From positions 62,001-126,000 of the forward strand of contig NZ_NKFP01000007.1 of NCBI RefSeq assembly GCF_002215035.1: a stretch of DNA of 64,000 nucleotides, written 5' to 3'. Position numbers and translations under genes: made by a program. This document shows positions 1-64,000 of this stretch, in pieces. The notes beneath the pieces are model-generated. The model saw only the letters and a program-made list of their open reading frames with translations. It was not told the DNA's origin and searched no databases. The stretch is from Leptolyngbya ohadii IS1 (lineage in GTDB: Bacteria > Cyanobacteriota > Cyanobacteriia > Elainellales > Elainellaceae). How positions within the stretch are numbered: position 1 is the first letter of the stretch; each line of letters begins with the position of its first letter.

Positions 1-813
1 CTGAATGATGCCATAGCCAATCACCCAACAGGCTAGAAATCCTCCGGCTTGATAGAACGACCAGCCTAATACACTCCGCAGGAAAACGGGCAGTCCTACG
101 ACAAACCAGACATCTCTAGAGCCAAACAGAAAGAAACGCGCTGCCGATAGGATGTTAATCTCACGGCTCTTGGAAAATAGCTGGGTGAACTTCACCTTTG
201 CCTTAATTTTGCCCATGCCGCTGGGAAGCATGATTCCAGTAAACATTACCAGGATTAGCCCGATCGCCATAATCCAGAGCGATATCACAAACCCAAACGC
301 GCCGAGCAATGCGGCTCCGAGGAAGAAGCCAACGCCCTTGAGCGCATTCTTCGATCCGGTCAGCACTGCCACCCACTTAAATAGGGAGGATTGTGCTTCT
401 TGTGGGACAACCAGGCGAATTGCGCTCTTAGAACTCATTTTGGTTAGATCTTTGGCGATACCTGAAAATGCCTGGGAAGTCATGACATACAGGACGGCAA
501 GCCATTGTGCCCAGTCGCGGTTGAGAAACGACAGCATGATCAGAGCAAATACCTGAAGCCCTATGCCGCTGTAAAGCGTCACTTTTAAGCCTAACTGTGA
601 GCCAATCCAGCCACCCAAAAAATTGGTGACAATGCCAAAGACTTCGTAGAACAGGAACAGAAATGCAATCTGAATCGGAGTGTAGCCAATCTCGTTGAAA
701 TAAAGCAGCACCAGCATTCGCAGTGCGCCATCGGTTAGCGTAAAGCCCCAATAAGCGAGGGTGACGATCGCATAGTTTTTGAGGCTGGCACGGGGAGCAG
801 AGGTAGAAGTCAT
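1..813 (-). CDS. arsJ: ArsJ-type organoarsenical efflux permease (C-terminus beyond the window)
   Basis: Major-facilitator transporter that exports 1-arseno-3-phosphoglycerate made by the adjacent GAPDH, so arsenate leaves the cell as an organoarsenical. The frame is open for 271 codons from the ATG at 813 to the left edge. It translates to a very hydrophobic protein starting MTSTSAPRASLKNYAIVTL; the segment YWGFTLTDGALRMLVLLYF near residues 21-39 and the following FNEIGYTPIQIAF are typical of ArsJ. The gene starts 13 bases after the gap stop codon, so the two are almost certainly co-transcribed. The last third of the protein is missing only because the window ends. A general MFS sugar transporter is the alternative, but the gap-arsR context makes ArsJ much more likely. 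Confidence 0.9.
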   Translation of the reverse strand, partial: MTSTSAPRASLKNYAIVTLAYWGFTLTDGALRMLVLLYFNEIGYTPIQIAFLFLFYEVFGIVTNFLGGWIGSQLGLKVTLYSGIGLQVFALIMLSFLNRDWAQWLAVLYVMTSQAFSGIAKDLTKMSSKSAIRLVVPQEAQSSLFKWVAVLTGSKNALKGVGFFLGAALLGAFGFVISLWIMAIGLILVMFTGIMLPSGMGKIKAKVKFTQLFSKSREINILSAARFFLFGSRDVWFVVGLPVFLRSVLGWSFYQAGGFLACWVIGYGIIQ

Positions 814-826
814 GTCAAAGAATTCC

Positions 827-1840
827 TTAATTCAGACTCAACGCAACTTTTCGTGCCAGTTCCACCATGCGGTTGGAATAGCCCCACTCGTTGTCGTACC
901 AGGCATAGATCTTGACCTGGGTATCATCTACCACCATCGTGGAGAGCGCATCGACGATCGAAGAACGAGGATCATTCAGGTAGTCGATCGACACCAAGGG
1001 ACGCTCCTCATAGCCCAGAATGCCTTTGAGCGGCTCCTGCTCCGATGCCTGCTTCAGCAGTTGATTCACCTCTGCCACCGTTGTCGGACGAGCCACTTCA
1101 AACACGCAATCAGTGAGAGAGGCATTCAGCAGGGGAACCCGTACTGCTAGTCCATTCAGTTTGCCGTTCAGTTCGGGATAGATTAGCCCGATCGCGGTTG
1201 CAGACCCGGTACTGGTAGGAATCAGGGATAGGGCGGAAGCGCGTGCCCGGCGCAGGTCTTTGTGGGGTGCATCGACCAGCGTTTGCGTATTGGTGTTGTC
1301 GTGAATTGTCGTAACCACGCCATGCTTGATGCCGATGCCTTCATGGATTACTTTTACGACAGGTGCAAGGCAGTTCGTCGTACAGGAAGCTGCGGTTAGC
1401 AAATGGTGTTGAGCCGGGTCGTACAGGTAGTCATTGACTCCCATCACTACATTCAACGCGCCCTCTTTTACCGGAGCCGCCACAATCACCTTGCGAACGC
1501 CTCGCTTGAAGTAGGGATCAAGCGTCTCAAGGGTGCGGAATTTTCCAGAACATTCCAGCACAATGTCAACGCCCAGGTCATCCCAGGGCACATCTCCCGG
1601 CTTGGCATGTTCGGAGAAGGTAATGGGCTTACCATCGATATAAATGCGATCGTCACCAGCCGTAACATCCGGTGTCCAGCGACCATGCACTGAGTCAAAC
1701 TTCAACAGGTGAGCCGCTGCTTCGGTTCCGCCCTTCACCTCATTGATATGAACAAACTCCAGGTCTTCCCATCCCCAGGCGGCTCTCAGGTCTAATCGCC
1801 CAATCCGCCCAAATCCATTGATTCCTACCCGGATTGCCAT
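827..1840 (-). CDS. gap: Glyceraldehyde-3-phosphate dehydrogenase of the arsenate-resistance pathway
   Basis: 337-residue NAD(P)-dependent GAPDH. It begins [15 protein letters not shown], the Rossmann dinucleotide-binding start. It carries the catalytic motif ASCTTNC with Cys153 and the partner His180, and ends with the conserved [13 protein letters not shown] block. In ars islands this enzyme accepts arsenate in place of phosphate and makes 1-arseno-3-phosphoglycerate, the ArsJ substrate. It lies between arsR upstream and arsJ downstream (13-base gap). Two ArsR-type boxes precede it. It is probably a dedicated copy rather than the housekeeping glycolytic or Calvin-cycle enzyme, since it is plasmid-like in context and co-directional with arsR and arsJ. 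The role is inferred from context; the enzyme family is clear from motifs. Confidence 0.93.
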
Positions 1841-1851
1841 CGCGCCTCCAT

Positions 1852-1894
1852 TTCAACATATATTGATGAGTAGTCTATCAAGTTTTATTGATAG
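1852..1894. promoter_or_regulatory. Two ArsR-type operator boxes upstream of gap-arsJ
   Basis: Two sites match the ATCAA-N6-TTGAT operator known for cyanobacterial ArsR. At 1852-1867 the sequence is TTCAA-CATATA-TTGAT (one mismatch). At 1875-1894 it is CTATCAA-GTTTTA-TTGATAG, a perfect 7-bp dyad. The two TTGAT halves are 25 bp apart. They lie 12-54 bases upstream of the gap start codon, where a repressor would block the gap-arsJ promoter. The dyads are seen directly; binding by the arsR product encoded next door is inferred. Confidence 0.8.
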
Positions 1895-1943
1895 ATGCTA
1901 CAAGACACCCCCCCGGTCACACGGTTTAGAGAAATCGAATACC

Positions 1944-2273
1944 TTAATCCTTATCGGTGCAGGGACGGGCAGGTAGCATCGGGCTGTAGCGGCGAAACTC
2001 GGAAAGGTATTGCTCCAAGACAACAAACTGCGGCAGATTCAGGCTGTAGTAGATCCAGCGTCCTTCCTGGCGCGATCGTACAAGCTCTGCATCCTTCAGG
2101 GTCTTAAGGTGAAACGACAGCTTTGACTGAGCAACGTCGAGAGCCTCACACAGGTCACAGACGCAAAGCTCATTCTCCCGCAGAAGCTCTACAATTTTGA
2201 CGCGCAGCGGCTCTGAAAGCGCATGAAAGCCAGCGACAACAAGTTCGGAAGGGGAAGAGACTGCCTTAACCAT
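1944..2273 (-). CDS. arsR: ArsR/SmtB-family arsenic-responsive repressor
   Basis: 109-residue winged-helix metalloregulator. Residues 36-42 read ELCVCDLC in context, with Cys37, Cys39 and Cys42 in the classic As(III)-binding arrangement of ArsR. This is followed by the recognition-helix segment AQSKLSFHLKTLKDAELV. It should repress the ars promoters and release DNA on binding trivalent arsenic or antimony. It is transcribed in the same direction as pstS upstream and gap-arsJ downstream, and an operator-like dyad lies 19 bases upstream of its own start, so autoregulation is likely. Family assignment is secure; ligand and targets are inferred from motif and boxes. Confidence 0.93.
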   Translation of the reverse strand: MVKAVSSPSELVVAGFHALSEPLRVKIVELLRENELCVCDLCEALDVAQSKLSFHLKTLKDAELVRSRQEGRWIYYSLNLPQFVVLEQYLSEFRRYSPMLPARPCTDKD

Positions 2274-2291
2274 TTGGATTCACCGTGTCCC

Positions 2292-2307
2292 ATGAAGTTT
2301 TATTGAT
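2292..2307. promoter_or_regulatory. ArsR-type operator upstream of arsR
   Basis: The sequence ATGAA-GTTTTA-TTGAT matches the ATCAA-N6-TTGAT consensus with one mismatch. It shares the same GTTTTA spacer as the perfect site at 1875-1894. It sits in the 107-bp gap between pstS and arsR, just upstream of the arsR start, which suggests autorepression. Confidence 0.7.
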
Positions 2308-2380
2308 GTAGCTTCATCCTAAACCATGCGCTTTTGCCCTGACAGTAGGTGTACCCCAACACAATTCCAAAGCTTTACCT

Positions 2381-3418
2381 TTAGAACGTCTGCTCCTTTT
2401 GCAGCACCTCGTTGATCGTCAGGTAAGGTTGTGGTTTGCCGTCATAGGCTGTCCCCACTTCCCCTTTGTACAGATGCACTTTGCTAATTTCGTAGGCTTC
2501 ATTTGGCAGGGGAATATATCCAACTGCCTGTGCAGTTTGCTCGACGTTGTCCAGGTAGAACGTGACAAATTGTCCCAGTTCTGGCTTTTCCTGCGACTTC
2601 TGGAGATTGATGTAGATGAACAAAGGACGCGACAGGGGTTGATACTGCGCCTGCTCAACCGCTTCACGAGTTGGGACGATTGCCCCTTTTCCTGTACCAC
2701 CATCGATCGCTACGGCTTTAAGCTTGTCCTGGTTTTCCTCAAAATAAGCAAACCCGAAGTAACCCAGTGCATCCGGATCACTGCTGACTGCCTTCACCGT
2801 ATCGTTGTCATCCTCGCTGCCGTTGTAGTCGCGGCGGGTATTTCTGTCTCCTGCAATGACTTCGGCAAAGTAATCGTAGGTTCCAGATTGTCCCCCTGCC
2901 CCGTATAGCTTCAAGGGACGATTGGGGAAGTCCGGGCGAATCTGGTTCCAGGTCTTAATTTTCCCATCTGCTGCGGGTTCCCACATCTTCTTGAGTTCTT
3001 CGACTGTGAGCGATTGTGCCCAGGTGTTTTGAGGATTAACCACTACAGTCAGCGCGTCAAAAGCAACGGGAATTTCAACAAAGCGAACGCCTGCTTCCCG
3101 ACAAGCCGCAATTTCCTCAGTCGAGATCGGGCGAGAAGCATTGTTGATATCGGTTTCTCCCGCACAGAACTTGCGAAATCCACCCGTAGTACCCGAAAAG
3201 GCAACGGCAACCGAAGCATCTGGCTGCTTTTGTTGGAAGGCTTTGGCGATCGCATCCGTGAGCGGGTAAACCGTGCTGGAGCCGTCGATTTGTATCCTTG
3301 GTGTAGCTTGCGTTTCGGCTGTATTTGCCTGAATGCCAGCACGAGGAGCCGTGCTACAAGCAGACAATATCAGCGTGCTAACCGCCAGTAGGGAGGGAAT
3401 GCCAAACCATGCTTTCAT
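2381..3418 (-). CDS. pstS: PstS-type periplasmic phosphate-binding lipoprotein
   Basis: 345-residue solute-binding protein of the PstS family. The N-terminus is a lipoprotein signal with lipobox LSAC (Cys21). The mature part opens with IQIDGSSTVYPLTDAIA, the phosphate-binding loop found in PstS and related proteins, and later has SGTTGGFRKFC and GAGGQSGTYDYF. It should bind inorganic phosphate outside the inner membrane and deliver it to a Pst ABC transporter; no pstCAB genes are present here. Its location upstream of arsR and the strong operator palindrome in front of it suggest that arsenic induces it, so that the cell takes up phosphate selectively when arsenate competes. That role is inferred. 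Confidence 0.9.
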   Translation of the reverse strand: MKAWFGIPSLLAVSTLILSACSTAPRAGIQANTAETQATPRIQIDGSSTVYPLTDAIAKAFQQKQPDASVAVAFSGTTGGFRKFCAGETDINNASRPISTEEIAACREAGVRFVEIPVAFDALTVVVNPQNTWAQSLTVEELKKMWEPAADGKIKTWNQIRPDFPNRPLKLYGAGGQSGTYDYFAEVIAGDRNTRRDYNGSEDDNDTVKAVSSDPDALGYFGFAYFEENQDKLKAVAIDGGTGKGAIVPTREAVEQAQYQPLSRPLFIYINLQKSQEKPELGQFVTFYLDNVEQTAQAVGYIPLPNEAYEISKVHLYKGEVGTAYDGKPQPYLTINEVLQKEQTF

Positions 3419-3489
3419 ACAAACTCCACAAGTTTTCTGAGTGAGTAAATGTTTAAGAGCAGCGATCCGCCTGCTACCGCATCTAAAAA

Positions 3490-3523
3490 ACTTGATACAT
3501 CAAAACTAATTGATGGATCAAGT
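3490..3523. promoter_or_regulatory. Extended ArsR-type palindrome upstream of pstS
   Basis: A perfect ATCAA-AACTAA-TTGAT core lies at 3499-3514. It is embedded in a larger inverted repeat: ACTTGATACATCAA (3490-3503) against TTGATGGATCAAGT (3510-3523), 14-bp arms with one mismatch and a 6-bp centre. Extra TTGAT/ATCAA half-sites are therefore stacked on both sides. It is 72-105 bases upstream of the pstS start. It is probably the operator that places pstS under ArsR control. Confidence 0.75.
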
Positions 3524-3827
3524 AAGGAGGCACACAACAGCAGGAAAGTTAACAATTTTCAACATAAAAGAACTTGATAGATGCTAGATCGTTGCCCTTC
3601 TCAATCCAGATGATGCCGAGGAAGATATGAATTACTGTGTTCTCCTCAAGGCAGCAAAGTGGCTCGTGTGGTAGATGTATTGCAGGATTTGAACAGATTC
3701 ACGCCTATGTCAAGGAGCATCTGATAACCGATATGACTGCTCTAGGGCGAAAGAAGTGGTCAGAAGAAATCCGTCCAGCGATTATTTTGAGCAACATTAA
3801 CTCCATCACTACCCGAACTTTACAGAG
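3524..3827. other. Stretch without a confident gene, upstream of a small zinc-ribbon ORF
   Basis: No gene here has a convincing start. One open frame from a GTG at 3637 encodes 64 residues and stops at 3831, overlapping the next ATG by four bases (ATGA). Other frames hold short protein-like stretches that end in stops, for example a 27-codon run stopping near 3670. This pattern could be a decayed gene. A further TTGATAGATGCTA, also present at 1888-1900 beside the gap operator, lies near 3574. I see no clear terminator. Confidence 0.4.
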
Positions 3828-4046
3828 ATGAATAATCCTCCAGCTTGCCTAACCTGCTCATCTGCCTTGATCGACAAATTTGACTCGACTGGAACGCGCT
3901 GGCTCTGCCCACATTGCAATCGGCTTACTCTCATGTTTGTTAAAGAGGAGCAAAATTTTTGGGCTGGATGCCCTGATGCTCAACTCATCGGCTTTCAGTG
4001 GGGCAAGAATAGTGATCCACCTTCGCAAGACAATTCGGCATCATGA
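3828..4046 (+). CDS. Small possible zinc-ribbon protein, unknown function
   Basis: 72 residues starting MNNPPACLTCSSALIDKFD. A Cys-X2-Cys pair (CLTC) is followed about 19 residues later by CPHC, the spacing of a treble-clef or zinc-ribbon knuckle. The remainder is acidic and has no recognised domain. The start overlaps the stop of an upstream 64-codon frame (ATGA). A second open frame just downstream (4080-4283, TTG start) also contains a CPHCG motif, so this stretch may hold remnants of a duplicated or broken zinc-binding gene. I do not recognise the family, and the reading frame may not be expressed. Confidence 0.35.
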   Translation: MNNPPACLTCSSALIDKFDSTGTRWLCPHCNRLTLMFVKEEQNFWAGCPDAQLIGFQWGKNSDPPSQDNSAS

Positions 4047-4237
4047 ATACGCCTTCGCATTTCATCATGAAATCGGCAATTGACAAAGCCCTGCCACGCA
4101 CCGCTGCTAAAAGCACATCTTTTTGTTAGGGTCTGTTGTCTCTGCCCCCATTGTGGCTACTTTCAATCGGCACAATTGGTCATGAGGGGGTTCATGATCT
4201 CATCAAAGTCGATTTTGCAGTTACCAAGAACATTTCT

Positions 4238-4696
4238 CTATCCCGCAAGTGCCAAAGGCGAGAATGCACCTGCAACCTCGTGAGTCTGAGCCAGATAGCT
4301 GAAAAACTCGATCGCATTGGCGCGATCGGTTGCTTCAACGGGCTGACGATAGAGGCGTTCCAACCCATTTTTGATTTGCAAGAGTCCCGTCTTGTGAGAC
4401 AACACCGACTCTAGAATTTGGTCACGGTAGGCAATGCCAAAGGGAGTATCCGGACGGTGCAGGTACAGCACTAAATCAGTATTCTCCAGCGACTTCAGCA
4501 TAGAGGCTGCTTCCATCGCGATACAGGCACGTTCCCAGGTGGCACGACAGCGAAGATCGGCTTTCCCGTCCAGCTTGCCGTACTGTCGAATATCTTTGCG
4601 AAACTGATCCGGCGCGGGGTCTGTTCCATCCACTTCATTGAGGACTTTCCACAGCTCTGTGGCTTCCTGCTTCAGTTGCTTGAGCGTCAATTTCAT
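4238..4696 (-). CDS. Unknown plasmid protein, tandem paralogue A
   Basis: About 152 residues from the ATG at 4696 (MKLTLKQLKQEA). An in-frame ATG four codons earlier at 4708 is possible, but the chosen start aligns with the next gene, which begins MTLKLQQLKEEA. The two proteins share a pattern along their full length: an EAxxxW start, DIRxYG, a W-x-RACI-x-EA segment, then NGLERLYxQPV, ending in xLAxAG. It looks soluble and helical, with no signal peptide or membrane segment. I do not recognise the family. It sits downstream of its paralogue on the same strand, 51-63 bases apart. Confidence 0.75.
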   Translation of the reverse strand: MKLTLKQLKQEATELWKVLNEVDGTDPAPDQFRKDIRQYGKLDGKADLRCRATWERACIAMEAASMLKSLENTDLVLYLHRPDTPFGIAYRDQILESVLSHKTGLLQIKNGLERLYRQPVEATDRANAIEFFSYLAQTHEVAGAFSPLALAG

Positions 4697-4759
4697 CGCT
4701 TCGCCCATCAGGAAAAAGATTTCAGCCCTTGAACAGCTACCGCAATCACAAAATTGTTT

Positions 4760-5209
4760 TTATCCAGCAATTGCTAACGGCGGCAGGGCAATGTCAATCT
4801 GCTGCACCTGAGCAATCCGGTTCAAAAACTCCACGGCGACACCCATGTCGCTGGACCGTACAGGCTGGTAGTAGAGCCGTTCCAGTCCGTTACGAACCTG
4901 AGCTAATCCAGACGGGTACTGAAGAATAGCCTCTAACACTTCTGCATTGTAGGCTTTACTAATCTCAGTGTCGGGGTTGAGCAGATGGCGCACCATGTCC
5001 CGATTCTCCATCCCCTTCAGCAACCACAAGGCTTCAAGCTGGATGCAGGCACGCCGCCAAACTTCTTTGCGTCGCAGATCCCGACCGTTTCCATAACGGC
5101 GAATATCTGCTTTGAACTGCCCCGGTGTGGGAGCTGCACCATCCTGCATATTGAGCGTTTCCCAGGAGGAATAAGCTTCTTCTTTGAGCTGCTGAAGTTT
5201 GAGGGTCAT
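4760..5209 (-). CDS. Unknown plasmid protein, tandem paralogue B
   Basis: 149-residue soluble protein with a strong ribosome site (AGAGGAGGACATC before the ATG at 5209). It is clearly homologous to the product of 4238-4696: both have GQF/DQF-KADIRRYG-like, RACIQLEA-like and NGLERLYYQPV-like segments in the same order. The pair must come from a local duplication followed by divergence. It lies 11 bases downstream of the gene at 5221-5628, so the three probably form one operon. No motif suggests an enzyme, and no function can be assigned. Confidence 0.8.
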   Translation of the reverse strand: MTLKLQQLKEEAYSSWETLNMQDGAAPTPGQFKADIRRYGNGRDLRRKEVWRRACIQLEALWLLKGMENRDMVRHLLNPDTEISKAYNAEVLEAILQYPSGLAQVRNGLERLYYQPVRSSDMGVAVEFLNRIAQVQQIDIALPPLAIAG

Positions 5210-5220
5210 GATGTCCTCCT

Positions 5221-5628
5221 CTACCAGGGAAACAGTTTACGAGCAGTCTTTGAGCCTTTATTGGCACTATCCAGAATTTGCTTGTGCCCCTGGGCATCGT
5301 CCCGCTGCATCTGATATCGGGCTGCGACATCTCCAACAATCAGGGCACTTTGCGCTTCTTCCGGCAGCGATGCTCGATCGTTTGGAACGCCACCCGTCTC
5401 CGCATAGAGGTCAGCCGGATCGCAGCCCAACACATTCCGGGTCACGATCGCGTTCACCTGGGCATGAGTCTTGCCAGTACCCCCGCGCTGCTTAACTTCC
5501 GACTGTAATTCCTGCTGCACGGTTGCGCCATCCACCCGATGATAGGGTGTGAGTGCTTGCCCCTCTCCAAACAGGTCAAGCTGCGTCTGATCTTTTGGTT
5601 GTTGCTTGTATCGATCGAGCCAACCCAT
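5221..5628 (-). CDS. Unknown 135-residue plasmid protein
   Basis: Starts MGWLDRYKQQPKDQTQLDLF after an AAAGGAAA ribosome site. It contains the segment QLDLFGEGQALTPYHRVDG and a GGTGKTHAQVNAIV stretch, which resembles a nucleotide loop only superficially because no fold-specific flanking is present. It has no membrane segment. It probably heads an operon with the two paralogues downstream (11-base gap). Family not recognised; the -QLDLF- start resembles short linear motifs for binding the sliding clamp (QxxLF), which is only a guess. Confidence 0.75.
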   Translation of the reverse strand: MGWLDRYKQQPKDQTQLDLFGEGQALTPYHRVDGATVQQELQSEVKQRGGTGKTHAQVNAIVTRNVLGCDPADLYAETGGVPNDRASLPEEAQSALIVGDVAARYQMQRDDAQGHKQILDSANKGSKTARKLFPW

Positions 5629-5695
5629 AGAAACGTATTTCCTTTACTAGCTATATGATATTGCGCTTTGCCGGGTCTGGAACATTCGTTTTGCC

Positions 5696-6064
5696 CTAAT
5701 AATTCTTCTCCTTCGGTTCTGAAAAATCTCGCTCGACCAGATGTGAGCGCTCTTGCTGCCGCTGCATCAGTTCGTCCAAAAGCTTAAGCTGCTGTTCTAA
5801 TTCAACGATTGCATCCCGGCGTGCGATCGATCGCTCCCAAGCACGATGTTCAATACTGCCAACACGCCCCAGAGGACGAACGGTCTGCTTACCCACACTT
5901 TCTTCCTTGACCAGACGAGCATAGCAGTAGGTCTTGCCTGCTTCAGAAGTCGTTGTCGTTGTCGTCAAGAAGTAACGCGCTGGAGCTACAGCCCCGCTCT
6001 TACGAATCGCCTCAATACAGTCTAAAAGGCGTTGCTTTTCGGCTTCCAGGTGAGAAGAAAACAT
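5696..6064 (-). CDS. Unknown basic coiled-coil protein, possible DNA-associated
   Basis: 122 residues. The N-terminal helix EAEKQRLLDCIEAIRKSGAV is followed by a short beta segment (YFLTTTTTTSEAGKTYCYARL) and LGRVGSIEHRAW. It ends in a long charged helix IVELEQQLKLLDELMQRQQERS, probably a coiled coil. It is not a family I can name. The gene directly follows two copies of a conserved 30-bp dyad (6072-6101 and 6161-6190), so it is a candidate for regulation by, or for encoding, the factor that reads them. Confidence 0.7.
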   Translation of the reverse strand: MFSSHLEAEKQRLLDCIEAIRKSGAVAPARYFLTTTTTTSEAGKTYCYARLVKEESVGKQTVRPLGRVGSIEHRAWERSIARRDAIVELEQQLKLLDELMQRQQERSHLVERDFSEPKEKNY

Positions 6065-6071
6065 TACGGTT

Positions 6072-6101
6072 TTTGTAAGGTCTAGTTGCTTACCTTACAA
6101 A
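6072..6101. repeat. 30-bp dyad, copy 1 (perfect)
   Basis: TTTGTAAGGT (6072-6081), a 10-bp spacer, then ACCTTACAAA (6092-6101). The arms are perfect 10-bp inverted repeats with centres two helical turns apart, the geometry of a dimeric repressor site. It starts 8 bases upstream of the gene that starts at 6064. The same arrangement recurs at 6161-6190 and 42477-42506. Confidence 0.75.
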
Positions 6102-6160
6102 GATAATTGATAAGGAAAAGCTTTACATCTGTATCTACGAAGCTGAAAGTCATTTTGTTT

Positions 6161-6190
6161 TTTGTAATGTTCATACTTTGACCTTACAAA
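6161..6190. repeat. 30-bp dyad, copy 2
   Basis: TTTGTAATGT (6161-6170), a 10-bp spacer, then ACCTTACAAA (6181-6190). The right arm is identical to copy 1 and the left arm differs by one base. The spacer length is conserved but its sequence is not, as expected for protein-contact half-sites. Copies 1 and 2 start 89 bp apart in the 207-bp gap upstream of the gene at 5696-6064. Confidence 0.75.
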
Positions 6191-6271
6191 AGACTAAAAC
6201 ACTCAGCAACTTGGGAAAGCGTGAAATAATTTAAGGAGGGTAAGCTGCGCCATTTTGACGAAATTTTCAAG

Positions 6272-6520
6272 TTAAAACGGAGTATTGCTGTCCGTATCAT
6301 CTTTGCCTCCCTGCAATAGTCGCAAAGAACGTTTTTGAACAGTCTTTAGAGGGCTTGCATTTTGACTTGCTTCTACCATCTGAAGACATTGATCCGCTTG
6401 CTGAAGATGATGAACAACTTGATCCAGCAAAGACTTCTGTTCAGGGCTGGATTGATTACGCAGCTTGGTAATTTCAACCTCTAGCAGGCACAGTTCCGAT
6501 CGCCATTCTATGGGTAGCAT
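6272..6520 (-). CDS. Small unknown helical protein
   Basis: 82 residues from the ATG at 6520 (MLPIEWRSELCLLEVEITKL). This start is preceded by GAGGAG about nine bases upstream, better than the in-frame ATG at 6589, which lacks a ribosome site. The product is mostly predicted helix (EITKLRNQSSPEQKSLLDQV and VHHLQQADQCLQMVEA) with a basic tail. No recognised domain. The family is unknown; a small regulator or a structural plasmid protein are both possible. Confidence 0.6.
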   Translation of the reverse strand: MLPIEWRSELCLLEVEITKLRNQSSPEQKSLLDQVVHHLQQADQCLQMVEASQNASPLKTVQKRSLRLLQGGKDDTDSNTPF

Positions 6521-6618
6521 GACCCCATTCTCCTCAAAGTTTGAACAACATCTGAACAATCGATCGATTGCAGCCGCTAAAAGAAACAACTTTACGGTTT
6601 AGCTTTTTCAAATTGGAG

Positions 6619-6882
6619 TCAAAATTCTTGAAATTGTTCAGCGCAGTCTACATATCCGAAAGCAAATCCACTTCGGAGCGAAGGGTAAATTATTCTGCCC
6701 TCACGATCGAGGGGAAGAGATTTTATTCCTTCTGTGTATCCTCGCAAATAGTCTTCTTGGGAATATTGGGGCAACTCTCCAGTCGTTGCGTCTGTCTGCC
6801 CTGAAAGATGCCAGGTAAACGCAGCGTCTTGCTGCTGTTCGATCTGCTCCTGTTCCCACGCCAGTGAATCAAAAGGAGGCAT
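6619..6882 (-). CDS. Small unknown protein, WEQEQIEQQQ type
   Basis: 87 residues from the ATG at 6882 (MPPFDSLAWEQEQIEQQQDA), which has GAGG nine bases upstream. An upstream in-frame ATG at 6945 has no ribosome site and falls inside a direct repeat. The protein has an acidic, Gln-rich start and a C-terminal aromatic region (YLRGYTEGIKSL and SGFAFGYVDCAEQF). It is likely soluble. Function unknown. It is transcribed divergently from the gene at 7071. Confidence 0.6.
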   Translation of the reverse strand: MPPFDSLAWEQEQIEQQQDAAFTWHLSGQTDATTGELPQYSQEDYLRGYTEGIKSLPLDREGRIIYPSLRSGFAFGYVDCAEQFQEF

Positions 6883-6942
6883 ATTCAATTTCCTCAACAA
6901 TATTTGAAGGACCGCTTTAGAGCTGCTCTGATTATCAGTATA

Positions 6943-7024
6943 CATAATTTTAGTGAAAAAATCATAATTTTAGTGATAGAAAGCAGAAGAATATTTGTCA
7001 GGCTTTCGCTAGGATTTTCGCTAG
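6943..7024. repeat. Two sets of direct repeats between divergent genes
   Basis: CATAATTTTAGTGA occurs at 6943-6956 and 6963-6976, exactly 20 bp apart. TTTCGCTAG occurs at 7004-7012 and 7016-7024, 12 bp apart. Both sets lie in the 188-bp gap between the divergent genes starting at 6882 (minus) and 7071 (plus). The 20-bp phasing of the first pair suggests an operator read by a protein bound to one DNA face. Which protein binds is unknown. Confidence 0.55.
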
Positions 7025-7070
7025 AGATCTATAATCTTCTGGTTTGATAGACACAAGCTTGGAAGCAAGC

Positions 7071-7700
7071 ATGGATGTGCCGGTGACGATCGATCCAGGC
7101 GAGGACAACCCGCAACAGAAACAAAGCGGCAGGGGGCGAAACCCTGCGTCGCTCAATGCGCTGTCCCGAAAGGGAAAAGGTCGCCCCTCGTTACCAGAAG
7201 GTCAGAATCGGACCGTGCGAACCTTTGTCTTAAAGAATTCAGCTTGGAATGAGCTAATTGATCTAGCAGAATCTGAAAACTGCTCTGTGTCCAGATTGAT
7301 CGAACGGCTATCAGAACGCGCCAGTTGGCTGTTGGAGCCGATAAGCAACTGGTGCAGCCTAGAGCGACTTGCCCAACTCAATCTCTCTGAAGCGCAAGCT
7401 CGCTCTCTGCCCCTTCTCACTGTACTGGAACAGTCTTTTGAGCAGCAGACACGACAAAGGCAGAAACGGCAAAGCAAAACCCAAAAGCTGCCCCAGGTAG
7501 GCAGCAAGCGGCACAGTATTTCACTCTCAGCCGCTGGTTGGGAAGGATTGGCAACGCTAGCTCTGGGCGTTCAAAGAAGCGATGCAGAAACAATCGAACT
7601 GTTGGGAGACCATGCTGCCCAATTACAGCAACCCCTTGCTGCTTGGCTGAAGAAGCCGGAGGAATCCATCGTGCGGCAAATTCTTACAAGTCCGCCTTGA
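7071..7700 (+). CDS. Unknown protein with two copies of a helical module, possibly DNA-binding
   Basis: 209 residues from the ATG at 7071, which has GGAAG five bases upstream; a TTG at 7044 would add nine residues. The N-terminus is disordered and basic (RGRNPASLNALSRKGKGRPS). Then the module TVRTFVLKNSAWNELIDLAE...VSRLIERLSERASWL recurs as HSISLSAAGWEGLATLAL...AETIELLGDHAAQL. Each copy has a beta strand followed by helices, reminiscent of ribbon-helix-helix proteins. It may be a plasmid regulator or partition accessory. The module similarity is seen directly; DNA binding is inferred from base-rich composition only. Confidence 0.7.
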   Translation: MDVPVTIDPGEDNPQQKQSGRGRNPASLNALSRKGKGRPSLPEGQNRTVRTFVLKNSAWNELIDLAESENCSVSRLIERLSERASWLLEPISNWCSLERLAQLNLSEAQARSLPLLTVLEQSFEQQTRQRQKRQSKTQKLPQVGSKRHSISLSAAGWEGLATLALGVQRSDAETIELLGDHAAQLQQPLAAWLKKPEESIVRQILTSPP

Positions 7701-7774
7701 TCCCGTCCCATCCAGACCGTCTTCAGTCAGAAGCACAGCAAGCAATCGATACTACTTAATGTAATAGGCAGCGT

Positions 7775-8539
7775 CTAATCCAGGGAACTATCAATCACCT
7801 GCTCGATCGTGACGAGGTCAGCGCCTGTAACCGGAACGACGCTTGATGGTGTGACGACAAGAAAAGACGGCGTTCCAGTAATTCCCAGTTCACCTGCCTG
7901 AGCCATATCTGCATCAATCGCTTGCTGCGCTGCGATCGAATTTCGGTCGCGCTCCCATCGGCGCAAGTTCAGCCCAAGCTGCTGCGCTACCCTTAGATAG
8001 CGATCATCCGCTAAGGGTTCACCTGAAGCAAAAAGATCGTCATAAAACTCCCAGAATTTTCCCTGCTTTCCGGCTGCCCAGGCAGCGCGAGCGGCAGGCA
8101 ATGCCTGGTCATGCAGACCGACCAGGGGCAAATGCTTGAAGACAAACCTGACCTGAGGATGACGCTGAAGCAGTGCTGCAATGGGCTGATATGCCTGAAC
8201 ACAAAAAGGGCATTCAAAGTCGGCAAATTCAATCAGCATTACCGGAGCCGCAGGATTGCCCCGCACCGGAGAATCGCCCACAAAGACAGGAAGGTTCTGA
8301 CGCACTTGCTCAAGGACTTTTGCCTTTGCCTCAGCTTCAGCAGCAAGCTGCTGGTGACGATAAGCAGTCAGTGAATTCAAAATAACGTCTGGATGTCGCG
8401 CCACAATATCCAGAACAGCTTGCTCTGTAGGAGTCATTTCGACAGGTTCGGTCGCCCAACTTGACAGTGGAAGCCCTGCCCAGATCAGCATGATTAACGT
8501 TGTCCCTGCAAGGAATCTCAATGCCTGTTGTCGTTTCAT
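7775..8539 (-). CDS. DsbA-like periplasmic thiol-disulfide oxidoreductase
   Basis: 254 residues from the ATG at 8539, which has GAGGGG upstream and overlaps the preceding stop (ATGA). A signal peptide (MKRQQALRFLAGTTLIMLIW...SSWA) is followed by a helix and a thioredoxin fold with active site CPFC (Cys110, Cys113) in MLIEFADFECPFC. The cis-proline loop is GITGTPSFLVV. It should oxidise or isomerise disulfides in exported proteins. It is the last gene of the minus-strand run. Upstream products have paired cysteines in their exported parts (for example CDGSNAC and CATNC in the next gene), plausible substrates. The length fits the Com1/DsbA-like family. Confidence 0.88.
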   Translation of the reverse strand: MKRQQALRFLAGTTLIMLIWAGLPLSSWATEPVEMTPTEQAVLDIVARHPDVILNSLTAYRHQQLAAEAEAKAKVLEQVRQNLPVFVGDSPVRGNPAAPVMLIEFADFECPFCVQAYQPIAALLQRHPQVRFVFKHLPLVGLHDQALPAARAAWAAGKQGKFWEFYDDLFASGEPLADDRYLRVAQQLGLNLRRWERDRNSIAAQQAIDADMAQAGELGITGTPSFLVVTPSSVVPVTGADLVTIEQVIDSSLD

Positions 8540-9180
8540 TGTGCCCCTCCCTGACTCGAAGAATTTGCGTTCTCGATCGCTGAATTTGCCATCCTCGTCA
8601 GCGAGGCACGATCGCCTAACTTGATCCCAACACTGTAGCGATAGCCGTTTTCGTCCCACACGATCTGAGCATCGGTGCAGTTCGTCGCGCACCGCCAGGG
8701 CAGAAACGTCCCTGTCTTTCCATTAGTAAGTGTTACCTGCGCGACGGGTTCCTCAGAACGGCGATCGGGGTAGAGATAATCAGATTCGCTATAGTCGTCT
8801 TGCGCTGACCTTGTAGGCTGAACTTCGCCCGTTACGGTTCCTAAACGACAGGCATTGCTACCGTCACAATCCTTGCTGTAGCCCAGCACCACGGCATAGC
8901 TGCCGGACTCTACAGAGTCTACGGTCGCATAAACCGGAAGCGATTCAGACGATTGCCGCTGCCCACGACTGGGAATGTAGGTCGGTAGCCGTAAGGGAAC
9001 CTGAGCGCGTCCTAGCTGAGACAGCACAGGCTGGAAAATAGTAGTCGCGTTGGCGATCGGTGGAGCAGTTTGGGAAGGCTGATCCGCATTAACGCCACGT
9101 AGCCACCAGCTCCCCCCTACGATCAGGAACAGTGCCCCAATCAGCGCGATTAAAATCCATTTGAAATTAAAGCGTCTCAT
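8536..9180 (-). CDS. Membrane-anchored exported protein of unknown function
   Basis: 214 residues. The N-terminal segment WILIALIGALFLIVGGSWWL is a signal anchor; the rest would be periplasmic. It contains cysteine pairs KDCDGSNACRLG and WRCATNCTDA, likely disulfides, and a YRYSVGIKLGDRA segment near the C-terminus. It overlaps the downstream DsbA-like gene by four bases, so its folding may depend on that enzyme. No recognised domain. In context it may be an envelope component of the conjugation apparatus. Confidence 0.75.
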   Translation of the reverse strand: MRRFNFKWILIALIGALFLIVGGSWWLRGVNADQPSQTAPPIANATTIFQPVLSQLGRAQVPLRLPTYIPSRGQRQSSESLPVYATVDSVESGSYAVVLGYSKDCDGSNACRLGTVTGEVQPTRSAQDDYSESDYLYPDRRSEEPVAQVTLTNGKTGTFLPWRCATNCTDAQIVWDENGYRYSVGIKLGDRASLTRMANSAIENANSSSQGGAQ

Positions 9181-9195
9181 GCGTAGGATTCCTCG

Positions 9196-9588
9196 TTATT
9201 CTGCCAGGAGCGATCGGGCTGTTGCATCGTCCGGCACACCCAACTGCCGCAGCGTTGAGACATCCATTGCCCCTCCACCCAGTTGCACAAGTATCCACTG
9301 GTTATTGGCACGACGCAAAAGAGCTTGTCCGCCTGCTTCGCCCTGAAGCCAGTGAGCTAGGGCATAATTCCCAACGACTTTGACCGACCAGACGCTTGCT
9401 TGAGCATTTCCTCCATCTTTTTCTAACTCATTCACGACAATGCGAGAGATTTGATCCTGAGCCGTTGCCTGAGCAATATAAACAGGCTGCGCTGGAGCAG
9501 TCTGAGCGATCGTAGGCAGGTTAGGCACAATTGTTACAACCAGTGCCCCCGTTACCAACCAAATCATCCAGTTCAAAATCCGTTTCAT
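9196..9588 (-). CDS. Small secreted protein of unknown function
   Basis: 130 residues with an AAGGAG ribosome site. A signal peptide (MKRILNWMIWLVTGALVVTI) is followed by a compact domain with WSVKVVGNYALAHWLQGEAG and NNQWILVQLGGGAMDVSTLRQLGV. The pattern of a strand pair, then WILVxxGGGA-x-LRQLGVP, occurs in small periplasmic proteins of cyanobacteria, as far as I recall, with no known role. It lies 15 bases before the next gene and belongs to the long minus-strand run. Confidence 0.75.
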   Translation of the reverse strand: MKRILNWMIWLVTGALVVTIVPNLPTIAQTAPAQPVYIAQATAQDQISRIVVNELEKDGGNAQASVWSVKVVGNYALAHWLQGEAGGQALLRRANNQWILVQLGGGAMDVSTLRQLGVPDDATARSLLAE

Positions 9589-9626
9589 GAAAGTTCTCCT
9601 TTGGATTCAAATTTCTCAAACTTCTT

Positions 9627-11906
9627 CTATGGTTGCGTAACTCGATAAATATGATTTGCACCACCGTAGCGGTCGTAAGCTCCATCAAAGTTACCGTTTG
9701 AATTCCAGGCAAAAACAGCGCGGCTGGACGAGTTCGATCGAATCTGGCTGCACCCAGCATTCATGCAGATGCCAATATGTCGCTGGTCTTTCGCGATCAC
9801 AATGTCGCCTGCCTGCGCCTGCGCTGCATTGACCTGTTGCCCTCGCCCGTTTTGCAGGGCAGATTCAACAGAGGGCACATAGTTCGGGTTGTCGCCCACA
9901 GGACGAATTCCTGCATTTGAGAGAACGCGATTAACTGCCCAGGCACAGGCTTCCCGCCCGTTGGTAGAACCGGATGCGCTGCTAAAGCTACCCATCTGCT
10001 GTACTGACTGCATGATTCGCTGATTTGCTTCGCCTACTGGAACCGATCCACCTGCTCCACCACCCGGCGCAGCCGTTGAGCAAATCACGCCGCTACCAAT
10101 ATCTGATCCTGACCCACCAGAGCCAGCCAAGCCCGATTTAATCCGATCAGCCGCAGCCCCAATTTCTTCCCATCGGTCTGTACCGTTTACCTGTGCCCTT
10201 GCACAGCGATAATCGACTCTGCCACCGCCAATACACTCGGCGATCGGGCGACCCTGCCCGTACCAGCCCTCTTTCATCCCCCGGCACAACGCTTGTGCGG
10301 CGATGTCCGGCTGCTGTAATCGACGATCGCTCCTGCCACCATAGGCAGGCAATCCCAGTTCCCGGAACACCCGCTCCTTGTTGCCGCACCACGTTACCTG
10401 CACCATGCCCTCTCCCCAGCCGCACTCGTCGTACATCGTCCGGCTATACTCCTGCATGGTCCGAAAATGATCAGTTTCATGCTGCGCGGCAGCAATAATA
10501 TAGGCGAGTTGGTCACTATCTGTTACGCCTGCTTCAGCACAGGCGTTCATGATGTAGGGAACCATGTCCATCGCCCCTTCGCGGGATGCCGGATCAACCG
10601 ATGCGATCGCGGCTTTGGTCGCTCCATCCAGCTTGGAGGGATCGACCGTACAAGTGCGTCCGTCTCCGCCGCCACCTCCACCCAGGCTGCTAGAGTCGAA
10701 CTGGGTCATAGGCGGAAAACCCCCACCTTTTTTAGCTCTGGTTGGCGTGGAAGATTCTGTAGTGGGGGGTTCTGGTGTGATCAGTCCGACGAAAATAGGG
10801 TCGTCCCGGTGATAGGTCATGAAGGGGATGGGTCCGATGAAATAGGGCGTACAGCCCCAGTCATCGCAGTAGCGAGCAAACAGAGCGGTGGTCACGCTAT
10901 CCGTCTTTTCATCCGGTTCCCAAACTACGACTTTGAACGTATCGCCAAACGGCAACCGTCCAGTTGGCTCTTTACCATTGTTCACCCACTTGTACGCGCC
11001 GTGTCCTCCTTCAACTTCCTGGTACTTGCCCGAAATCCACTGCACTCCCTCCAACGGGGACTGCACAGATCGCCCTACATTTTCCGCATCATCAAGTTCG
11101 ATATAGGCACAGTCATCGGGATTACCGATCGTGCAGGGCACACGAAATCCCATCACGTCTGATCCCGAAATCGTATTGGTGCGCTCCGCTTCTTCGGGTC
11201 CATGAACAAAATCAACTCGCATAATGCCACCGCCAGCCAGGGGAGGAGAACCAGGGAATGAACCCATTGGCAGCTTGTTGAGTCCTGGCACTTCTTTAAG
11301 CGTGGCTTTTTCCCAGCCGTCTAGCTTGGAGATTGGCAGCTTATCGGCTCCGGGCAGACTGTCGATCGAAAACTGGCTTAGGTCAATATCATCTAGATTG
11401 AGCTGACTCAACTCCGGGTAATCCTGAAGAAGCTGATTTAGTTGAGTTCCTTGAAGCTGACTCGGATTCAGCGATGCTTTCTCACTAAATAAGGCTTGCA
11501 GAACAGGCATATCATCTATCGAAAGCTGACTCAATTCCGGCATTGCATTGACTAAGCTGCCGACACTCTGCGTTGCTAGAGGGGCAAAGTCCCCGATCAA
11601 AGTACCCGACAAATCCTGTCCCAGAGCTTTAGAAATCGTGTCGATCGAGAGGGATTGGGGCAGCAGCGATTGAATGTCACCCAACCGTAAAAATTGGTCA
11701 GGTGTTTGACCTGTAGTCCACTGGCGGGAACTATCTTCTAGATCAATAGAGCCATTGTTGTTAATCGCTGGCAGATCGGAAAAACTAAGCTGAGATAGGT
11801 CATCGGGAACCGCGAAGGCTGGCAAGTTTAATACCAGCACAAGAAAAACGCTGATAATGAAGCAGACGACGCTTTGATGAATCAGCCGACAAAGATTTGA
11901 CAGCAT
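9627..11906 (-). CDS. Secreted two-module cell-wall hydrolase (GH19-like lysozyme plus NlpC/P60-like peptidase)
   Basis: 759 residues with a signal peptide ending near AFA. The N-terminal 380 residues are shared with the product of 12601-14844 and contain short leucine-rich repeats (LSQLSFSDLP, LSQLSIDDMP) and a beta domain. The middle module has AAQHETDHFRTMQEYS with Glu477 in the GH19/endolysin position, and ends VNGTDRWEEIGAAADRI, typical of that fold. The C-terminal module is NlpC/P60-like: Cys654 in GREACAWAVN, then AGDIVIAKDQRHIGIC. It should open peptidoglycan so that the secretion channel or pilus can cross (VirB1-like role, inferred from the nearby transfer genes). Fold calls rest on motifs only. 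Confidence 0.75.
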   Translation of the reverse strand: MLSNLCRLIHQSVVCFIISVFLVLVLNLPAFAVPDDLSQLSFSDLPAINNNGSIDLEDSSRQWTTGQTPDQFLRLGDIQSLLPQSLSIDTISKALGQDLSGTLIGDFAPLATQSVGSLVNAMPELSQLSIDDMPVLQALFSEKASLNPSQLQGTQLNQLLQDYPELSQLNLDDIDLSQFSIDSLPGADKLPISKLDGWEKATLKEVPGLNKLPMGSFPGSPPLAGGGIMRVDFVHGPEEAERTNTISGSDVMGFRVPCTIGNPDDCAYIELDDAENVGRSVQSPLEGVQWISGKYQEVEGGHGAYKWVNNGKEPTGRLPFGDTFKVVVWEPDEKTDSVTTALFARYCDDWGCTPYFIGPIPFMTYHRDDPIFVGLITPEPPTTESSTPTRAKKGGGFPPMTQFDSSSLGGGGGGDGRTCTVDPSKLDGATKAAIASVDPASREGAMDMVPYIMNACAEAGVTDSDQLAYIIAAAQHETDHFRTMQEYSRTMYDECGWGEGMVQVTWCGNKERVFRELGLPAYGGRSDRRLQQPDIAAQALCRGMKEGWYGQGRPIAECIGGGRVDYRCARAQVNGTDRWEEIGAAADRIKSGLAGSGGSGSDIGSGVICSTAAPGGGAGGSVPVGEANQRIMQSVQQMGSFSSASGSTNGREACAWAVNRVLSNAGIRPVGDNPNYVPSVESALQNGRGQQVNAAQAQAGDIVIAKDQRHIGICMNAGCSQIRSNSSSRAVFAWNSNGNFDGAYDRYGGANHIYRVTQP

Positions 11907-11955
11907 AGGGAATGAATGAAGAGAGACTAAATCCGGTCATACAAGGAAAAACCTA

Positions 11956-12588
11956 TTAGTTTTTGTCTTTCAAAACGCGATCGATTTGGTTCGTCACGCT
12001 GTAATGCCCACCCGTATCGCAGAGCAAGAATTGCTTTACAGCCGTTTCGCTTTCAACCTGATGAATTTGCAGGCAGGGATGATCGTTAAGAGACTGTCCG
12101 GCTGCGGCAATCAAGGGAACGTTCGGCGGCAGGTTGGGCTGAAGATAGGTCTTTAGGAAAGCATTAGAGCCAGATTTGTCATAGATGGCATACAAGCAGC
12201 CAGCCGTACCACATAGCTCTGGCTGATTAAAATCCACGACAACGACATCTTCGATCGTGACTGCACGAACACGATCAATTTGCTCCTCACTGGGCTGGAT
12301 TAGCGTTGAATTTGTCACCAGCAATTCCTCTACCTGCTGACGGCTAAACACCTGAGTCGCGTTTCGCCAGAACATTCCCTCAGTTGCCGAACAGCTCCAC
12401 AAGAAGAAGCAGGAGATCGCCAGAAAGATAGTAATCCCCAGGCGGAAGAAATAAGCTGCTTTGCTGAGCCACAACGGAGCAGGTTCGTCTTCAGCCAGAA
12501 CAGGGGAAGAGGAGTCTGGCGTTACCACGGTCGAGGGATTAGTTTGAACTGTCATCTCTGGGGATGATGAATGAAGCGTGTCCTCCAT
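11956..12588 (-). CDS. Single-span membrane protein, unknown function
   Basis: 210 residues. An acidic, Ser/Pro-rich cytoplasmic N-terminus precedes one transmembrane segment (FFRLGITIFLAISCFFLWSC). The rest is a periplasmic domain with paired cysteines (ELCGTAGCLYAIYD, PCLQIH, FLLCDTGG). It sits between the two wall-hydrolase paralogues, 12 and 49 bases from them, so it probably works with them at the envelope. Domain family not recognised. Confidence 0.75.
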   Translation of the reverse strand: MEDTLHSSSPEMTVQTNPSTVVTPDSSSPVLAEDEPAPLWLSKAAYFFRLGITIFLAISCFFLWSCSATEGMFWRNATQVFSRQQVEELLVTNSTLIQPSEEQIDRVRAVTIEDVVVVDFNQPELCGTAGCLYAIYDKSGSNAFLKTYLQPNLPPNVPLIAAAGQSLNDHPCLQIHQVESETAVKQFLLCDTGGHYSVTNQIDRVLKDKN

Positions 12589-12600
12589 GTTGGATGTCTC

Positions 12601-14844
12601 CTATGGCTGAGTGATGCGGTAGATTGTTGAGCCGTTTAATTTCCCATCAAAGTCGCGGCTTGAGTCCCAGCCAAACGATTTAAGAGTTCCGTTATTCGAT
12701 CGCACGGTCTGACATCCTTCGTCCAGGCAGATGCCAATGTGTCTCCCCGATGCTGCAATCACAAGATCGCCTGCCTCTGCCTGGTCAGGGTCATCAACGG
12801 TTGCCCCGCGCCCATTGCGTAATGCAGATTCGATCGACGGAATATAGTTGGGATGTTCACCCAAAGGACGAATTCCAGCTTGCGATAACACCTGATTAAT
12901 TGCCCAGGCTGCTGATTCTTTTCCTTTGCCCGGACTGGAAGCTGTGGTGAACTTGCCCAATCGAGATAGAGTTGCCGCGATTTGTGCAGCAGGCACTTGC
13001 GCCATTGATTGCGCTCGGAGATCATCCACGCTGCATTTCAGCCCAACGCCACCGCCCTGCGCTTCGTAGTTTAATCGTGCTTGCTGCCCGTACTGTTGAA
13101 GGGTTAAACCGTTTATTCCTATAACGGTATTACTGTCGATTGCAGTAGCCGTTCCGCCTGCTGACAACTGAGCTACGCGCTCAATCAATCGGTTGTCCTG
13201 CCAAGTCGTTCCTGCTTGCGGGTCGGACTGAGTTTGTGCAAGCTTCAGCAGTGATTGGGTGTTGTCCGTCAGAACTTGGGTTTGCAGCTCTGGCGGAAAG
13301 AACTGTAGGAGTTCTGCGGGTTTAGGCTTCCTTCCAGAGGCGATCGCCTGAAGCCAATCCTTACCGCCTGGTTTTGAAGCGATCGCGGACTGCACAGCTT
13401 CGGTATTGCTCGGTAGCTGGTACTGCCCCAGAAATCGCCCACACTGTCCGTCACGGCAGACGAATAGCCCAATACTGGTTGGTTTAAACGGATCAGAATC
13501 AACAGCCACGATCGCGCTCATCAAGGTGCTAACGCTAATGCCTCCAACGCTCTCACCCATACAGCGACCTGGATTTACATTTTCGTAGCTGGTAGTGGTC
13601 TGCGGTAAAACGGGCAGATTAGCAGAATCGACAGGAGTTTCGCTGTCTGCACCAACCACAATCAAGCTGCCCATTGGGTAGCGGAGGAAAGGAACTGCGA
13701 ATTGATTGTAGGGACTACAGGACTCACGGACGCAGGTGCGAAACACGAGAGCCGAGCTTACGGTTTGCCCATCAATTCGGGTCAGCACTTGCTTAAATGC
13801 TGCGCCGAAGGGATGCCGTCCAGTTGGCTCATAGCCAGGGTCAAGACCCAGTGAAGACGGCAGAAATTGAAGTGCCCCATTGCCACCAGGAACAGATTGA
13901 CTTGACCCCAGCACCCACTGCTTACCCGATAGTCTCGGCTGGTTTTGTGCCTGACGACGAGATGGTTTTTGGTCAGTATGCGGATCTCCAGAGTCTGCAA
14001 GCGCAACCCCCATACAAGATTGAGAAACAATCGAATTACGGTCAGGGCAGGAAAGATGAAATCCAATTTGGCTGCTGCCCGTCACCGTTCTGGAAATGAC
14101 GGAAGATGTGCCCATTGATTTAATTTGGGCGACGATTGGAGAATCGTTTGGGACAGGTTGAGGCATCTGGGTTAGGGGAACCTGGCTCAACCCTGGAATA
14201 TCAGCAAATGACTGCTGCTGCCATCCGCGAAGGGAAAGCAAGGGCGTTGCATCGGCGTTTGGCAAATCACTCAGGTTGAACGTCTTTAGGCGATCGCCCA
14301 AATCAGCCAGCGATCGCTTTGCCATATTAGGTTGGTTTACCACCGTCGCGACCGTGCGAGGATCGGAACTCTCGGCGTTGACTAAGGCAGCGATCGGAGC
14401 CACTTCACCGACCGGAAAGTTTTTGAGATAGGGAATACTTTCGATGAGTTGCGGCAGCGGCTGTGAGGTCAACAGCTTAAACTGGGAGAGCTGCACCTGC
14501 TCCGGCGCGAAGCCAACAATCCGCCCAATCTGCTCAAGCGAGAATTGTCCGGCTCCGAGACTTGGGACATCGCCCAGTCGCAGTACTGAAGACAAAGCAT
14601 CTCCCGCTTTCCACTGACGGGATGCGGTCAATCCTGATACGGCATCTGAAGTAATTTTGCCGCCTGCGGTTACTTTCCCCAGGTTGGAAAAGCTAATTTG
14701 CGAGAAATCAATGCTGGTGAGTCCCTGATCGTTCAGGTTAAACTCCTGGTCAAACGTTTGTGCTAGAGCCGGAGTTCCCCAGCAGGCAAGGTTCAGACAA
14801 ACCCCCAGAACAATTGCAGGAAAACATTTTTTCAACCATTGCAT
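12601..14844 (-). CDS. Secreted wall-hydrolase paralogue with altered catalytic residues
   Basis: 747 residues from the ATG at 14844 (MQWLKKCFPAIVLG), which has GAGG eight bases upstream; an ATG three codons earlier overlaps that site. It shares the N-terminal region and the C-terminal NlpC/P60-like module with 9627-11906. At the catalytic position it reads GKESAAWAIN, so Ala645 replaces the Cys, while RHIGIC with the His is kept. The middle module is different: LMSAIVAVDSDPF...CGRFLGQYQLP resembles a lysozyme-like fold with Asp449 where Glu is usual. It may bind rather than cut peptidoglycan, perhaps regulating its paralogue. The start is separated from the AAA+ stop by one base. Confidence 0.75.
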   Translation of the reverse strand: MQWLKKCFPAIVLGVCLNLACWGTPALAQTFDQEFNLNDQGLTSIDFSQISFSNLGKVTAGGKITSDAVSGLTASRQWKAGDALSSVLRLGDVPSLGAGQFSLEQIGRIVGFAPEQVQLSQFKLLTSQPLPQLIESIPYLKNFPVGEVAPIAALVNAESSDPRTVATVVNQPNMAKRSLADLGDRLKTFNLSDLPNADATPLLSLRGWQQQSFADIPGLSQVPLTQMPQPVPNDSPIVAQIKSMGTSSVISRTVTGSSQIGFHLSCPDRNSIVSQSCMGVALADSGDPHTDQKPSRRQAQNQPRLSGKQWVLGSSQSVPGGNGALQFLPSSLGLDPGYEPTGRHPFGAAFKQVLTRIDGQTVSSALVFRTCVRESCSPYNQFAVPFLRYPMGSLIVVGADSETPVDSANLPVLPQTTTSYENVNPGRCMGESVGGISVSTLMSAIVAVDSDPFKPTSIGLFVCRDGQCGRFLGQYQLPSNTEAVQSAIASKPGGKDWLQAIASGRKPKPAELLQFFPPELQTQVLTDNTQSLLKLAQTQSDPQAGTTWQDNRLIERVAQLSAGGTATAIDSNTVIGINGLTLQQYGQQARLNYEAQGGGVGLKCSVDDLRAQSMAQVPAAQIAATLSRLGKFTTASSPGKGKESAAWAINQVLSQAGIRPLGEHPNYIPSIESALRNGRGATVDDPDQAEAGDLVIAASGRHIGICLDEGCQTVRSNNGTLKSFGWDSSRDFDGKLNGSTIYRITQP

Positions 14845-14845
14845 A

Positions 14846-16480
14846 TCAAACATCCTCTACAGCCGGATGGCGAGGCACGGGGACAAAGATTGGAGTCGTC
14901 GCTGTTCGTACTGCACTTTCATCAATGCCCATCAATTGTTGTGGCGGACGGGCAAAGATCGAATTGTCGGCGCTGGAAACGGGCTTGGCATAGTCCGCTT
15001 TGTTCAAAATTGCGGCAATCTGATTGCTGATGTCCCGTTGAGCGGTTGCCGGCACAAACTGCTGGCGCTCAACGATTAAATCTCGCAGTTGTGCGATCGG
15101 CAGTTCGCTATCAATGCCGCCTGAGTTCATCTGGTCAAAGTAGATCTTGTCGGCAACCCGCTTCACGGCTTTACCAATCTCATCCGGGCTACAGCCGCGA
15201 TACTCACGCAAGAGCGTCCGCCACTCGGTTTCTGTGAAGCTATAGCGGAAATACTTCTGCAAGTGTAGATTGAAAATCTGGTACATCGCGCCATCGTGCG
15301 GCATCCCAAAGAAATGTGTGTAGTCAAATCGGCGCACCATTTCTGGAGGCAACATCTCCAGGCGGTTGATAGTGGCAAACATGATGACGGGTTCAGTGTG
15401 ATCCTGCATCCATGAAAGCAATCGACCTGCAAGCTTACCCGATACTCCGCCTTCGGCGTTAGAGTTCCATCCCAGAAAGGCTTTTTCAAACTCATCAAAA
15501 AATAGAATGGCTGTGCCGATCCGTCCCACAAAGTTGAGCAGATAGTCCAGGTTGGACATTGATTCACGAATGGTTGAGCCAATCAACTTATTCCAATCAC
15601 AGGCAACCAGTGTCGCTCCGATGTGTTTGGCGGCAAGCTTGGCAACCAGAGATTTTCCTGTACCGGGAATGCCCCAGAGCAAAACAGCGCGAGGGGGTCT
15701 GAGGTTGCGCTGCTCTGCTTCAGGTTGCAGCAGGAGGCGAATCTTTTCTAAGGTTTCATAGAGCAAATCCAGTCCCCCCGCGTACTGGACATCCGGCTCC
15801 GGCAGAAGCGTGATGCCGCGCCCCTGAAGCTTTTTGGTTTTGTACTGCATCACATAGTCGGTCAGACTTTCAATCGTGGGAGAAACGGCAACCCCCCGAT
15901 TCAGTACCAGATCAATTTCTCCTCGCGGCAGTCCGGCACAGGCTTGTACTAACGATCTCTGCTGGTTGGGGTCATGCTCAATGCGAGGAATCGCTGCGAG
16001 TGAAGCTTTGATTTGTTGAGCCACTTCACTGCGGGTCGGCAGCGGAATCTCCAGCACTGACATCAGTGGATGAAGGCTCAGAGGGATGTCGAAATAGTCA
16101 TCCACCAGCACGACGAACTGATTGCCCTGGCTCTGCTGCTGCAAATCGTAGTAGGCATTGCGAATTTCAAAGCTCCGGGTCGGGTTGTCTTCAAGATCTC
16201 CAATAATTCCCTCAATCAGGAAAATACCCGGTTGATTGAGATGCACCACAAAAGGGAGAACCGCCCCATTAACCGCATGAGCAGGAGATAGCCCTTTGCC
16301 GTCGCTCCGTTGCACCTGCTGAATCTCAGAATATGCAGGATTCCAGAAAAACAGAGGCAGAGTTAGCTCTGCGGCAAACTGAGCAAATTGACGTAGCAGG
16401 TAAGAGCGATCGCAGACCGCGCATTGAACAGCAGTGACGACATCCCCGTTCTGGACAAGCTGCTTCCATCCATTCAGCAT
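14846..16480 (-). CDS. Ycf46-like AAA+ ATPase
   Basis: 544 residues. An N-terminal domain with a DDYFDIPLSLHPLM segment is followed by an AAA+ core: Walker A GIPGTGKS (270-277), Walker B ILFFDEFEKAF (Asp329-Glu330), a sensor segment MFATINRLEMLP, and RRFDYTHFFGMP with the arginine finger region. The domain order matches Ycf46 proteins of cyanobacteria and plastids, whose chromosomal members affect inorganic-carbon use. Here it lies inside a partition and envelope gene run, three bases downstream of a DUF6753-like gene, so it is more likely a plasmid remodelling ATPase. No VirB11 homologue is visible, but nothing shows that this protein replaces it. Confidence 0.85.
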   Translation of the reverse strand: MLNGWKQLVQNGDVVTAVQCAVCDRSYLLRQFAQFAAELTLPLFFWNPAYSEIQQVQRSDGKGLSPAHAVNGAVLPFVVHLNQPGIFLIEGIIGDLEDNPTRSFEIRNAYYDLQQQSQGNQFVVLVDDYFDIPLSLHPLMSVLEIPLPTRSEVAQQIKASLAAIPRIEHDPNQQRSLVQACAGLPRGEIDLVLNRGVAVSPTIESLTDYVMQYKTKKLQGRGITLLPEPDVQYAGGLDLLYETLEKIRLLLQPEAEQRNLRPPRAVLLWGIPGTGKSLVAKLAAKHIGATLVACDWNKLIGSTIRESMSNLDYLLNFVGRIGTAILFFDEFEKAFLGWNSNAEGGVSGKLAGRLLSWMQDHTEPVIMFATINRLEMLPPEMVRRFDYTHFFGMPHDGAMYQIFNLHLQKYFRYSFTETEWRTLLREYRGCSPDEIGKAVKRVADKIYFDQMNSGGIDSELPIAQLRDLIVERQQFVPATAQRDISNQIAAILNKADYAKPVSSADNSIFARPPQQLMGIDESAVRTATTPIFVPVPRHPAVEDV

Positions 16481-16483
16481 GAA

Positions 16484-17140
16484 CTACTCCTGAAATTTGC
16501 GTTTGCTAGGGGGTTGGGTCCACAAAAAGCAGTAGCCGCTCGTCACTCTGCGATCGCCTACCCGCATTGCACCCAACTCGCGGACTCGCGCCTCACACTG
16601 ACCATTCATCAAATCCGGGTTCCAGTCGAAAATCTGCTGGGCATAGCGACCTTCCTTGCTTTGTCCCCACTTCAGCGCAACCACTTCATCAGCCGTCAGT
16701 CCCCGTCCATCCATCTGCACCAGCCAGCGTGATGCACCAAAGCCAGAGAGCGCACCGACGAGCAATACTGTGAGCGTGATGAACCCAGCCCCCATCAGGG
16801 ATTTATAGGTCACTACGTTTTTGGCTTCGTTGCCTTTGGCGATCGAGGCAGTTACCAACTGGTCTACTGTCTTGGCAATATCCTGTTTCATGCCTGCCAG
16901 AGCCGCCTTCTCGTAGCCGCCGTACTCTAGCCGCAGCTTTTCAAAACAGTCGTTGAACGTCTGTCGCAGGTCGTTGGGAGCCTGGTTGAGCAAAACCTGA
17001 ACGGTAGAGTTAGCAACCATCAGCAGAAATAGTGGGTCGCTCTCCCGCAATCCTGACTCATGCACGACGCTCATCACCTTTAAACGAGTGGCATCGTCCT
17101 GTCCGTCTAACAATTTTTCAAGCAGCTTGTTTTCTGTCAT
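16484..17140 (-). CDS. DUF6753-like membrane protein
   Basis: 218 residues beginning MTENKLLEKLLDGQDDATRLKVM, followed by a DPLFLLMVANSTVQVLL segment, which recalls DUF6753 proteins found on cyanobacterial plasmids. One clear transmembrane segment (GAGFITLTVLLVGALSGFGA) lies near residues 117-136. The C-terminal part is probably on the other side of the membrane and ends in a basic tail (PPSKRKFQE). It is the first gene downstream of a repeat-rich promoter region and sits three bases before the AAA+ gene. Function unknown; a membrane partner for the AAA+ protein is a reasonable inference. Confidence 0.7.
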   Translation of the reverse strand: MTENKLLEKLLDGQDDATRLKVMSVVHESGLRESDPLFLLMVANSTVQVLLNQAPNDLRQTFNDCFEKLRLEYGGYEKAALAGMKQDIAKTVDQLVTASIAKGNEAKNVVTYKSLMGAGFITLTVLLVGALSGFGASRWLVQMDGRGLTADEVVALKWGQSKEGRYAQQIFDWNPDLMNGQCEARVRELGAMRVGDRRVTSGYCFLWTQPPSKRKFQE

Positions 17141-17188
17141 AACAATTTATTTTTGCCTAGCTCTAGATCAGGTCTGGGGCAGAGATAG

Positions 17189-17269
17189 TTAGACTAGAAT
17201 TTAAGTTTCAGTCCAGTTAAGTCAGGCTCAAAGAAAATGATTAGACTTAACTTATAATGCTAGTCTAAT
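17189..17269. promoter_or_regulatory. Promoter/operator region with TTAGACT repeats
   Basis: TTAGACTA at 17189 begins a 31-bp element that matches one at 56346-56376 at 24 of 31 positions. A second dyad, ATTAGACT (17240-17247) and AGTCTAAT (17262-17269), flanks a TATAAT-like box at 17253-17258. The region lies between the stop of the ParA-like gene and the start of the DUF6753-like gene, so it probably drives the genes from 17140 downward. The binding factor is unknown. Confidence 0.5.
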
Positions 17270-18296
17270 TAGCTGAAGTAGGCGGCTCAGGCTCCGATGG
17301 TGGCTCAGGCTCCGATCGCTGAGTTGGTAGTATGGCAACTGCTTCCCCTTTTCTAGGTCGTTTACTTTTTGGCGATGGGTTAGCTTCTGTCGAGGCTTCA
17401 TCGGCTGTTGATGCTTCTGCCTGCTTTGCGCGGAATGCAGGCAAATCGGTTGTGAAAATCTGGGCTATAACTTCTGTTGCCCTTTCAGCAAAGGTTTTGA
17501 CGCGCTGTGCCTCAATCCACCTGCGCTCAGTCATAAATGCCTCAACGCCTGCTTCGTAGGTGAGGTTGTGTTTATCCAGGTAAAATTGCTCCTCGCTGCC
17601 CAAAACGGGAAAATCCCGCAAGCATACTAAATTGGGACTACGAGGAATTTTGTTTTCAGAACTGGCTTCAGAACTGTTTTCGGGACTCCCAACAATCTTT
17701 TGGTAAAGCGGTTCGTCGTCTAGATAGGCGAAGCTCTTGCTATTGAGCCTTCCCTCATTACGAATAACAATATGAGGAAGCTTACCATCCAGCATTTCGA
17801 TCGACTCTGCCAGTAGCCGGATTGAGGCGTAGCAGCCATCAGTCACAAACCAGTGATACAGGTCAATGTTTTGCTTCTGACAGAGCCGAAGTAAATCGAC
17901 CGATCGCATCCAGCGAGCCAGCGCGTCGTTGGTTTCTGCCGGAAGGTTTACAAGAACGCACTGTTTTTCAACGGCTTGCTGAAAAATAACGTCCGGTTCG
18001 CTATATTTGCGGGGATCATCACTGAGCGAGATTGTGACCGCATCTGTGATTTTGCCGCCTTCAAAGCCACCGTAAACCTTACCCACATCGCCGATCGTAA
18101 TGTCGGCTTCAACCAGGCTGAATTGCTGCTGCTTTTGGGTGAGGTACTCCGCCAAGTGACGAGAGAGGAAAGTCTTACCGACTCCCCCTTTACGACCACC
18201 GACTAAGTGAATCTGTGAACGGGTGGAAGCGGTTGGTGCAGATGTTTCAGAAACAGGGGTGTCCTGAGATACAGACTGTGCAACTGGAGGATTCAT
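17265..18296 (-). CDS. ParA/MinD-like P-loop ATPase
   Basis: 343 residues. After a Ser/Pro-rich start, IHLVGGRKGGVGKTFLSRHL carries a deviant Walker A (KGGVGKT, 36-42), the hallmark of ParA/MinD/CobQ ATPases. It is followed by VEADITIGDVGKVYGG, where the switch aspartates would lie. The C-terminus is a long basic low-complexity tail (SPKSKRPRKGEAVAI). It follows parM and two small paralogues on the same strand. It may help plasmid partition or positioning of the transfer apparatus. A pairing of actin-type and ParA-type ATPases in one operon is unusual. Confidence 0.8.
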   Translation of the reverse strand: MNPPVAQSVSQDTPVSETSAPTASTRSQIHLVGGRKGGVGKTFLSRHLAEYLTQKQQQFSLVEADITIGDVGKVYGGFEGGKITDAVTISLSDDPRKYSEPDVIFQQAVEKQCVLVNLPAETNDALARWMRSVDLLRLCQKQNIDLYHWFVTDGCYASIRLLAESIEMLDGKLPHIVIRNEGRLNSKSFAYLDDEPLYQKIVGSPENSSEASSENKIPRSPNLVCLRDFPVLGSEEQFYLDKHNLTYEAGVEAFMTERRWIEAQRVKTFAERATEVIAQIFTTDLPAFRAKQAEASTADEASTEANPSPKSKRPRKGEAVAILPTQRSEPEPPSEPEPPTSAN

Positions 18297-18380
18297 TTTT
18301 AATTACAGTGGATAGAGAGAATGCTGATGAACCAGAATGACTGGGAGCAATCCAGAACACTCGATCAATGGGGTCTAAGT

Positions 18381-18806
18381 CTAGCGAGGTCGGCTGAGAT
18401 AAAGTGCTATCATCCGCAGCTCTAACTCATCGTCAAGATTGTTATTGCCGCTACTTCCCCCTGTCTCACGGCTGAAGCCCGACGAACCAGATACTGCTCT
18501 TTCAGTGTCATTAGTGTTAGAGGTAAGTCCAGCAAGCTGCTCGATTTCATAGATATAGCCCTTGAGCTTACCAATGCAGTCTAGAGCAATTGAACGATTC
18601 AGTTTACCTTCGTCATCCAATGCTGCCGCAGTAAATCGGACTTTGAGCAGTTCTTTTATCAGTTCAGAAACAACGTATTCTCGACGCTCTAGATACTTTA
18701 TCACCAGAGCAAATTGCAGATCCCGTTTATATCGAAACTGGTATCGGACGCTAAGTAGATCCGCCGAAGAATTGGAAGCAGAGGCGTTAGAAGAATTGGC
18801 ATTCAT
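18381..18806 (-). CDS. Small ParR-like candidate, tandem paralogue 1
   Basis: 141 residues. A Ser/Asn-rich start is followed by SVRYQFRYKRDLQFALVIKYLERREYVVSEL and a helical core with KLNRSIALDCIGKLKGYIYEIEQLAGL; the C-terminus is acidic and disordered. It is clearly homologous to the next gene upstream. Position directly after the actin-like ATPase is where parR lies in type II partition operons. The fold cannot be confirmed by eye, so the ParR role is inferred from context. Confidence 0.7.
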   Translation of the reverse strand: MNANSSNASASNSSADLLSVRYQFRYKRDLQFALVIKYLERREYVVSELIKELLKVRFTAAALDDEGKLNRSIALDCIGKLKGYIYEIEQLAGLTSNTNDTERAVSGSSGFSRETGGSSGNNNLDDELELRMIALYLSRPR

Positions 18807-18888
18807 GCTGCTCTTTCATATTGGAATCGGGACTCAAATCGTGTCATTACGTCCCCAAATCGAAACTGCAAATAAGCCAAAATATTTA

Positions 18889-19332
18889 TCAAGCAGAACG
18901 GCTGGGAGTAAATCCCAGCATTCGATCAATCGAGTCGAAATCAACCGCTGGCGGATGGGATAGCGTGACATCATCAGGCTCTAGCTCGTCATCATGGTCG
19001 TTGTAGCCGTAATTGCCACTATCCTCCGAACCACGATTTAGAATTGGATGAGACTCTGTTTTTTCAGTACCAGACTTAATTCCAGCAAGCTGCTCAATTT
19101 CATAGATGTAGCCCCGGAGTTTACCAATACACTCCAGGGCAATAGCTTGATTGAGCTTGCCTTTTTCTTGCAGTGCAGCAGGAGCAAATCGAGCTTTTAT
19201 CAGTTCCTTAAAAACATCTTGGAGAACATATCCACGATGCTCTAGATAATCCAGCACCGAAGCAAAATGCTGGTCTTTGCTGTACCGAAATCGAAGCCGG
19301 ATATTGAATAGAGATGAGGAGTTTGAATTCAT
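18889..19332 (-). CDS. Small ParR-like candidate, tandem paralogue 2
   Basis: 147 residues beginning MNSNSSSLFNIRLRFRYSKD. It shares with its neighbour the pattern RFRY-KD-x-FA-x-V-x-YLE-R-x-YV and the block IALECIGKLRGYIYEIEQLAG. The C-terminus is acidic (YNDHDDELEPDD). Its ATG overlaps the parM stop by four bases, which implies translational coupling with the actin-like ATPase as in parM-parR pairs. It is the better parR candidate of the two. The short basic beta start followed by helices would suit a ribbon-helix-helix DNA-binding fold, but that is inference. Confidence 0.75.
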   Translation of the reverse strand: MNSNSSSLFNIRLRFRYSKDQHFASVLDYLEHRGYVLQDVFKELIKARFAPAALQEKGKLNQAIALECIGKLRGYIYEIEQLAGIKSGTEKTESHPILNRGSEDSGNYGYNDHDDELEPDDVTLSHPPAVDFDSIDRMLGFTPSRSA

Positions 19333-20420
19333 GCTACTTCTTCAAGTTGAAATCGGGACTCGAACAGGGTCATCACATCTCCGAATCGGAACTTTAAGCA
19401 GGGATCAGACTGGCTTAATTCCCCAGAGTGGCTGGCAAGCCATTCGGGAGTTGCCCATTCAAAGTGCTTTTCGAGGAAAGGTTTGAGATAGATGCTTGTG
19501 CCACCACTGATAATCAAATGATTCAAATCATCGGGAACAACTGCATTGAGCCAGTCCTGAACTAACTGCCAATACTCGTATCGAGCAATTTCAATCGCAT
19601 CCACCAGGAGCTTTGCTTCTGCATGGATATTCTCAGGCTGGGTCGATCGAATGAGAAACTGCAATTCACAATGGTCAGTTCGTAGATCTGAGCCAATCGC
19701 ATACACCGCTTCAACCAGTGCGTACCGATTTTGTCCCGGTGTGCGAGCAATAACCTTATCGATTAGCTTAACAAAGCCTAGATCAGTTGTGGCACTATGA
19801 TACGTTTCGATAACCCCCCGGTTCAACGTCAAGCAGCTAATATTCCGATAGCCAAAAATTAGTATGCTAACGCGGTTCTGACTGATCCACTCCATTCCAT
19901 GCTGGCGGATCAAGTGACACATCATGCCTGTACCTTCAGAGGCGCAGTGATAGGACATGAGGTGTCCCCGAATCACTGTGTTCTGGAAATAATACTTCTT
20001 AAGACTTTTGGAAATTTTTTCTCTTAGCCATTCTCGGCTATTGATTTCACCGTAGGGAAGTAGCAGAGCAGCGTCTACTGAGACTCGATCGAGCCGTTCT
20101 CGCAGGGAGATAGCCCCAACAGCCGCTAGGAACTTATAGAAGGCGTACTCATATTTGAGCATTCCAATACGTTCAACCGCTGAAAATTCTCTGGCAAGAA
20201 ATCCACACACATGAATCCGCTCTGCGTTCTGATCGAGCCTGACCCATGCTTGGTCTTCGGGCTGTGCCGTCAGGTTGAGATGACTGACCGAGCGAGCGGG
20301 CAAGTTGAGAACATCCGGCTCCATCATCAGGATTTTGGGTGGCGTGCTGTTAACCGAGTACACGACTTTAGACAGCGAAGCACCAGGATCAAACCCAATT
20401 TGCAACTTAGCTGACTGCAT
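19329..20420 (-). CDS. ParM-type actin-like partition ATPase
   Basis: 363 residues of the actin-like superfamily. The first phosphate loop is GFDPGASLSK (residues 9-18) and the adenosine loop is HLIISGGTSIYLKP (from about 301), with SILIFGYRNISCLTLNRG as the second phosphate loop. Such proteins form filaments that push plasmid copies apart once bound by ParR on parC. The gene is followed immediately by two small paralogues (4-base overlap with the first) and preceded by a repeat array that looks like a centromere. An StbA- or Alp-type member is possible; the exact subfamily cannot be judged here. Confidence 0.85.
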   Translation of the reverse strand: MQSAKLQIGFDPGASLSKVVYSVNSTPPKILMMEPDVLNLPARSVSHLNLTAQPEDQAWVRLDQNAERIHVCGFLAREFSAVERIGMLKYEYAFYKFLAAVGAISLRERLDRVSVDAALLLPYGEINSREWLREKISKSLKKYYFQNTVIRGHLMSYHCASEGTGMMCHLIRQHGMEWISQNRVSILIFGYRNISCLTLNRGVIETYHSATTDLGFVKLIDKVIARTPGQNRYALVEAVYAIGSDLRTDHCELQFLIRSTQPENIHAEAKLLVDAIEIARYEYWQLVQDWLNAVVPDDLNHLIISGGTSIYLKPFLEKHFEWATPEWLASHSGELSQSDPCLKFRFGDVMTLFESRFQLEEVA

Positions 20421-20519
20421 AAATTGTTGTGAAAGCTTTTGTTCCTCACTATCTTATCCCGTGTTTTCACACTGAAATTCGTCTGCCAATTGGTATGACT
20501 CAAAGGCATAAAAATAGCT
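20421..20519. other. Leader between parM and the repeat arrays
   Basis: About 100 bases of AT-rich DNA upstream of the parM start, expected to carry its ribosome site and 5' untranslated leader. I see no additional gene or strong hairpin. Confidence 0.4.
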
Positions 20520-20705
20520 GGACACAATTGGTCACAGATGGTCACGTTTTTGTCGTTTTTGGACACACTCTAGTTGTAAAAAATTCCATTCAACCCCTTT
20601 AATCTCAAATGAAATGGCTTAAAAATAGCCTTTTTATCTATAAAACTGGACACATTTTTGTCGCTTCTGGGCACAAGCGGACAGGGCTGGTCACAAACGG
20701 TCACA
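20520..20705. repeat. Candidate parC centromere: two arrays of ~10-bp repeats
   Basis: Short units of consensus GG(A/T)CACA recur at a 10-bp period. Array 1 has units at 20520, 20530, 20540, a degenerate TTGTCG near 20550, and 20561. Array 2 has units at 20648, a degenerate TTGTCG near 20658, then 20669, 20679, 20689 and 20699. Both arrays contain the same arrangement of a unit, TTTTTGTCG, and another unit 21 bp after the first. They flank an AT-rich 80-bp segment (20568-20647). This copies the plan of R1 parC, where two iteron blocks flank the par promoter, and lies directly upstream of parM. The repeats are seen directly; the function is inferred. Confidence 0.8.
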
Positions 20706-20940
20706 AAATCCTAGACTCTTTGCTAGTCAGAGATTATAGCAAGCAAATTAAAACAGCATACCTTCTGTTTTTGCCGTAGTTTTAGACAGCTTCAAAAATT
20801 CTTTTGAGTTAACTTTTACAAATTTGTTGAGTTTTGTTTTTATTCCTTATTTCAACATCCCAATATTAGGGAAGAGGACACTACACTAATTGAAAGCGAG
20901 CAATCACTCCTTAGCAGTATCCACCTGTCTCTCTTGAGCA
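20706..20940. other. Divergent control region, possible oriT
   Basis: 235 bases without a gene before the relaxase operon. It contains TTGCTA (20720-20725) with TAGCAA (20737-20742), TCAAAA (20792-20797) with TTTTGA (20802-20807) around ATTC, and the palindrome ACAAATTTGT near 20818-20827. AATCCTAG at 20707 faintly resembles the MOBP nick core. A transfer origin beside the relaxase accessory gene would be normal, and the promoter for the plus-strand transfer genes must lie here. No base is assigned as nic. Confidence 0.45.
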
Positions 20941-21237
20941 ATGTCTTCTCAATCCAAATGTCGTTTTTCTGTTTATGCCACGCCGCAAGAGCATCAGTTC
21001 TTTCGTGAGCGGGCAAAAGCTCGACGCATGACAGTTTCTCGCTATGTCCGATCGCTTGCTGACTCTGAGCAGATAAAAACGGCAGAACAGCTACGGAACA
21101 TTCAGCAGCACACACGACAACTCACGAGATGCCTGAACGGGTTGCGTCAGGTTCTTTCAAACACCGAGCATTCCTCACATCTGTTCAGCAAAGCAATTGC
21201 GCTTCTCGTTCAAATCGAGGAGGAAGCCCAAAGATGA
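20941..21237 (+). CDS. Relaxosome accessory protein (MobC-like)
   Basis: 98 residues. It begins MSSQSKCRFSVYATPQEHQF, then RERAKARRMTVSRYVRSLAD, a strand-helix-helix pattern typical of the ribbon-helix-helix proteins that assist relaxases (MobC/TraJ-like). The C-terminal helices would support dimerisation. The relaxase ATG overlaps its stop codon (ATGA), so they are translated together. It probably binds oriT next to it and helps the relaxase find nic. Assignment rests on fold pattern and context. Confidence 0.75.
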   Translation: MSSQSKCRFSVYATPQEHQFFRERAKARRMTVSRYVRSLADSEQIKTAEQLRNIQQHTRQLTRCLNGLRQVLSNTEHSSHLFSKAIALLVQIEEEAQR

Positions 21238-23447
21238 TTGGCAAGACAACGCTCTCCCACAGTTTTGAAGCAACCCTGCGCTATGTCTACAGCAAACCAA
21301 ACGTAACGACGATAGATGCGACCCTGACCGCCGCATTCACCGAAGACCCGCTGAAAATTGCAGAGGCAATGAGTGTAGTGGCTCGCGATCGTTCTCCCAA
21401 GCCGTGCTACCACATTTCACTTTCCCCATCACAAAATGACCATCTAGACACTGAAGACTGGCATCAGATTAGTGCTGATTTCCTCAGTGGACTAGGAGCC
21501 GAAACGCATCAAGCAGTCGCCGTATTGCACACAGATGCGACATACCCAGATGGAACAGTTCGACCCCACTTGCATTTCGTGATCAATCGGTTTGAATCGA
21601 TTAATTCAGATGCTCGCGCTCTGTGTCTGCATTTTCCTCATATTGAGAAGGTGATTCGCAAGCTAGAGCGGGATTATGCGCTCGAATCAATTCCCTGTAG
21701 CTGGGAAGCCGATCGCCGGGGGGATGCTGCCTCACAGTACCACCGCACACAGAGAGACGGTGTTCCTTCCGTTCGCACCCAGGTTCAAGAGTCGATCGAC
21801 CAAACAATTGCTCAGGCAACGACCGTCGATGAGTTTCTTCGTGGACTGCAAGGACAGGGAATTCAATCAAACCTTGCCGCAGAAGGCATTTCGTTTGAGC
21901 AAGAAGGCATTTCGTTTGCAGGCTACCAGCTTGGAAAAGCATACACCCGCAGCCATGTTGAAAAGGTCTTAGGTAGGAATAGCACCATGCTTCAAAGTGA
22001 CGCAGCGCGATCGGGGATGTCGATGGCGGACCTGATGCAAAAAGCTTCAGAAGGGGTGATTCCTGCACCTGAAGCAGAAGAGTCAACTTCTCCTGCACCT
22101 AAAGTTGAGGAAATACCTTTAGTTGATCCCCATCCGGAACCTCAGCCTCAAACTGAATCGCAGCCAAATCGAAAACCTAGAGAACCTGTTGTTCCTTCTC
22201 CCCTACTGGCAGAAACCGGAACTGCCCTAGAGAACCTGGGGCAGACGATCGGGGGTGGTCACGAAATTGACGGGATGATGCTAGGTGGAGCTGCAACTCA
22301 ACTGGCGGGTGCTGCCGTCATGCTGGGAGATGCTTTTCTGAAGCGAATTGCAGAAGCAAAGGAGCGAGAGCAAAGTGAACGCGCCCAAAGATTAATTGAG
22401 CAGTTAGAGCAAGTGGGTCAGCGGACAACGGCTCTAGAAGAAACGGTTCAGGCACAAACACAATCTCGCACGACAGCCGCCCCTGCTGAACCTCTAACAG
22501 TGGCGACCCCCTCTCCAACTCCTGCATCTTCCACAGTCTCTCAACCTGCTCAGCAGAAAAGTTTTCCTCAGCAATCCTCTACAAGTCCGTTAGCAGAAAG
22601 CTTTGGACTAGCACAGCAACGACTGGAAAAACTGGAGCGACAGGCAGGACTGCCTCCAATTGAATATCCTGCCCTAAAGTTTGACCATAACGCTTCGATC
22701 GATGAGCAGCTTGATCAAATGGAAGCGGCTCTGAAGCAAATTAATGAGCGGCTGGAAAAGCTGGAGATTGTGCTACAGCCAGAGGCAACGGTTGTCACAA
22801 ACAAACCTACGGCTGAACAGGTCGCTGAAAGCTTGGCAAACTACGTTCAGGCAAGAGCGCAGTATTACAGGCTTGCGCCAACGGAACCTGTGAAAACGCG
22901 AACAATGGGAACGATCGAGTTGTCTCATTCCGAAAGCGGTAATGACGTGATTGCCGTAGTAGAACGACCCTTTGGCGCAAAGTTTGAGGCAACAAAGCAA
23001 GACGGCAAATGGGAAGTTGCCAGCAATGATTTATCTGATAGAGAAATAGAAACAATTATCAAACTGCCGCAAACCGCGCATGAGTATGAATCAGTCACGC
23101 AAAACAAGGCACTGGTTCGCTATTTCCAGAAACGTGCCCCTCAAGAATTTGAAGGGGAGCAAGGCAGGATTGTTTGGAACGACAAACATGACAGATTTAA
23201 TTATCGCTTCGACATCGCTACAGATCGAAGCGGTAACAAAACGGTAATCGGTATCGATCAACGTACCGAGAAGGTGGTGATGCAGGCGCAAATTAAAAGC
23301 GATGGCAGCATTCAAGTCGATCGGGCGCACGTTCCAAAAGAACACACCGAATCGTTGCTGCATCAGCAAGAGGCGACCAAATCTGCCGAATCTAAAGTGG
23401 CTCAGCTTCACAAAAAGCAGCGGTCACGTCCTGAACTCTCCCTATGA
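21234..23447 (+). CDS. Conjugative relaxase (MOBP/MOBQ-type)
   Basis: 737 residues from the ATG at 21234, chosen because AGGAGGAAG lies just upstream and it overlaps the previous stop. The N-terminal relaxase domain has a candidate catalytic tyrosine in LRYVYSKPN and the metal-binding motif HLHFVIN (His112, His114, Asn118) following PDGTVRP; HISLSPSQ precedes it. The middle is a Pro/Glu-rich linker and coiled coil. The C-terminal 200 residues form a separate beta-rich domain of unknown role. It should nick oriT and be carried with the DNA into the recipient. A 21-bp tandem duplication creates EGISFEQ EGISFAG after residue 215. Confidence 0.88.
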   Translation: MIGKTTLSHSFEATLRYVYSKPNVTTIDATLTAAFTEDPLKIAEAMSVVARDRSPKPCYHISLSPSQNDHLDTEDWHQISADFLSGLGAETHQAVAVLHTDATYPDGTVRPHLHFVINRFESINSDARALCLHFPHIEKVIRKLERDYALESIPCSWEADRRGDAASQYHRTQRDGVPSVRTQVQESIDQTIAQATTVDEFLRGLQGQGIQSNLAAEGISFEQEGISFAGYQLGKAYTRSHVEKVLGRNSTMLQSDAARSGMSMADLMQKASEGVIPAPEAEESTSPAPKVEEIPLVDPHPEPQPQTESQPNRKPREPVVPSPLLAETGTALENLGQTIGGGHEIDGMMLGGAATQLAGAAVMLGDAFLKRIAEAKEREQSERAQRLIEQLEQVGQRTTALEETVQAQTQSRTTAAPAEPLTVATPSPTPASSTVSQPAQQKSFPQQSSTSPLAESFGLAQQRLEKLERQAGLPPIEYPALKFDHNASIDEQLDQMEAALKQINERLEKLEIVLQPEATVVTNKPTAEQVAESLANYVQARAQYYRLAPTEPVKTRTMGTIELSHSESGNDVIAVVERPFGAKFEATKQDGKWEVASNDLSDREIETIIKLPQTAHEYESVTQNKALVRYFQKRAPQEFEGEQGRIVWNDKHDRFNYRFDIATDRSGNKTVIGIDQRTEKVVMQAQIKSDGSIQVDRAHVPKEHTESLLHQQEATKSAESKVAQLHKKQRSRPELSL

Positions 23448-23480
23448 GTTGCTTTTTCTATAACTCTCTCCAAGGAAACC

Positions 23481-24188
23481 ATGTCTAAACAACAAAGAAC
23501 ACGCAAGCCGAAGACCAGGACAACATACCAATTTGCGGTATTGGGGCAACAGGTGCAGCTCGACCAAATTCAAACTGCCATGCTGGGAGTATTTGCCTGC
23601 CTCGTCATTTATCTCGCAGTTCGCCAACCTCCGATCGCCGCGATTGTAATTTCAGGCGTTCTCACAGTTGCCGGAACACTGTTACTCCCAACTGTGGCAA
23701 AAGCAGCGCTGCGAGATAAACAACTACAGTGGGCAACCGCGACCGTTGCGATGCTGCTGGTTGTTGCAGGAACTAAGCCTGCCTCTGCTCAGTTTTTTAA
23801 CGCGCTGGAACAGGCAACTCAGGAGGTCGTTACTGCCTCTAACTCTGGGATTGATGCAGCGGTCGTTACAGGCATCTTCATTCTGGTTCGTGTTTTAGTT
23901 GTGCTGGCATTTGTTGCAGGCGCGGTCGGACTGCTGGTGCAGATGTTTCGCGGAGGAGACTGGCAACCCATGCTCACCCTTATTGGCATTGGTATGGCAT
24001 TTGTAATTGGGGTCGAGATTATCAGCAATCTGATGCTTGGCGGTGCTGGTGCTGGTGCTGGTGGCGGTGCTGGTGGCGGCGGTGCTGGTGGCGGCGGATT
24101 CTTTGGAGCGAATCCTGGTGCAGTTAAAGACTACGCTTCAACCGTGATTCCAGCAATCGCAGCAAAATTTGGAGTTACGGTCGGTTAG
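23481..24188 (+). CDS. VirB2-like pilin candidate with glycine-rich tail
   Basis: 235 residues. Two N-terminal hydrophobic segments are followed by a cleavable-looking stretch ending GTKPASAQ. After that come two transmembrane helices (AAVVTGIFILVRVLVVLAFV and LTLIGIGMAFVIGVEIISNL) joined by a short hydrophilic loop MFRGGDWQP, the hairpin topology of VirB2/TrbC pilins. The tail is a Gly/Ala repeat encoded by GGTGCTGGT-type triplets near 24040-24105. The gene is immediately upstream of the virB4 homologue, a usual place for the pilin. The identity is inferred from topology and position. Confidence 0.55.
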   Translation: MSKQQRTRKPKTRTTYQFAVLGQQVQLDQIQTAMLGVFACLVIYLAVRQPPIAAIVISGVLTVAGTLLLPTVAKAALRDKQLQWATATVAMLLVVAGTKPASAQFFNALEQATQEVVTASNSGIDAAVVTGIFILVRVLVVLAFVAGAVGLLVQMFRGGDWQPMLTLIGIGMAFVIGVEIISNLMLGGAGAGAGGGAGGGGAGGGGFFGANPGAVKDYASTVIPAIAAKFGVTVG

Positions 24189-24251
24189 CTCCTCATCATC
24201 CTTCATACCAGATGGATCACCTGCCAAAGCCTACAAAGGTTGGAGAAATTA

Positions 24252-27200
24252 ATGAGTAAGCAAATTGATGTCGATCAAGACCCTGTTCGGGTCAGCAAAT
24301 CAATGGGGAAACGCGCCAGCATTGGTCCGATTCCTGCCGACCTTTTGTTTCCCTGGATGACGATCGGGTTTGTTGCTTATTTCATTATTCAGATGATGTT
24401 AGCTGGCAGCATTATCCTATGGGCGGGTTGCTGGTTCTGGCTTGCTGTCACTTATTGGGCACTGGCAGGAAACCGCGCTTACCGATACTTCAAGCAGTGG
24501 CAAATACCGCCAGGTCAGGACTGGATTAATGGCGATTCGCTGTTTGTGAGAGTGACGGATCAAGGACTTTGGAAGCGCAAGCGCAAAGAGTCTCAGGGTG
24601 CAGTCCTGATGCAAACAGAGGAGGGGGTTAAACGTTTTATGCCGTTTCAAAAATACTGCCACTTACATTCCATTGCAGAGATTCAGATTGGCGGACACAA
24701 GTTTGCCTGTCTCCTGCTGCATAATCCCCGCAGCGATCAATGGTCAGCACAAATTCCGTTCAAGTTTACGGGACTGCATCCGCAGCTTTATCGGCAAGAG
24801 GTAGAAGAGACGATCGACCTACTGCGGCGAGGGCTTCAAGAATTGCCAGAGCGTGAAGCCTTGACGTTTTATCTGGGTTGCTCCACAGACATTCGTGAAC
24901 GGTATGAGCAGCTAAATCGGCTGGTCGAATCCACGTCACTAAATCCGATTTCTGTTCTGCTTCTGAATGAGCAAAAGCGCATTTTTGAACTGGCAAATCA
25001 AGGAGTTCGTCAGGTCTGGAGTCAAAGCATCTGGGCAGGATGGACGGCTCAGTACAGCGAGGAGCAGAAAACCGACAATATCGGCAAAGCCTTGATGAGC
25101 CTACAAAGATGGGCACAAAAAGGCATTCGATCGTTCGTTGGCACAGAACAGACTTTCTTCAACAACTTCTATCGGAACCTGGCACAGCAGGTTTATGAAC
25201 AGGGCTATTTAGAATGGCGCAATCTGCTTGAAACAAAGTGCGGGTTAGAGGTTGCTCCGATGTCGGCACAAGAGGCGTGGGAGTGGCTCTGGTATCGCTT
25301 TAACAAATCTACTGCACCCATTTTGGGCAAAGACCAGTACATCCAGATTCGAGAAACCGAACGGGGGCTGTCAGAAAACATTCCCATGAGCGGTCAAAAG
25401 GATTTGATTACGCTGCTCATCCAGGGCGAAAAGGGCAAGACGAGTGTACCGCGACATAAACAGCAGCACGGCTACATTTATGTCAATGAAAAAGTTGGCA
25501 AAGTGGTAGTGCTGGAAGATCCGCCCGATGGCTGGCGCAATGCGCGTGAGCAGTTGAACTGGATCTGGACAAGGATGAGTTCGAGCTATGTCCGTGACAC
25601 GGAAGTAGTGATTCAGGTTAGACCGAAAGAAACTTGGGTCACTCGTGATGAACTGGAGAAAATGTCGCGGCAGTCTCACACCGAACTCCGACGGGCGATC
25701 GAGGACGGCACAGGTCGTGTGGTTCATGCCAACCTTGCAGGGGAGCAAGCCGCTGACGCACTGCGAAAAGTCTTAGAAGGGGTAAAACCACTCTACTGCG
25801 CTCCGGTTTTCATTATCTGGCGCAACTCTGAAGCCGAATGCGAAGAAGCCGCTATCCAGCTTACTAAGTCGTTTGGAACCGCAACAGCAGTTACAGAAGA
25901 CGACATTTCCTGGCAACTGTGGCTGGATAGCCTGCCAATTAACGATGAACTGCTGCTGAAGAAATTCAGTACCTTCTCTGAGCGGCGGCTAACGCTTGAC
26001 AGTGAATCAGTGATTGGCTTCCTACCGATTGTAAAACCCAGACCGCTCGATTCTGAAGGGGTGGAGTTCTTGACGGAACGAGGGGGACAGCCTGTTCATC
26101 TCAATTTATTTGGCAGCAGTCCCGGTCGAATCATCATTACAGGCACATCGGGCAGCGGTAAATCGGTGCTGGGCTGGCGATTTATTGAAGAAGCTCTAGC
26201 TCGCAATATTCCGGTCGTCGGATTGGACTTGTCTACAGGTGGAGACAACACATTCCGGACTGCGGTTGAAATGCTGGGCGAGCGGGGGGTTTATGTCGAT
26301 ATCCTGAACGAACGAATGAACCTGATGGAGCCGCCCGACCTCCGAAACTTGCCGCCAAATCTGGCGATTCCTCGCTTTAAGCGGTGGAAAGACTTTATTC
26401 GTCAGGCGATCATGGCGATTTCAATGGGACAAATTCAAGACCAGGAGTTGCAGGAACGGGTTGATTCAATCGCGCTGCGACTTCTGGAAGTGTTCTTCGC
26501 GGATTCAGAAATGATCGATCGCTATAATGCAGCGTTCGAGGGCGGTTATAAGTCTCCAGAGTGGCAGTTGATGCCCACGGCTCATGAACTGCTCCGGTTC
26601 TGTTCCAGAGAGAAGCTGAAGCTTGAAAGCTATGAAGAAATTGATGCTCGTGCCATTAATCAGATTGTGTCGCAGCTTGGCGCGAAGCTGGTTGACCCGA
26701 ACATTGGGGATGTCATTGGACGACCCAGCACCGTCAACCCTAACCCCATCATCAAGTTTTATGCCCTGTCAGGGCTATCGAATGACTCCAACTCCTACAT
26801 CATGGCGATCACGGCACAGATGGCGTGTTTGAGGAACGCGCTTTCGGCTCCGCAATCGCTGTTTGTGGGCGATGAGCTATCAGTTCTCTTGAGCAAGAGT
26901 GGATTTGCCGATATGGTGGGCGAAATGCTGGCGACCGGACGGAAAGAGGGAGTCGCAAGTTTGCTGCTGGCACAGGACTTGGATGCCATTGTTACCTGTT
27001 CTGCGGCGGCAAAAATCAAAGCCAACATTACGACGACCATCACCGGGTACACCACTCATGCCGCCCTGGATGCCTACACCAATTACCTGCACTATGACCC
27101 CAGCATTATTGGCGCGAATGCGACTGAGAAGTTCAGGGGCAACCGCAGCGAAATGTACACCCGCTGGTTGATTGAGCGCAATGGACGGTTTTGGCAAACG

Positions 27201-27431
27201 CGATCGTATAGTCCCCCTCTAGCAGTCGCGGCGTTGGCAAACGAAGAAGAAGAAAAGATGGCTCGAAATCGGGTGCTGATGCAGTATCCGCGAACCGAGC
27301 GCGGATATCTGGCTGGACTGAGTGCGTTCGCTAAAGAGTATGTTGCGGCTCTGCGCGGCTCGCAATCGATGCAGGATATCGGGGTATCTGACCTTGAAAA
27401 GTTCCAATCACGACGACGAGTAAGTGCTTAA
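24252..27431 (+). CDS. virB4: VirB4/TraC-type conjugation ATPase
   Basis: 1059 residues from the ATG at 24252, with GGAG seven bases upstream. Two N-terminal transmembrane segments precede a long adaptor region. The RecA-like motor carries Walker A GTSGSGKS (about 631-638), and Walker B SLFVGDELSVLL (Asp874-Glu875), followed by AQDLDAIV, as in VirB4. It powers assembly of the transfer channel and pilus at the inner membrane. Fused transmembrane segments at the N-terminus recall VirB3-VirB4 fusions. It is the best-defined secretion gene and anchors the assignments of its neighbours. Confidence 0.88.
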   Translation: MSKQIDVDQDPVRVSKSMGKRASIGPIPADLLFPWMTIGFVAYFIIQMMLAGSIILWAGCWFWLAVTYWALAGNRAYRYFKQWQIPPGQDWINGDSLFVRVTDQGLWKRKRKESQGAVLMQTEEGVKRFMPFQKYCHLHSIAEIQIGGHKFACLLLHNPRSDQWSAQIPFKFTGLHPQLYRQEVEETIDLLRRGLQELPEREALTFYLGCSTDIRERYEQLNRLVESTSLNPISVLLLNEQKRIFELANQGVRQVWSQSIWAGWTAQYSEEQKTDNIGKALMSLQRWAQKGIRSFVGTEQTFFNNFYRNLAQQVYEQGYLEWRNLLETKCGLEVAPMSAQEAWEWLWYRFNKSTAPILGKDQYIQIRETERGLSENIPMSGQKDLITLLIQGEKGKTSVPRHKQQHGYIYVNEKVGKVVVLEDPPDGWRNAREQLNWIWTRMSSSYVRDTEVVIQVRPKETWVTRDELEKMSRQSHTELRRAIEDGTGRVVHANLAGEQAADALRKVLEGVKPLYCAPVFIIWRNSEAECEEAAIQLTKSFGTATAVTEDDISWQLWLDSLPINDELLLKKFSTFSERRLTLDSESVIGFLPIVKPRPLDSEGVEFLTERGGQPVHLNLFGSSPGRIIITGTSGSGKSVLGWRFIEEALARNIPVVGLDLSTGGDNTFRTAVEMLGERGVYVDILNERMNLMEPPDLRNLPPNLAIPRFKRWKDFIRQAIMAISMGQIQDQELQERVDSIALRLLEVFFADSEMIDRYNAAFEGGYKSPEWQLMPTAHELLRFCSREKLKLESYEEIDARAINQIVSQLGAKLVDPNIGDVIGRPSTVNPNPIIKFYALSGLSNDSNSYIMAITAQMACLRNALSAPQSLFVGDELSVLLSKSGFADMVGEMLATGRKEGVASLLLAQDLDAIVTCSAAAKIKANITTTITGYTTHAALDAYTNYLHYDPSIIGANATEKFRGNRSEMYTRWLIERNGRFWQTRSYSPPLAVAALANEEEEKMARNRVLMQYPRTERGYLAGLSAFAKEYVAALRGSQSMQDIGVSDLEKFQSRRRVSA

Positions 27432-27436
27432 ACACC

Positions 27437-28594
27437 ATGAAAACCTTTCCACAAGCAATTTTTCTAACCACGGCACTGATGACGATCGGAGCGGGTGCAG
27501 CCCATGCCCAAGTGACACCTCCCTACAACCCCAGTGCATCGGCTAACGGTTCTCCGGCAAACGGGGACTTGCTCAACAACCGTGATTTGCTCAGCGGTGG
27601 AGTAACACCCCCCTTCAATCCATCTGGGGGCACACAGGCAGGGTTGCAGCAGCAGGCGCAAGCCGGAGCCAATCTAGGCGGGATTGGGTCTGACATTCAG
27701 CAAGCGACGGGGGCAGTGCAGGAAGCAGGAGGAATATTTAACGACATTGCAAACCTTGGCGATCGCATTGGTAATATTGGCGGTCAAATTAACAACAGCC
27801 TGGGTCGTTTATTTTCTCAGTTCAACCTGAATGCGCTGCTAGGAATGTTGGGAATCAACCTGAATCCTACGTTTGAGTCGGTTGCTGGGGGACTGGAGGG
27901 CAATGGCGGACTGGACATCGGTGCGAAACCTGATAAACCGGGTGAGGGGCTGGACATCGGCGCAAAGCCTGATAAGCCTGGGGGTGCAGAGGCAGGTGGG
28001 GAAGGTGGGTCGCTCACTAGCCGAGGGGCACTGATGCTGCCGGACATTGACCAGGCGCGAGCGGCGATCGCGAACGGCAGAACATCGGCAACCGAGGAAA
28101 TGTTGGGCGCAAAAACAGGGGGGCAGGGCAGTGTAGTCATTAAGCAGGATCTAGAGTCGCTGCTCATGACCAGCACCACCAGAGAGGTAGGAGAAGCAAC
28201 CACCCTTTCAGCACAAGGACAACAGCAGCTTCACGCCAACGCAGAAGCCGCAAACCAAGCCCTAACCACATCGGGGCAACTGGCACAAGATTCTGCTAAT
28301 CAGGATGTGTCGCAGAACATTTTGCGAAACCTTTCCGGGCAGATGCAGGCACAGCAGCAAACCGGGACACTGCTTGCGATCGATGCTCAAATGCGAGCCA
28401 GAGACGATTCGCTGAGAAATATTTTGATGGCAAATACGCTGGACGAAATTCAGGGCGAAAACGTTGCAGAACGGCGAATGGATGCTTCAGCTTATTCTGC
28501 CGCGATTACGCAAGGAAGCCAGTTTATGCTGCCAGGGTTTAATGCCGAAGGAACCGGCCGTAATCGAACAGCAAGACGGGGACTCAGACCATGA
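27437..28594 (+). CDS. Secreted VirB5-like secretion component
   Basis: 385 residues with a signal peptide ending in AHAQ. The N-terminal part repeats VTPPYNPSA/VTPPFNPSG, and the middle repeats GLDIGAKPDKPG twice in tandem. The C-terminal half is helical (EAANQALTTSGQLAQDSANQ, then QQQTGTLLAIDAQMRARDDS), as in VirB5/TrbJ minor pilins. It starts five bases after virB4 and overlaps the virB6-like gene by four bases. The role at the pilus tip is inferred from position and helical composition. Confidence 0.55.
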   Translation: MKTFPQAIFLTTALMTIGAGAAHAQVTPPYNPSASANGSPANGDLLNNRDLLSGGVTPPFNPSGGTQAGLQQQAQAGANLGGIGSDIQQATGAVQEAGGIFNDIANLGDRIGNIGGQINNSLGRLFSQFNLNALLGMLGINLNPTFESVAGGLEGNGGLDIGAKPDKPGEGLDIGAKPDKPGGAEAGGEGGSLTSRGALMLPDIDQARAAIANGRTSATEEMLGAKTGGQGSVVIKQDLESLLMTSTTREVGEATTLSAQGQQQLHANAEAANQALTTSGQLAQDSANQDVSQNILRNLSGQMQAQQQTGTLLAIDAQMRARDDSLRNILMANTLDEIQGENVAERRMDASAYSAAITQGSQFMLPGFNAEGTGRNRTARRGLRP

Positions 28595-29706
28595 TTCAGT
28601 TTTTTCTAGCGCAGGAAGGCTCTACGGCTGCGGCTCAGGTGATTGAGCAGTCCTTAAATCTCTCCAGAGGGATCTCCGCTTCCTGGGATGAGACGTGGCA
28701 AACCCTTCTACAAGAACCCAACGACTTTTCACTCTGGACTGCGATTGTCCGATTTTCTCTGACGATTGCTATATTGGCACTGATTTATTACGCCGTCTCT
28801 CAGGGCAATGACATTTTGAAAACGCAGTCGTTCAGCAAAATCATTGAAATGTTTGTCACGCCCCTGGTGGTCATTTTTCTGCTGGGCGGTAACGGATTTA
28901 TGCTGGCAAGCATTATTCTGGCGATTCGGGGAGTTGGACGATCGCTCATCACCAGCATTCTTCAGCTTCAGCTTGGCGGCATTTCGATGGAGCAAGCGAT
29001 TAATCAGGTGATCAATAATCAATTTGCCGTCCAGCGCATTCGCCAGGTGTTTCAGGAATGTGCCACGTTAACCGGAGAACCCCTAACCCAGTGTCTTCAA
29101 TCTAAGCAAGCCGAGGCGCAGGGAATTGTGGATGCGTTGAGCCAGCAAAGCAATGTCCCGCTCCAGGCAGCGCAAGCATTAATCAATTTATTTGGTGCTG
29201 TGATGGCGGTCGGGGGTGGAGTTCCCACAATGGTTCAGGGAGCTTTCTCTCAGATTATTCAATCGCGAGCGGTTCCCATCATCCAGGTGATTTTGCTGGC
29301 AATCCAATGGGCGTTTGTGAACATGGCAGAAGCCGCGTTGCTATTGTCTGCCCTATTCGCCCCGATCGCCGTTGCGATGATGCTGATTCCACTTGCCGGA
29401 AATGCGCTCACAATTTGGTTCTGTGGCTTTGCCTCAATTTTAGGAATTCAGTTGGGCTATGTTCTGCTGGTCGGTTTTATGGCATCGGTACTGGTGGCAA
29501 CCGATGCTCAAAACGCCATTGCATCGGCAGGCGATTACGGATTCCTGCTATTTATCGCTATTTTTGCACCGTGGATTGCTTATGCGCTCGGCAAGGGCGG
29601 GGGTGAGCAACTTTACCACGGCATTTCTCAGAGAGCCGCTCGACTGGCTCAAGCAGGGGTGCAAATTATCGCGTCTGGAGTCAAGTTGGCAGCAGGAGTT
29701 TTTTAA
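28591..29706 (+). CDS. VirB6/TrbL-like polytopic membrane protein
   Basis: 371 residues with about six transmembrane segments, including LWTAIVRFSLTIAILALIYY, VTPLVVIFLLGGNGFMLASI and FAPIAVAMMLIPLAGNALTI. A soluble loop between them carries two cysteines (CATLTGEPLTQC). Multi-span topology and its place after the VirB5-like gene match VirB6/TrbL, the inner-membrane part of the transfer channel. Start ATG overlaps the previous stop (ATGA). Confidence 0.65.
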   Translation: MIQFFLAQEGSTAAAQVIEQSLNLSRGISASWDETWQTLLQEPNDFSLWTAIVRFSLTIAILALIYYAVSQGNDILKTQSFSKIIEMFVTPLVVIFLLGGNGFMLASIILAIRGVGRSLITSILQLQLGGISMEQAINQVINNQFAVQRIRQVFQECATLTGEPLTQCLQSKQAEAQGIVDALSQQSNVPLQAAQALINLFGAVMAVGGGVPTMVQGAFSQIIQSRAVPIIQVILLAIQWAFVNMAEAALLLSALFAPIAVAMMLIPLAGNALTIWFCGFASILGIQLGYVLLVGFMASVLVATDAQNAIASAGDYGFLLFIAIFAPWIAYALGKGGGEQLYHGISQRAARLAQAGVQIIASGVKLAAGVF

Positions 29707-29709
29707 GGC

Positions 29710-30480
29710 ATGATTCAAAAACTTTTAAGGCGAAAACCACCTAAAGATACGCTGTACAACGGCAATGGAAGCCGTCCGCGCAGTGGATTAGTTCAGGGCG
29801 AATCCAAGCTCATGTCAACCTTTTTCGGTTTGGCGATCGCGCTGGGGTTAGGAACGCTCGTAACGCTCATTCTGGTAGCCAATAACCGTGCCCTTGCCAC
29901 ACGAGGCAAAGTATTCGTGCAGATGGCAGATGGAACCACGCAGTTGGCACAGGAATTTGATGTCAACTACAGACGACCAGAAATTATCAAAGAAACAGCA
30001 GTGCGTTGGATGCAGCTTGCCTTCGAGTGGGATAACCGCATTCCTGGTGATGATAAAGCGGTTGATGAAGGTATTAACTTCGACAGGTCAAACAAACGGA
30101 TACCGACCAAAGTGTACCTCGCCTCCTACCTGATGGAGCCTGGATTCCGACAGGAATTTTTGCGGTTGATGGCATCTGAAGTGATTCCCATTGATGTGAT
30201 GACTGGACGGCGCAAATCCGTTCTGCGGTTTTACAGTGTGTCTGATCCTAGACAAGTCGCAAAAAACCGCTGGGAGGTAGACATTGTAGCAACCAGAATC
30301 GAGCGGTCAGCCACGCAGGAGTTAGGTGAAACCAGAGTCAATCGCACGATTACGCTGCAATCCATTCCCCCGGTTGCCCCCGTTTTCAAAGACGGTGACC
30401 CGGAAGTATGGCGTAAAACCCTTTATGAGTTGAGCAAAAACGGGCTGATGATTGTCGAAATCAAGCCCTTAAATCTGTAG
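29710..30480 (+). CDS. VirB8-like inner-membrane channel protein
   Basis: 256 residues: a basic cytoplasmic N-terminus, one transmembrane segment (FFGLAIALGLGTLVTLILVA), then a periplasmic domain of about 180 residues. The domain includes RPEIIKETAVRWMQLAFEW, RKSVLRFYSVSDP and WEVDIVATRIE, the strand pattern of the NTF2-like VirB8 fold. It starts four bases after the VirB6-like gene. Role as an assembly platform is inferred from topology and order. Confidence 0.55.
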   Translation: MIQKLLRRKPPKDTLYNGNGSRPRSGLVQGESKLMSTFFGLAIALGLGTLVTLILVANNRALATRGKVFVQMADGTTQLAQEFDVNYRRPEIIKETAVRWMQLAFEWDNRIPGDDKAVDEGINFDRSNKRIPTKVYLASYLMEPGFRQEFLRLMASEVIPIDVMTGRRKSVLRFYSVSDPRQVAKNRWEVDIVATRIERSATQELGETRVNRTITLQSIPPVAPVFKDGDPEVWRKTLYELSKNGLMIVEIKPLNL

Positions 30481-30496
30481 GAGAAGGGGGAGATAG

Positions 30497-32173
30497 ATGA
30501 AGACCGACGATCAATACACCCTGATTACCTCCAGTTCAGTCTCTCAACTCGACCCAGGCGAGTTTAATGAGTCGGATGACTTATCACTGGAAGAACGCCA
30601 GCGGCTTGCGGGACTGGATGAAGAAACGCAATCTCTAATTGCGCCTGAACATCGCATTGATCCAGAGGTCGTTCCGGTCAAACGTGAACTGGCACAATCT
30701 CCCGTTTCACGCACCGTGTTTGTCCTGGGAAGCGTTGGCGTGTTTGTGTCTTTTGGTTTAGGAATTGCGATGATTGCCGGAATTGGGCGATCGCGACAGC
30801 CACAGGTTGCAGAGACACCGCCTGCAACCGATAGCGATGTCGTGACGGCTTCAGATGCCGATCTATACAAAGGACGACTAGCCCTCACAGACCAGCAGCG
30901 CGATCAGCAGCAGCCACCGACTCCGGCTGCACCCACAACCGCACCTAAGCGACCGACCCCACCTCGCCGCACCAGTGCTGCTCCTGCCCGACCCCGACCC
31001 GTCCCATCCGCTGCTCCAGTCCGGGCACGTCCTGCCCCAATTCCCATCGCCACCCGTCCGGCTCCGCCTCCCCGAACCGTCACGCCTCGTCCGGCTCCGA
31101 TGCCGCAGCGCACTCAGCCAGAGGTCAATCCTTTTGATCAATGGAATCGGCTTGCCACGATCGGCTCAGCCTCCGCAGAAGTGGCAGCAAGACCCGTAGA
31201 GGAAGTGTCAAGGATTAATTCATCTGAGCGTTCATACTCGTCGATACAGCAGACTCAGACCGACTTCCCCTCAGATGTAATTGGAGATAGCAGCTTCAAT
31301 GAAAGCGTCAGCCCACCGATTACTGAAACGGTTGGTACAGCCTCCGCAGATGTAGCCATTTCTCCAGAAGAAGCTGTACCATCAATGCCCCAGGATGTTT
31401 TAATCGCATCGAGTGCAGGCACAGGAAGCGTTTCTAGCTCTAGCAGTCCTGCCCCAGTCAGTGTTGGAACCAGAGGCATTTTAGAACAGCGTGAAATTGG
31501 GGATGGGCTATCGCCGGACGGAAACTATCAGGTCGCACTGGGAACCTCGGCGGAAGCTGAAGTGGCTGTACCTTTGTACTGGGAATCAGGCAGAGCGAGA
31601 CAGGGCACTCCAGGGCGATTTGCTGTAACCCTAACGCAGCCGCTAATGTCCACCAATGGAGAAGTGGCTCTTCCGGCTGGAACTACGTTTATTACTGAAG
31701 CACAGGTTAGCAGCGACCAGAGCCGCATTGTCAATCAAACGGTAGTGGCAGTGGTGTATGAGGGTGCAGACGGACAAATCCGCCAGGAACCTGTCACGCC
31801 AGGAACGATCGTGATACGTGGAGAAAACAATGGACCGCTCATTGCCCGTCGCCACCAGAACAGCGATTTGGGGAACGATTTGATGCTAGGTGCAGTTGGG
31901 GCACTGGGACGAGTCGGGGAGTTAATCAACCAGGGAGAAGTGTTCTCGTCAAGTTCCAGTTCTGGCAGTTCGTCTTCTTCAACCACGATTACGCGCAATG
32001 GCAACACAAACGTTCTGGCTGCTGCCCTAGATGGCTTCTTTAATCCACTGGTTGAGCGAATGCAGTCTCGCGCTCAGTCACGAGATGCAGATCAGCAAAG
32101 CACCATTCTGGAAGTGAATGAAGGGCAACCTGTCTCAGTCTTTGTTAACGGTCTTTTGGAGGTCGCGCCATGA
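30497..32173 (+). CDS. VirB10/TraB-like channel-spanning protein
   Basis: 558 residues with ribosome site GGGGGAG. A cytoplasmic N-terminus is followed by one transmembrane helix (VFVLGSVGVFVSFGLGIAMI), a long Pro/Arg/Ala-rich periplasmic linker and a C-terminal beta domain. The C-terminal domain has LPAGTTFITEAQVSSDQSRI and the later ARRHQNSDLGNDLMLGAVGA, matching VirB10 barrels. Two degenerate repeats, SASAEVAARPVEEV and TASADVAISPEEAV, lie in the linker. It would couple inner-membrane energy to the outer channel. The next gene overlaps its stop by four bases. Confidence 0.7.
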   Translation: MKTDDQYTLITSSSVSQLDPGEFNESDDLSLEERQRLAGLDEETQSLIAPEHRIDPEVVPVKRELAQSPVSRTVFVLGSVGVFVSFGLGIAMIAGIGRSRQPQVAETPPATDSDVVTASDADLYKGRLALTDQQRDQQQPPTPAAPTTAPKRPTPPRRTSAAPARPRPVPSAAPVRARPAPIPIATRPAPPPRTVTPRPAPMPQRTQPEVNPFDQWNRLATIGSASAEVAARPVEEVSRINSSERSYSSIQQTQTDFPSDVIGDSSFNESVSPPITETVGTASADVAISPEEAVPSMPQDVLIASSAGTGSVSSSSSPAPVSVGTRGILEQREIGDGLSPDGNYQVALGTSAEAEVAVPLYWESGRARQGTPGRFAVTLTQPLMSTNGEVALPAGTTFITEAQVSSDQSRIVNQTVVAVVYEGADGQIRQEPVTPGTIVIRGENNGPLIARRHQNSDLGNDLMLGAVGALGRVGELINQGEVFSSSSSSGSSSSSTTITRNGNTNVLAAALDGFFNPLVERMQSRAQSRDADQQSTILEVNEGQPVSVFVNGLLEVAP

Positions 32174-33009
32174 AATTCCTAAAGCGTAGTTTGTTCTGGT
32201 GGAGCGTTGTTTTATCTCCATTGCTCTTGGCGATCGCCTCCCCCAATGCAAAAGCCAACGGGCTACCGCCTGCCCCGGCTGAACCAATCAATCCAGCTAC
32301 TCGGTGGGAAACGCCAACACCACCAGGAACATTAACTCAAGTTTCGCAGGCACAGGCACAGCGGTATGCTCAAACCGTTCCGATCTATGCAGGGCGCAAT
32401 GCTGCAATTACCTTTCAAACCGGGGAACGGATTCAGTTTTTGCAGGTTTCTGACCCGTCCGCGATCGTATTCAACACAAATACCCCTGTTGAAAGCGGAC
32501 AGGCAACCGTCATCCTGTTACGACTGATTCGACCGCTTCGCTTTCCAGGACTACTGACAACCGAACGTCCGAACCTAACCGTTACCACAACAAGAGGAAC
32601 CTACTTCTTCGACTTGCAGCCCGTTCATCAAGCGCAGTCACGCAACCAGCCCAGTGGTGTTGCCATTGTGCCCGGTAACTCACTTGGCTTTGCTGCCTTT
32701 GGGCAAACCACGATCGTCACAGCACGGGGACGGGCAACCGTGGAGGACGTTCGCCGGGGGCTTTCGGTCGCCATTGGGCGAAACTATACCCGACCTGATG
32801 ATCCGGTTGTGGCGCAGGTGCAGCGAGCAATGACCCTGATGCGGCAGGGTGCATCGATTCCTGAAATTGTTACGGCAACCTCTGCTCCGGCGCTGCCGCA
32901 AGTGCTGGCAAGACTGGGAGAACTGGGAATTGAGAGCGGACAAGCTAATCCCTCTCAATTCCCTAACGCTTCCCCCGATGCTCTTTCAAATTCTTCTTCT
33001 GCATTATGA
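32170..33009 (+). CDS. VirB9/TraK-like outer channel protein
   Basis: 279 residues with a signal peptide ending NAKA. It has a Pro-rich segment followed by a beta-rich domain (AGRNAAITFQTGERIQFLQV, then NLTVTTTRGTYFFDLQPV). Positions in gene order and strand content resemble VirB9/TraK, which forms the outer part of the channel with VirB10. The C-terminal helical region (PDDPVVAQVQRAMTLMRQG) is unlike VirB9 and may be specific to the cyanobacterial systems. Moderate confidence because motifs are weak. Confidence 0.5.
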   Translation: MKFLKRSLFWWSVVLSPLLLAIASPNAKANGLPPAPAEPINPATRWETPTPPGTLTQVSQAQAQRYAQTVPIYAGRNAAITFQTGERIQFLQVSDPSAIVFNTNTPVESGQATVILLRLIRPLRFPGLLTTERPNLTVTTTRGTYFFDLQPVHQAQSRNQPSGVAIVPGNSLGFAAFGQTTIVTARGRATVEDVRRGLSVAIGRNYTRPDDPVVAQVQRAMTLMRQGASIPEIVTATSAPALPQVLARLGELGIESGQANPSQFPNASPDALSNSSSAL

Positions 33010-35111
33010 GTAAACTTCTCATTATCGAAGCTCCGGGAAAGCTGAAAAAGCTAAAGGCGATTCTTCCCGATTGGACGATTAAAGCGAGCGGTGGACATAT
33101 CCGGGAACTGGCAAAAGACAAGCAGGACGCTCTAGGATTCCAGCTACAGGGCAATCATGTTGTTTGCCAATGGACACCCCGCAGTCCCCAGGCAAAACAG
33201 ACGATCGCTGAACTGCGAGCCGCTGTGAAAGCAGCAGACCAAGTGATCCTGGCAACAGATGAAGACCGGGAGGGCGAGACGATCGGGTGGCATCTGGCGG
33301 AGGAACTGCGGCTCAAAAATCCCCTCAGAGCAACTTACCGCGAAATCACTTCAGATGCGGTAAAAGCAGCGATCGCCAACCCCAGACCGCTTAACCTCGA
33401 TCTGGTTCATGCGGGACTGTGCCGCTCGGTGCTAGATAAATTGGTAGGATTCAAGGGATCTCCCCTGGTATGGCAGCTCAACAACGGGGCGAAGTCCGTA
33501 GGGAGGGTGCAGTCAGCAACGCTGCATTTAGTCGCGGAGCTAGAAACCAAAATCCGCAATTTTGAGCCGCAGGACTACTGGACGGTATTTGTGCAGTACG
33601 AGGAAGGCTTTCGCGCCTTCTATCACGGCGGCGTATTTTCCCCGGCAGAAGCCGAGGAATCAGATGCAACTGTACCCGGCGAGGGCAAGCCCGACGAGGG
33701 CGATCGGGTCACGTCTCAAGCCGAAGCCGATCGATTAGTGCAAATTGCTCAGTCTCAACCGCATCGCGTGATTAGCGTTGAAGGGAAAACGGTCTTGAAA
33801 CAACCACCTGCACCTTTTACCACGTCCACGCTTCAGCAAGCTGCCAGCACCAAGCTCAAGCTAAACCCGGAAACCACAATGGCGGTGGCGCAAAAGCTCT
33901 ATGAAGGTGGCTACATCACCTATATGCGAACGGATGCGACGTTTCTGGCTCCGCCCTTTGTAGAGGCAGCGCGAGGTTGGCTGGAACAGCACGACCGGGA
34001 GAATTTGCCGCCGCAGATCAAGCAGCACAAGTCAGGCAAAAATGCTCAGGAAGCGCACGAAGCAGTACGACCGACCGACATCAGCAAAACGCCTGATGGC
34101 ATAGTACGGGAACTGGAAGGCAATGCGCTTGGGCTTTATACCCTGATTTGGAACCGCACGATTGCTTCACTTTGTCAGCCTGCCCGGATTCAGCAAACGC
34201 GCATTGTCACTCAGTCGGGCACGGTGCAGTGGTTAGCAAAAGGACAGATGGTTGTCTTTGAAGGGTTTGCGAAATACTGGCGATCATTGGGCGCTGATGC
34301 GGAATTACCATCCATCCAGCAAGGGCAATCGCTGAAACGAACGGAATCTGGCAGCGAGAAAAAGCAGACGCAGCCGCCCAGCCGCTACAGCGAAGCGCAG
34401 CTTGTGCAGATGATGGAGCGGAGAGGGATTGGTCGCCCCAGTACATTTGCCTCCACGATCGCCACGCTAAAGGATCGGGAATACGTTCGCGTGGTGAAAA
34501 GCAAGGTTGAGCCAACCGATCGCGGGATGGATGTAGATCGATTTCTGTCCCAGGCAATGCCAACCCTGGTAGACACCGACTTTACGGCTGAAATGGAATT
34601 GCAGCTTGATTTGATTGCCGAAGGCAAATTGAACTGGGAAGGCTGGCTGACGCAGTGGAATCGAACGCAGTTTGAACCTGCTCTGAGCCAAGCCCTTCGC
34701 ATCATGCCGCAACACGCTCATGCTCACCCCACGTCTGAAGTGAGTTGCCCAAGCTGTGAAACGCCCATGCAGCAGATTTCTAGCACCAAAGTTAGAAAGG
34801 GGTTCTTCCTCAAGTGCCCAACCTGCGAGGACTGCGTGATGTTCTGGAACGATCGGTCGCAGGGGTGGGAGTTACCCAAGCCGAAAGCAGCAGGCAAAGT
34901 TACATCCTTGCCCTGTCCGGTGTGCCAAAAGCCATTGGAAGAACACACCTACGTCAAAGAGGGGGTTGAGAAGGTGATGCTGCGGTGCAGCGATGACTCG
35001 GCTCGTCAGCAAAAGAACCACAAGGAAGCCGTGTATTTTCAGTCGAGCAAAGGGGGGTTTTGGAGTCCGAAGTTTGGCACAGTCGATTACAGCGTGACTG
35101 GGGGCAGCTAG
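33006..35111 (+). CDS. topA: Plasmid type IA DNA topoisomerase with C-terminal zinc ribbons
   Basis: 701 residues. The TOPRIM domain starts MSKLLIIEAPGKLKKLKAIL (Glu8) and carries ATDEDREGE (Asp85, Asp87, Glu89). The catalytic tyrosine is Tyr306 in YITYMRTDATF. The C-terminus has two zinc-ribbon domains: CPSC...CPTCEDC from about residue 580, and CPVCQKPLEEHTY...LRCSDD from about 637. It cleaves and rejoins single strands to relax supercoils or resolve DNA during transfer. It overlaps the VirB9-like stop and precedes the coupling protein by one base, so it is an integral part of the transfer operon, like TraE of RP4. Confidence 0.93.
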   Translation: MSKLLIIEAPGKLKKLKAILPDWTIKASGGHIRELAKDKQDALGFQLQGNHVVCQWTPRSPQAKQTIAELRAAVKAADQVILATDEDREGETIGWHLAEELRLKNPLRATYREITSDAVKAAIANPRPLNLDLVHAGLCRSVLDKLVGFKGSPLVWQLNNGAKSVGRVQSATLHLVAELETKIRNFEPQDYWTVFVQYEEGFRAFYHGGVFSPAEAEESDATVPGEGKPDEGDRVTSQAEADRLVQIAQSQPHRVISVEGKTVLKQPPAPFTTSTLQQAASTKLKLNPETTMAVAQKLYEGGYITYMRTDATFLAPPFVEAARGWLEQHDRENLPPQIKQHKSGKNAQEAHEAVRPTDISKTPDGIVRELEGNALGLYTLIWNRTIASLCQPARIQQTRIVTQSGTVQWLAKGQMVVFEGFAKYWRSLGADAELPSIQQGQSLKRTESGSEKKQTQPPSRYSEAQLVQMMERRGIGRPSTFASTIATLKDREYVRVVKSKVEPTDRGMDVDRFLSQAMPTLVDTDFTAEMELQLDLIAEGKLNWEGWLTQWNRTQFEPALSQALRIMPQHAHAHPTSEVSCPSCETPMQQISSTKVRKGFFLKCPTCEDCVMFWNDRSQGWELPKPKAAGKVTSLPCPVCQKPLEEHTYVKEGVEKVMLRCSDDSARQQKNHKEAVYFQSSKGGFWSPKFGTVDYSVTGGS

Positions 35112-35112
35112 A

Positions 35113-36843
35113 ATGGCAAGCTCATCACTCAGCTCAAACTTGTGGACAACGCTCTCCTATACGCTGGGTGGCAGAACGGGATGGATGCTACTGCTGTTAT
35201 TGGGGGTGCTGCTGGGACTGAAGATCATCAGCCCCAAGAGAAAAGGACTTTTAACCGCCGCACAGTGGGCAACGACAGGCGCAAAGCTAAACGCGATTCG
35301 GCTGGCACAGAAGCAATTGAAATCGACCAAAGTAAACGATGTTTGCCTCTGGATAGGCAGTGCCCCAAACTGGCAGCTACAGGGCATCATGCCAAGCCTG
35401 CTGACAGTGACAGGCAAGCCGCCGACCGTTTATGTGCCCCAGGCAAATCGATCGGTTGCAGTCGTCGGAAAACCCAATTCAGGAAAAACCTTTAGTGCCC
35501 TGAACCCGATGATCGTGAGCGCGATCGAACAGGGAATGTCGCTTGTATTGTACGAGTACAAGGCAGACGAGCAAGGATTGGGCGGACAAATGGCGTATCT
35601 GGCAACGTTAGCGGTGCGCTATGGCTACAAGCTCAATATCTTTGCCCCTGGAAAGCCCTACACCTGCATCATTAACCCACTCGACTTCATGAAGGATTGC
35701 GAGGACGACACGACCGCAGCAGTGCTGGCAGAAGTCTTTCACGCAAACCTGACCGGAGGCGGCAAAAAAGGCGATGAGTTTTTCGGCTCTGCTGGGAAGC
35801 GACTGATTCAAGCCTTGTTTCAATTTGCTAAAAGTACTAAGTATCCAGATTTGGCAATGGCGTTTAACGTGCTGTCGCTGCCCAAGCTGGTTGAACGGTT
35901 AGACTATGCAGCGAATCAAGGCAAGCTGCCGTACTTTGTGCGCGTGAGCTTCAGCCAGTTCATTTCTACGCTGGGCGCAGATAAAACCACATCCGGCATT
36001 CAGGCAACGGCATCAGATCTGCTGACGCGATTTATCAGTCCGACGATGCTGCCGTCATTGATGGGCAAGACGAATATTTCCTCAATCCTGCAACAGAAGG
36101 AAATGATCGTCTTTCAGTCTGATATTTTCCGGCAGTCGGTGGTCAACCCCTTGCTGGCGGCGATTATCAACATCATCATGAACAAAAACTTTTCGATCGC
36201 CCGTACCAGCCCGATTGTCTTCAGCGCAGACGAACTTCCCAGTATCTATTTGCCAAAGCTGCCAACCTGGGCAAACGAACACCGATCGAAGGGGTACACA
36301 GGACTGTACGGCTATCAGTCTGCCGCACAGCTTCGAGAAGGCTACGGCAAAGACGGTGCAGATATTTTGCTGGGGGGATTGGCAACAACATTCTGGTTTC
36401 TACCTGCGAATCATGACGAATCCCGGATGTATCAGGAGCAGCTTGGGAATATCGAGATCAAGGTTCGCAATAAATCTTGGAATCCTGGCAAAGGGGGCGG
36501 AGCTTCCTATAGCGAACAACTGCAAACCCGACCCCTGATGCTGGCAGACGAGTTTAACGGATTTGATATTGGAGAGTGTGTGCTTCGCAATCCTGCTTAT
36601 AAAGCAAGTGGGCAAGCGAATTTGCCACAACATTTCAAGCAGCTAACGGTTCCCAAAGCCGATATCGAGCGAGAAAAAGAGTGTGAGGAAATTTGGAAGA
36701 AAGAGTTACTGCAAAACCTGACCGATCGCGAAACTGCTCGTAGACCCAAACTCAACCTGCTCCAACAGCTTGAGGCGCGACTGGCAGAAGCCGAACGGCT
36801 ATTGCCGCTGCCGCCCGATGAGGAAGACGACGATTACATCTAA
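35113..36843 (+). CDS. virD4: VirD4/TraG-type coupling protein
   Basis: 576 residues. One hydrophobic segment near residues 23-40 (GWMLLLLLGVLLGLKI) anchors it. The ATPase core has Walker A GKPNSGKT (119-126) within SVAVVGKPNSGKTFSAL and Walker B IVFSADELPSIYLP (Asp373-Glu374). A helical all-alpha insertion follows Walker A. The C-terminus is acidic (PPDEEDDDYI), a plausible dock for relaxosome proteins. It should bind the relaxase-DNA complex and pass it to the channel. Only one N-terminal span is visible, fewer than in RP4 TraG. Confidence 0.85.
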   Translation: MASSSLSSNLWTTLSYTLGGRTGWMLLLLLGVLLGLKIISPKRKGLLTAAQWATTGAKLNAIRLAQKQLKSTKVNDVCLWIGSAPNWQLQGIMPSLLTVTGKPPTVYVPQANRSVAVVGKPNSGKTFSALNPMIVSAIEQGMSLVLYEYKADEQGLGGQMAYLATLAVRYGYKLNIFAPGKPYTCIINPLDFMKDCEDDTTAAVLAEVFHANLTGGGKKGDEFFGSAGKRLIQALFQFAKSTKYPDLAMAFNVLSLPKLVERLDYAANQGKLPYFVRVSFSQFISTLGADKTTSGIQATASDLLTRFISPTMLPSLMGKTNISSILQQKEMIVFQSDIFRQSVVNPLLAAIINIIMNKNFSIARTSPIVFSADELPSIYLPKLPTWANEHRSKGYTGLYGYQSAAQLREGYGKDGADILLGGLATTFWFLPANHDESRMYQEQLGNIEIKVRNKSWNPGKGGGASYSEQLQTRPLMLADEFNGFDIGECVLRNPAYKASGQANLPQHFKQLTVPKADIEREKECEEIWKKELLQNLTDRETARRPKLNLLQQLEARLAEAERLLPLPPDEEDDDYI

Positions 36844-36891
36844 TTTTTCTTTTTGACGTTCACGCCCACATTCACTAAGGGATTTTCTATC

Positions 36892-37593
36892 ATGAACCTT
36901 GGACTATTCACAGGCACAATTAAGAACTCTAATCTGCGTCAGACAGAAAGCGGTAAAACCGTTTGTAATGCTTGGCTTGAGATTGCTTCGGAAAGCATTC
37001 AGCAACCCTCATTTATTTTGCCTGTTACTGCCTGGGATGAACTGGCAAGCGGACTAGGGCAAATGAGCGAGGGCGATACGATCACGGTTGAGGGCTACGT
37101 CGAGATTGAGGAAACCGAGCGCGGTGGAGCAAAGCAGGAAATCATTACGATGACGGCAACCCGATTGGCTCAATTCAACACACTAAGCTTGACGGGTCGG
37201 GCAGGCGGCGACCCTGAAGTGAAAGATATTGAGCAAAAAGACGGCAGTTTTACAAAGGTTGCTAAATTTCGGCTTGCCGTGGATCGCGGAAAATCCGATG
37301 GCGAGGCAAGCTGGTTCAATATCGAGGTGTGGGGACGCATAGCAGAAACGGTCGAAAAGTATGTCCGCAAAGGAAGTCAGATTGGTGTGACCGGAACAGT
37401 GCGAGCAGACACCTGGACGGATCGCGCTACAGGAGCAAACCGCAGTAAGCAAACGCTGAAGGTTTATCGCATGGAACTTTTGGGTAGCAAGCCCCAGCCT
37501 AGAGACCCAGAAACGCCTGAATCCGCACCTGCCTCAGTGGAGAAAGCTCCTCCAGAGGGTAAAGGCAAGAAGAGAACCCGCACAGCAGCGTGA
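36892..37593 (+). CDS. ssb: Single-stranded DNA-binding protein with two OB folds
   Basis: 233 residues from the ATG at 36892 (MNLGLFTGTIKNSNLRQTES); a TTG 39 bases upstream is less likely. The first OB fold (about 1-95) includes KTVCNAWLEI and GDTITVEGYVEI. The second (about 96-200) is the canonical SSB type: LTGRAGGDPEV, KFRLAVDRGKSDGEASWFNI, WGRIAETVEKYVRKGSQIGV. The tail is basic (GKGKKRTRTAA), without the usual acidic DDIPF tip. It would coat transferred single-stranded DNA in the recipient. Tandem OB folds within one chain are unlike ordinary bacterial SSB. Confidence 0.85.
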   Translation: MNLGLFTGTIKNSNLRQTESGKTVCNAWLEIASESIQQPSFILPVTAWDELASGLGQMSEGDTITVEGYVEIEETERGGAKQEIITMTATRLAQFNTLSLTGRAGGDPEVKDIEQKDGSFTKVAKFRLAVDRGKSDGEASWFNIEVWGRIAETVEKYVRKGSQIGVTGTVRADTWTDRATGANRSKQTLKVYRMELLGSKPQPRDPETPESAPASVEKAPPEGKGKKRTRTAA

Positions 37594-37600
37594 GGTCAAC

Positions 37601-37903
37601 ATGACGCAATATGTATGTCCAGTTTGTACCCAGCCTCTAGAGGAAGCGTCTTATTCCAAAGATGGCACTCTCAAAACCAAGTTGATTTGCTCAGACTCGA
37701 TCGCTCGCCTGAATGAAGACCATAAGCCTGTAGTCTACTACTTGTCTAGCAACGGCGGTTTTTGGAGCTTTGGGCTGAAGGCAAAACCGATCGTATTAGG
37801 ACAATCAAGCCCACCCGTTGTAGCTCCGCCCGAACATAAACCTGTTAGGCGTAAACGGCGCAGTGGACGCGCTAGTAACCGTCAACGACAGCTTTCGCTT
37901 TAA
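37601..37903 (+). CDS. Stand-alone topoisomerase-type zinc-ribbon protein
   Basis: 100 residues. MTQYVCPVCTQPLEEASYSK, then LICSDSIARLNEDHKPVVYY, and SNGGFWSFG correspond segment by segment to the last domain of the topoisomerase at 33006-35111 (CPVCQKPLEEHTY, LRCSDDSARQQKNHKEAVYF, SKGGFWSPKFG). It is therefore a free copy of that zinc-binding domain with its own basic tail (RRKRRSGRASNRQRQLSL). It may bind single-stranded DNA or the adjacent SSB (7 bases upstream). Function is inferred from homology to the topoisomerase tail. Confidence 0.75.
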   Translation: MTQYVCPVCTQPLEEASYSKDGTLKTKLICSDSIARLNEDHKPVVYYLSSNGGFWSFGLKAKPIVLGQSSPPVVAPPEHKPVRRKRRSGRASNRQRQLSL

Positions 37904-37937
37904 CCCTTAAACTCTTTATTCCTTTAAGGGTTAATAT
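37898..37937. repeat. 8-bp period repeat with a 12-bp dyad
   Basis: Starting at 37898 the sequence reads as degenerate octamers: CTTTAACC, CTTAAACT, CTTTATTC, CTTTAAGG, GTTAATAT. It includes a perfect inverted repeat, TTAACCCTTAAA (37900-37911) and TTTAAGGGTTAA (37923-37934), with an 11-base loop. It overlaps the stop codon of the zinc-ribbon gene. A similar octamer series lies at 51481-51520 and shares CTTTAACCCTTAAA. There is no T-run after the stem, so a standard terminator is doubtful. Confidence 0.6.
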
Positions 37938-38000
37938 CCTGAACCGATAAATCCCTTCCCTTGATAAACCCCTTGCCTCGATTACGGGAGACAAATTGAT

Positions 38001-39260
38001 ATGGCACGGATTGACGAAGAAATGGCAGCATTGATGGACGATAAACCCCAGGTGGGAGAGGATACTCCCTCTCGCCCCAAGAAGGTGATTGCCGCGCCAA
38101 CCCGAAGCAGAGAACAATCCGCTGAGACTGCTCCTGAACCCGTTAAGATTGCCGAGTTTCGGGAATTTGGAAAAGGATCGGGGGCACTGCTGTTTGGCAA
38201 GGCAGCAGAAGTCGTTGCCGATGCCCTCCAGGTCGAGCAGCATACCACAAACAGCGATCGCCCTCGCCCTTATGTGAAGCTGACCGCCGAACAGGTTGCT
38301 GAGGCGGTTCCTGTCCTGGAAGAACAGGGATGGGATGTCCGTCAAAAGAATGCGGAGGTGACGTTGCACGGTAAGAGTGCGAGTGTCCGTGGTGATGCAG
38401 CCGTCGCGATCGCCAACGAGTTTGGCTTTGCGTTAGGAGCAACCACAACGGGCACAGCAAAAGTTAAGTTTGACCAGGGCAAGCTGGAGGAGGTAATCGG
38501 ATTCCTCAAAGACCGGAAGTTTGTGGTTGAAGTGGATCAAGCAGAGCCAAGCGAGACGAACAAGAAACCTGTCGTCGTCTTCCGCGAATCATTAGATAGC
38601 GACGACTACAAAGTGTTTGAGGCATCAGCAGAAAACCTGGCAAAAGCTTTAGAACGTGAACCCGATCGAACTCCAGGCGGACGGGCAGTGATGGAAGTGA
38701 CGGCAAAGGAGCGCAAACAAATTGTGCGTGATTTGGGCGATCAGTTGGATACGTCTGTGAAACCAATGCCGGAGGCAAAACTAACCCTGTACGCAATGGG
38801 TGGCGGCAATGTGATTGGGGCAGCAGCGACAGAAGTAGCAGCAGCATTGAACCTGGAAACAGAGTCGGTAACGCGCAAGGCAGACGGTGCAACGTTTCCA
38901 AAAGTCACGCTGCAAGAAGACCAGATCGAGACAGCAAAAGCCGCTCTTGAAGGGATGTTCACAATCAAAACGGAGGAACTGGAACCGAAAGCAATTATCA
39001 AAACAGATAAGGAGAAGCAGGAAATTGTGGTGATCGGGGCAGCGGCTCCGTTTGCAGCAACCGCAAAAGGCGTAGATCTAAGCGTAGGCAGCAAAAGTCC
39101 CTATGTGCGACTGCCTGAGTCAGATTTGGGGTTTGTTAAATCAGTGCTGAAGGAAGCTGGATTTAATGAGTTCGATATCAGTGAATCAAAACCGCTACAG
39201 CGATCGAGTCAGGCATCTGCCTCTAGATCTCAAAGGCAAGCAGCAGAGCCGGAACTTTAG
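38001..39260 (+). CDS. Five-repeat protein of unknown fold
   Basis: 419 residues with ribosome site GGGAG. After a disordered basic start (1-45), a unit of about 60 residues recurs five times: about 52-113, 118-178, 189-253, 259-324 and 339-393. Each has an Ala/Val-rich helix such as AAEVVADAL, ATEVAAALNL or AVAIANEFGF, a strand such as YVKL, VKFD, MEVT, VTL or VRL, and a helix such as EVIGFLKDR or KSVLKEAGF, ending in a strand. I do not recognise the unit. It lies between ssb and unknown genes in the transfer run, so a DNA-binding or scaffold role is possible. Repeat boundaries are judged by eye. Confidence 0.8.
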   Translation: MARIDEEMAALMDDKPQVGEDTPSRPKKVIAAPTRSREQSAETAPEPVKIAEFREFGKGSGALLFGKAAEVVADALQVEQHTTNSDRPRPYVKLTAEQVAEAVPVLEEQGWDVRQKNAEVTLHGKSASVRGDAAVAIANEFGFALGATTTGTAKVKFDQGKLEEVIGFLKDRKFVVEVDQAEPSETNKKPVVVFRESLDSDDYKVFEASAENLAKALEREPDRTPGGRAVMEVTAKERKQIVRDLGDQLDTSVKPMPEAKLTLYAMGGGNVIGAAATEVAAALNLETESVTRKADGATFPKVTLQEDQIETAKAALEGMFTIKTEELEPKAIIKTDKEKQEIVVIGAAAPFAATAKGVDLSVGSKSPYVRLPESDLGFVKSVLKEAGFNEFDISESKPLQRSSQASASRSQRQAAEPEL

Positions 39261-39275
39261 AGGAGTGAGATACAA

Positions 39276-40190
39276 ATGCCTGAAACTGAACAGCTAGATC
39301 CAATTTTTGAGCAGTTCAACAAGATTGATCAAACTCATGAACTGACAACGGCATTGGAAGACGCAGGCTTTGAGTTTGTCTCTACAACTCCTTCTGTTGG
39401 CGGAGCAATACTGTCTGAGTCATGGGTTCATCCGACACATGGCGGATTCGGCTTTAGCTATGAATATGGCTCAAAGATAGTTGCCAGGGAGGAAGATTAC
39501 GTTAACGAAGAGTTAGAAGAGGTCGAACCTGCAATCGAGGAGCGAGCTAGGCTTTTAACTGGACTCAATCCAGACGACCTTAAGTATCTTCTACCTTACG
39601 AAAACTGGACACTTGAACAGGTTTGCCAGGTTTATCAGCAAACTGAAACCGCAGGTGTGGGGACTGCCTATGATCTGTTATCTATCGCTTATGAGTCAAC
39701 AACAGGAACTGGAAACTTACCTGAAACATCTGATCAGACTGTTGGCGGGTTTCTCAGTCGAGTCGGATTTGATTTAGAGAAGGTTGAATCTGCATATCCC
39801 AAGCTAACGCCTGAAGAATACTTGATAGATGTACGGCAGGAAGGGGTGATGCAGCAAATTAGCAACGAAGGCAGCATCAGCTTTGAGGATGAAGCAGGCA
39901 GTGTCGTTGTTGCCACGCTAGAAACAATGCCCGGACAGAGCAAACCGGATCTGCTGGTTGCGAGCGGACAGACGCAGATTGATCACATGGTAGCCGTGCG
40001 TGACCCCGAAGCCAATCCGCAAAAAGTACGGCAGGCATTTGACCGTATGGGGCTACTGAAAGGCGACATTGCTTCCTCTCCGGCTGACCCAGAAAAAGCG
40101 GAAATAATTCGAGGGATGGCACGAGATCGAGCCGTTCGTAGCAATAGAGCAAAAAATCGAGAAAAAGAATCAGGGGGTATAGAACTTTAG
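39276..40190 (+). CDS. Unknown acidic plasmid protein
   Basis: 304 residues with GGAG ribosome site. The N-terminal part has a beta segment (GFSYEYGSKIV) followed by an acidic stretch (NEELEEVEPAIEERA). The C-terminus carries a basic helix (RGMARDRAVRSNRAKNREKE). No signal peptide or membrane span. It follows the five-repeat gene by 15 bases. No recognised domain; the composition suggests a soluble cytoplasmic protein. Confidence 0.75.
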   Translation: MPETEQLDPIFEQFNKIDQTHELTTALEDAGFEFVSTTPSVGGAILSESWVHPTHGGFGFSYEYGSKIVAREEDYVNEELEEVEPAIEERARLLTGLNPDDLKYLLPYENWTLEQVCQVYQQTETAGVGTAYDLLSIAYESTTGTGNLPETSDQTVGGFLSRVGFDLEKVESAYPKLTPEEYLIDVRQEGVMQQISNEGSISFEDEAGSVVVATLETMPGQSKPDLLVASGQTQIDHMVAVRDPEANPQKVRQAFDRMGLLKGDIASSPADPEKAEIIRGMARDRAVRSNRAKNREKESGGIEL

Positions 40191-40216
40191 CTCAGATGGT
40201 TTCTCCAGAGGTTTTT

Positions 40217-40471
40217 ATGGATGCTTATACCTGGCTTCAATCAAACTACGCTGCGGTCGCTGAGGAACTGAATGCGGCTCGATCGCTACCTCCTATTTCA
40301 CCCGACAGTCCGAAGGATGCGGTTACGGTGCTAATGAATGATGTAGAACTGCCGCCTGATGCTCAACTCGACGCAGATTTTGTACCTGAACTTCTCGCCT
40401 TCTACCAAGAAAATCAGCTCATTTTTCTGAAGGCGCAGGATGAAGTATTGCTCAATCGATTGCCCGTTTAG
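40217..40471 (+). CDS. Small acidic unknown protein
   Basis: 84 residues from the ATG at 40217 (MDAYTWLQSNYAAVAEELNA), which has AGAGG five bases upstream; an ATG at 40196 lacks a ribosome site. It contains an acidic middle (LPPDAQLDADFVPELLAFYQ). It sits between two unknown genes in the same run. No motif indicates a function. Confidence 0.65.
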   Translation: MDAYTWLQSNYAAVAEELNAARSLPPISPDSPKDAVTVLMNDVELPPDAQLDADFVPELLAFYQENQLIFLKAQDEVLLNRLPV

Positions 40472-40492
40472 ACCCATCAGGAGCTTTGAACG

Positions 40493-42247
40493 ATGGACAT
40501 TACCCTAGAAACAGCCGTTCAGAAGTCTAACGCCCCAGGACAATTGTTGGAGCGTATAGATTCTCATACCCCAAAACCTGAGCAACTGTTTCGGGAAACG
40601 CTAAAGGAAACACTGGAGGCAGCAGGCATTGGCTCAGAGCAACCTGTAAGAATTCAATTTGGGCGAGAAGTCATATTCAAGGGAATAATCGACAATCCCA
40701 CGGTGAATAAGCTTAACCGCCCCTCTGTCCTGGGTGTGCTGAATACTGTTCTGGATCTTATCAGTGAGGGCGAGTCTCCAAACGAAGCTCCTGGGTCGCA
40801 GCGCGGAGTCCTCAATATTGATGTAGGCGATCGTCGCGTTGTACGGATGGAGGGAGGACAAGTCAAAATCAACGAATTGGCAGCAGTTCGGATCGAGCAA
40901 CGGGCACAGGAGAATCTGGAACTCATTGAGGCTGTCGATACGGTAACTGAAGCCGTTCTGGAGGAATCAGGAAGTGACCTGAAGCAGATCGTAAAAGACA
41001 TTCCTGAAGGATTTGATGCCTACCGGGAGGTGTGGCAAACCGTTAACAGGTGGGTCAGAGAAGCAGTTCCCACAAATTCTGATCTACAGGCTTTTGCCCA
41101 GCAATTCCCTTCCCAGGTTGAAGCCATAGCTGGAAGATTGATGGAACGGCAGTTTGCTCCTGTAGAAGCTGCATTGCCTTTAACACAACGAGAACCATTT
41201 GCTACGTCTGGTCTATCAATTCAAACTCAATTCTTTGAGCTAACTGCCTCTGCCCATTCCCTATGGAGCAATCGACAGGCAAAGCATGAGTTGCGTCAGT
41301 TTGACCAGAAACTTAACCCACAGCCGCAGAAGAACCCAATTCAGTCGATTGCTGCCAGTGCTGCAACCGTAGCGGATGGTTGGACAGACAAGCTCAAGGT
41401 TCCAGCAGCGGCGATCGCACTTAAAGAGCTTTATCGCTCAAACCTCAGTCCGACCGCGCAGGAATGGGCAAAAACAGCATTAGAGCCATTACACAAAGCC
41501 GCAGGACTCGTTCCTGAGAATTTGCCGGAGCGGACACTGGATTTGACTTCAAAAGCCATCTCCCAAATTAGTGCGATTCCGGGAGAATTGCGAAAGCGGC
41601 AACTGGCAGATACGGTTGTCAAACTGACAAAAACGCTGGGAACAGTACAAGACGCTGGCAAATTTGTCCCGGATGCCCCAGAAGGGCGCAAGGTGTTTGG
41701 AGTCGATACAGGGAATTTCAGAATCCACGTCCGCAATACCCATCAGTACATTGTCAACAATGCGATGGGCGAGGAAATTATGCGTTTTAGCCAAACGCCT
41801 TTGGGACCGAAATTCTCCTGCTGCCAGCCAAACGCATTAGAGCAACGGGACTTCCTGCAAGCCCGCAAGCACCTGACTCCTGATCTTGCCAAATATTCGG
41901 CGGAAACGATCGCGGCAAAACTGGGGAATCTAACGCCGATCGCAAAGCAGGCGGAAGCTAGAGATCAGCAGACGCAGCAGCTTGTCGATCGGATTAATCG
42001 CAGACTGGATCGATCGGTGGCTGAGGGCAATTTTGCGGTTGAGAAAAATGGCTACCGCCTTCAGCAGCACGATGATGGTAGCCGCACTCTGACCTCAAAA
42101 GGGATGCAGCAGCCGAGGTTAATAATTGGAGCAAATGGCAAGGTCAAAAGCTCACTACAGCCAGAAGATTTTGCTCGGCTGGGGGCATTGCCGGAGCCGC
42201 AGAAGACCGCACACAAAACACGCAGGGACAAGGGAGCAGAACGATGA
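40493..42247 (+). CDS. Large unknown plasmid protein
   Basis: 584 residues, soluble and mostly helical. The N-terminal region includes PVRIQFGREVIFKGIIDNPT and a region with RVVRMEGGQVKINELAA. A conserved-looking segment late in the protein is FRIHVRNTHQYIVNNAMGEE, followed by FSCCQPNALEQRDFLQARKH. The C-terminus is basic. This resembles large unknown proteins of cyanobacterial plasmids and phage-like elements, but I cannot name a domain. It overlaps the next start by four bases. Confidence 0.75.
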   Translation: MDITLETAVQKSNAPGQLLERIDSHTPKPEQLFRETLKETLEAAGIGSEQPVRIQFGREVIFKGIIDNPTVNKLNRPSVLGVLNTVLDLISEGESPNEAPGSQRGVLNIDVGDRRVVRMEGGQVKINELAAVRIEQRAQENLELIEAVDTVTEAVLEESGSDLKQIVKDIPEGFDAYREVWQTVNRWVREAVPTNSDLQAFAQQFPSQVEAIAGRLMERQFAPVEAALPLTQREPFATSGLSIQTQFFELTASAHSLWSNRQAKHELRQFDQKLNPQPQKNPIQSIAASAATVADGWTDKLKVPAAAIALKELYRSNLSPTAQEWAKTALEPLHKAAGLVPENLPERTLDLTSKAISQISAIPGELRKRQLADTVVKLTKTLGTVQDAGKFVPDAPEGRKVFGVDTGNFRIHVRNTHQYIVNNAMGEEIMRFSQTPLGPKFSCCQPNALEQRDFLQARKHLTPDLAKYSAETIAAKLGNLTPIAKQAEARDQQTQQLVDRINRRLDRSVAEGNFAVEKNGYRLQQHDDGSRTLTSKGMQQPRLIIGANGKVKSSLQPEDFARLGALPEPQKTAHKTRRDKGAER

Positions 42248-42462
42248 AATCAGCACTTCAACCGGACGTTATCTCGATCCACCACAACGGGGATGAAGTC
42301 TGCCGCTGTGAGAGAGGGAGATGGATCGAGGTTCCCCTTCCGCCTTCATTCAATCCTGATGTACTACCCTATCGAGTTCAGTTTTTCTTCGATGGGCAGA
42401 TGGTTTATGACCTCAACCGGGGGTTGATAGAGAGGAACGAGTTACAGGACTGGCTCCACTAG
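42244..42462 (+). CDS. Small unknown protein coupled to the preceding gene
   Basis: 72 residues beginning MKSALQPDVISIHHNGDEVC. A beta-rich segment (WIEVPLPPSFNPDVLPYRVQ) precedes FFDGQMVYDLNRGLIER. Its ATG overlaps the stop of the 584-residue gene (ATGA), so the two are translated together. No recognised domain. Confidence 0.7.
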   Translation: MKSALQPDVISIHHNGDEVCRCERGRWIEVPLPPSFNPDVLPYRVQFFFDGQMVYDLNRGLIERNELQDWLH

Positions 42463-42476
42463 CCAACCCAGAATTT

Positions 42477-42506
42477 TTTGTAATGCTTGAGTTTTAACCT
42501 TACAAA
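42477..42506. repeat. 30-bp dyad, copy 3
   Basis: TTTGTAATGC (42477-42486), a 10-bp spacer, then ACCTTACAAA (42497-42506). The right arm is identical to the copies at 6072-6101 and 6161-6190; the left arm differs from copy 1 at two bases. It lies in the only long gap of this region, 63 bases upstream of the start at 42569, and is a likely operator for the giant gene and its leader gene. Confidence 0.75.
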
Positions 42507-42568
42507 AAATTTCCTCAACGCCCGAAAACTGAAGCCGCGCAAGCACACTCATTTAACAGTAAAGACCC

Positions 42569-43042
42569 GTGGACAACTTTGACCTTCCCTACAGCGAATA
42601 TCTGCATCGAGGACGCGCCTGGTCGCCCTCCTGGACAGCCAATCGGCATGGTTTTGACTGCTGGCTTGTATTTGCGCCTCCAGGAGTAGTGGTGCTGGAG
42701 TCCTCGGAAGACTATTCCATGCTGCTATCACGGCGACTTCAGCATCAGATTGAAATTTGGTTGGAGCAGTACACCGACGAATTGCCCGTCAGCGTCGATC
42801 GCGAAGACCCGGAAGCCGTTTGGGATGGAACGCTGGCAATGGTGCGGCAATATTTTCCGCTTGAGCTATCGCCGGATCAATCGGTTCGTGAAGTCGCGCA
42901 AGCGATCGCCCAAGCAACCGTGCCCCCACTTGGCAACACCCAATTTCCCGTTGAACTGCCGCTGCCGGAGCCGGACGAGGACTTTGGCGCGTGTTTGGAA
43001 GATGAATCGACCTTCAAAGGCTGGCTGATCGAAGCAAGCTGA
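42569..43042 (+). CDS. Unknown acidic protein upstream of the giant gene
   Basis: 157 residues with a GTG start (MDNFDLPYSEYLHRGRAWSP). It contains FDCWLVFAPPGVVVLESSED and an acidic C-terminus (PLPEPDEDFGACLEDEST). No signal peptide. It begins downstream of the dyad at 42477 and ends 45 bases before the giant helicase-methyltransferase, so both may be expressed from that promoter. Unknown function; an acidic protein of this kind could be a DNA mimic, but nothing proves that. Confidence 0.7.
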   Translation: MDNFDLPYSEYLHRGRAWSPSWTANRHGFDCWLVFAPPGVVVLESSEDYSMLLSRRLQHQIEIWLEQYTDELPVSVDREDPEAVWDGTLAMVRQYFPLELSPDQSVREVAQAIAQATVPPLGNTQFPVELPLPEPDEDFGACLEDESTFKGWLIEAS

Positions 43043-43087
43043 TTCTTCGCAATTCCTATTTATTCAAAGGCTTTATAAGAACTCATC

Positions 43088-46000
43088 ATGGCTGAACTTG
43101 ACCCCCTTTCCCCTGATCTCGCTGATTCTCCAGAATCAGATCAACCTGAAGCAGCCCAACAACCAACGCAGGTATCTTATCGTCCCCATAGTCAGGGGCG
43201 ATCGATTCAGACGGTTTGCCCTCCTACAATGGCAACGCCGATGAGCATCAGTCTCGATCGGGTAGAAGCCGTCACTGGACAATCGATTGATCAGTTTGTC
43301 GCCGATCGGCTGGGGATTGACTCAGAAACCCTGTTCCAGCGATATGCGGCAGAACAAATCGACTGTCTCTCGATTGCCTTCTTAAACCAGGACCGAGGCA
43401 GACCAACGTTGATTGCCAATGATACAGGAACAGGCAAAGGGCGAATTGTCAGCGGTGTCCTGTCGCCAATTCTCGCGGATGAGAGCAAGATTGCAGTCTT
43501 TATCACCGCAAAGCCGGATCTCTACGTCGATATGCTGGCACGGGATATGGTGGATACGGGCGTTCGCGATCAGGTGCGTCCCTTTTTCACGAATTCAGGG
43601 TTGAATCTTGAACTGACTTCTCCTGATGGCGAAGTGCTAGGCACGATCGAAACGCCTTCTAGCAAACAGCACCAGGCAGACACGCGAGCGTTGATCGAGG
43701 AATTTAAGGCAACCGGAACTCTAAGCGAGTACAACTGCATTTTCACCACCTACGATCAACTTGCACAGAAAGGGTCACTCAGGCGTGAGCTGATTCAAAC
43801 AATTGCTCCTAATGCAACATTCGTGCTGGACGAGTGCGACCTGGGTGGCGGTGCATCCGGTCCCACTCCGCCCCTGACTCAAAAAGAACTGTCACGCTCT
43901 GCGGCTGGCGAGGATATTCGCAGCGTTTCCACATTTCTAACTCAGAGTGTGCTGCCCAATAGTAATTCTTATGTGCTGCTATCAGCGACGGCATTCAAAG
44001 ACCCGTTCGTAATGACGCGACTGCTGTACTCCAAGAGCGAAATCCGAGAAACAGGCATCGATCGAGAAGCCCTGGCAGAGCGGCTGGTATCACAGGGCAT
44101 CCCCGGACAGCAAGACTTCACCAACAAACTGGCTCTCTCCGGTGAACTCGTGCGCCTGGAAAAGAGCATGGAGGGCATCACCTTTCAGGCGGAGGCTGTT
44201 CCGGTTAATTTAGAAGCGGTCGATGCTGCAAGCCGGATTACTTCTAAAATCGTGCAGTTTGACCGTGCTAAGCAAGAAGCGGTTGAAGTGCTGCGGGATA
44301 TTTATGCCGGAGCAGGTTCAGCCATTCAAGCCAGCGACGGCAGCGCAGGTACACCCAGCGTTGATTCCACGAACTTTACCAGCACAGCTTTTAACTTCCA
44401 GCAGCAATTTCTGTTCTTCCTTAAAGCGGAAGCAGTTGCAGACCGGACAATCGAATCGATCGAGGCAGGGCGCAAACCTGGCATTATCTTCTTCAACACC
44501 ATGCAGGCGGCGATTGAAGCCCACCTGGACAATAAGCGCGAGGATATCGAGCAGGAAGTCTTAGAGGAACTTCAAGAGGAGAATGGGGGTGAACCTGTCC
44601 CAGAGGAGCAGGTACAGGAAATTGCCAGAACGCGATATCACGAATGGTTGCGGGGCGAGCCTGCTCCAGAAATTACCTTGAACCTGGGGGATTTATTAGA
44701 GCGGCAACTTGATCGATCGCGCATGGTCACAATCAAAGATGCCTACGGCGGTCGGCAACGGCACTTTCTCACCGACGAAGAATTGGGGTATCAAGCCAGT
44801 GCCTTGGACAATGAGATTCGCTTGCTGTGCCAAAACACCGATTGGAGCGACATCAAGATTAGTGGTGTGGATGCCGTGTTGCAGCGTGTAGAGGCAGCAG
44901 GCTATACGATTGCGGAAATGTCGGGGCGCAGCTTGGGGATCGATTACAGCACTGATACCCCGCGATTTCGGGAGATCGATGCCAGTAAGCGAGACGTGCG
45001 AGCCGACGCAAAGAATGGCTTCAACAACGGCGAGAACGACGCTCTGATCACCAATATCACAACGGGCTGGTCGGGTCATGCCAGCCGAGGAGTGCGCGAC
45101 CAACGACAGCGTGAAACGATTCTGGCTCAGGCACACCCGGACGGCAATAAGCTAGTGCAGTCATTGGGACGATTCAATCGCGTTGGGCAGGTTGACCCCA
45201 GCCAGCACGAGCCGGACTGGACAGATGAGCAGGGGAATTCAGGCTGGGGCGAGGTGCGCGGTAAGCATAATATTGCGCCTCAGTTCGGGCTACCTATGAT
45301 GACGATGGTGTATGCCGATGGCGTGGCGTATGAAGAGCGCATTACAGCAAACATCAACCGGAAAATGGCAAGCCTAAATGCCAACACCACTGGTTCGCGC
45401 AATTCTGGAGTGAATCTGGGCGATGTGGATTTCCTTAATCCTTATGGCGATCAGGTTGCCTGGGATTTAATGAACGATGACCCGGAACTGCACCAAAAGC
45501 TCGACTTTCCGCTCGGAGAACCTTTTCCCTACAAAGAGTACGTTTCCGGCGCAATGGCAAGAGTGACAGGGCGCAGCTTACTTTTACCACTAGACGAACA
45601 GCGAAAGCTTTTTGACACGCTGAAGCAAAACTTTGTTGAATACATCGCGCAGCGGGAGGCGATCGGGGAGTCGCCGATGGAAGCCAAGACATTGGACTTG
45701 CAGGCAAAGACGATCGGGCGGATTGAGCTTGCTCCGGCGAAATCAGAAAGCCTCTTCGCCGGAGCCACCTTTGTTGAAGTGGTGCAGGCACGATCGCTTA
45801 GAAAGCCGATGACCGAAGAAGCTGCTGCCAATCAGGTGCGTAAGAGCCTGGGGATGGACAAGGTTGACGAAGTGCCCATCCGTGAGTTTGAGCCGAATGG
45901 AGAACCGCGAACGCTGGGTAAAGCAGCGATGGAAGCTCGGATTCAGGCAGTACAGGAAGTTGTCGAGAATAGAATTAAATCACTCGACGCTCGAATTGAC

Positions 46001-49000
46001 TTCAAAAAGCAGAGATACGAGGAACAGTCCCCAGTTATTCAGAAGCGACTTGAAGATCTACACGCGCAGCTCAAGCCACTCGAAGAACAGCAGCGGCAGC
46101 ACCTTGAGCAACAGCAGCAGGTCTATGAGCAACAGTTTCAGGCAATTCCTGAAGAAGACACAGAGGCAAGGGACAAGCTTAAAAAGCCGGAGCCAAACAG
46201 AGAGCTAAAGGCAGAAATCGACAAACTCAACAAAGCGATCAAAGCCGAGAACAAGGCAAAGACTAGGTTAGACAGCGAAACCAATACCTATCAGGAACAG
46301 CAGCAAAAGGAATCCGTTCAGGAGCGATGGAAAGCAACTAAAGAGCGGCTTGAACTCTGCCCGGTCGGTCAACCCGTCCGAGTCTACGATAAGGAGCTTG
46401 GCTCAATTTACGGCATTGTGACTAACGTACAGCGTGTAGAGGGCATCAAGAACCCACTAGCAGGTGGTGCATGGAAAATTAAGTTTGCATTGGCGGATGG
46501 GGCACGAGAAATGACCCTGAAGCTGTCAGACATCAATGTAAAGGGCAAAGTTAGCATTGACCAGGCTGAATCTGCGGTGCAGTATAAGCCTCCCTTCGAT
46601 CGCATCCCGGTTCATCGGATGTTCAGTGAACTTCAGCAAGAGCGATTCGAGACACGCCAGATCGTCACAGGCAACCTATTGGCTTCTCCAGTTGGAAAGA
46701 AGTACATCAACTTCACCAACAGTCAGGGACAGGTGCGCCAGGGATTGCTGCTGCCGCGCAGCTATGACATTGAGGAAGCCCTGGAGAAAATGCCCGTTGT
46801 GCTGAAAACCCGCGAACAGCAGCAAACTTTCCTGGCACAAACGGCAGGGTCAGGCGCAAAAATGCAGACGACCGATGAAGGCATCAAAATTCAGCACACC
46901 ACGCGAGTTATTGGGGGAGAGCCACAGGCAGGACTCTTGTTGGATGTCCCATCATCTAAAAAAGGCGGCGGCAAATACTTCAAAGACCCCGATCTGATGG
47001 CAGTTGTCGAGGGCGGTGAATTTGAAAAGCGCAGTAAAGGGATGCAGGGATTTGTTCCCAGTTCTCGCATCGGGCAGTTTCTTGATGTCTTGCAGCAGAA
47101 ATTTCCCGGTCAGCAACTTGCCGTGACTGACGAATACTACAAGCCTATTGCGCGTGAGCTGACAGGCAGCGAAGTTCAAATGATGGAGTGGTTCAAGGAC
47201 GACCAGCCCCTTGACCTGGCAGCTCAGGAACTAGAATTTTCGACGGAGGGTATTGCTGCTCGCATTACTGCAATCAAGGAACGGGCACAGCAGAAAAAAG
47301 AGGCAGAGGAACACACCAGACAGGAGCGAGCATTGCAGTCCGGCGACCTGGATGGCGCGAAGCCTGCGGGTGAAGCACAGAAGCGAGAAATCCCCCAACA
47401 CCCAGATCTAGAAAAACTGGTGCAGGTGTTTGAGGCGCATTTCGGAACGGGCGGCAGGTTCGATCGCATCACTGATGCACGGAAGTTTGCTATTACCACC
47501 CTTCAGGATCAGGGTAGCGACCTGGCGGAGACGCTAACCAACAAGCAGGTAGATGAATCAATTGAGAAGTCACTGGTACGAGTAGCGCGGAACATCACGC
47601 AGTCTCTAGAGCCAATGACCAGCTTTGACTTGCTAGTTGACCTGTACGATCGCCAGCCCCATCTCAGTTCACGCACCTCCTCCAGCATTTTGCTTCAACA
47701 GTACAGTACCCCCACTCCGATTGGGCGGCTGGCACAGCAGCTTGGAGACATTCATCCTGAAACGACTGTGTATGAGCCGACTGCGGGCAACGGTTCACTT
47801 CTAACCAATGCCAGCCCGGACAAAGCGATCGTCAATGAACTTGATGGGCGGCGAGCCAGCGAATTGCAGGCACAGGGGTTTGCCGTCACTCAGCACGACG
47901 CGACCGAGTTTGCGCCGGAGAAAAAGTCAGTGGAGCGAGTGATTCTCAACCCACCCTTTGGTGCAGTCACGGACCCGGCGACCGGACACACAAAGCGGTG
48001 GACGATCGAGCTTGATGATCCGGCTCCGGGAACCCGTCCCTATGAAACGAGTGCAGTAGACCATGCCATCACGTTCAAGTCCCTGAGCGCGATGAAAGAC
48101 GATGGTAAAGCAGTTGTCATCCTGGGTGCGCCGATGGAGCAAAAGATGGGCTATGACGCTTCTGGGGCATACAACGAGGGGCAGACGCGATCGTTCTTCT
48201 TTACGCTCTACAACAACTACAACGTTACCCAGCACTTCACCGTTACCGGGGATAAGCTCTACGACAAACAGGGTACAACCTTTCCAGTCGATGTCATTGT
48301 GATCGACGGAAGGGGTAAATCCGAACTGCCCCTACCTGCGGTCACGCCTCCACCTGCCTATCGTACCTGGGAAGAACTGCGGGGCGTGATGGCAGGATCG
48401 CTGGGATATGAGTTTCTGTCGAGGGACAAAGAAGAAACACTGCATCCAGAGGTTCAAGCCATGCTGGATCAGCTTCCGGCTGAATATTGGCAGCAAATGG
48501 ACTCAGCTCTGGGCTTGTCTGAAGAGGACACACAGCCAGCCCGACAGGATTTACTTCAGAGAATTTCCGATCGGGTGAAATCGGGGGAAACGTTGAACGA
48601 AGCGATCGTTCAAGTCGGTGAAGATCTCCGTAGTCGCGATCTAGAGTTTGGATCGGCAGAGGAAATTGCGATCAAAGAAGCCAAAGTTCACGAACTCTCG
48701 GAAGCAATTCGAGAGAAATTGAATATTAATCTCTCAGAATCACAAGCAGCAGAGCCTATTGATGAAGCAAAGCGGCTGCATGAGGTTGAACTGGCAGAAG
48801 TAATTGATCAATCTCCTGCGGATGACCCTTATTTGCCGGAGCAGGATGAACTTACCGCTGAGTCTGGGTTGACCCCTGAAGCAGATCCACCTGAGCTAGT
48901 GGCATCGCCTGAGCCGCCACCGGAAGAAGAGGCACAAGCTATTTCAGAAAACGAAGCAGATGAAGCGTTCTTCTCTGTCGTTGCCACAACAGAAAGCCCG

Positions 49001-50851
49001 TATGGGGAACTCAGTGTTCAGATTATTCCTGCTGTTGATGACGATGAATTCTACTTACTCAAGTTTGAAGGCACAACAGCAAATTGGCATGGGTATCCGA
49101 ACGTCTTTCGGGATGAAGCTCTGCCAAAGTCACAGTTTGAACAAATGGAAGGGTTTGACTCCCTTCAGGATTATGCTCAGTTTGCCGTCGAAGAGGTAAA
49201 TACTCAATTTCTGGTGAATCTGGAACAGGAAAGCGATCGCATTCTACCCAGCCTGAAGCGGTGGCTGAAAAGTAACGATCCTGCTGAGATTAGTGACTTT
49301 CTATCGCAGTATCCTGAAGCAGATCGTCATGGCATTTCGCCAGAACTGCAAAAGCTGGTGGTGCAGTTTACCCTAGAAAGTGCTACGCCCCAAGTTGAAA
49401 CGCAGGAGTCTGGTTCTGCGGCGGTATCTGAAACAGAACCATCGCGCATTGCAATTCAGAGCTTAGTTACAGGAGAGCGAACGTATTTGGATGCTCCGCC
49501 CTTGCCTGGGGGTGAACCTTCACCTCAGTCAACTCCATCTGAATCTGCCCAGGAACAAACAACGGAATCAGCACAAGCTTCAGCAGCAGACGCAGAGCCA
49601 CCCCGAATTCTACCCGCTCGTGAACAGCTAGGTCAGGCGGAGAAGAATATTGCAAAATTGCTGAACCAGGCAGGACTCACGACTGCGATCGTAGAAGGCA
49701 TCCTAAGCGAGGACGATTTCCATCTGCGAGTTGAGAATGAACCTTATCTGCCTCTGGTTATTGAACGTCATGAGGACAAGCTTTATCTCACCCACTATCG
49801 AGATTATGATGGCGAGTTAGTTCACGATGGCGAAATGGTCTTCCAGGTTCAATCCACAGATACCGGAGACTTCAGACTTCGCTTTTTAGAAACGGCTGTT
49901 CAAAACCCGTTCTCAGGCGGTGAGTCTCGCGCTCACGATCGTTCCTTTGCAACAGTATTCTCGCGGAACCTGATTCACCAGGAATTTGGCAGCGCGGCAC
50001 TGGAAGCTTATACAAAACAGCAGTCAGCATTGGAGGAAGATGCGGAAGCAACCGTAACCACAGCCCTACCCCAGCCAATTGAAGTACAGAAGGAAGATAG
50101 AGGCAATGAGGCAACGTCCACCAACGACATTGGCAATCTCGCTGAAACGCCAGAGACTTCACCGCCTGCGGGAGAGACTGTAATCCAATCAAGCAGCGAA
50201 CTTCTGGCACAAGGAGAACCTCAGAGCGACCCTGAGCCGCCTATTCCTGAGCAAACTGCCAAAGTCCTGAGCATGACGCAGCAGGTTATGCAGCAGCATG
50301 ACCCACAGACCTTAGCGGCATTGCAGCAGCCAGAAGAGGAAGGCTGGAGTCCTTCGCTCAGCCAACTGCGACTATGCTTTATTGCGGCACAGTCATTGGG
50401 ACGCGACACCAGCGAAATTGCCAGAATTGCTGAACAGGTGATTGCGGGTACACCAGAAGCAGATAAGCCAAAGTCTGAGCGCGATCCAAATTTTGTAAAT
50501 CCTGACGTTAGGATCAGTGGAGAAACGCTAGAACGGATGAAGTCACACATTGGGGATGCTCGCGCTCAAGCAGTGATGAACAACTGCCACCAAATCCTGC
50601 GGGACATGGGTAAACCTCAAAGAGGTAATCCAGATTGCATCGAATTTGCAAAGCCAAAGGGAGATCTCATCATTACCTTTGACCGCACAACAGAGACGCT
50701 TACGGCGTTCTCCAGAAAGCAGGACAGAATCCTCCTGAAAGCCGTTGAAGGCGCGGTGCAGGAGGGACAGACTGACGATATGAAATCCCTGAAACAGAAG
50801 ACAACAAAATTTCTGGAACACACGACTCAGCAGGCACAACAGATGGCATGA
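43088..50851 (+). CDS. Giant helicase-methyltransferase (DarB-like polyvalent protein)
   Basis: 2587 residues. The N-terminal helicase is of the strawberry-notch/SNF2 type: Walker A DTGTGKG (112-118), DECD (248-251) and motif VI QSLGRFNRVGQ (691-701). A coiled coil rich in Glu/Gln follows (about 960-1090). An adenine-N6 methyltransferase has motif I YEPTAGNGSLL (from 1562) and NPPFG (1621-1625). The last 900 residues hold acidic linkers and at least two small unknown domains. This architecture fits the polyvalent proteins of phages and conjugative elements, such as DarB of phage P1, which protect incoming DNA from restriction. The role here is inferred; the two enzymatic cores are clear. Confidence 0.85.
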   Translation: MAELDPLSPDLADSPESDQPEAAQQPTQVSYRPHSQGRSIQTVCPPTMATPMSISLDRVEAVTGQSIDQFVADRLGIDSETLFQRYAAEQIDCLSIAFLNQDRGRPTLIANDTGTGKGRIVSGVLSPILADESKIAVFITAKPDLYVDMLARDMVDTGVRDQVRPFFTNSGLNLELTSPDGEVLGTIETPSSKQHQADTRALIEEFKATGTLSEYNCIFTTYDQLAQKGSLRRELIQTIAPNATFVLDECDLGGGASGPTPPLTQKELSRSAAGEDIRSVSTFLTQSVLPNSNSYVLLSATAFKDPFVMTRLLYSKSEIRETGIDREALAERLVSQGIPGQQDFTNKLALSGELVRLEKSMEGITFQAEAVPVNLEAVDAASRITSKIVQFDRAKQEAVEVLRDIYAGAGSAIQASDGSAGTPSVDSTNFTSTAFNFQQQFLFFLKAEAVADRTIESIEAGRKPGIIFFNTMQAAIEAHLDNKREDIEQEVLEELQEENGGEPVPEEQVQEIARTRYHEWLRGEPAPEITLNLGDLLERQLDRSRMVTIKDAYGGRQRHFLTDEELGYQASALDNEIRLLCQNTDWSDIKISGVDAVLQRVEAAGYTIAEMSGRSLGIDYSTDTPRFREIDASKRDVRADAKNGFNNGENDALITNITTGWSGHASRGVRDQRQRETILAQAHPDGNKLVQSLGRFNRVGQVDPSQHEPDWTDEQGNSGWGEVRGKHNIAPQFGLPMMTMVYADGVAYEERITANINRKMASLNANTTGSRNSGVNLGDVDFLNPYGDQVAWDLMNDDPELHQKLDFPLGEPFPYKEYVSGAMARVTGRSLLLPLDEQRKLFDTLKQNFVEYIAQREAIGESPMEAKTLDLQAKTIGRIELAPAKSESLFAGATFVEVVQARSLRKPMTEEAAANQVRKSLGMDKVDEVPIREFEPNGEPRTLGKAAMEARIQAVQEVVENRIKSLDARIDFKKQRYEEQSPVIQKRLEDLHAQLKPLEEQQRQHLEQQQQVYEQQFQAIPEEDTEARDKLKKPEPNRELKAEIDKLNKAIKAENKAKTRLDSETNTYQEQQQKESVQERWKATKERLELCPVGQPVRVYDKELGSIYGIVTNVQRVEGIKNPLAGGAWKIKFALADGAREMTLKLSDINVKGKVSIDQAESAVQYKPPFDRIPVHRMFSELQQERFETRQIVTGNLLASPVGKKYINFTNSQGQVRQGLLLPRSYDIEEALEKMPVVLKTREQQQTFLAQTAGSGAKMQTTDEGIKIQHTTRVIGGEPQAGLLLDVPSSKKGGGKYFKDPDLMAVVEGGEFEKRSKGMQGFVPSSRIGQFLDVLQQKFPGQQLAVTDEYYKPIARELTGSEVQMMEWFKDDQPLDLAAQELEFSTEGIAARITAIKERAQQKKEAEEHTRQERALQSGDLDGAKPAGEAQKREIPQHPDLEKLVQVFEAHFGTGGRFDRITDARKFAITTLQDQGSDLAETLTNKQVDESIEKSLVRVARNITQSLEPMTSFDLLVDLYDRQPHLSSRTSSSILLQQYSTPTPIGRLAQQLGDIHPETTVYEPTAGNGSLLTNASPDKAIVNELDGRRASELQAQGFAVTQHDATEFAPEKKSVERVILNPPFGAVTDPATGHTKRWTIELDDPAPGTRPYETSAVDHAITFKSLSAMKDDGKAVVILGAPMEQKMGYDASGAYNEGQTRSFFFTLYNNYNVTQHFTVTGDKLYDKQGTTFPVDVIVIDGRGKSELPLPAVTPPPAYRTWEELRGVMAGSLGYEFLSRDKEETLHPEVQAMLDQLPAEYWQQMDSALGLSEEDTQPARQDLLQRISDRVKSGETLNEAIVQVGEDLRSRDLEFGSAEEIAIKEAKVHELSEAIREKLNINLSESQAAEPIDEAKRLHEVELAEVIDQSPADDPYLPEQDELTAESGLTPEADPPELVASPEPPPEEEAQAISENEADEAFFSVVATTESPYGELSVQIIPAVDDDEFYLLKFEGTTANWHGYPNVFRDEALPKSQFEQMEGFDSLQDYAQFAVEEVNTQFLVNLEQESDRILPSLKRWLKSNDPAEISDFLSQYPEADRHGISPELQKLVVQFTLESATPQVETQESGSAAVSETEPSRIAIQSLVTGERTYLDAPPLPGGEPSPQSTPSESAQEQTTESAQASAADAEPPRILPAREQLGQAEKNIAKLLNQAGLTTAIVEGILSEDDFHLRVENEPYLPLVIERHEDKLYLTHYRDYDGELVHDGEMVFQVQSTDTGDFRLRFLETAVQNPFSGGESRAHDRSFATVFSRNLIHQEFGSAALEAYTKQQSALEEDAEATVTTALPQPIEVQKEDRGNEATSTNDIGNLAETPETSPPAGETVIQSSSELLAQGEPQSDPEPPIPEQTAKVLSMTQQVMQQHDPQTLAALQQPEEEGWSPSLSQLRLCFIAAQSLGRDTSEIARIAEQVIAGTPEADKPKSERDPNFVNPDVRISGETLERMKSHIGDARAQAVMNNCHQILRDMGKPQRGNPDCIEFAKPKGDLIITFDRTTETLTAFSRKQDRILLKAVEGAVQEGQTDDMKSLKQKTTKFLEHTTQQAQQMA

Positions 50852-50857
50852 GGATAT

Positions 50858-51487
50858 ATGGAATCACTACCGCTCTATGAACAACAATTTCAGTCTCTTG
50901 GCGTTGACTCTGGCACAGCGGCTCAGGCTGGGGCGATCGCTCAGAAGCAAGCCAACGATCCCTCTTACACCCTGAGCAACGAGGATCAAAACATCAGAAA
51001 CGCAGCCTTTCAGCAGATCCTACAAAATCAGCTTGAAGCCGCCATGCGGCAACAGCAGGAAGAACAGGAACAGCAGCAGCACGAGGAGGAGGAACGAATT
51101 AATGCAGCCGTTTTTGAATACGTGCGATTGCTCGACCAGGCGCAGGAAACCGAGTCGATCGGCTTAATTGATGCAGCGGCGGCAGTAAAACAGCAAATGA
51201 TGGCTGAGGGTGTACCTGAAGCTGAATTTAACCAGCGTGTTAGTGCGATCGATGGAGTGCTGTGGTCAGAGTCCTATGACTACGACGAGAGCGACGACAG
51301 CGCATTTGAAGCACGGTGGCGACAGGAAACCCAGAGCATTGGAGTTCCCGGCAACCCACAGCAAACAGGATTGCTTGACGATCGTTTCCGCGAACTCAGG
51401 GAATCTCAGCTTGAGCAGGAGGAAGACGAACGCGATCGGCGGCGGCGATCGCGGCGGCGCACCCAACAAGCAGATTTTGACCTTTAA
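50858..51487 (+). CDS. Coiled-coil protein of unknown function
   Basis: 209 residues. A central Gln/Glu coiled coil (EAAMRQQQEEQEQQQHEEEE) separates an N-terminal helical part from an acidic C-terminal part (SYDYDESDDSAFEARWRQET). The C-terminus is a basic run (ERDRRRRSRRRTQQADFDL). It starts seven bases after the giant gene. It may be a partner or structural protein; no domain is recognised. Its terminal codons run into an octamer repeat. Confidence 0.7.
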   Translation: MESLPLYEQQFQSLGVDSGTAAQAGAIAQKQANDPSYTLSNEDQNIRNAAFQQILQNQLEAAMRQQQEEQEQQQHEEEERINAAVFEYVRLLDQAQETESIGLIDAAAAVKQQMMAEGVPEAEFNQRVSAIDGVLWSESYDYDESDDSAFEARWRQETQSIGVPGNPQQTGLLDDRFRELRESQLEQEEDERDRRRRSRRRTQQADFDL

Positions 51488-51520
51488 GCCTTAATCTTTT
51501 AAACCCTTTAACCCTTAAAA
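51481..51520. repeat. Degenerate 8-bp tandem repeat
   Basis: Five octamers in a row: CCTTTAAG, CCTTAATC, TTTTAAAC, CCTTTAAC, CCTTAAAA. The string CTTTAACCCTTAAA (51506-51519) is identical to bases within the repeat at 37898-37937. It overlaps the end of the coiled-coil gene and abuts the ATG at 51523. Short tandem repeats of 7-8 bp are common in filamentous cyanobacteria; their role is unclear. Confidence 0.6.
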
Positions 51521-51522
51521 CA

Positions 51523-52074
51523 ATGGTTGGACCTAATCGTAAAACGCTGCTTGGACTAATTGTATTAGTCATTGGATTTGTGGTCGCAATGGCAGCGGTA
51601 GAATCGCTAGAGCAAAGCGTCTTCAAACACATCTCCCAATCTCAGTCACAAGCAGTTGTGGACGTTCAATCCCTGCCGATTGCTGCTCAATTTAAGGTGA
51701 ACGATCGCACTATTAAGCTGGAGGTAGCACGAACCGTGCAAGAACGGCAAATAGGACTGATGAATCGTCCTCGTCTTGCCCCCGATCGCGGTATGGGCTT
51801 CGCTGTTAGCCCTCCACGCGACGTGGAGATTTGGATGAAGCAAATGAAGTTTCCAATCGACATCATTTTCTTAAACAACGGCAGAATTAAAGCAATTCAA
51901 ACAAAAGCTCCACCCTGCCCAACCGAAGTTTGCCCAACCTACCAGGCAGGCACTCCAGTCGATCAGGTGGTTGAACTGGCAGCAGGTGAAGCAGATAGAT
52001 TGGGGCTAAAGGTTGGGGATTTTCTGCCAATTACGCGCATTCAGGAGCCAAACCAATCTGCTCCACTGAAATAG
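51523..52074 (+). CDS. DUF192-family membrane-anchored protein
   Basis: 183 residues. An N-terminal transmembrane segment (LLGLIVLVIGFVVAMAAV) anchors a DUF192 domain: VQERQIGLMNRPRL, RGMGFAVSPPRDVEIWMKQM, PIDIIFLNNGRIKAI, then PCPTEVCPTY and VVELAAGEADRLGLKVGD. The motif set and order are diagnostic for this family, which has no agreed function. Two conserved cysteines (in PCPTEVCPTY) could be a metal or disulfide site. The gene ends the plus-strand transfer run. Confidence 0.85.
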   Translation: MVGPNRKTLLGLIVLVIGFVVAMAAVESLEQSVFKHISQSQSQAVVDVQSLPIAAQFKVNDRTIKLEVARTVQERQIGLMNRPRLAPDRGMGFAVSPPRDVEIWMKQMKFPIDIIFLNNGRIKAIQTKAPPCPTEVCPTYQAGTPVDQVVELAAGEADRLGLKVGDFLPITRIQEPNQSAPLK

Positions 52075-52091
52075 CAAAGCGAACATTCCTA

Positions 52092-52394
52092 TCAATCCGA
52101 CTCACCCTCTACCAATTGCACATCTGGAAGTTGTGCTAAAACTGTCTGCAATAAAAGTTGATTGCGCTTTGTGGAAAAGCCAATATCCTGAAGTTGAGCA
52201 AGCTGAGTTACAGTTAGATCAAAAGCGTGAGTAACAGAAAAATTCGCCTCAATGAGGATTTGATTGCGCTTACTGCCAAAACAGTCGCCTTGAATTTGAG
52301 CTAACTCCAATACAGCCAAGTCAAAGGCAAGAATGACTTGCAACTCCTGTCCAAAGGCAGACAGCGGAGGGGAAAAGTCAGGCTCATGAATCAT
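52092..52394 (-). CDS. Small protein with an internal duplication
   Basis: 100 residues. Two similar units, AFDLAVLELAQIQ...GSKRNQILIEANF and AFDLTVTQLAQLQ...STKRNQLLLQTVL, follow a short acidic start. Each unit looks like a pair of amphipathic helices. It is transcribed toward the DUF192 gene (17 bases between stops). Function unknown. A TTAGACTTCAGTTAG-like stretch on its strand upstream (about 52420-52434) resembles the operator element at 17189. Confidence 0.55.
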   Translation of the reverse strand: MIHEPDFSPPLSAFGQELQVILAFDLAVLELAQIQGDCFGSKRNQILIEANFSVTHAFDLTVTQLAQLQDIGFSTKRNQLLLQTVLAQLPDVQLVEGESD

Positions 52395-52682
52395 AGCTTC
52401 CTCAGATTGACTGACAAATCTAACTGAAGTCTAACAGCAATCATAAAAAAGGACTGTAGACCAGGAGAAAGATTGCAATAGCTCGCAATCTCTAGCTAGA
52501 GTAAAAATCAATACAACAAACTTCCTACTATAAAATCTTTGCTAAACTTTTAGAAAAGCTTTTCCCAAGTCAATTAAAACGACTAACAACCCTTGTAAGT
52601 CGTTTTGTATTTCCAAATTTTGGAAATCAGGAAGTCTGATATTTGAGGAGAGGCTGAATCATTTTTTACTATAGGGTTCTAT
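52395..52682. other. Intergenic region with a hairpin and a perfect palindrome
   Basis: No gene is visible. AAAACGACT (52576-52584) pairs with AGTCGTTTT (52598-52606), loop 13 bases, a plausible terminator or attenuator stem ending in a T-rich arm. A perfect 19-bp palindrome, ATTTCCAAA-T-TTTGGAAAT, lies at 52609-52627 directly after. The region should hold divergent promoters for the genes at 52394 (minus) and 52683 (plus). Confidence 0.55.
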
Positions 52683-53744
52683 ATGCCTACCAAGAAACAG
52701 CGACGGCTTGAGCGCAAACAGCAATCTGCTCAGAGACGAAAGCAAAAACAAGTACGAGGATTCAAGGAATCTGTTCAGCCAGCACACATACAGCGCAACA
52801 TTCCTACTAAAAGCTCATCTTCCTCTTCTCAAAGCTCAATCTTGTCAGTCTTTTCCTCTCTTGAGCCTCAACTTATTGAGTCTCTTCAAATTAACCAAGT
52901 CGAATTTGATAGATACTTTCTTGCATTTATAGAAGATATTTGTGAGGAAGTTTTCGCGGACGACTTAATACCGGAGTCACCGCTGCACCGAAGACAGGTT
53001 GAAGCGTCACTATTGCGAAATAAGGAAGCTCAGGAGTTAGCTGCTTTTGCAATAGCACAGAACAAAAAAATAGAGGAAGCACAAACTTCTTCAGTTACTA
53101 ATCTAGTTTCCCTAGTTGACGTTAACCCAAACTGCTTTTTCTGGGAAGGTTTTTGGTGGAACAAACCCTGGAACGATTCAACCTGTAGTCAAGGCAGTTT
53201 TGGCGATCCGGTTTGCTGCCAATACGCAACGCTGGATATGGTTATTCAAAAAATGATTGATCAAAAATTATTATTACCTGCTGAACGAGAAGAAATAAAA
53301 GCAGAGTGTCTTGCCAGTGGTGAATATTGGTGTGGCGACGAGAAAACAGCAGGTTGGTCAATCACAAAGGCAGAATGTCAACCCATGAGGTCAGATCCTA
53401 ATAGTCCTTTGTGGCTATTGATTGATTGGGGGGAAGACTGGCACGTTCAGAGCTATACAGAAAGCGACAAATGCCATGCCGCAATCCTGGAACCTTTTCG
53501 CGTTGACTGGCTTGAGTGGCATGGCAAGGTATGTCTCCGTCACAAGACGTTGACTGAAATTTTCAGCCACGTTTTTCCCGACAAAAGTTGGGCAGATTTG
53601 GACTATCAGGAAGCATGGATTCAGAGAATTGCCGCAGATGGACTTGATAGCTATATTTATCTCTCTAGCAACAACCGTAGGCTTCAAATCTCGCGTGAAC
53701 AATCCTTAGAAGAGGCGAAAGACGAAGATTTGTATCTAATTTAA
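52683..53744 (+). CDS. Unknown 353-residue protein with a basic start
   Basis: MPTKKQRRLERKQQSAQRRK is strongly basic, followed by a Ser-rich linker. The C-terminal 230 residues form a globular part with many Trp and Cys residues (CFFWEGFWWNKPWNDSTC, DPVCCQY, PLWLLIDWGEDWHVQSYTE). This may be a nucleic-acid-binding head joined to a globular domain. No family is recognised. Codon use and AT content differ somewhat from the transfer genes, suggesting a separate origin. Confidence 0.65.
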   Translation: MPTKKQRRLERKQQSAQRRKQKQVRGFKESVQPAHIQRNIPTKSSSSSSQSSILSVFSSLEPQLIESLQINQVEFDRYFLAFIEDICEEVFADDLIPESPLHRRQVEASLLRNKEAQELAAFAIAQNKKIEEAQTSSVTNLVSLVDVNPNCFFWEGFWWNKPWNDSTCSQGSFGDPVCCQYATLDMVIQKMIDQKLLLPAEREEIKAECLASGEYWCGDEKTAGWSITKAECQPMRSDPNSPLWLLIDWGEDWHVQSYTESDKCHAAILEPFRVDWLEWHGKVCLRHKTLTEIFSHVFPDKSWADLDYQEAWIQRIAADGLDSYIYLSSNNRRLQISREQSLEEAKDEDLYLI

Positions 53745-53756
53745 CGATCGCAAAGC

Positions 53757-53824
53757 AATCCTTGTCAGGAGACTGGCAAGGAAATTTATTATGCTTTAGA
53801 AAACTTTGTACTAAACTTGTACTA
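53757..53824. promoter_or_regulatory. Hairpin and paired repeats before the gene at 53854
   Basis: TCCTTGTCAG and CTGGCAAGGA form a hairpin with loop GAGA (about 53758-53781), which may end the upstream transcript although no T-run follows. TTGTACTA occurs at 53806-53813 and 53817-53824, 11 bp apart, close to where a promoter for the next gene should lie. Confidence 0.45.
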
Positions 53825-53853
53825 TTACGATCAAGCCCTCAGAGAGGATATTT

Positions 53854-54480
53854 ATGCCTGAACTCACACAGAGAATTGATGAGATATTATCTAGAGCAAA
53901 CTCAGACGCTTTGCTAGGAGCCTACTACAGCAATATACAGCTCAAGGATGCCTTTGCCAGCCCAACCAATGCGCTCTTAATTGAGATTGAGGACACATTA
54001 AGGTCTGCGGGAAAAGAGGTTTGCCGGAATGTAAAAGAACTCTTTTACGATCGTGTTCATGGATTAGCATTCGGAGAAATCTTCATTCGTTCTGAAGATC
54101 GAGATGCTGTCAATTGGCTGTGCAAAGACCCAACGCTTTTTGGCGGCAACTCCTCCTCTGATCATCTTCAAGAGGTTATTTGCCTGATTGAGTGTAGCGA
54201 TGAAACAAAACCCTCTATGATTTGGGCATTTCCTGGATTAGGGCAGAGGATTCAAAACCTCATCGAAACCAAGCTAATGCAACGTTTAGAGTCCGACCCT
54301 TACAACGTTCAACTCTCAGAAAGCATCCAGAAGGCAAAACTTTTACGGCAAACTTTCTGGAACTTTGAGGAAACGGTTCGGCAGATTCTTCAGGAAGCTC
54401 AACAATCAGCAACGCTACGTGATTCTGAACCCAGTTCGGGAACCGACATTACTGCGTTATTATCCATGCTAAACGAGTAG
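53854..54480 (+). CDS. Unknown soluble protein
   Basis: 208 residues with GAGAGG upstream of the ATG. Segments include RIDEILSRANSDALLGAYYS, LAFGEIFIRSEDRDAVNWL and FWNFEETVRQILQEAQQSAT. It is mostly predicted helix and has no membrane span. No recognised domain. It is followed by a strong terminator. Confidence 0.65.
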   Translation: MPELTQRIDEILSRANSDALLGAYYSNIQLKDAFASPTNALLIEIEDTLRSAGKEVCRNVKELFYDRVHGLAFGEIFIRSEDRDAVNWLCKDPTLFGGNSSSDHLQEVICLIECSDETKPSMIWAFPGLGQRIQNLIETKLMQRLESDPYNVQLSESIQKAKLLRQTFWNFEETVRQILQEAQQSATLRDSEPSSGTDITALLSMLNE

Positions 54481-54526
54481 AAAATAAGCAGTCTCAATTG
54501 TTTTCTTTAACAACTCAAGGGTCAAT

Positions 54527-54565
54527 AAAAGAGGGGGAAAACTTTCTTTAGACTTCCCCTCTTTT
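54527..54565. terminator. Bidirectional intrinsic terminator
   Basis: AAAAGAGGGG (54527-54536) pairs perfectly with CCCCTCTTTT (54556-54565). The stem is G/C-rich at its top and has A- and T-runs at the two bases, so it can terminate in both directions. It lies between the convergent genes ending at 54480 and 54611. Confidence 0.85.
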
Positions 54566-54610
54566 GCTTTAGCCTTTCTTCCGACAATGTTAATTCCAAT
54601 AAACTTTGAG

Positions 54611-55441
54611 CTATTTCTCACCCAAGTTGGTTGGATTTAAATTGAATCTTACTTCTCCATTGAGGAAACCACCCCGATCGTCTCCGTCTGCGTTGACATT
54701 GGTGTGATTGTTCAGATAAAACAGTCCCTCACCATCACTCCGGGCAGCACTGGCAGCAGCTTGTTCTTCTGGAGTCAGCGCGAAGTCACCAGAAATTGTG
54801 CCAGATTTGGTATCATTTTGTTCTACGCTCAACGTCCGAATAATTGTGGCATCTGCTTCTTGCTCTGGACTGAAGTGCAGGTGAACGCCTGTGGGTTCAA
54901 ACCCTTTTGATTCAGCGTCAGCCCGGAATCGATTCACAAGATCTTGAGGGTCGTCGTTACTGAATACAGTTGCATCTTCGGCAGCTCGCTCATCTACCCC
55001 TTCTGCCTCAAACAGAGGTACAGCATCAAAGTTGTTGAACTCGCCCTCAATCTTGAGCCGACCATCTTCTAGAACCGCATCCGCCTCCATGAAGCCAGGG
55101 CTATCGTTTGGGAACGGAAACTCGTCGGGTCCGGTTCCTGAACCACTAAACTCAATCTGCTTCTGTCCAGCGGAGATGAAGTCGTTTCCCTCATTTCCGG
55201 TCAAGGTATCACTTTTTCCTTCATCGCCATCGTGCTGAGTGTAGCCACCGTCAGAGGTAGATCGCCCACTGGGAGGTGGAGGCGCATCGTTGTGGCTATG
55301 TCCTAGAGCTTGATCTAGTGAGTGTGACAACTCCTCGTCTCGCAGTGAACCACCCTGACCAGAGCCAGAATCCTGCGACTCCTGAGAAACAAAGGGATCT
55401 GCAACAGCGGCTCCGTGTCCATCATCATGAAATCCTGCCAT
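54611..55441 (-). CDS. Acidic secreted-type protein with RTX-like and CHRD-like parts
   Basis: 276 residues. The N-terminal part (GSGQGGSLRDEELSHSLDQA) resembles that of the next gene. SDTLTGNEGNDFISAG is a single RTX-like calcium-binding turn. The C-terminal half recalls a CHRD domain: VHLHFSPEQEADATII, DFALTPEEQAAA, and FYLNNHTNVNADGDDRGGFL. There is no classical signal peptide, so type I export via a C-terminal signal or surface association is possible. It lies 42 bases downstream of its partner on the same strand. Confidence 0.65.
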   Translation of the reverse strand: MAGFHDDGHGAAVADPFVSQESQDSGSGQGGSLRDEELSHSLDQALGHSHNDAPPPPSGRSTSDGGYTQHDGDEGKSDTLTGNEGNDFISAGQKQIEFSGSGTGPDEFPFPNDSPGFMEADAVLEDGRLKIEGEFNNFDAVPLFEAEGVDERAAEDATVFSNDDPQDLVNRFRADAESKGFEPTGVHLHFSPEQEADATIIRTLSVEQNDTKSGTISGDFALTPEEQAAASAARSDGEGLFYLNNHTNVNADGDDRGGFLNGEVRFNLNPTNLGEK

Positions 55442-55483
55442 AAATCTCTCCTGTCCTGCTTAGGAAAATTATTGGGAAACTTC

Positions 55484-56254
55484 TTAAGACTGCTCCACTA
55501 GATCCGGTGCAGCACTCTCATCAAAAACCACAAAATTCTTTTCAGAAAAATCTTCAGCGATCGTAAATCGTGTTGCTGCCAGCGTATGCCCTGTATCGCG
55601 ATCGAGGATCAGTGTATTGTTTTCGCTATCTAAGGGCTGCTCCAACCCGCCCTTATCTGGGTTTTGCCCTTGACCGTAGATAATGCGATCGAGCGTCAAT
55701 CCCTCTCCCAATGCAAACTTGTCCGTATTCGTGTCAAAGTCGAGAACGTCAGCCGTCGCTTCTAAGCCCAGCACAATCACATCATTGCCAAATCCGGTCG
55801 CAATTGTATTAAAAGCTCCTTCTGTATCGCTCTTAATCACATCATCATCGCCTCCGGCGATGATCGTATTAGTTCCGCCCTTACCATCGAGCAAGTCACC
55901 CGTTTCCCCTAAAAACTGGTTGACATCCCCACTGACCCGCTCAACCTGATTTGGGTCAAGTCCTCGTGGATTAGCAAGCTGGTCAGGGGAAAAGTGATTC
56001 GCTTCATTCGATCCAGCATCAGATCCAGAATCCTGATTATCTTCACCGGAACTACCTGTAACAGGGTCTTCAAGAGCTTTGGACAAAGACTCGTCCAAGC
56101 TTGCCTCCTGCAAATCCGATCCCTGTCCGCCTGAAGAGGATTTGAATTGCGATTGAGACTCCCCAGCGAGATCAATTCCGCCTTCGTCTTTCGGGTCTTT
56201 TGAGTCCTTATCATGCCCAAAGGCATTCCCATTTCCATGTCCAAACTCGCTCAT
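55484..56254 (-). CDS. RTX-like calcium-binding protein
   Basis: 256 residues, rich in Asp/Gly/Asn. The N-terminus (GGQGSDLQEASLDESLSKAL) matches the start of the downstream gene. The second half has GGTNTIIAGGDDDVIKSD and FNTIATGFGNDVIVLG turns, followed by VLDFDTNTDKFAL and ILDRDTGHTLA, the pattern of cyanobacterial hemolysin-type calcium-binding proteins. Such proteins are usually exported by type I secretion, and no exporter gene is present here. An RBS-like AGAGG precedes the ATG at 56254. The partner and shared element at 56346 suggest co-regulation. Confidence 0.7.
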   Translation of the reverse strand: MSEFGHGNGNAFGHDKDSKDPKDEGGIDLAGESQSQFKSSSGGQGSDLQEASLDESLSKALEDPVTGSSGEDNQDSGSDAGSNEANHFSPDQLANPRGLDPNQVERVSGDVNQFLGETGDLLDGKGGTNTIIAGGDDDVIKSDTEGAFNTIATGFGNDVIVLGLEATADVLDFDTNTDKFALGEGLTLDRIIYGQGQNPDKGGLEQPLDSENNTLILDRDTGHTLAATRFTIAEDFSEKNFVVFDESAAPDLVEQS

Positions 56255-56638
56255 GGCAACCTCTATTGCTCAGTTGAAGTGTGCAAAAAAATAGAAACGC
56301 TGATAGCCAATTGACCTGCTCCCTATCTCATTGTAGGCAAGTTAATTAGACTAAATTTTTAGCTTTAGTATAGTTACCGAAAAATTTAATAAGCTCATGC
56401 TTGCGATAGAGGCTATTCCTCGGTTAGATCGGCAAAATGGCATACTTGAATCCCAAAATCACTTTTTCTACATCTGAATGAGTCGTGAAGAGGCTGAATT
56501 TCCGTCCAGCCTCACTGTTTGAGCAGTCTGAACCCTTTTAAACCTGGCTCAGAATCGATTGATCGGCTTATCCTCTGGCTTGAATGAATTCATATTTATA
56601 TGATGTGGCATTCCCTTTACAGGCAGTGCTGGATTTCG
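56255..56638. promoter_or_regulatory. Intergenic control region with a shared 31-bp element and a hairpin
   Basis: Divergent promoter region with no gene. At 56346-56376, TTAGACTAAATTTTTAGC continues into a segment that matches 24 of 31 positions of the element at 17189-17219. GAGGCTG (56490-56496) and CAGCCTC (56507-56513) form a perfect 7-bp hairpin with a 10-base loop. The control role is inferred from position between divergent genes. Confidence 0.5.
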
Positions 56639-57874
56639 ATGTCCAGCTATCTGAAAAAGGTTCGCTTTTCCCGCAGATTCAAGATCGGTATTTGTGCAGC
56701 AGCACTAACGATAGGCATGGGATCTTTGCCCAAAACGGAGCGGGTTGCGTCTTCCGTCCCTTATGGGCAGGAGCAAATTGCAATTTTAGGAACCCCTGCT
56801 ACTGAAGCTGCCGCAAATCTAGCACTTGATCAGCTATCGACAGACAATCCTGAAATCCGTCACAAGTTTAAAATCCTGCATATTTCCGTAACCCGCTCAG
56901 GGGAACTGGAAGCATTTTTGCGCTCTGCTCAGGGCATAGCTGCGATTGTGATCCCGGACTCCTCCAGCGATCCAATTTTTCAACCGTTGCTGCCTCAATT
57001 AGCAGATTTCGAGCATCCGCCCATCTTCTCAACCCGGATTGACGCGAAGTTGAGCATCGGAGCCGAACCAGAATCGGTTAAAAAATGCACTTTTCAAGTA
57101 GCGTTCAGCAGCCCTAAACAAGGGCGAGTGCTGGCTGATTTTTCACGGCAGCACTTAGGCGCAAAGATCGCAGGGATACTGGTCGATATGCAAACCCCGA
57201 CAGCAGTTGCTACTGCCTATCAGTTTCAGGGAGAGTTTGAACGCAGTGGTGGTTCAGTCTGGGTAGAGAGCTATGGCGAACCCAACAAGCCTCTACCCAG
57301 CCTAGAATTTCTCAAAGCTGGAAATTTGGATGTATTGCTACTGCCTGACCCTTCTGACGCTTTGCTGTCAGCCGTTAAACGGACTGCACCCGACTTGACA
57401 CTTGTGGGTAGCAATTTTTGGGAAGACCGGGTGCAAAGACGCAAAATGACAGGGCTGAATGATTCCTTCTACGCCGCAGGAGCCTACGCTGATTCTCCAG
57501 ACAATAGTGGAGATGCAGAATTCAGGGATTTGTACCGAGAAACCTTTCTCAAAACCCCATTATCAACGGATGCCGGAACCTACGATGCAATCCATCTGAT
57601 CACAACACTCCTTGAGGATGAAAAGATAAAGCAGCTACACGGCAAGGAGCGTTGCAACGCCCTGAACGACTCCCCTGCAATTCGCGGAACGACTGGAATG
57701 GTGCGCCTGAATGATACGGGTAGCCCGTTGACCCATATTCAGATTCTTCAAATAAAAAGCAACAAAATTCAATTTAAAGTCTCTACCCCCGTCGATCGCT
57801 TCCTAGAGCCGTCTTCGCTCGGAAATTACTGGCGAATTGAAGATCCTGGAAATCCTTTAGCTTCAGAATCATAG
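56639..57874 (+). CDS. Periplasmic binding protein, type 1 fold (branched-chain amino acid/amide-like)
   Basis: 411 residues from the ATG at 56639 (MSSYLKKVRFSRRFKIGICA); a start at 56600 would add 13 residues and hide the signal peptide. It has a basic-hydrophobic signal region, then the strand-helix pattern of type 1 periplasmic-binding proteins: EQIAILGTPATEAAANLALD, IAAIVIPDSSSDPIFQP, and GTYDAIHLITTLLED near the end. It may bind amino acids, urea or other small ligands, but no permease or ATPase genes are near, so sensing is at least as likely as transport. Confidence 0.75.
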   Translation: MSSYLKKVRFSRRFKIGICAAALTIGMGSLPKTERVASSVPYGQEQIAILGTPATEAAANLALDQLSTDNPEIRHKFKILHISVTRSGELEAFLRSAQGIAAIVIPDSSSDPIFQPLLPQLADFEHPPIFSTRIDAKLSIGAEPESVKKCTFQVAFSSPKQGRVLADFSRQHLGAKIAGILVDMQTPTAVATAYQFQGEFERSGGSVWVESYGEPNKPLPSLEFLKAGNLDVLLLPDPSDALLSAVKRTAPDLTLVGSNFWEDRVQRRKMTGLNDSFYAAGAYADSPDNSGDAEFRDLYRETFLKTPLSTDAGTYDAIHLITTLLEDEKIKQLHGKERCNALNDSPAIRGTTGMVRLNDTGSPLTHIQILQIKSNKIQFKVSTPVDRFLEPSSLGNYWRIEDPGNPLASES

Positions 57875-57951
57875 CGGCTCACAATTGATTTATTTCACGA
57901 ATAAATTAAACAGCAGATTAACCCTGACGGAATTAAAAATTAGTCTTTAAT

Positions 57952-57970
57952 CTTTATCGCGATAGATAAA
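57952..57970. other. Short hairpin after the binding-protein gene
   Basis: TTTATC (57953-57958) and GATAAA (57965-57970) flank GCGATA. The stem is short and AT-rich, followed by AGGGGG rather than a T-run; it may be an operator or weak terminator in the 213-base gap before 58088. Confidence 0.35.
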
Positions 57971-58087
57971 AGGGGGAATAGTCATTTGCTAGATTAAGTA
58001 TGAGCAATCCCACATTTTAGGGATTTGAAGCATTGCTTGAATGAAATAACTGATATTTGCTGGCTTATCGCAAGCAGGAGTCTGTCA

Positions 58088-58654
58088 ATGGTACAAAATG
58101 CTCAAATTGGTTCAAACTCAGACTCAAAGACTTTGACAAGGTTTCTTCCTTATTTAGGTGCGAGTGTTTCGGCAGTGGCAGGGTTCAACTTGGTGCTGCC
58201 TACTGTGGCAACTGACGTTCAGGCTCAAGAACCTGTTTTGCTGGCTCCTGTTCAGGCGGAGGCTTCGGCAACGAGCAACGCCCCAGTGCTTGCTCCCATG
58301 CACGAGGCGATCGAGGAAGCCGCAAAACCGTTGCTGCCTCAAATAGACAGCGCAGCAATCTTCCAAGAAGCAGAAGCGTTAATCGCAGACTCTCAGTTTC
58401 GGAATGCTTATGATTTGCTAGGTCAGATTCCATCTGACCATCCTGACTATGCAAAAGCACAGGAGATGAGAAAGGATTCAGCATGGGCGATCGTCACTCA
58501 TGCGGTCAGACTGGAATGGCAAGGGAATCGCACTTTCGCAAAGCTCAACATGAATCGGGTTCCTCCTGATTCAGAAGCCCGTGTCATTGCTGACGGTTAT
58601 CTCAAGGAATGGAACGCTGGAACTGGCAACCCAAGCAATGCGGTCAATGAGTAG
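58088..58654 (+). CDS. Secreted TPR-like protein
   Basis: 188 residues from the ATG at 58088, with GGAG eight bases upstream; an earlier ATG at 58025 would hide the signal. The N-terminal segment FLPYLGASVSAVAGFNLVLP acts as signal or anchor, then an Ala/Pro-rich linker. The C-terminal part has FQEAEALIADSQFRNAYDLL and SDHPDYAKAQEMRKDSAWAI, a TPR-like helix pair. The next gene starts eight bases inside its 3' end. It resembles the product of 61018-61692, which has a similar helical tail. Confidence 0.65.
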   Translation: MVQNAQIGSNSDSKTLTRFLPYLGASVSAVAGFNLVLPTVATDVQAQEPVLLAPVQAEASATSNAPVLAPMHEAIEEAAKPLLPQIDSAAIFQEAEALIADSQFRNAYDLLGQIPSDHPDYAKAQEMRKDSAWAIVTHAVRLEWQGNRTFAKLNMNRVPPDSEARVIADGYLKEWNAGTGNPSNAVNE

Positions 58655-59417
58655 CTATAAATTACCTTCAGCAGCAGTTGTTATAACTGTCTGCTTGATT
58701 GCAATTCTGACCCTTTCAGGGTGTGCTAAATCTCAGACTGGGACAAGCACCACTTATCCCAGTAACGAGGAGGAGGCAGTCGAATACTTTACGTTGGTAG
58801 AGTCCTTGCGAGGGCAGCTTCAGGCAACCCGTTCTCTTGTTGATCTGGGATATTTCGATCGAGGAGCAGTGCATCTCGATCGCCCCGTAGACGAAATTTT
58901 TAGCACTATAAGCGAGAAAGCAAGACTGCAAGCGGTGTCTGCTCCGTTCTTAATCGATTTGCGAAACTGGCAAACTTATTTTGCGCGTCAGTATTATGAC
59001 AAGTCGTTGCTCATTCGGCAGCACAACCGGGTACTGCAAAGCTTCAACGCGATCGCAGATATTCCAGCAGCGAAAGAACGGATATCGGTGAGGGTTCAGC
59101 TTGCGGTGGTCAAATCTCTGTTGGCTCAGGTGGGGCAGCATTATCGGGATGCAGTACAAAACGATTTGGTCGTCAGCCCAACCGATTTTGAAACGGCTCG
59201 CGGATTGCTTGAAGCCGTGAACGAAGAGGTCTTTCAGCCGAGCCTAAAGCTGCTTCGTCGGGTCAATCCCCTGGCGGCTCAGCAAATGGGTAGTTCAATG
59301 GCGGAAGTGCTATCTGTGATTCCAACTCCAGTTTTGTCCGGGATCACACCTTCAGAGTTTTCCCGAATTGAAACTGCGATCGCAAATTTTAATCGCGCTG
59401 CCGACAGCGTTTTTTAG
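58647..59417 (+). CDS. Lipoprotein of unknown function
   Basis: 256 residues from the ATG at 58647, overlapping the previous stop. The lipobox is LSGC with Cys26 after a hydrophobic stretch (AVVITVCLIAILTL), so it is probably anchored to a membrane by lipid. The mature part is all helical (EAVEYFTLVESLRGQLQATR, then DRPVDEIFSTISEKARLQAV). I do not recognise the domain. It is two bases before the membrane-protein gene at 59420. Confidence 0.65.
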   Translation: MSSYKLPSAAVVITVCLIAILTLSGCAKSQTGTSTTYPSNEEEAVEYFTLVESLRGQLQATRSLVDLGYFDRGAVHLDRPVDEIFSTISEKARLQAVSAPFLIDLRNWQTYFARQYYDKSLLIRQHNRVLQSFNAIADIPAAKERISVRVQLAVVKSLLAQVGQHYRDAVQNDLVVSPTDFETARGLLEAVNEEVFQPSLKLLRRVNPLAAQQMGSSMAEVLSVIPTPVLSGITPSEFSRIETAIANFNRAADSVF

Positions 59418-59419
59418 CT

Positions 59420-60055
59420 ATGAATGAACTGACTCCTGAATCCTCTCAATTGATCCCCGACTCAGAAGGCATTCCTGAAGAAGTCGGACTGATTGAAACG
59501 GGAATGCGCCAGATCCTCATCTTGACCCTGATCCTGGCACTGCTTGCCGTGCCAATGATGAATCTAGTTCATCCTTCCATCTGGCAACGGGGGATTGGCT
59601 TCTGGCATAGCCTTTTTTCGTTCCTTGCCGCAGGATTTAACATCGCTACAGGCTTGATGCTGTTCCCGTTGGTCTGGGGCAAGCTTTCCATTTCGCGTAG
59701 CTTGCTGGCAACAGGAGGCGCAGCAATCACGACGCTGCTGAGTCTGTTAACCGGACTGAGTGCCTTCAGTCGTTACAACGCGCCGATGGGAGACGCAGCA
59801 GGAGTTTTTATCCAGGTTGTGTCACCGCTGATGCAGGTTGTCATGATTTGGCATCAGTTAACCAGTCTTTCTCTAATGGGCTTATCTCTTTCCATCTTTT
59901 ATTGCCTTTGGGTTTACGGCAAGCATCTGATGAAACCTGAAGCAACCTATGCTCAACTTCGGCTGTGCCTCTACGTCAGCCTGGGTCTAGTTTTATTTTT
60001 CACGATCACTGAGATGCTAGGGGGACTCGCTCTGGCAAAAGTCCATTCACTTTAG
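59420..60055 (+). CDS. Polytopic membrane protein of unknown function
   Basis: 211 residues with about five transmembrane segments (ILILTLILALLAVPMMNLVH, SLFSFLAAGFNIATGLMLFP, GGAAITTLLSLLTGLSAF, and two near the C-terminus). Several His residues fall within membrane segments (FWHSLF, MIWHQLTSL) and could bind a cofactor, which is conjecture. It lies between a lipoprotein gene and another small membrane-protein gene in one operon. Confidence 0.7.
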   Translation: MNELTPESSQLIPDSEGIPEEVGLIETGMRQILILTLILALLAVPMMNLVHPSIWQRGIGFWHSLFSFLAAGFNIATGLMLFPLVWGKLSISRSLLATGGAAITTLLSLLTGLSAFSRYNAPMGDAAGVFIQVVSPLMQVVMIWHQLTSLSLMGLSLSIFYCLWVYGKHLMKPEATYAQLRLCLYVSLGLVLFFTITEMLGGLALAKVHSL

Positions 60056-60068
60056 GCGGAAGGAAACC

Positions 60069-60488
60069 ATGAGAAGCCTGAGAGGTCTGAGAAACCGATT
60101 TTCAGTGCAAACACCTGCGATCGATGACGGTGCTGCGATACTGGAGTCCGTGTCCAGTGCTTTTACTGCTGCTGGCGTGAGCGCAATACTCGCAGCCACA
60201 TCCTACCATCTGGCAGTCATTCGACTATTTGGGTTCGATCGCCTGATGGAAGGTCTGGGTAATCTTTTTATCCCTGCCAGTCAACCACTCGATCTGGCAA
60301 ATGGCTATCTCGGCATATACGGCGGTGTCTTTATCGTTTACGTGGCTGCTTCATTAATTACGTTCGGTACAAATTTCAGGCTTCCTGGTATCACGCTTCA
60401 GCGATTGCCAGGATTTATCCTATTCAGTGGCATTTTGAATGCAGTTCTCGGCTGGTCGCTGTTTTTTCCGTGGATTGGACTGGAGTGA
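60069..60488 (+). CDS. Small membrane protein of unknown function
   Basis: 139 residues with about three transmembrane segments (SVSSAFTAAGVSAILAATSY, LGIYGGVFIVYVAASLITFG, LPGFILFSGILNAVLGWSLF). It starts 13 bases after the previous membrane protein and its stop codon precedes the next ATG by four bases. Together they could form a small membrane complex. No recognised domain. Confidence 0.65.
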   Translation: MRSLRGLRNRFSVQTPAIDDGAAILESVSSAFTAAGVSAILAATSYHLAVIRLFGFDRLMEGLGNLFIPASQPLDLANGYLGIYGGVFIVYVAASLITFGTNFRLPGITLQRLPGFILFSGILNAVLGWSLFFPWIGLE

Positions 60489-60492
60489 AAGC

Positions 60493-61011
60493 ATGGATTT
60501 CTTTATTCCCGATCTTGAGGAAACTGAACGTGACGTTGACCAGTTGATTGCTTCACTAAGCGACCAAAGTGAAGCTGCACAGCATGGGGCTGAAATCGAT
60601 CGCTTGAAGAAGCTGCTGGAACGGATCGATCGGCAGCTTGCCTCAATGGATGGATTAATTGGAATGGGGATCATTTCAGATTCAGAGCCAAATCTGGTTT
60701 CGCTGCGGAAAAATCGGGAGAAGGTTGCATTTGAGCTTAAGGAGCTTCAAGTTGCGGCTCCGAGATCAGCCTTTGAATACGCACGGCAGCTAGAAAAGAA
60801 TCCGCCCTCACTCGACTTGCCTGCGGTATCCAAGTATGAGCCACATGAAGTGATGTCGGGAGAAACAGGCAGACGGGGGCTACTGTTTGCCCTTCTGTTT
60901 CTGGGGATGATTGGGTTTACGCTGTGGGTCGGCTGGCAGCGATTGAGCGCAACGCCCCGCCAGGGAGCTTATATTTCAAGTCCTTCCGAGTCTCAAATTA
61001 TTAATCGATAA
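60493..61011 (+). CDS. Coiled-coil protein with one membrane span
   Basis: 172 residues from the ATG at 60493 (MDFFIPDLEETERDVDQLIA), with GGAG seven bases upstream. An N-terminal coiled coil (EIDRLKKLLERIDRQLASMD) precedes a basic linker and one transmembrane segment (GLLFALLFLGMIGFTLWVGW). It could be a cytoplasmic adaptor in the membrane cluster. No recognised domain. Confidence 0.65.
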   Translation: MDFFIPDLEETERDVDQLIASLSDQSEAAQHGAEIDRLKKLLERIDRQLASMDGLIGMGIISDSEPNLVSLRKNREKVAFELKELQVAAPRSAFEYARQLEKNPPSLDLPAVSKYEPHEVMSGETGRRGLLFALLFLGMIGFTLWVGWQRLSATPRQGAYISSPSESQIINR

Positions 61012-61017
61012 AGCATC

Positions 61018-61692
61018 ATGGCAGACTCGCAAAACTCCGCATCAAAAGTTCCTCCAATCCAGGCATCAACTCCTAGCTCCTTAAAACGTGCGCCTGACCT
61101 TAAGCAGGAACCGCGCCGATCGAAGCGCAAGCGGCGAGTCGGGTTTTGGCTGCTGATGGGAAGTCTCGCTCTAATCGGGCTATCACTAACCAGCCTCCTA
61201 CCAACCCGCGAAAATTCCACCACCAGCAATGTTCCTTCAATTTCAGCAGGGGACAATTTGCTCAACAGTGATCGATCGCTGGCAGACGTAGAACGAGAGG
61301 CAAACCGTCTGATTGATGAGGGTAGACCCAAAGATGCCCTCACTCTACTTCAGGGGGTTCCAGGGTCAGAACAAAAACGCGAACAGACGATCGGCGTTTT
61401 GATGGAACGGGCGAACCAGGCATATCCAGAACGGTTGGAACTGGCGATTTATATTCTGGAGAACGTTCCGAGCAATTCTCCCCAGTACAACACCGCACAG
61501 GAATATTTACAGACCTGGCGCACCCAGTACGACCAACTGGAAGCAGCCCGATTTGCCCTCAGAAATGAGGATGTGGCAGAAGCAGATCGACAGTTGGAGG
61601 GGCTGAAGGGGACGGAAGTTGAGGGAACTTCAGCTTATCGAGAAATTCAGCAGTCTATTCAAAGCAATACAGCAAAGCCTAGAGGTCAGTAG
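61018..61692 (+). CDS. Membrane-anchored TPR-like protein
   Basis: 224 residues. Basic cytoplasmic N-terminus (KQEPRRSKRKRRVGFWLLMG), a single transmembrane span (WLLMGSLALIGLSLTSLLP), then helical TPR-like repeats (DVEREANRLIDEGRPKDALT, NQAYPERLELAIYILENVPS). It is similar in plan to the product of 58088-58654. TPR-like repeats usually bind proteins, so it may hold the kinase or binding proteins together. Confidence 0.65.
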   Translation: MADSQNSASKVPPIQASTPSSLKRAPDLKQEPRRSKRKRRVGFWLLMGSLALIGLSLTSLLPTRENSTTSNVPSISAGDNLLNSDRSLADVEREANRLIDEGRPKDALTLLQGVPGSEQKREQTIGVLMERANQAYPERLELAIYILENVPSNSPQYNTAQEYLQTWRTQYDQLEAARFALRNEDVAEADRQLEGLKGTEVEGTSAYREIQQSIQSNTAKPRGQ

Positions 61693-61701
61693 GAGACAAC
61701 C

Positions 61702-62517
61702 ATGCAGCGAGTCAGATTGGCGCGACGGCTAATTATTATTCTGTCCCTTTGCCTTTTATTCTTTGGGGCATCAAGTTATGTTCAGCAAAACCTGCTGGCT
61801 GCGAGTGGTGACGGTGGGCGACGCAGCATTGAGCGGCTGCGCGTGGCGTTGGAACCCCAGTTTCCCCCATTTGAATTTATCGGAGCATCAGGAGTACCTG
61901 AAGGGTTTGATATTGACTTCCTTGACGCCCTCTCTAAAGAACTGGGATTCAGAGTCGAGCTTCAGCTATTAGCCTTTGACGATCTTCTTCCTGCTATTCA
62001 GTCCAGCAATGCAGATGCTTCAATCAGTGCCCTATCAATCACAGACGATCGTAAGAAAATTGTTGCCTTCTCCCGCCCCTACTTCAAGGGAGGACTGACG
62101 ATCGCAGTCAGAGAAAATGACATCGCCATTAATTCACTGGAAACGCTGCAAGGGAAGCGAGTTGGGGTACAGAAAGGCAGCACCGGGGCAGAAGAAGCAA
62201 AGCAGGTGACAGGTTCTCAAATCAAAGAGTTTGACTCTACCCCTGACGCACTGCGCGAACTGAGTGAGGGACGATTGGATGCTGCCATCAATGACGCAGC
62301 AGCACTCTACTACGCCATCCGTACCGAAGGGATTGAGAACATTAAGGTCATCGGAGATTTCATTACTGAAGAGTTCTACGGTATCGCCATGCCTAAAGAC
62401 AGCCCTTACGTTGAAACGATTAATTCGGGCATTCGCACCTTGATGGAAAACGGGAAGTACGCCGAAATCTACCGAAAATATTTCAACGCAAATCCCCCTT
62501 TACTGCCCAGCGCGTAA
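61702..62517 (+). CDS. Periplasmic solute-binding protein, family 3
   Basis: 271 residues with a signal-like start (RRLIIILSLCLLFFGASSYV). The mature part has the family 3 signature: LRVALEPQFPPFEFIGASGV, GFDIDFLDALSKELGF, and DASISALSITDDRKKIVAFS, then GKRVGVQKGSTGAEEAK and LDAAINDAAALYYAI. Family members bind amino acids and related solutes. As for the type 1 protein, no permease or ATPase is present nearby. Placed directly before the kinase gene, so it may supply the signal. Confidence 0.8.
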   Translation: MQRVRLARRLIIILSLCLLFFGASSYVQQNLLAASGDGGRRSIERLRVALEPQFPPFEFIGASGVPEGFDIDFLDALSKELGFRVELQLLAFDDLLPAIQSSNADASISALSITDDRKKIVAFSRPYFKGGLTIAVRENDIAINSLETLQGKRVGVQKGSTGAEEAKQVTGSQIKEFDSTPDALRELSEGRLDAAINDAAALYYAIRTEGIENIKVIGDFITEEFYGIAMPKDSPYVETINSGIRTLMENGKYAEIYRKYFNANPPLLPSA

Positions 62518-62555
62518 CACTATTTCGGCAACTGGACTAGAGGATTGAGTGTAAT

Positions 62556-62717
62556 CTAATTATCCTGAAATCGACCACGCTCTGACGTTTGATAGAAGCG
62601 ACAAGCCAAATTGTTGAGCAGAATAACAATTAGCTGCTCCGAATCTGCTTTTTCTATTAAAAAAGCAATCCCTGAAGAGAGATGGCGGGATTTTAGCGAT
62701 CGCGTTAAGTCTTCCAT
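62556..62717 (-). CDS. Possible small protein
   Basis: 53 residues from an ATG at 62717 (MEDLTRSLKSRHLSSGIAFL), with GAGG five bases upstream; an ATG at 62753 would add 12 residues. It contains EKADSEQLIVILLNNLACRF. It runs opposite to the flanking genes in the 243-base gap before the kinase. Its reality rests only on codon content and the ribosome site. Confidence 0.35.
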   Translation of the reverse strand: MEDLTRSLKSRHLSSGIAFLIEKADSEQLIVILLNNLACRFYQTSERGRFQDN

Positions 62718-62760
62718 CACGACCTCTTCAACACTGGCTTGAATGCTTATCAAAACTTAT

Positions 62761-64000
62761 ATGCTAGGAAAGCTACTCAACGAGAGGTATCTCGTCTTGA
62801 AGGAGCTTGGCTCAGGTGGGTTTAGCACAACCTACCTGTGTCGAGATAGCTCTTTACCGGACGATCCCATCTGTGTCGTTAAGTTCATGTCGCAGCATCC
62901 TGACTTGTCGGATGCTGAAGTTGAACGTTTATATCTGCGTGAAGCAGAGATTTTGTATAAGCTCAAACATCCTCAAATCCCAACTCTGTTAACCCGGAGA
63001 ATTGAGAATGAACACCGATATCTCGTCATTGAGTATATCGAAGGGGATGACTTGGCGCAGTTGTTGACACAAAAACAGTTGTCGCAGCGTCAAATCTTTT
63101 CTCTGCTTGAAGGACTTTTTGAGGTCTTAAAATTCATCCATTCCCGACAAATCCTGCACCGGGACATCAAACCCAGTAACCTGATCTGGCGACATCGCGA
63201 TCGAAAACTTGTGCTGATTGACTTCGGCAGCGCAATTGACCTGACGCGAGATCAGCAAGCACAGCGGTTTGGGACACATGGCTATATGCCTCCCGAACAG
63301 CAGGACGATGGCAATCTCACCTTTCGCAGCGACCTGTATGCCGCAGGCATCACAGCGATCGAGCTATTAACAGGTGTTTCCCCTGGTCAACTACCTCGCA
63401 GTCCTGAGACAGGCGAATTCGTGCTGGAACCTTTACTTAAGCAGCATCGCGTTCCGGCTCGATTGATTGAAATTCTGACCAAGCTCACCCGATTTCAAGC
63501 AAAACATCGCTACGCAAACGCCAATCAAGTCCTGCATGACCTGAAAAGGCTATCGCGTCCTCAGCCTGCCAAGTCGAAAAAACGCAATCCAATTCAGCAT
63601 CCTGTCCTCAGACTCCTGTTCGCCGGAATATTGGGAGCAGCCACCCTTCTGGCAATGGGTCAAGGACAGGTGAGCCTCCCAGAATCGCTTCAAACCCTCT
63701 GGGAGGCAATACTAGAACCAATGCCGCGCCAACTCCTGCCTGCGGCATTACAGCCGCCCCGATTGACCGTACAGCCTGTGCGCTCCGTTCAGACTGGACT
63801 GCTAGAGCAGTTGGTAGGCGGCAACGAGCTGATTACCCGCGACGTTGAGGATCGAGTGACGATCTGGAACTGGGACGGAACAAAACTGGCGCAAATCCCT
63901 GCCCGTCCCAGACAGGACATCCGGCACATGGTCTTGAGTCCAGACGGCAGCCGTCTTGCCTTGCTCTACAGCCAGGAAATTCAAGTCTGGAGTGTGCCGG
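62761..64000 (+). CDS. Ser/Thr protein kinase with a C-terminal WD40-like part (3' end beyond the window)
   Basis: 413 codons from the ATG at 62761 to the right edge, open. The kinase domain is complete: glycine loop ELGSGGFSTTYL, Lys in VVKFM, catalytic loop LHRDIKPSNLIW, metal loop LIDFGSAIDL, and PPEQQDDGNLTFRSDLYAAG. A single transmembrane segment (LLFAGILGAATLLAMG) separates it from the following part, where LSPDGSRLALLYSQEIQVWS looks like a WD40 blade start. Topology suggests a cytoplasmic kinase with a sensor beyond the membrane. It is the last gene of the cluster and probably responds to the binding proteins upstream, which is inferred from order. Confidence 0.88.
   Translation, partial: MLGKLLNERYLVLKELGSGGFSTTYLCRDSSLPDDPICVVKFMSQHPDLSDAEVERLYLREAEILYKLKHPQIPTLLTRRIENEHRYLVIEYIEGDDLAQLLTQKQLSQRQIFSLLEGLFEVLKFIHSRQILHRDIKPSNLIWRHRDRKLVLIDFGSAIDLTRDQQAQRFGTHGYMPPEQQDDGNLTFRSDLYAAGITAIELLTGVSPGQLPRSPETGEFVLEPLLKQHRVPARLIEILTKLTRFQAKHRYANANQVLHDLKRLSRPQPAKSKKRNPIQHPVLRLLFAGILGAATLLAMGQGQVSLPESLQTLWEAILEPMPRQLLPAALQPPRLTVQPVRSVQTGLLEQLVGGNELITRDVEDRVTIWNWDGTKLAQIPARPRQDIRHMVLSPDGSRLALLYSQEIQVWSVP

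What the first reader, a model, noticed from the sequence alone, without database searches (positions are those of the whole stretch)
20520..20705. Candidate parC: two arrays of 10-bp-spaced GG(A/T)CACA units flanking a short AT-rich segment
Units occur at 20520, 20530, 20540 and 20561, and at 20648, 20669, 20679, 20689 and 20699, with a degenerate TTGTCG unit in each array at the same relative place. The plan is that of R1 parC, but the unit sequence and period differ. It appears to be a new centromere sequence.
Basis: partly seen in the sequence, partly recalled or inferred. Interest (0 to 1): 0.75.

Follow-up and report, generated by a model that had tools for sequence, protein, structure and literature searches.

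The report
Actin-type plasmid centromere beside relaxase genes
Two rows of short DNA repeats on a cyanobacterial plasmid are most likely the handle by which an actin-like motor moves plasmid copies apart at cell division, and in related plasmids the handle usually sits next to the gene that starts DNA transfer between cells.

Summary
The arrays are real: 5 + 6 units, not 4 + 5. Consensus TGGNCAC, 10-bp steps with one 11-bp step before a degenerate TTGTCG unit, 80-bp AT-rich spacer, 98 bases upstream of an actin-like parM. The closest relative, FACHB-502, keeps exactly 5 + 5. Fixed unit positions changed in 3 of 60 sites, the spacer in 18 of 79 (p=0.004). Of 30 parM loci tested, 13 have a significant 10/11-bp chain upstream and 12 of these form two arrays, with different unit sequences by lineage; chromosomal FcmB/CorM actin genes show a chain in 1 of 24. 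I read the site as parC of a parM-parR operon (0.85); binding is untested and the adaptor's fold unproven. The likely binder is the 147-aa protein; the 141-aa paralogue is a decaying duplicate. Unexpected: a relaxase gene of one of three classes lies on the upstream side of parM in 36 of 37 loci with enough sequence (26 of 27 without near-copies). Repeats of 10-11 bp in parC are known; the recurrent place beside the relaxase is the new part.

The parts
20519..20566 (+). Array 1: five units (TGGACAC, TGGTCAC, TGGTCAC, degenerate TTGTCGT, TGGACAC), steps 10,10,11,10
   Evidence: conserved in FACHB-502
20567..20646 (.). AT-rich spacer between the arrays (80 bp, 27.5% GC); 18 of 79 sites changed against FACHB-502
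20647..20704 (+). Array 2: six units (TGGACAC, degenerate TTGTCGC, TGGGCAC, CGGACAG, TGGTCAC, CGGTCAC), steps 11,10,10,10,10; one whole 10-bp unit fewer in FACHB-502
19329..20420 (-). parM-like actin gene (363 aa)
   Evidence: 113 plasmid records hold relatives at E 1e-5
18889..19332 (-). parR-like gene, 147 aa, overlaps the parM stop; proposed binder of the arrays; C-terminal DSIDRMLGF motif, of a kind seen by eye in about half of the 26 aligned relatives
   Evidence: (low-confidence model)
18381..18806 (-). second small paralogue, 141 aa: decaying tandem duplicate of the parR-like gene; conserved tail lies in another frame; absent in FACHB-502
18801..18867 (-). remnant of a parM 3' end in front of (and just into) the second paralogue, mark of the duplication
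   Evidence: 78% over 67 nt to the parM end; readable as FGDVMTRFESRFQYERAA
17265..18296 (-). ParA/MinD-type ATPase with KGGVGKT motif, comparable to StbB/TraL of stb operons; relatives downstream of parM in 23 of 40 loci
16484..17140 (-). DUF6753 protein; relatives in 23 of 40 loci
20801..20945 (.). second conserved block (7 of 144 sites changed; its last 5 bases are the nikA start): candidate oriT or promoter region, separate from the arrays
20941..21237 (+). NikA-like relaxosome accessory gene
   Evidence: PF21983, E 3.6e-9
21234..23447 (+). relaxase gene (MOBP-like), divergent from parM
   Evidence: PF03432, E 4.8e-18; TraI/MobA(P) model E 9.8e-15, below that model's cut-off

Best explanation
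The 186-bp stretch is the centromere (parC) of a plasmid-borne actin partition operon, parM-parR. Shown by sequence: two phased arrays of TGGNCAC units, fewer changes in the unit core than around it, the parM-like and small genes, and recurrence of the plan in relatives. Inferred: dimers of the 147-aa ParR-like protein bind the units; because the units are about one helical turn apart they sit on one face of the DNA, so the two loaded arrays bend into a ring or solenoid with the ParR C-terminal tails inside; these tails hold the end of a ParM filament, and filaments growing between two plasmid copies push them apart. The same complex probably represses parM. Because the site lies between parM and a relaxase gene in most relatives, the partition complex may also influence, or be influenced by, the relaxosome; that last step is the least certain.
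For: Arrays directly upstream of parM. FACHB-502 keeps 5 + 5 units at the same spacings; core positions changed 3 of 60, position 4 4 of 10, spacer 18 of 79, core against spacer Fisher p=0.0038. In 40 parM loci, near-copies included, 5-mer repeats upstream of parM count 223 and 213 at lags 10 and 11 against 55, 71, 75 and 42 at lags 8, 9, 12 and 13, with echoes at 20, 21, 22, 30 and 33. After removing near-copies 15 of 29 loci exceed shuffles at p<0.02, against 2 of 24 FcmB loci. A chain search gives 13 of 30 against 1 of 24 at p<0.05 (40 shuffles each, so p cannot go below 0.024), and in 12 of the 13 the chain splits into two arrays. ParM profile matches CorM (7.5e-26) and Cbc-ParM (4.9e-12). 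Two sub-alignments of the small downstream proteins match each other (98%, E 1.9e-13). Arrays also occur next to TrwC-type relaxases where one search found no relative of the window's NikA, relaxase or ParA: L054, L063, L066, and L053 (only); so they follow parM-parR rather than one transfer system.
Against: No binding or stability data. The ribbon-helix-helix fold of the small protein was not established: no convincing Pfam, NCBIfam or PDB match and a low-confidence model (mean pLDDT 48.6). 14 of 29 loci show no lag-10/11 excess at p<0.02 and 17 of 30 no significant chain, including L033, whose ParM is 59% identical. No sigma-70-type promoter was found in 20400-20960, so R1's 'repeats flank the promoter' was not confirmed. 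In the named plasmid pANACY.02 no small gene is annotated directly downstream of parM; a 525-bp gene lies upstream instead. The ParM model was also poor (pLDDT 49.2), and the single ParM sequence has no significant PDB or Pfam match.
Confidence: 0.85

Rival explanations
1. The arrays work like stbDRs of plasmid R388: a site bound by a small protein that places the plasmid and restrains conjugation, with the ParA-like protein as the partner; ParM is secondary.
For: Position beside the relaxase operon, a KGGVGKT ParA-like gene downstream of parM here and relatives of it in 23 of 40 loci, and in R388 two sets of five 9-bp repeats spaced by two nucleotides (PMC3098194, passages). Relaxase on the upstream side in 36 of 37 loci.
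Against: L054, L063 and L066 have clear two-array sites but no ParA relative was found in the fetched stretch. The loci were chosen by parM, so constant presence of parM is by construction. Nothing seen in the R388 passages mentions an actin in stb.
Confidence: 0.15
2. The arrays are only an operator: the small protein binds them to repress parM, with no centromere role.
For: Site directly upstream of parM; autoregulation is usual for partition operons (recalled).
Against: 10-11 units in two arrays over 186 bp is more than repression should need (judgement); the plan recurs with different unit sequences.
Confidence: 0.05
3. The arrays are part of oriT: sites for NikA or another relaxosome accessory protein.
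For: They lie in the parM-nikA intergenic region, 236 bases from nikA.
Against: A separate conserved block lies next to nikA (20801-20945, 7 of 144 sites changed). Arrays also occur where the neighbour is a TrwC-type relaxase.
Confidence: 0.06
4. The arrays are replication iterons.
For: Direct repeats also make up iteron origins (recalled).
Against: No replication initiator among the proteins scanned (only 20 proteins of the window were scanned). The plan recurs upstream of parM in 12 of 30 loci.
Confidence: 0.02

Closest known systems
parC of parMRC, plasmids R1 and pB171 (type II partition)
   Same: Direct repeats upstream of an actin-like parM, small adaptor gene just downstream; R1 has two sets of five repeats (PMC4949242, passage); R1 repeats are 11 bp and pB171 repeats 10 bp (PMC9426499, passage). 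FACHB-502 also has 5 + 5.
   Different: Unit sequence TGGNCAC; 80-bp spacer; no promoter recognised in the region; ParA-like and DUF6753 genes follow in 23 of 40 loci; relaxase gene nearby in 36 of 37.
stbABC/stbDRs of plasmid R388
   Same: Operon beside the transfer genes, two sets of short repeats upstream, small DNA-binding protein plus ParA-like ATPase (PMC3098194, passages).
   Different: R388 has 9-bp repeats spaced by two nucleotides and no actin in the passages seen; homology of the small protein to StbA was not tested.
FcmB-FcmC / CorM (chromosomal actin system of cyanobacteria)
   Same: The best PDB match of this ParM family's profile is CorM (9rmi), which belongs with FcmB (E 6.1e-152); FcmB is described as derived from a plasmid partition system (PMC12645912, passages).
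   Different: FcmB forms its own clade on a long branch; a chain upstream in 1 of 24 loci only (2 of 24); its partner FcmC matches the ParR-like family only weakly (probability 9%, E 0.0034).
Clostridium perfringens ParMRC families
   Same: Repeats differ between families in sequence and spacing, each with its cognate ParR (PMC9426499, passages).
   Different: 17-bp repeats or mixed repeats; another phylum.

Membership tests
parMRC (type II, actin-type plasmid partition) | actin-like ATPase gene | tested here: met
   Profile of 25 homologues hits CorM 7.5e-26, Cbc-ParM 4.9e-12, ALP12 9e-5, pCBH ParM 2.9e-4; many relatives annotated ParM/StbA. The single sequence alone was not significant.
parMRC (type II, actin-type plasmid partition) | direct repeats upstream of parM | tested here: met
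   for the window; for the family (15 of 29; 13 of 30)
parMRC (type II, actin-type plasmid partition) | small adaptor gene next to parM with ribbon-helix-helix DNA-binding fold | tested here: inconclusive
   Small gene overlaps the parM stop; fold not shown: no convincing family or PDB match, model pLDDT 48.6 with helices 21-32, 37-48, 62-83, 132-138
parMRC (type II, actin-type plasmid partition) | repeats flank the parM promoter (R1) | tested here: inconclusive
   No sigma-70-type consensus match in 20400-20960, 1.2 expected; cyanobacterial promoters may not fit the scan
parMRC (type II, actin-type plasmid partition) | ParR binds the repeats and the site stabilises a replicon | not testable with these tools
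   needs binding and stability assays
stb operon (R388 type) | ParA-like ATPase with KGGXXK[T/S] in an operon next to the mobility genes | tested here: met
   GGRKGGVGKT in 17265-18296; relaxase on the other side of the intergenic region
stb operon (R388 type) | StbA homologue | not tested
   no StbA sequence was compared
FcmB/CorM | over the NF052678 family cut-off (300 bits) | tested here: not met
   window ParM 14.6 bits; the genome's own FcmB is a different gene, G000:C4, 629.2 bits

The most novel reading that the evidence does not exclude
In cyanobacterial plasmids the actin centromere is a standing element of the transfer-origin region: whichever relaxase class a plasmid carries (TrwC, Mob_Pre or VirD2-like), a parM-parR module, often with its two-array parC, sits beside it, so that one actin/ParR complex serves both segregation and presentation of the relaxosome for conjugation, with a ParA-like protein as an extra switch in many.
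Probability: 0.3. Interest if true: 0.75.

Novelty: new variant of a known kind. Interest (0 to 1): 0.5.

Why it matters
Cyanobacterial 'ParM' genes were once postulated to be another class of actin-like protein rather than ParM orthologues (PMC12270681, passage). A centromere plan next to them in several lineages argues that they are partition systems and gives a short testable DNA site. It also supplies plasmid relatives of the FcmB/CorM morphology actin that, unlike FcmB, appear to keep a DNA site. The recurrent place beside relaxase genes makes the link between partition and conjugation, reported for R1 and R388 (PMC4949242, PMC3098194, passages), open to a direct test.

Tried and rejected
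Rejected or led nowhere: DNA similarity of the intergenic region to the plasmid and phage collections (no match). Plasmid search with the small protein (no match). The first look at upstream regions used the wrong side of the gene in most loci and was redone. Models of ParR (pLDDT 48.6) and ParM (49.2) were too poor, so no fold search was run. Likeness of the small protein to FcmC was weak; PDB searches with the small-protein sub-alignment A9 found nothing and with FcmC mainly coiled coils. Nesting of FcmB inside the plasmid ParMs cannot be claimed: no outgroup, long branch. L050's chain is seeded by GCGATCG, a common cyanobacterial word (recalled), and is not counted as a two-array site. Of 71 places listed, 40 were fetched: the best 42 less G196:C2 and G298:C358. 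In three of the 40 the contig ends 125, 426 or 997 bases beyond parM (L035, L059, L067), and these are left out of the relaxase count. One group comparison failed: L054 and L059, put together under CCCAA, have ParR-like proteins only 28% alike, and L059 has no significant array. Papers: search listings, abstract starts and passages only, none read whole. Searches in print for cyanobacterial ParM, parC or a relaxase link; I saw no paper describing it, but only listed rows were looked at and the library holds open-licence papers only. PMC8600333 on cyanobacterial conjugative plasmids has no 'ParM' in its main text.

Full report
OBSERVATION. The stretch holds two arrays. Array 1 has units at 20519, 20529, 20539, 20550 (degenerate TTGTCG) and 20560; array 2 at 20647, 20658 (TTGTCG), 20668, 20678, 20688 and 20698. 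Consensus TGGNCAC; steps of 10 bp, 11 bp before the degenerate unit. The spacer is 80 bp with 27.5% GC. GGWCACA occurs 14 times on the + strand of the window, 6 of them here. The double-unit pattern has 4 exact hits in the 7.9-Mb genome, 3 here; with one mismatch, 36 against 23 for the reversed control. A motif-free lag count does not rank this stretch first in the window (10 against 13 inside the relaxase gene), so conservation is the better argument.

CONSERVATION. FACHB-502 (L003/L032/L071, ParM 90%) keeps 5 + 5 units with steps 10,10,11,10 and 11,10,10,10; it lacks exactly one 10-bp unit, the most degenerate. At the ten shared units the six fixed positions changed in 3 of 60 sites and position 4 in 4 of 10; linkers 7 of 29, spacer 18 of 79, parM-side flank 14 of 100, stretch after array 2 25 of 92, and 20801-20945 7 of 144. 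Core against spacer: Fisher p=0.0038. This is one pair of plasmids; the missing unit was left out, and the units were defined on the window before the count.

GENES. 19329-20420(-) is an actin-like gene. Its family profile hits CorM (7.5e-26), Cbc-ParM (4.9e-12), ALP12 (9e-5) and pCBH ParM (2.9e-4); the single sequence finds nothing significant in the PDB or Pfam. Relatives are in 113 plasmid records; MOB-suite typing of these conjugative, 26 mobilizable and 35 non-mobilizable. The next gene, 147 aa, overlaps the parM stop. Small proteins follow parM in most loci looked at, and two sub-alignments of them match each other (98%, E 1.9e-13). There is no convincing Pfam, NCBIfam or PDB match. The model is poor; it shows helices 21-32, 37-48, 62-83 and a short one at 132-138. 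About half of the 26 aligned members, by eye, end in a short hydrophobic motif such as MLGF, MFAD or LFG; L036 and L037 do not. I take it as a candidate ParM-binding tail (inference, by analogy with R1 ParR, recalled).

SECOND PARALOGUE. The 141-aa gene is a tandem duplicate: a remnant of a parM 3' end (78% over 67 nt) lies at its start, its body is 68% identical in DNA to the first gene, and the sequence matching the conserved tail is in a different frame. FACHB-502 has one copy. It probably no longer holds ParM; whether it still binds DNA is open.

FAMILY. I fetched 40 of the 71 parM places listed. 5-mer repeats upstream of parM peak at lags 10 (223) and 11 (213), against 42-75 at lags 8, 9, 12 and 13, with echoes at 20-22, 30 and 33 (near-copies included). 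Without near-copies 15 of 29 loci pass p<0.02, against 2 of 24 FcmB loci. With one mismatch allowed 13 of 30 (those 29 plus FACHB-502) pass p<0.05, against 1 of 24 FcmB (only 40 shuffles each). Twelve of the 13 show two arrays: L031, L032, L034, L044, L045, L047, L049, L052, L054, L063, L066, L067. Unit words differ by lineage (TGGTCAC, GCCAA, TTCCCAA, TGCGTCA, AAGGTA, TTTGAATACA, CTGCC). ParR-like identity is 55-74% within the groups GCCAA, AAGGTA and TGGNCAC and 8-25% on average between groups; this follows relatedness in general and is not proof of co-evolution. The 17 other loci, including L033 (ParM 59%), do not reach significance: their units may be more degenerate, or they lack the plan.

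PLACE BESIDE THE RELAXASE. The arrays lie between parM and a divergent nikA-relaxase pair. Of the 40 loci, 37 have more than 1 kb of upstream sequence; 36 of these have a relaxase gene on that side: 23 by similarity to the window's relaxase and 13 by Pfam as TrwC, Mob_Pre or Relaxase. Without near-copies it is 26 of 27. L065 has none in about 5 kb, though a NikA-like frame lies 4 kb away (6.7e-6, just under the cut-off). In L055 and L064 the relaxase is 2-2.4 kb away, and in L050 it is on the parM strand. That TrwC and Mob_Pre stand for MOBF and MOBV is recalled. On the ParM tree five labels (three classes, unknown, FcmB) need 8 changes where 4 is the least; MOBF alone needs 5, partly because unknown rows sit inside it, and several branches are long. 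I take this, with caution, as repeated change of the neighbour's class while a relaxase stayed. A bias is possible: conjugative plasmids are relaxase-rich, and 35 of 113 plasmid records are typed non-mobilizable. ParA-like and DUF6753 genes follow in 23 of 40. Named examples: Tolypothrix sp. PCC 7601 plasmid unnamed3 has mobC, a transposase, ParM, hypothetical protein, 'mobilization protein', DUF6753; pANACY.02 has a relaxase on the far side but no small gene annotated directly after parM; pCRI9333.03 is typed MOBP and has ParM followed by hypothetical genes. The order resembles stb operons (PMC3098194), and a Par-conjugation link is reported for R1 (PMC4949242).

MECHANISM. The ParR-like protein loads the two phased arrays, bends them, and captures ParM filaments that push plasmid copies apart (0.85 for a parC-type site; the binding and motor steps are inferred). 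A role in presenting the relaxosome is possible (0.3).

NOVELTY. parC sites with 10- and 11-bp repeats are known (PMC9426499). New, as far as my searches went, are the site itself, the lineage-by-lineage unit sequences in cyanobacteria and the recurrent relaxase-side place. The genome also carries a chromosomal FcmB, of the CorM family, without a significant chain upstream (L097, p 0.29).

Noticed in passing
18381-18888: Second parR-like gene is a tandem duplicate with a parM 3'-end remnant at its start and its conserved tail out of frame; missing in FACHB-502.
   Followed up: yes
20796-20945: Conserved block before nikA (20801-20945: 7 of 144 sites changed against FACHB-502) with an imperfect palindrome at 20796-20825; candidate oriT.
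   Followed up: partly
L053, L054, L055, L061, L063, L066, L070: parM beside TrwC-type relaxases; in L053 and L054 the TrwC-helicase protein also holds a DUF3854 domain.
   Followed up: partly
L058, L062 (6.77-Mb contig of G259): parM, small gene, ParA-like and DUF6753 genes with Mob_Pre relaxases on a contig of chromosome size, possibly integrated elements.
   Followed up: no
G000:C4:102843-103889: Chromosomal FcmB/CorM-family actin gene in the same genome (629.2 bits to NF052678).
   Followed up: partly
43088-50851: 2587-aa protein with Strawberry-notch-type helicase and DUF6908 matches.
   Followed up: no
30497-36843: Transfer-related genes: weak TrbI match (below Pfam's cut-off), topoisomerase, and a TraG/TraD-type coupling protein.
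   Followed up: no
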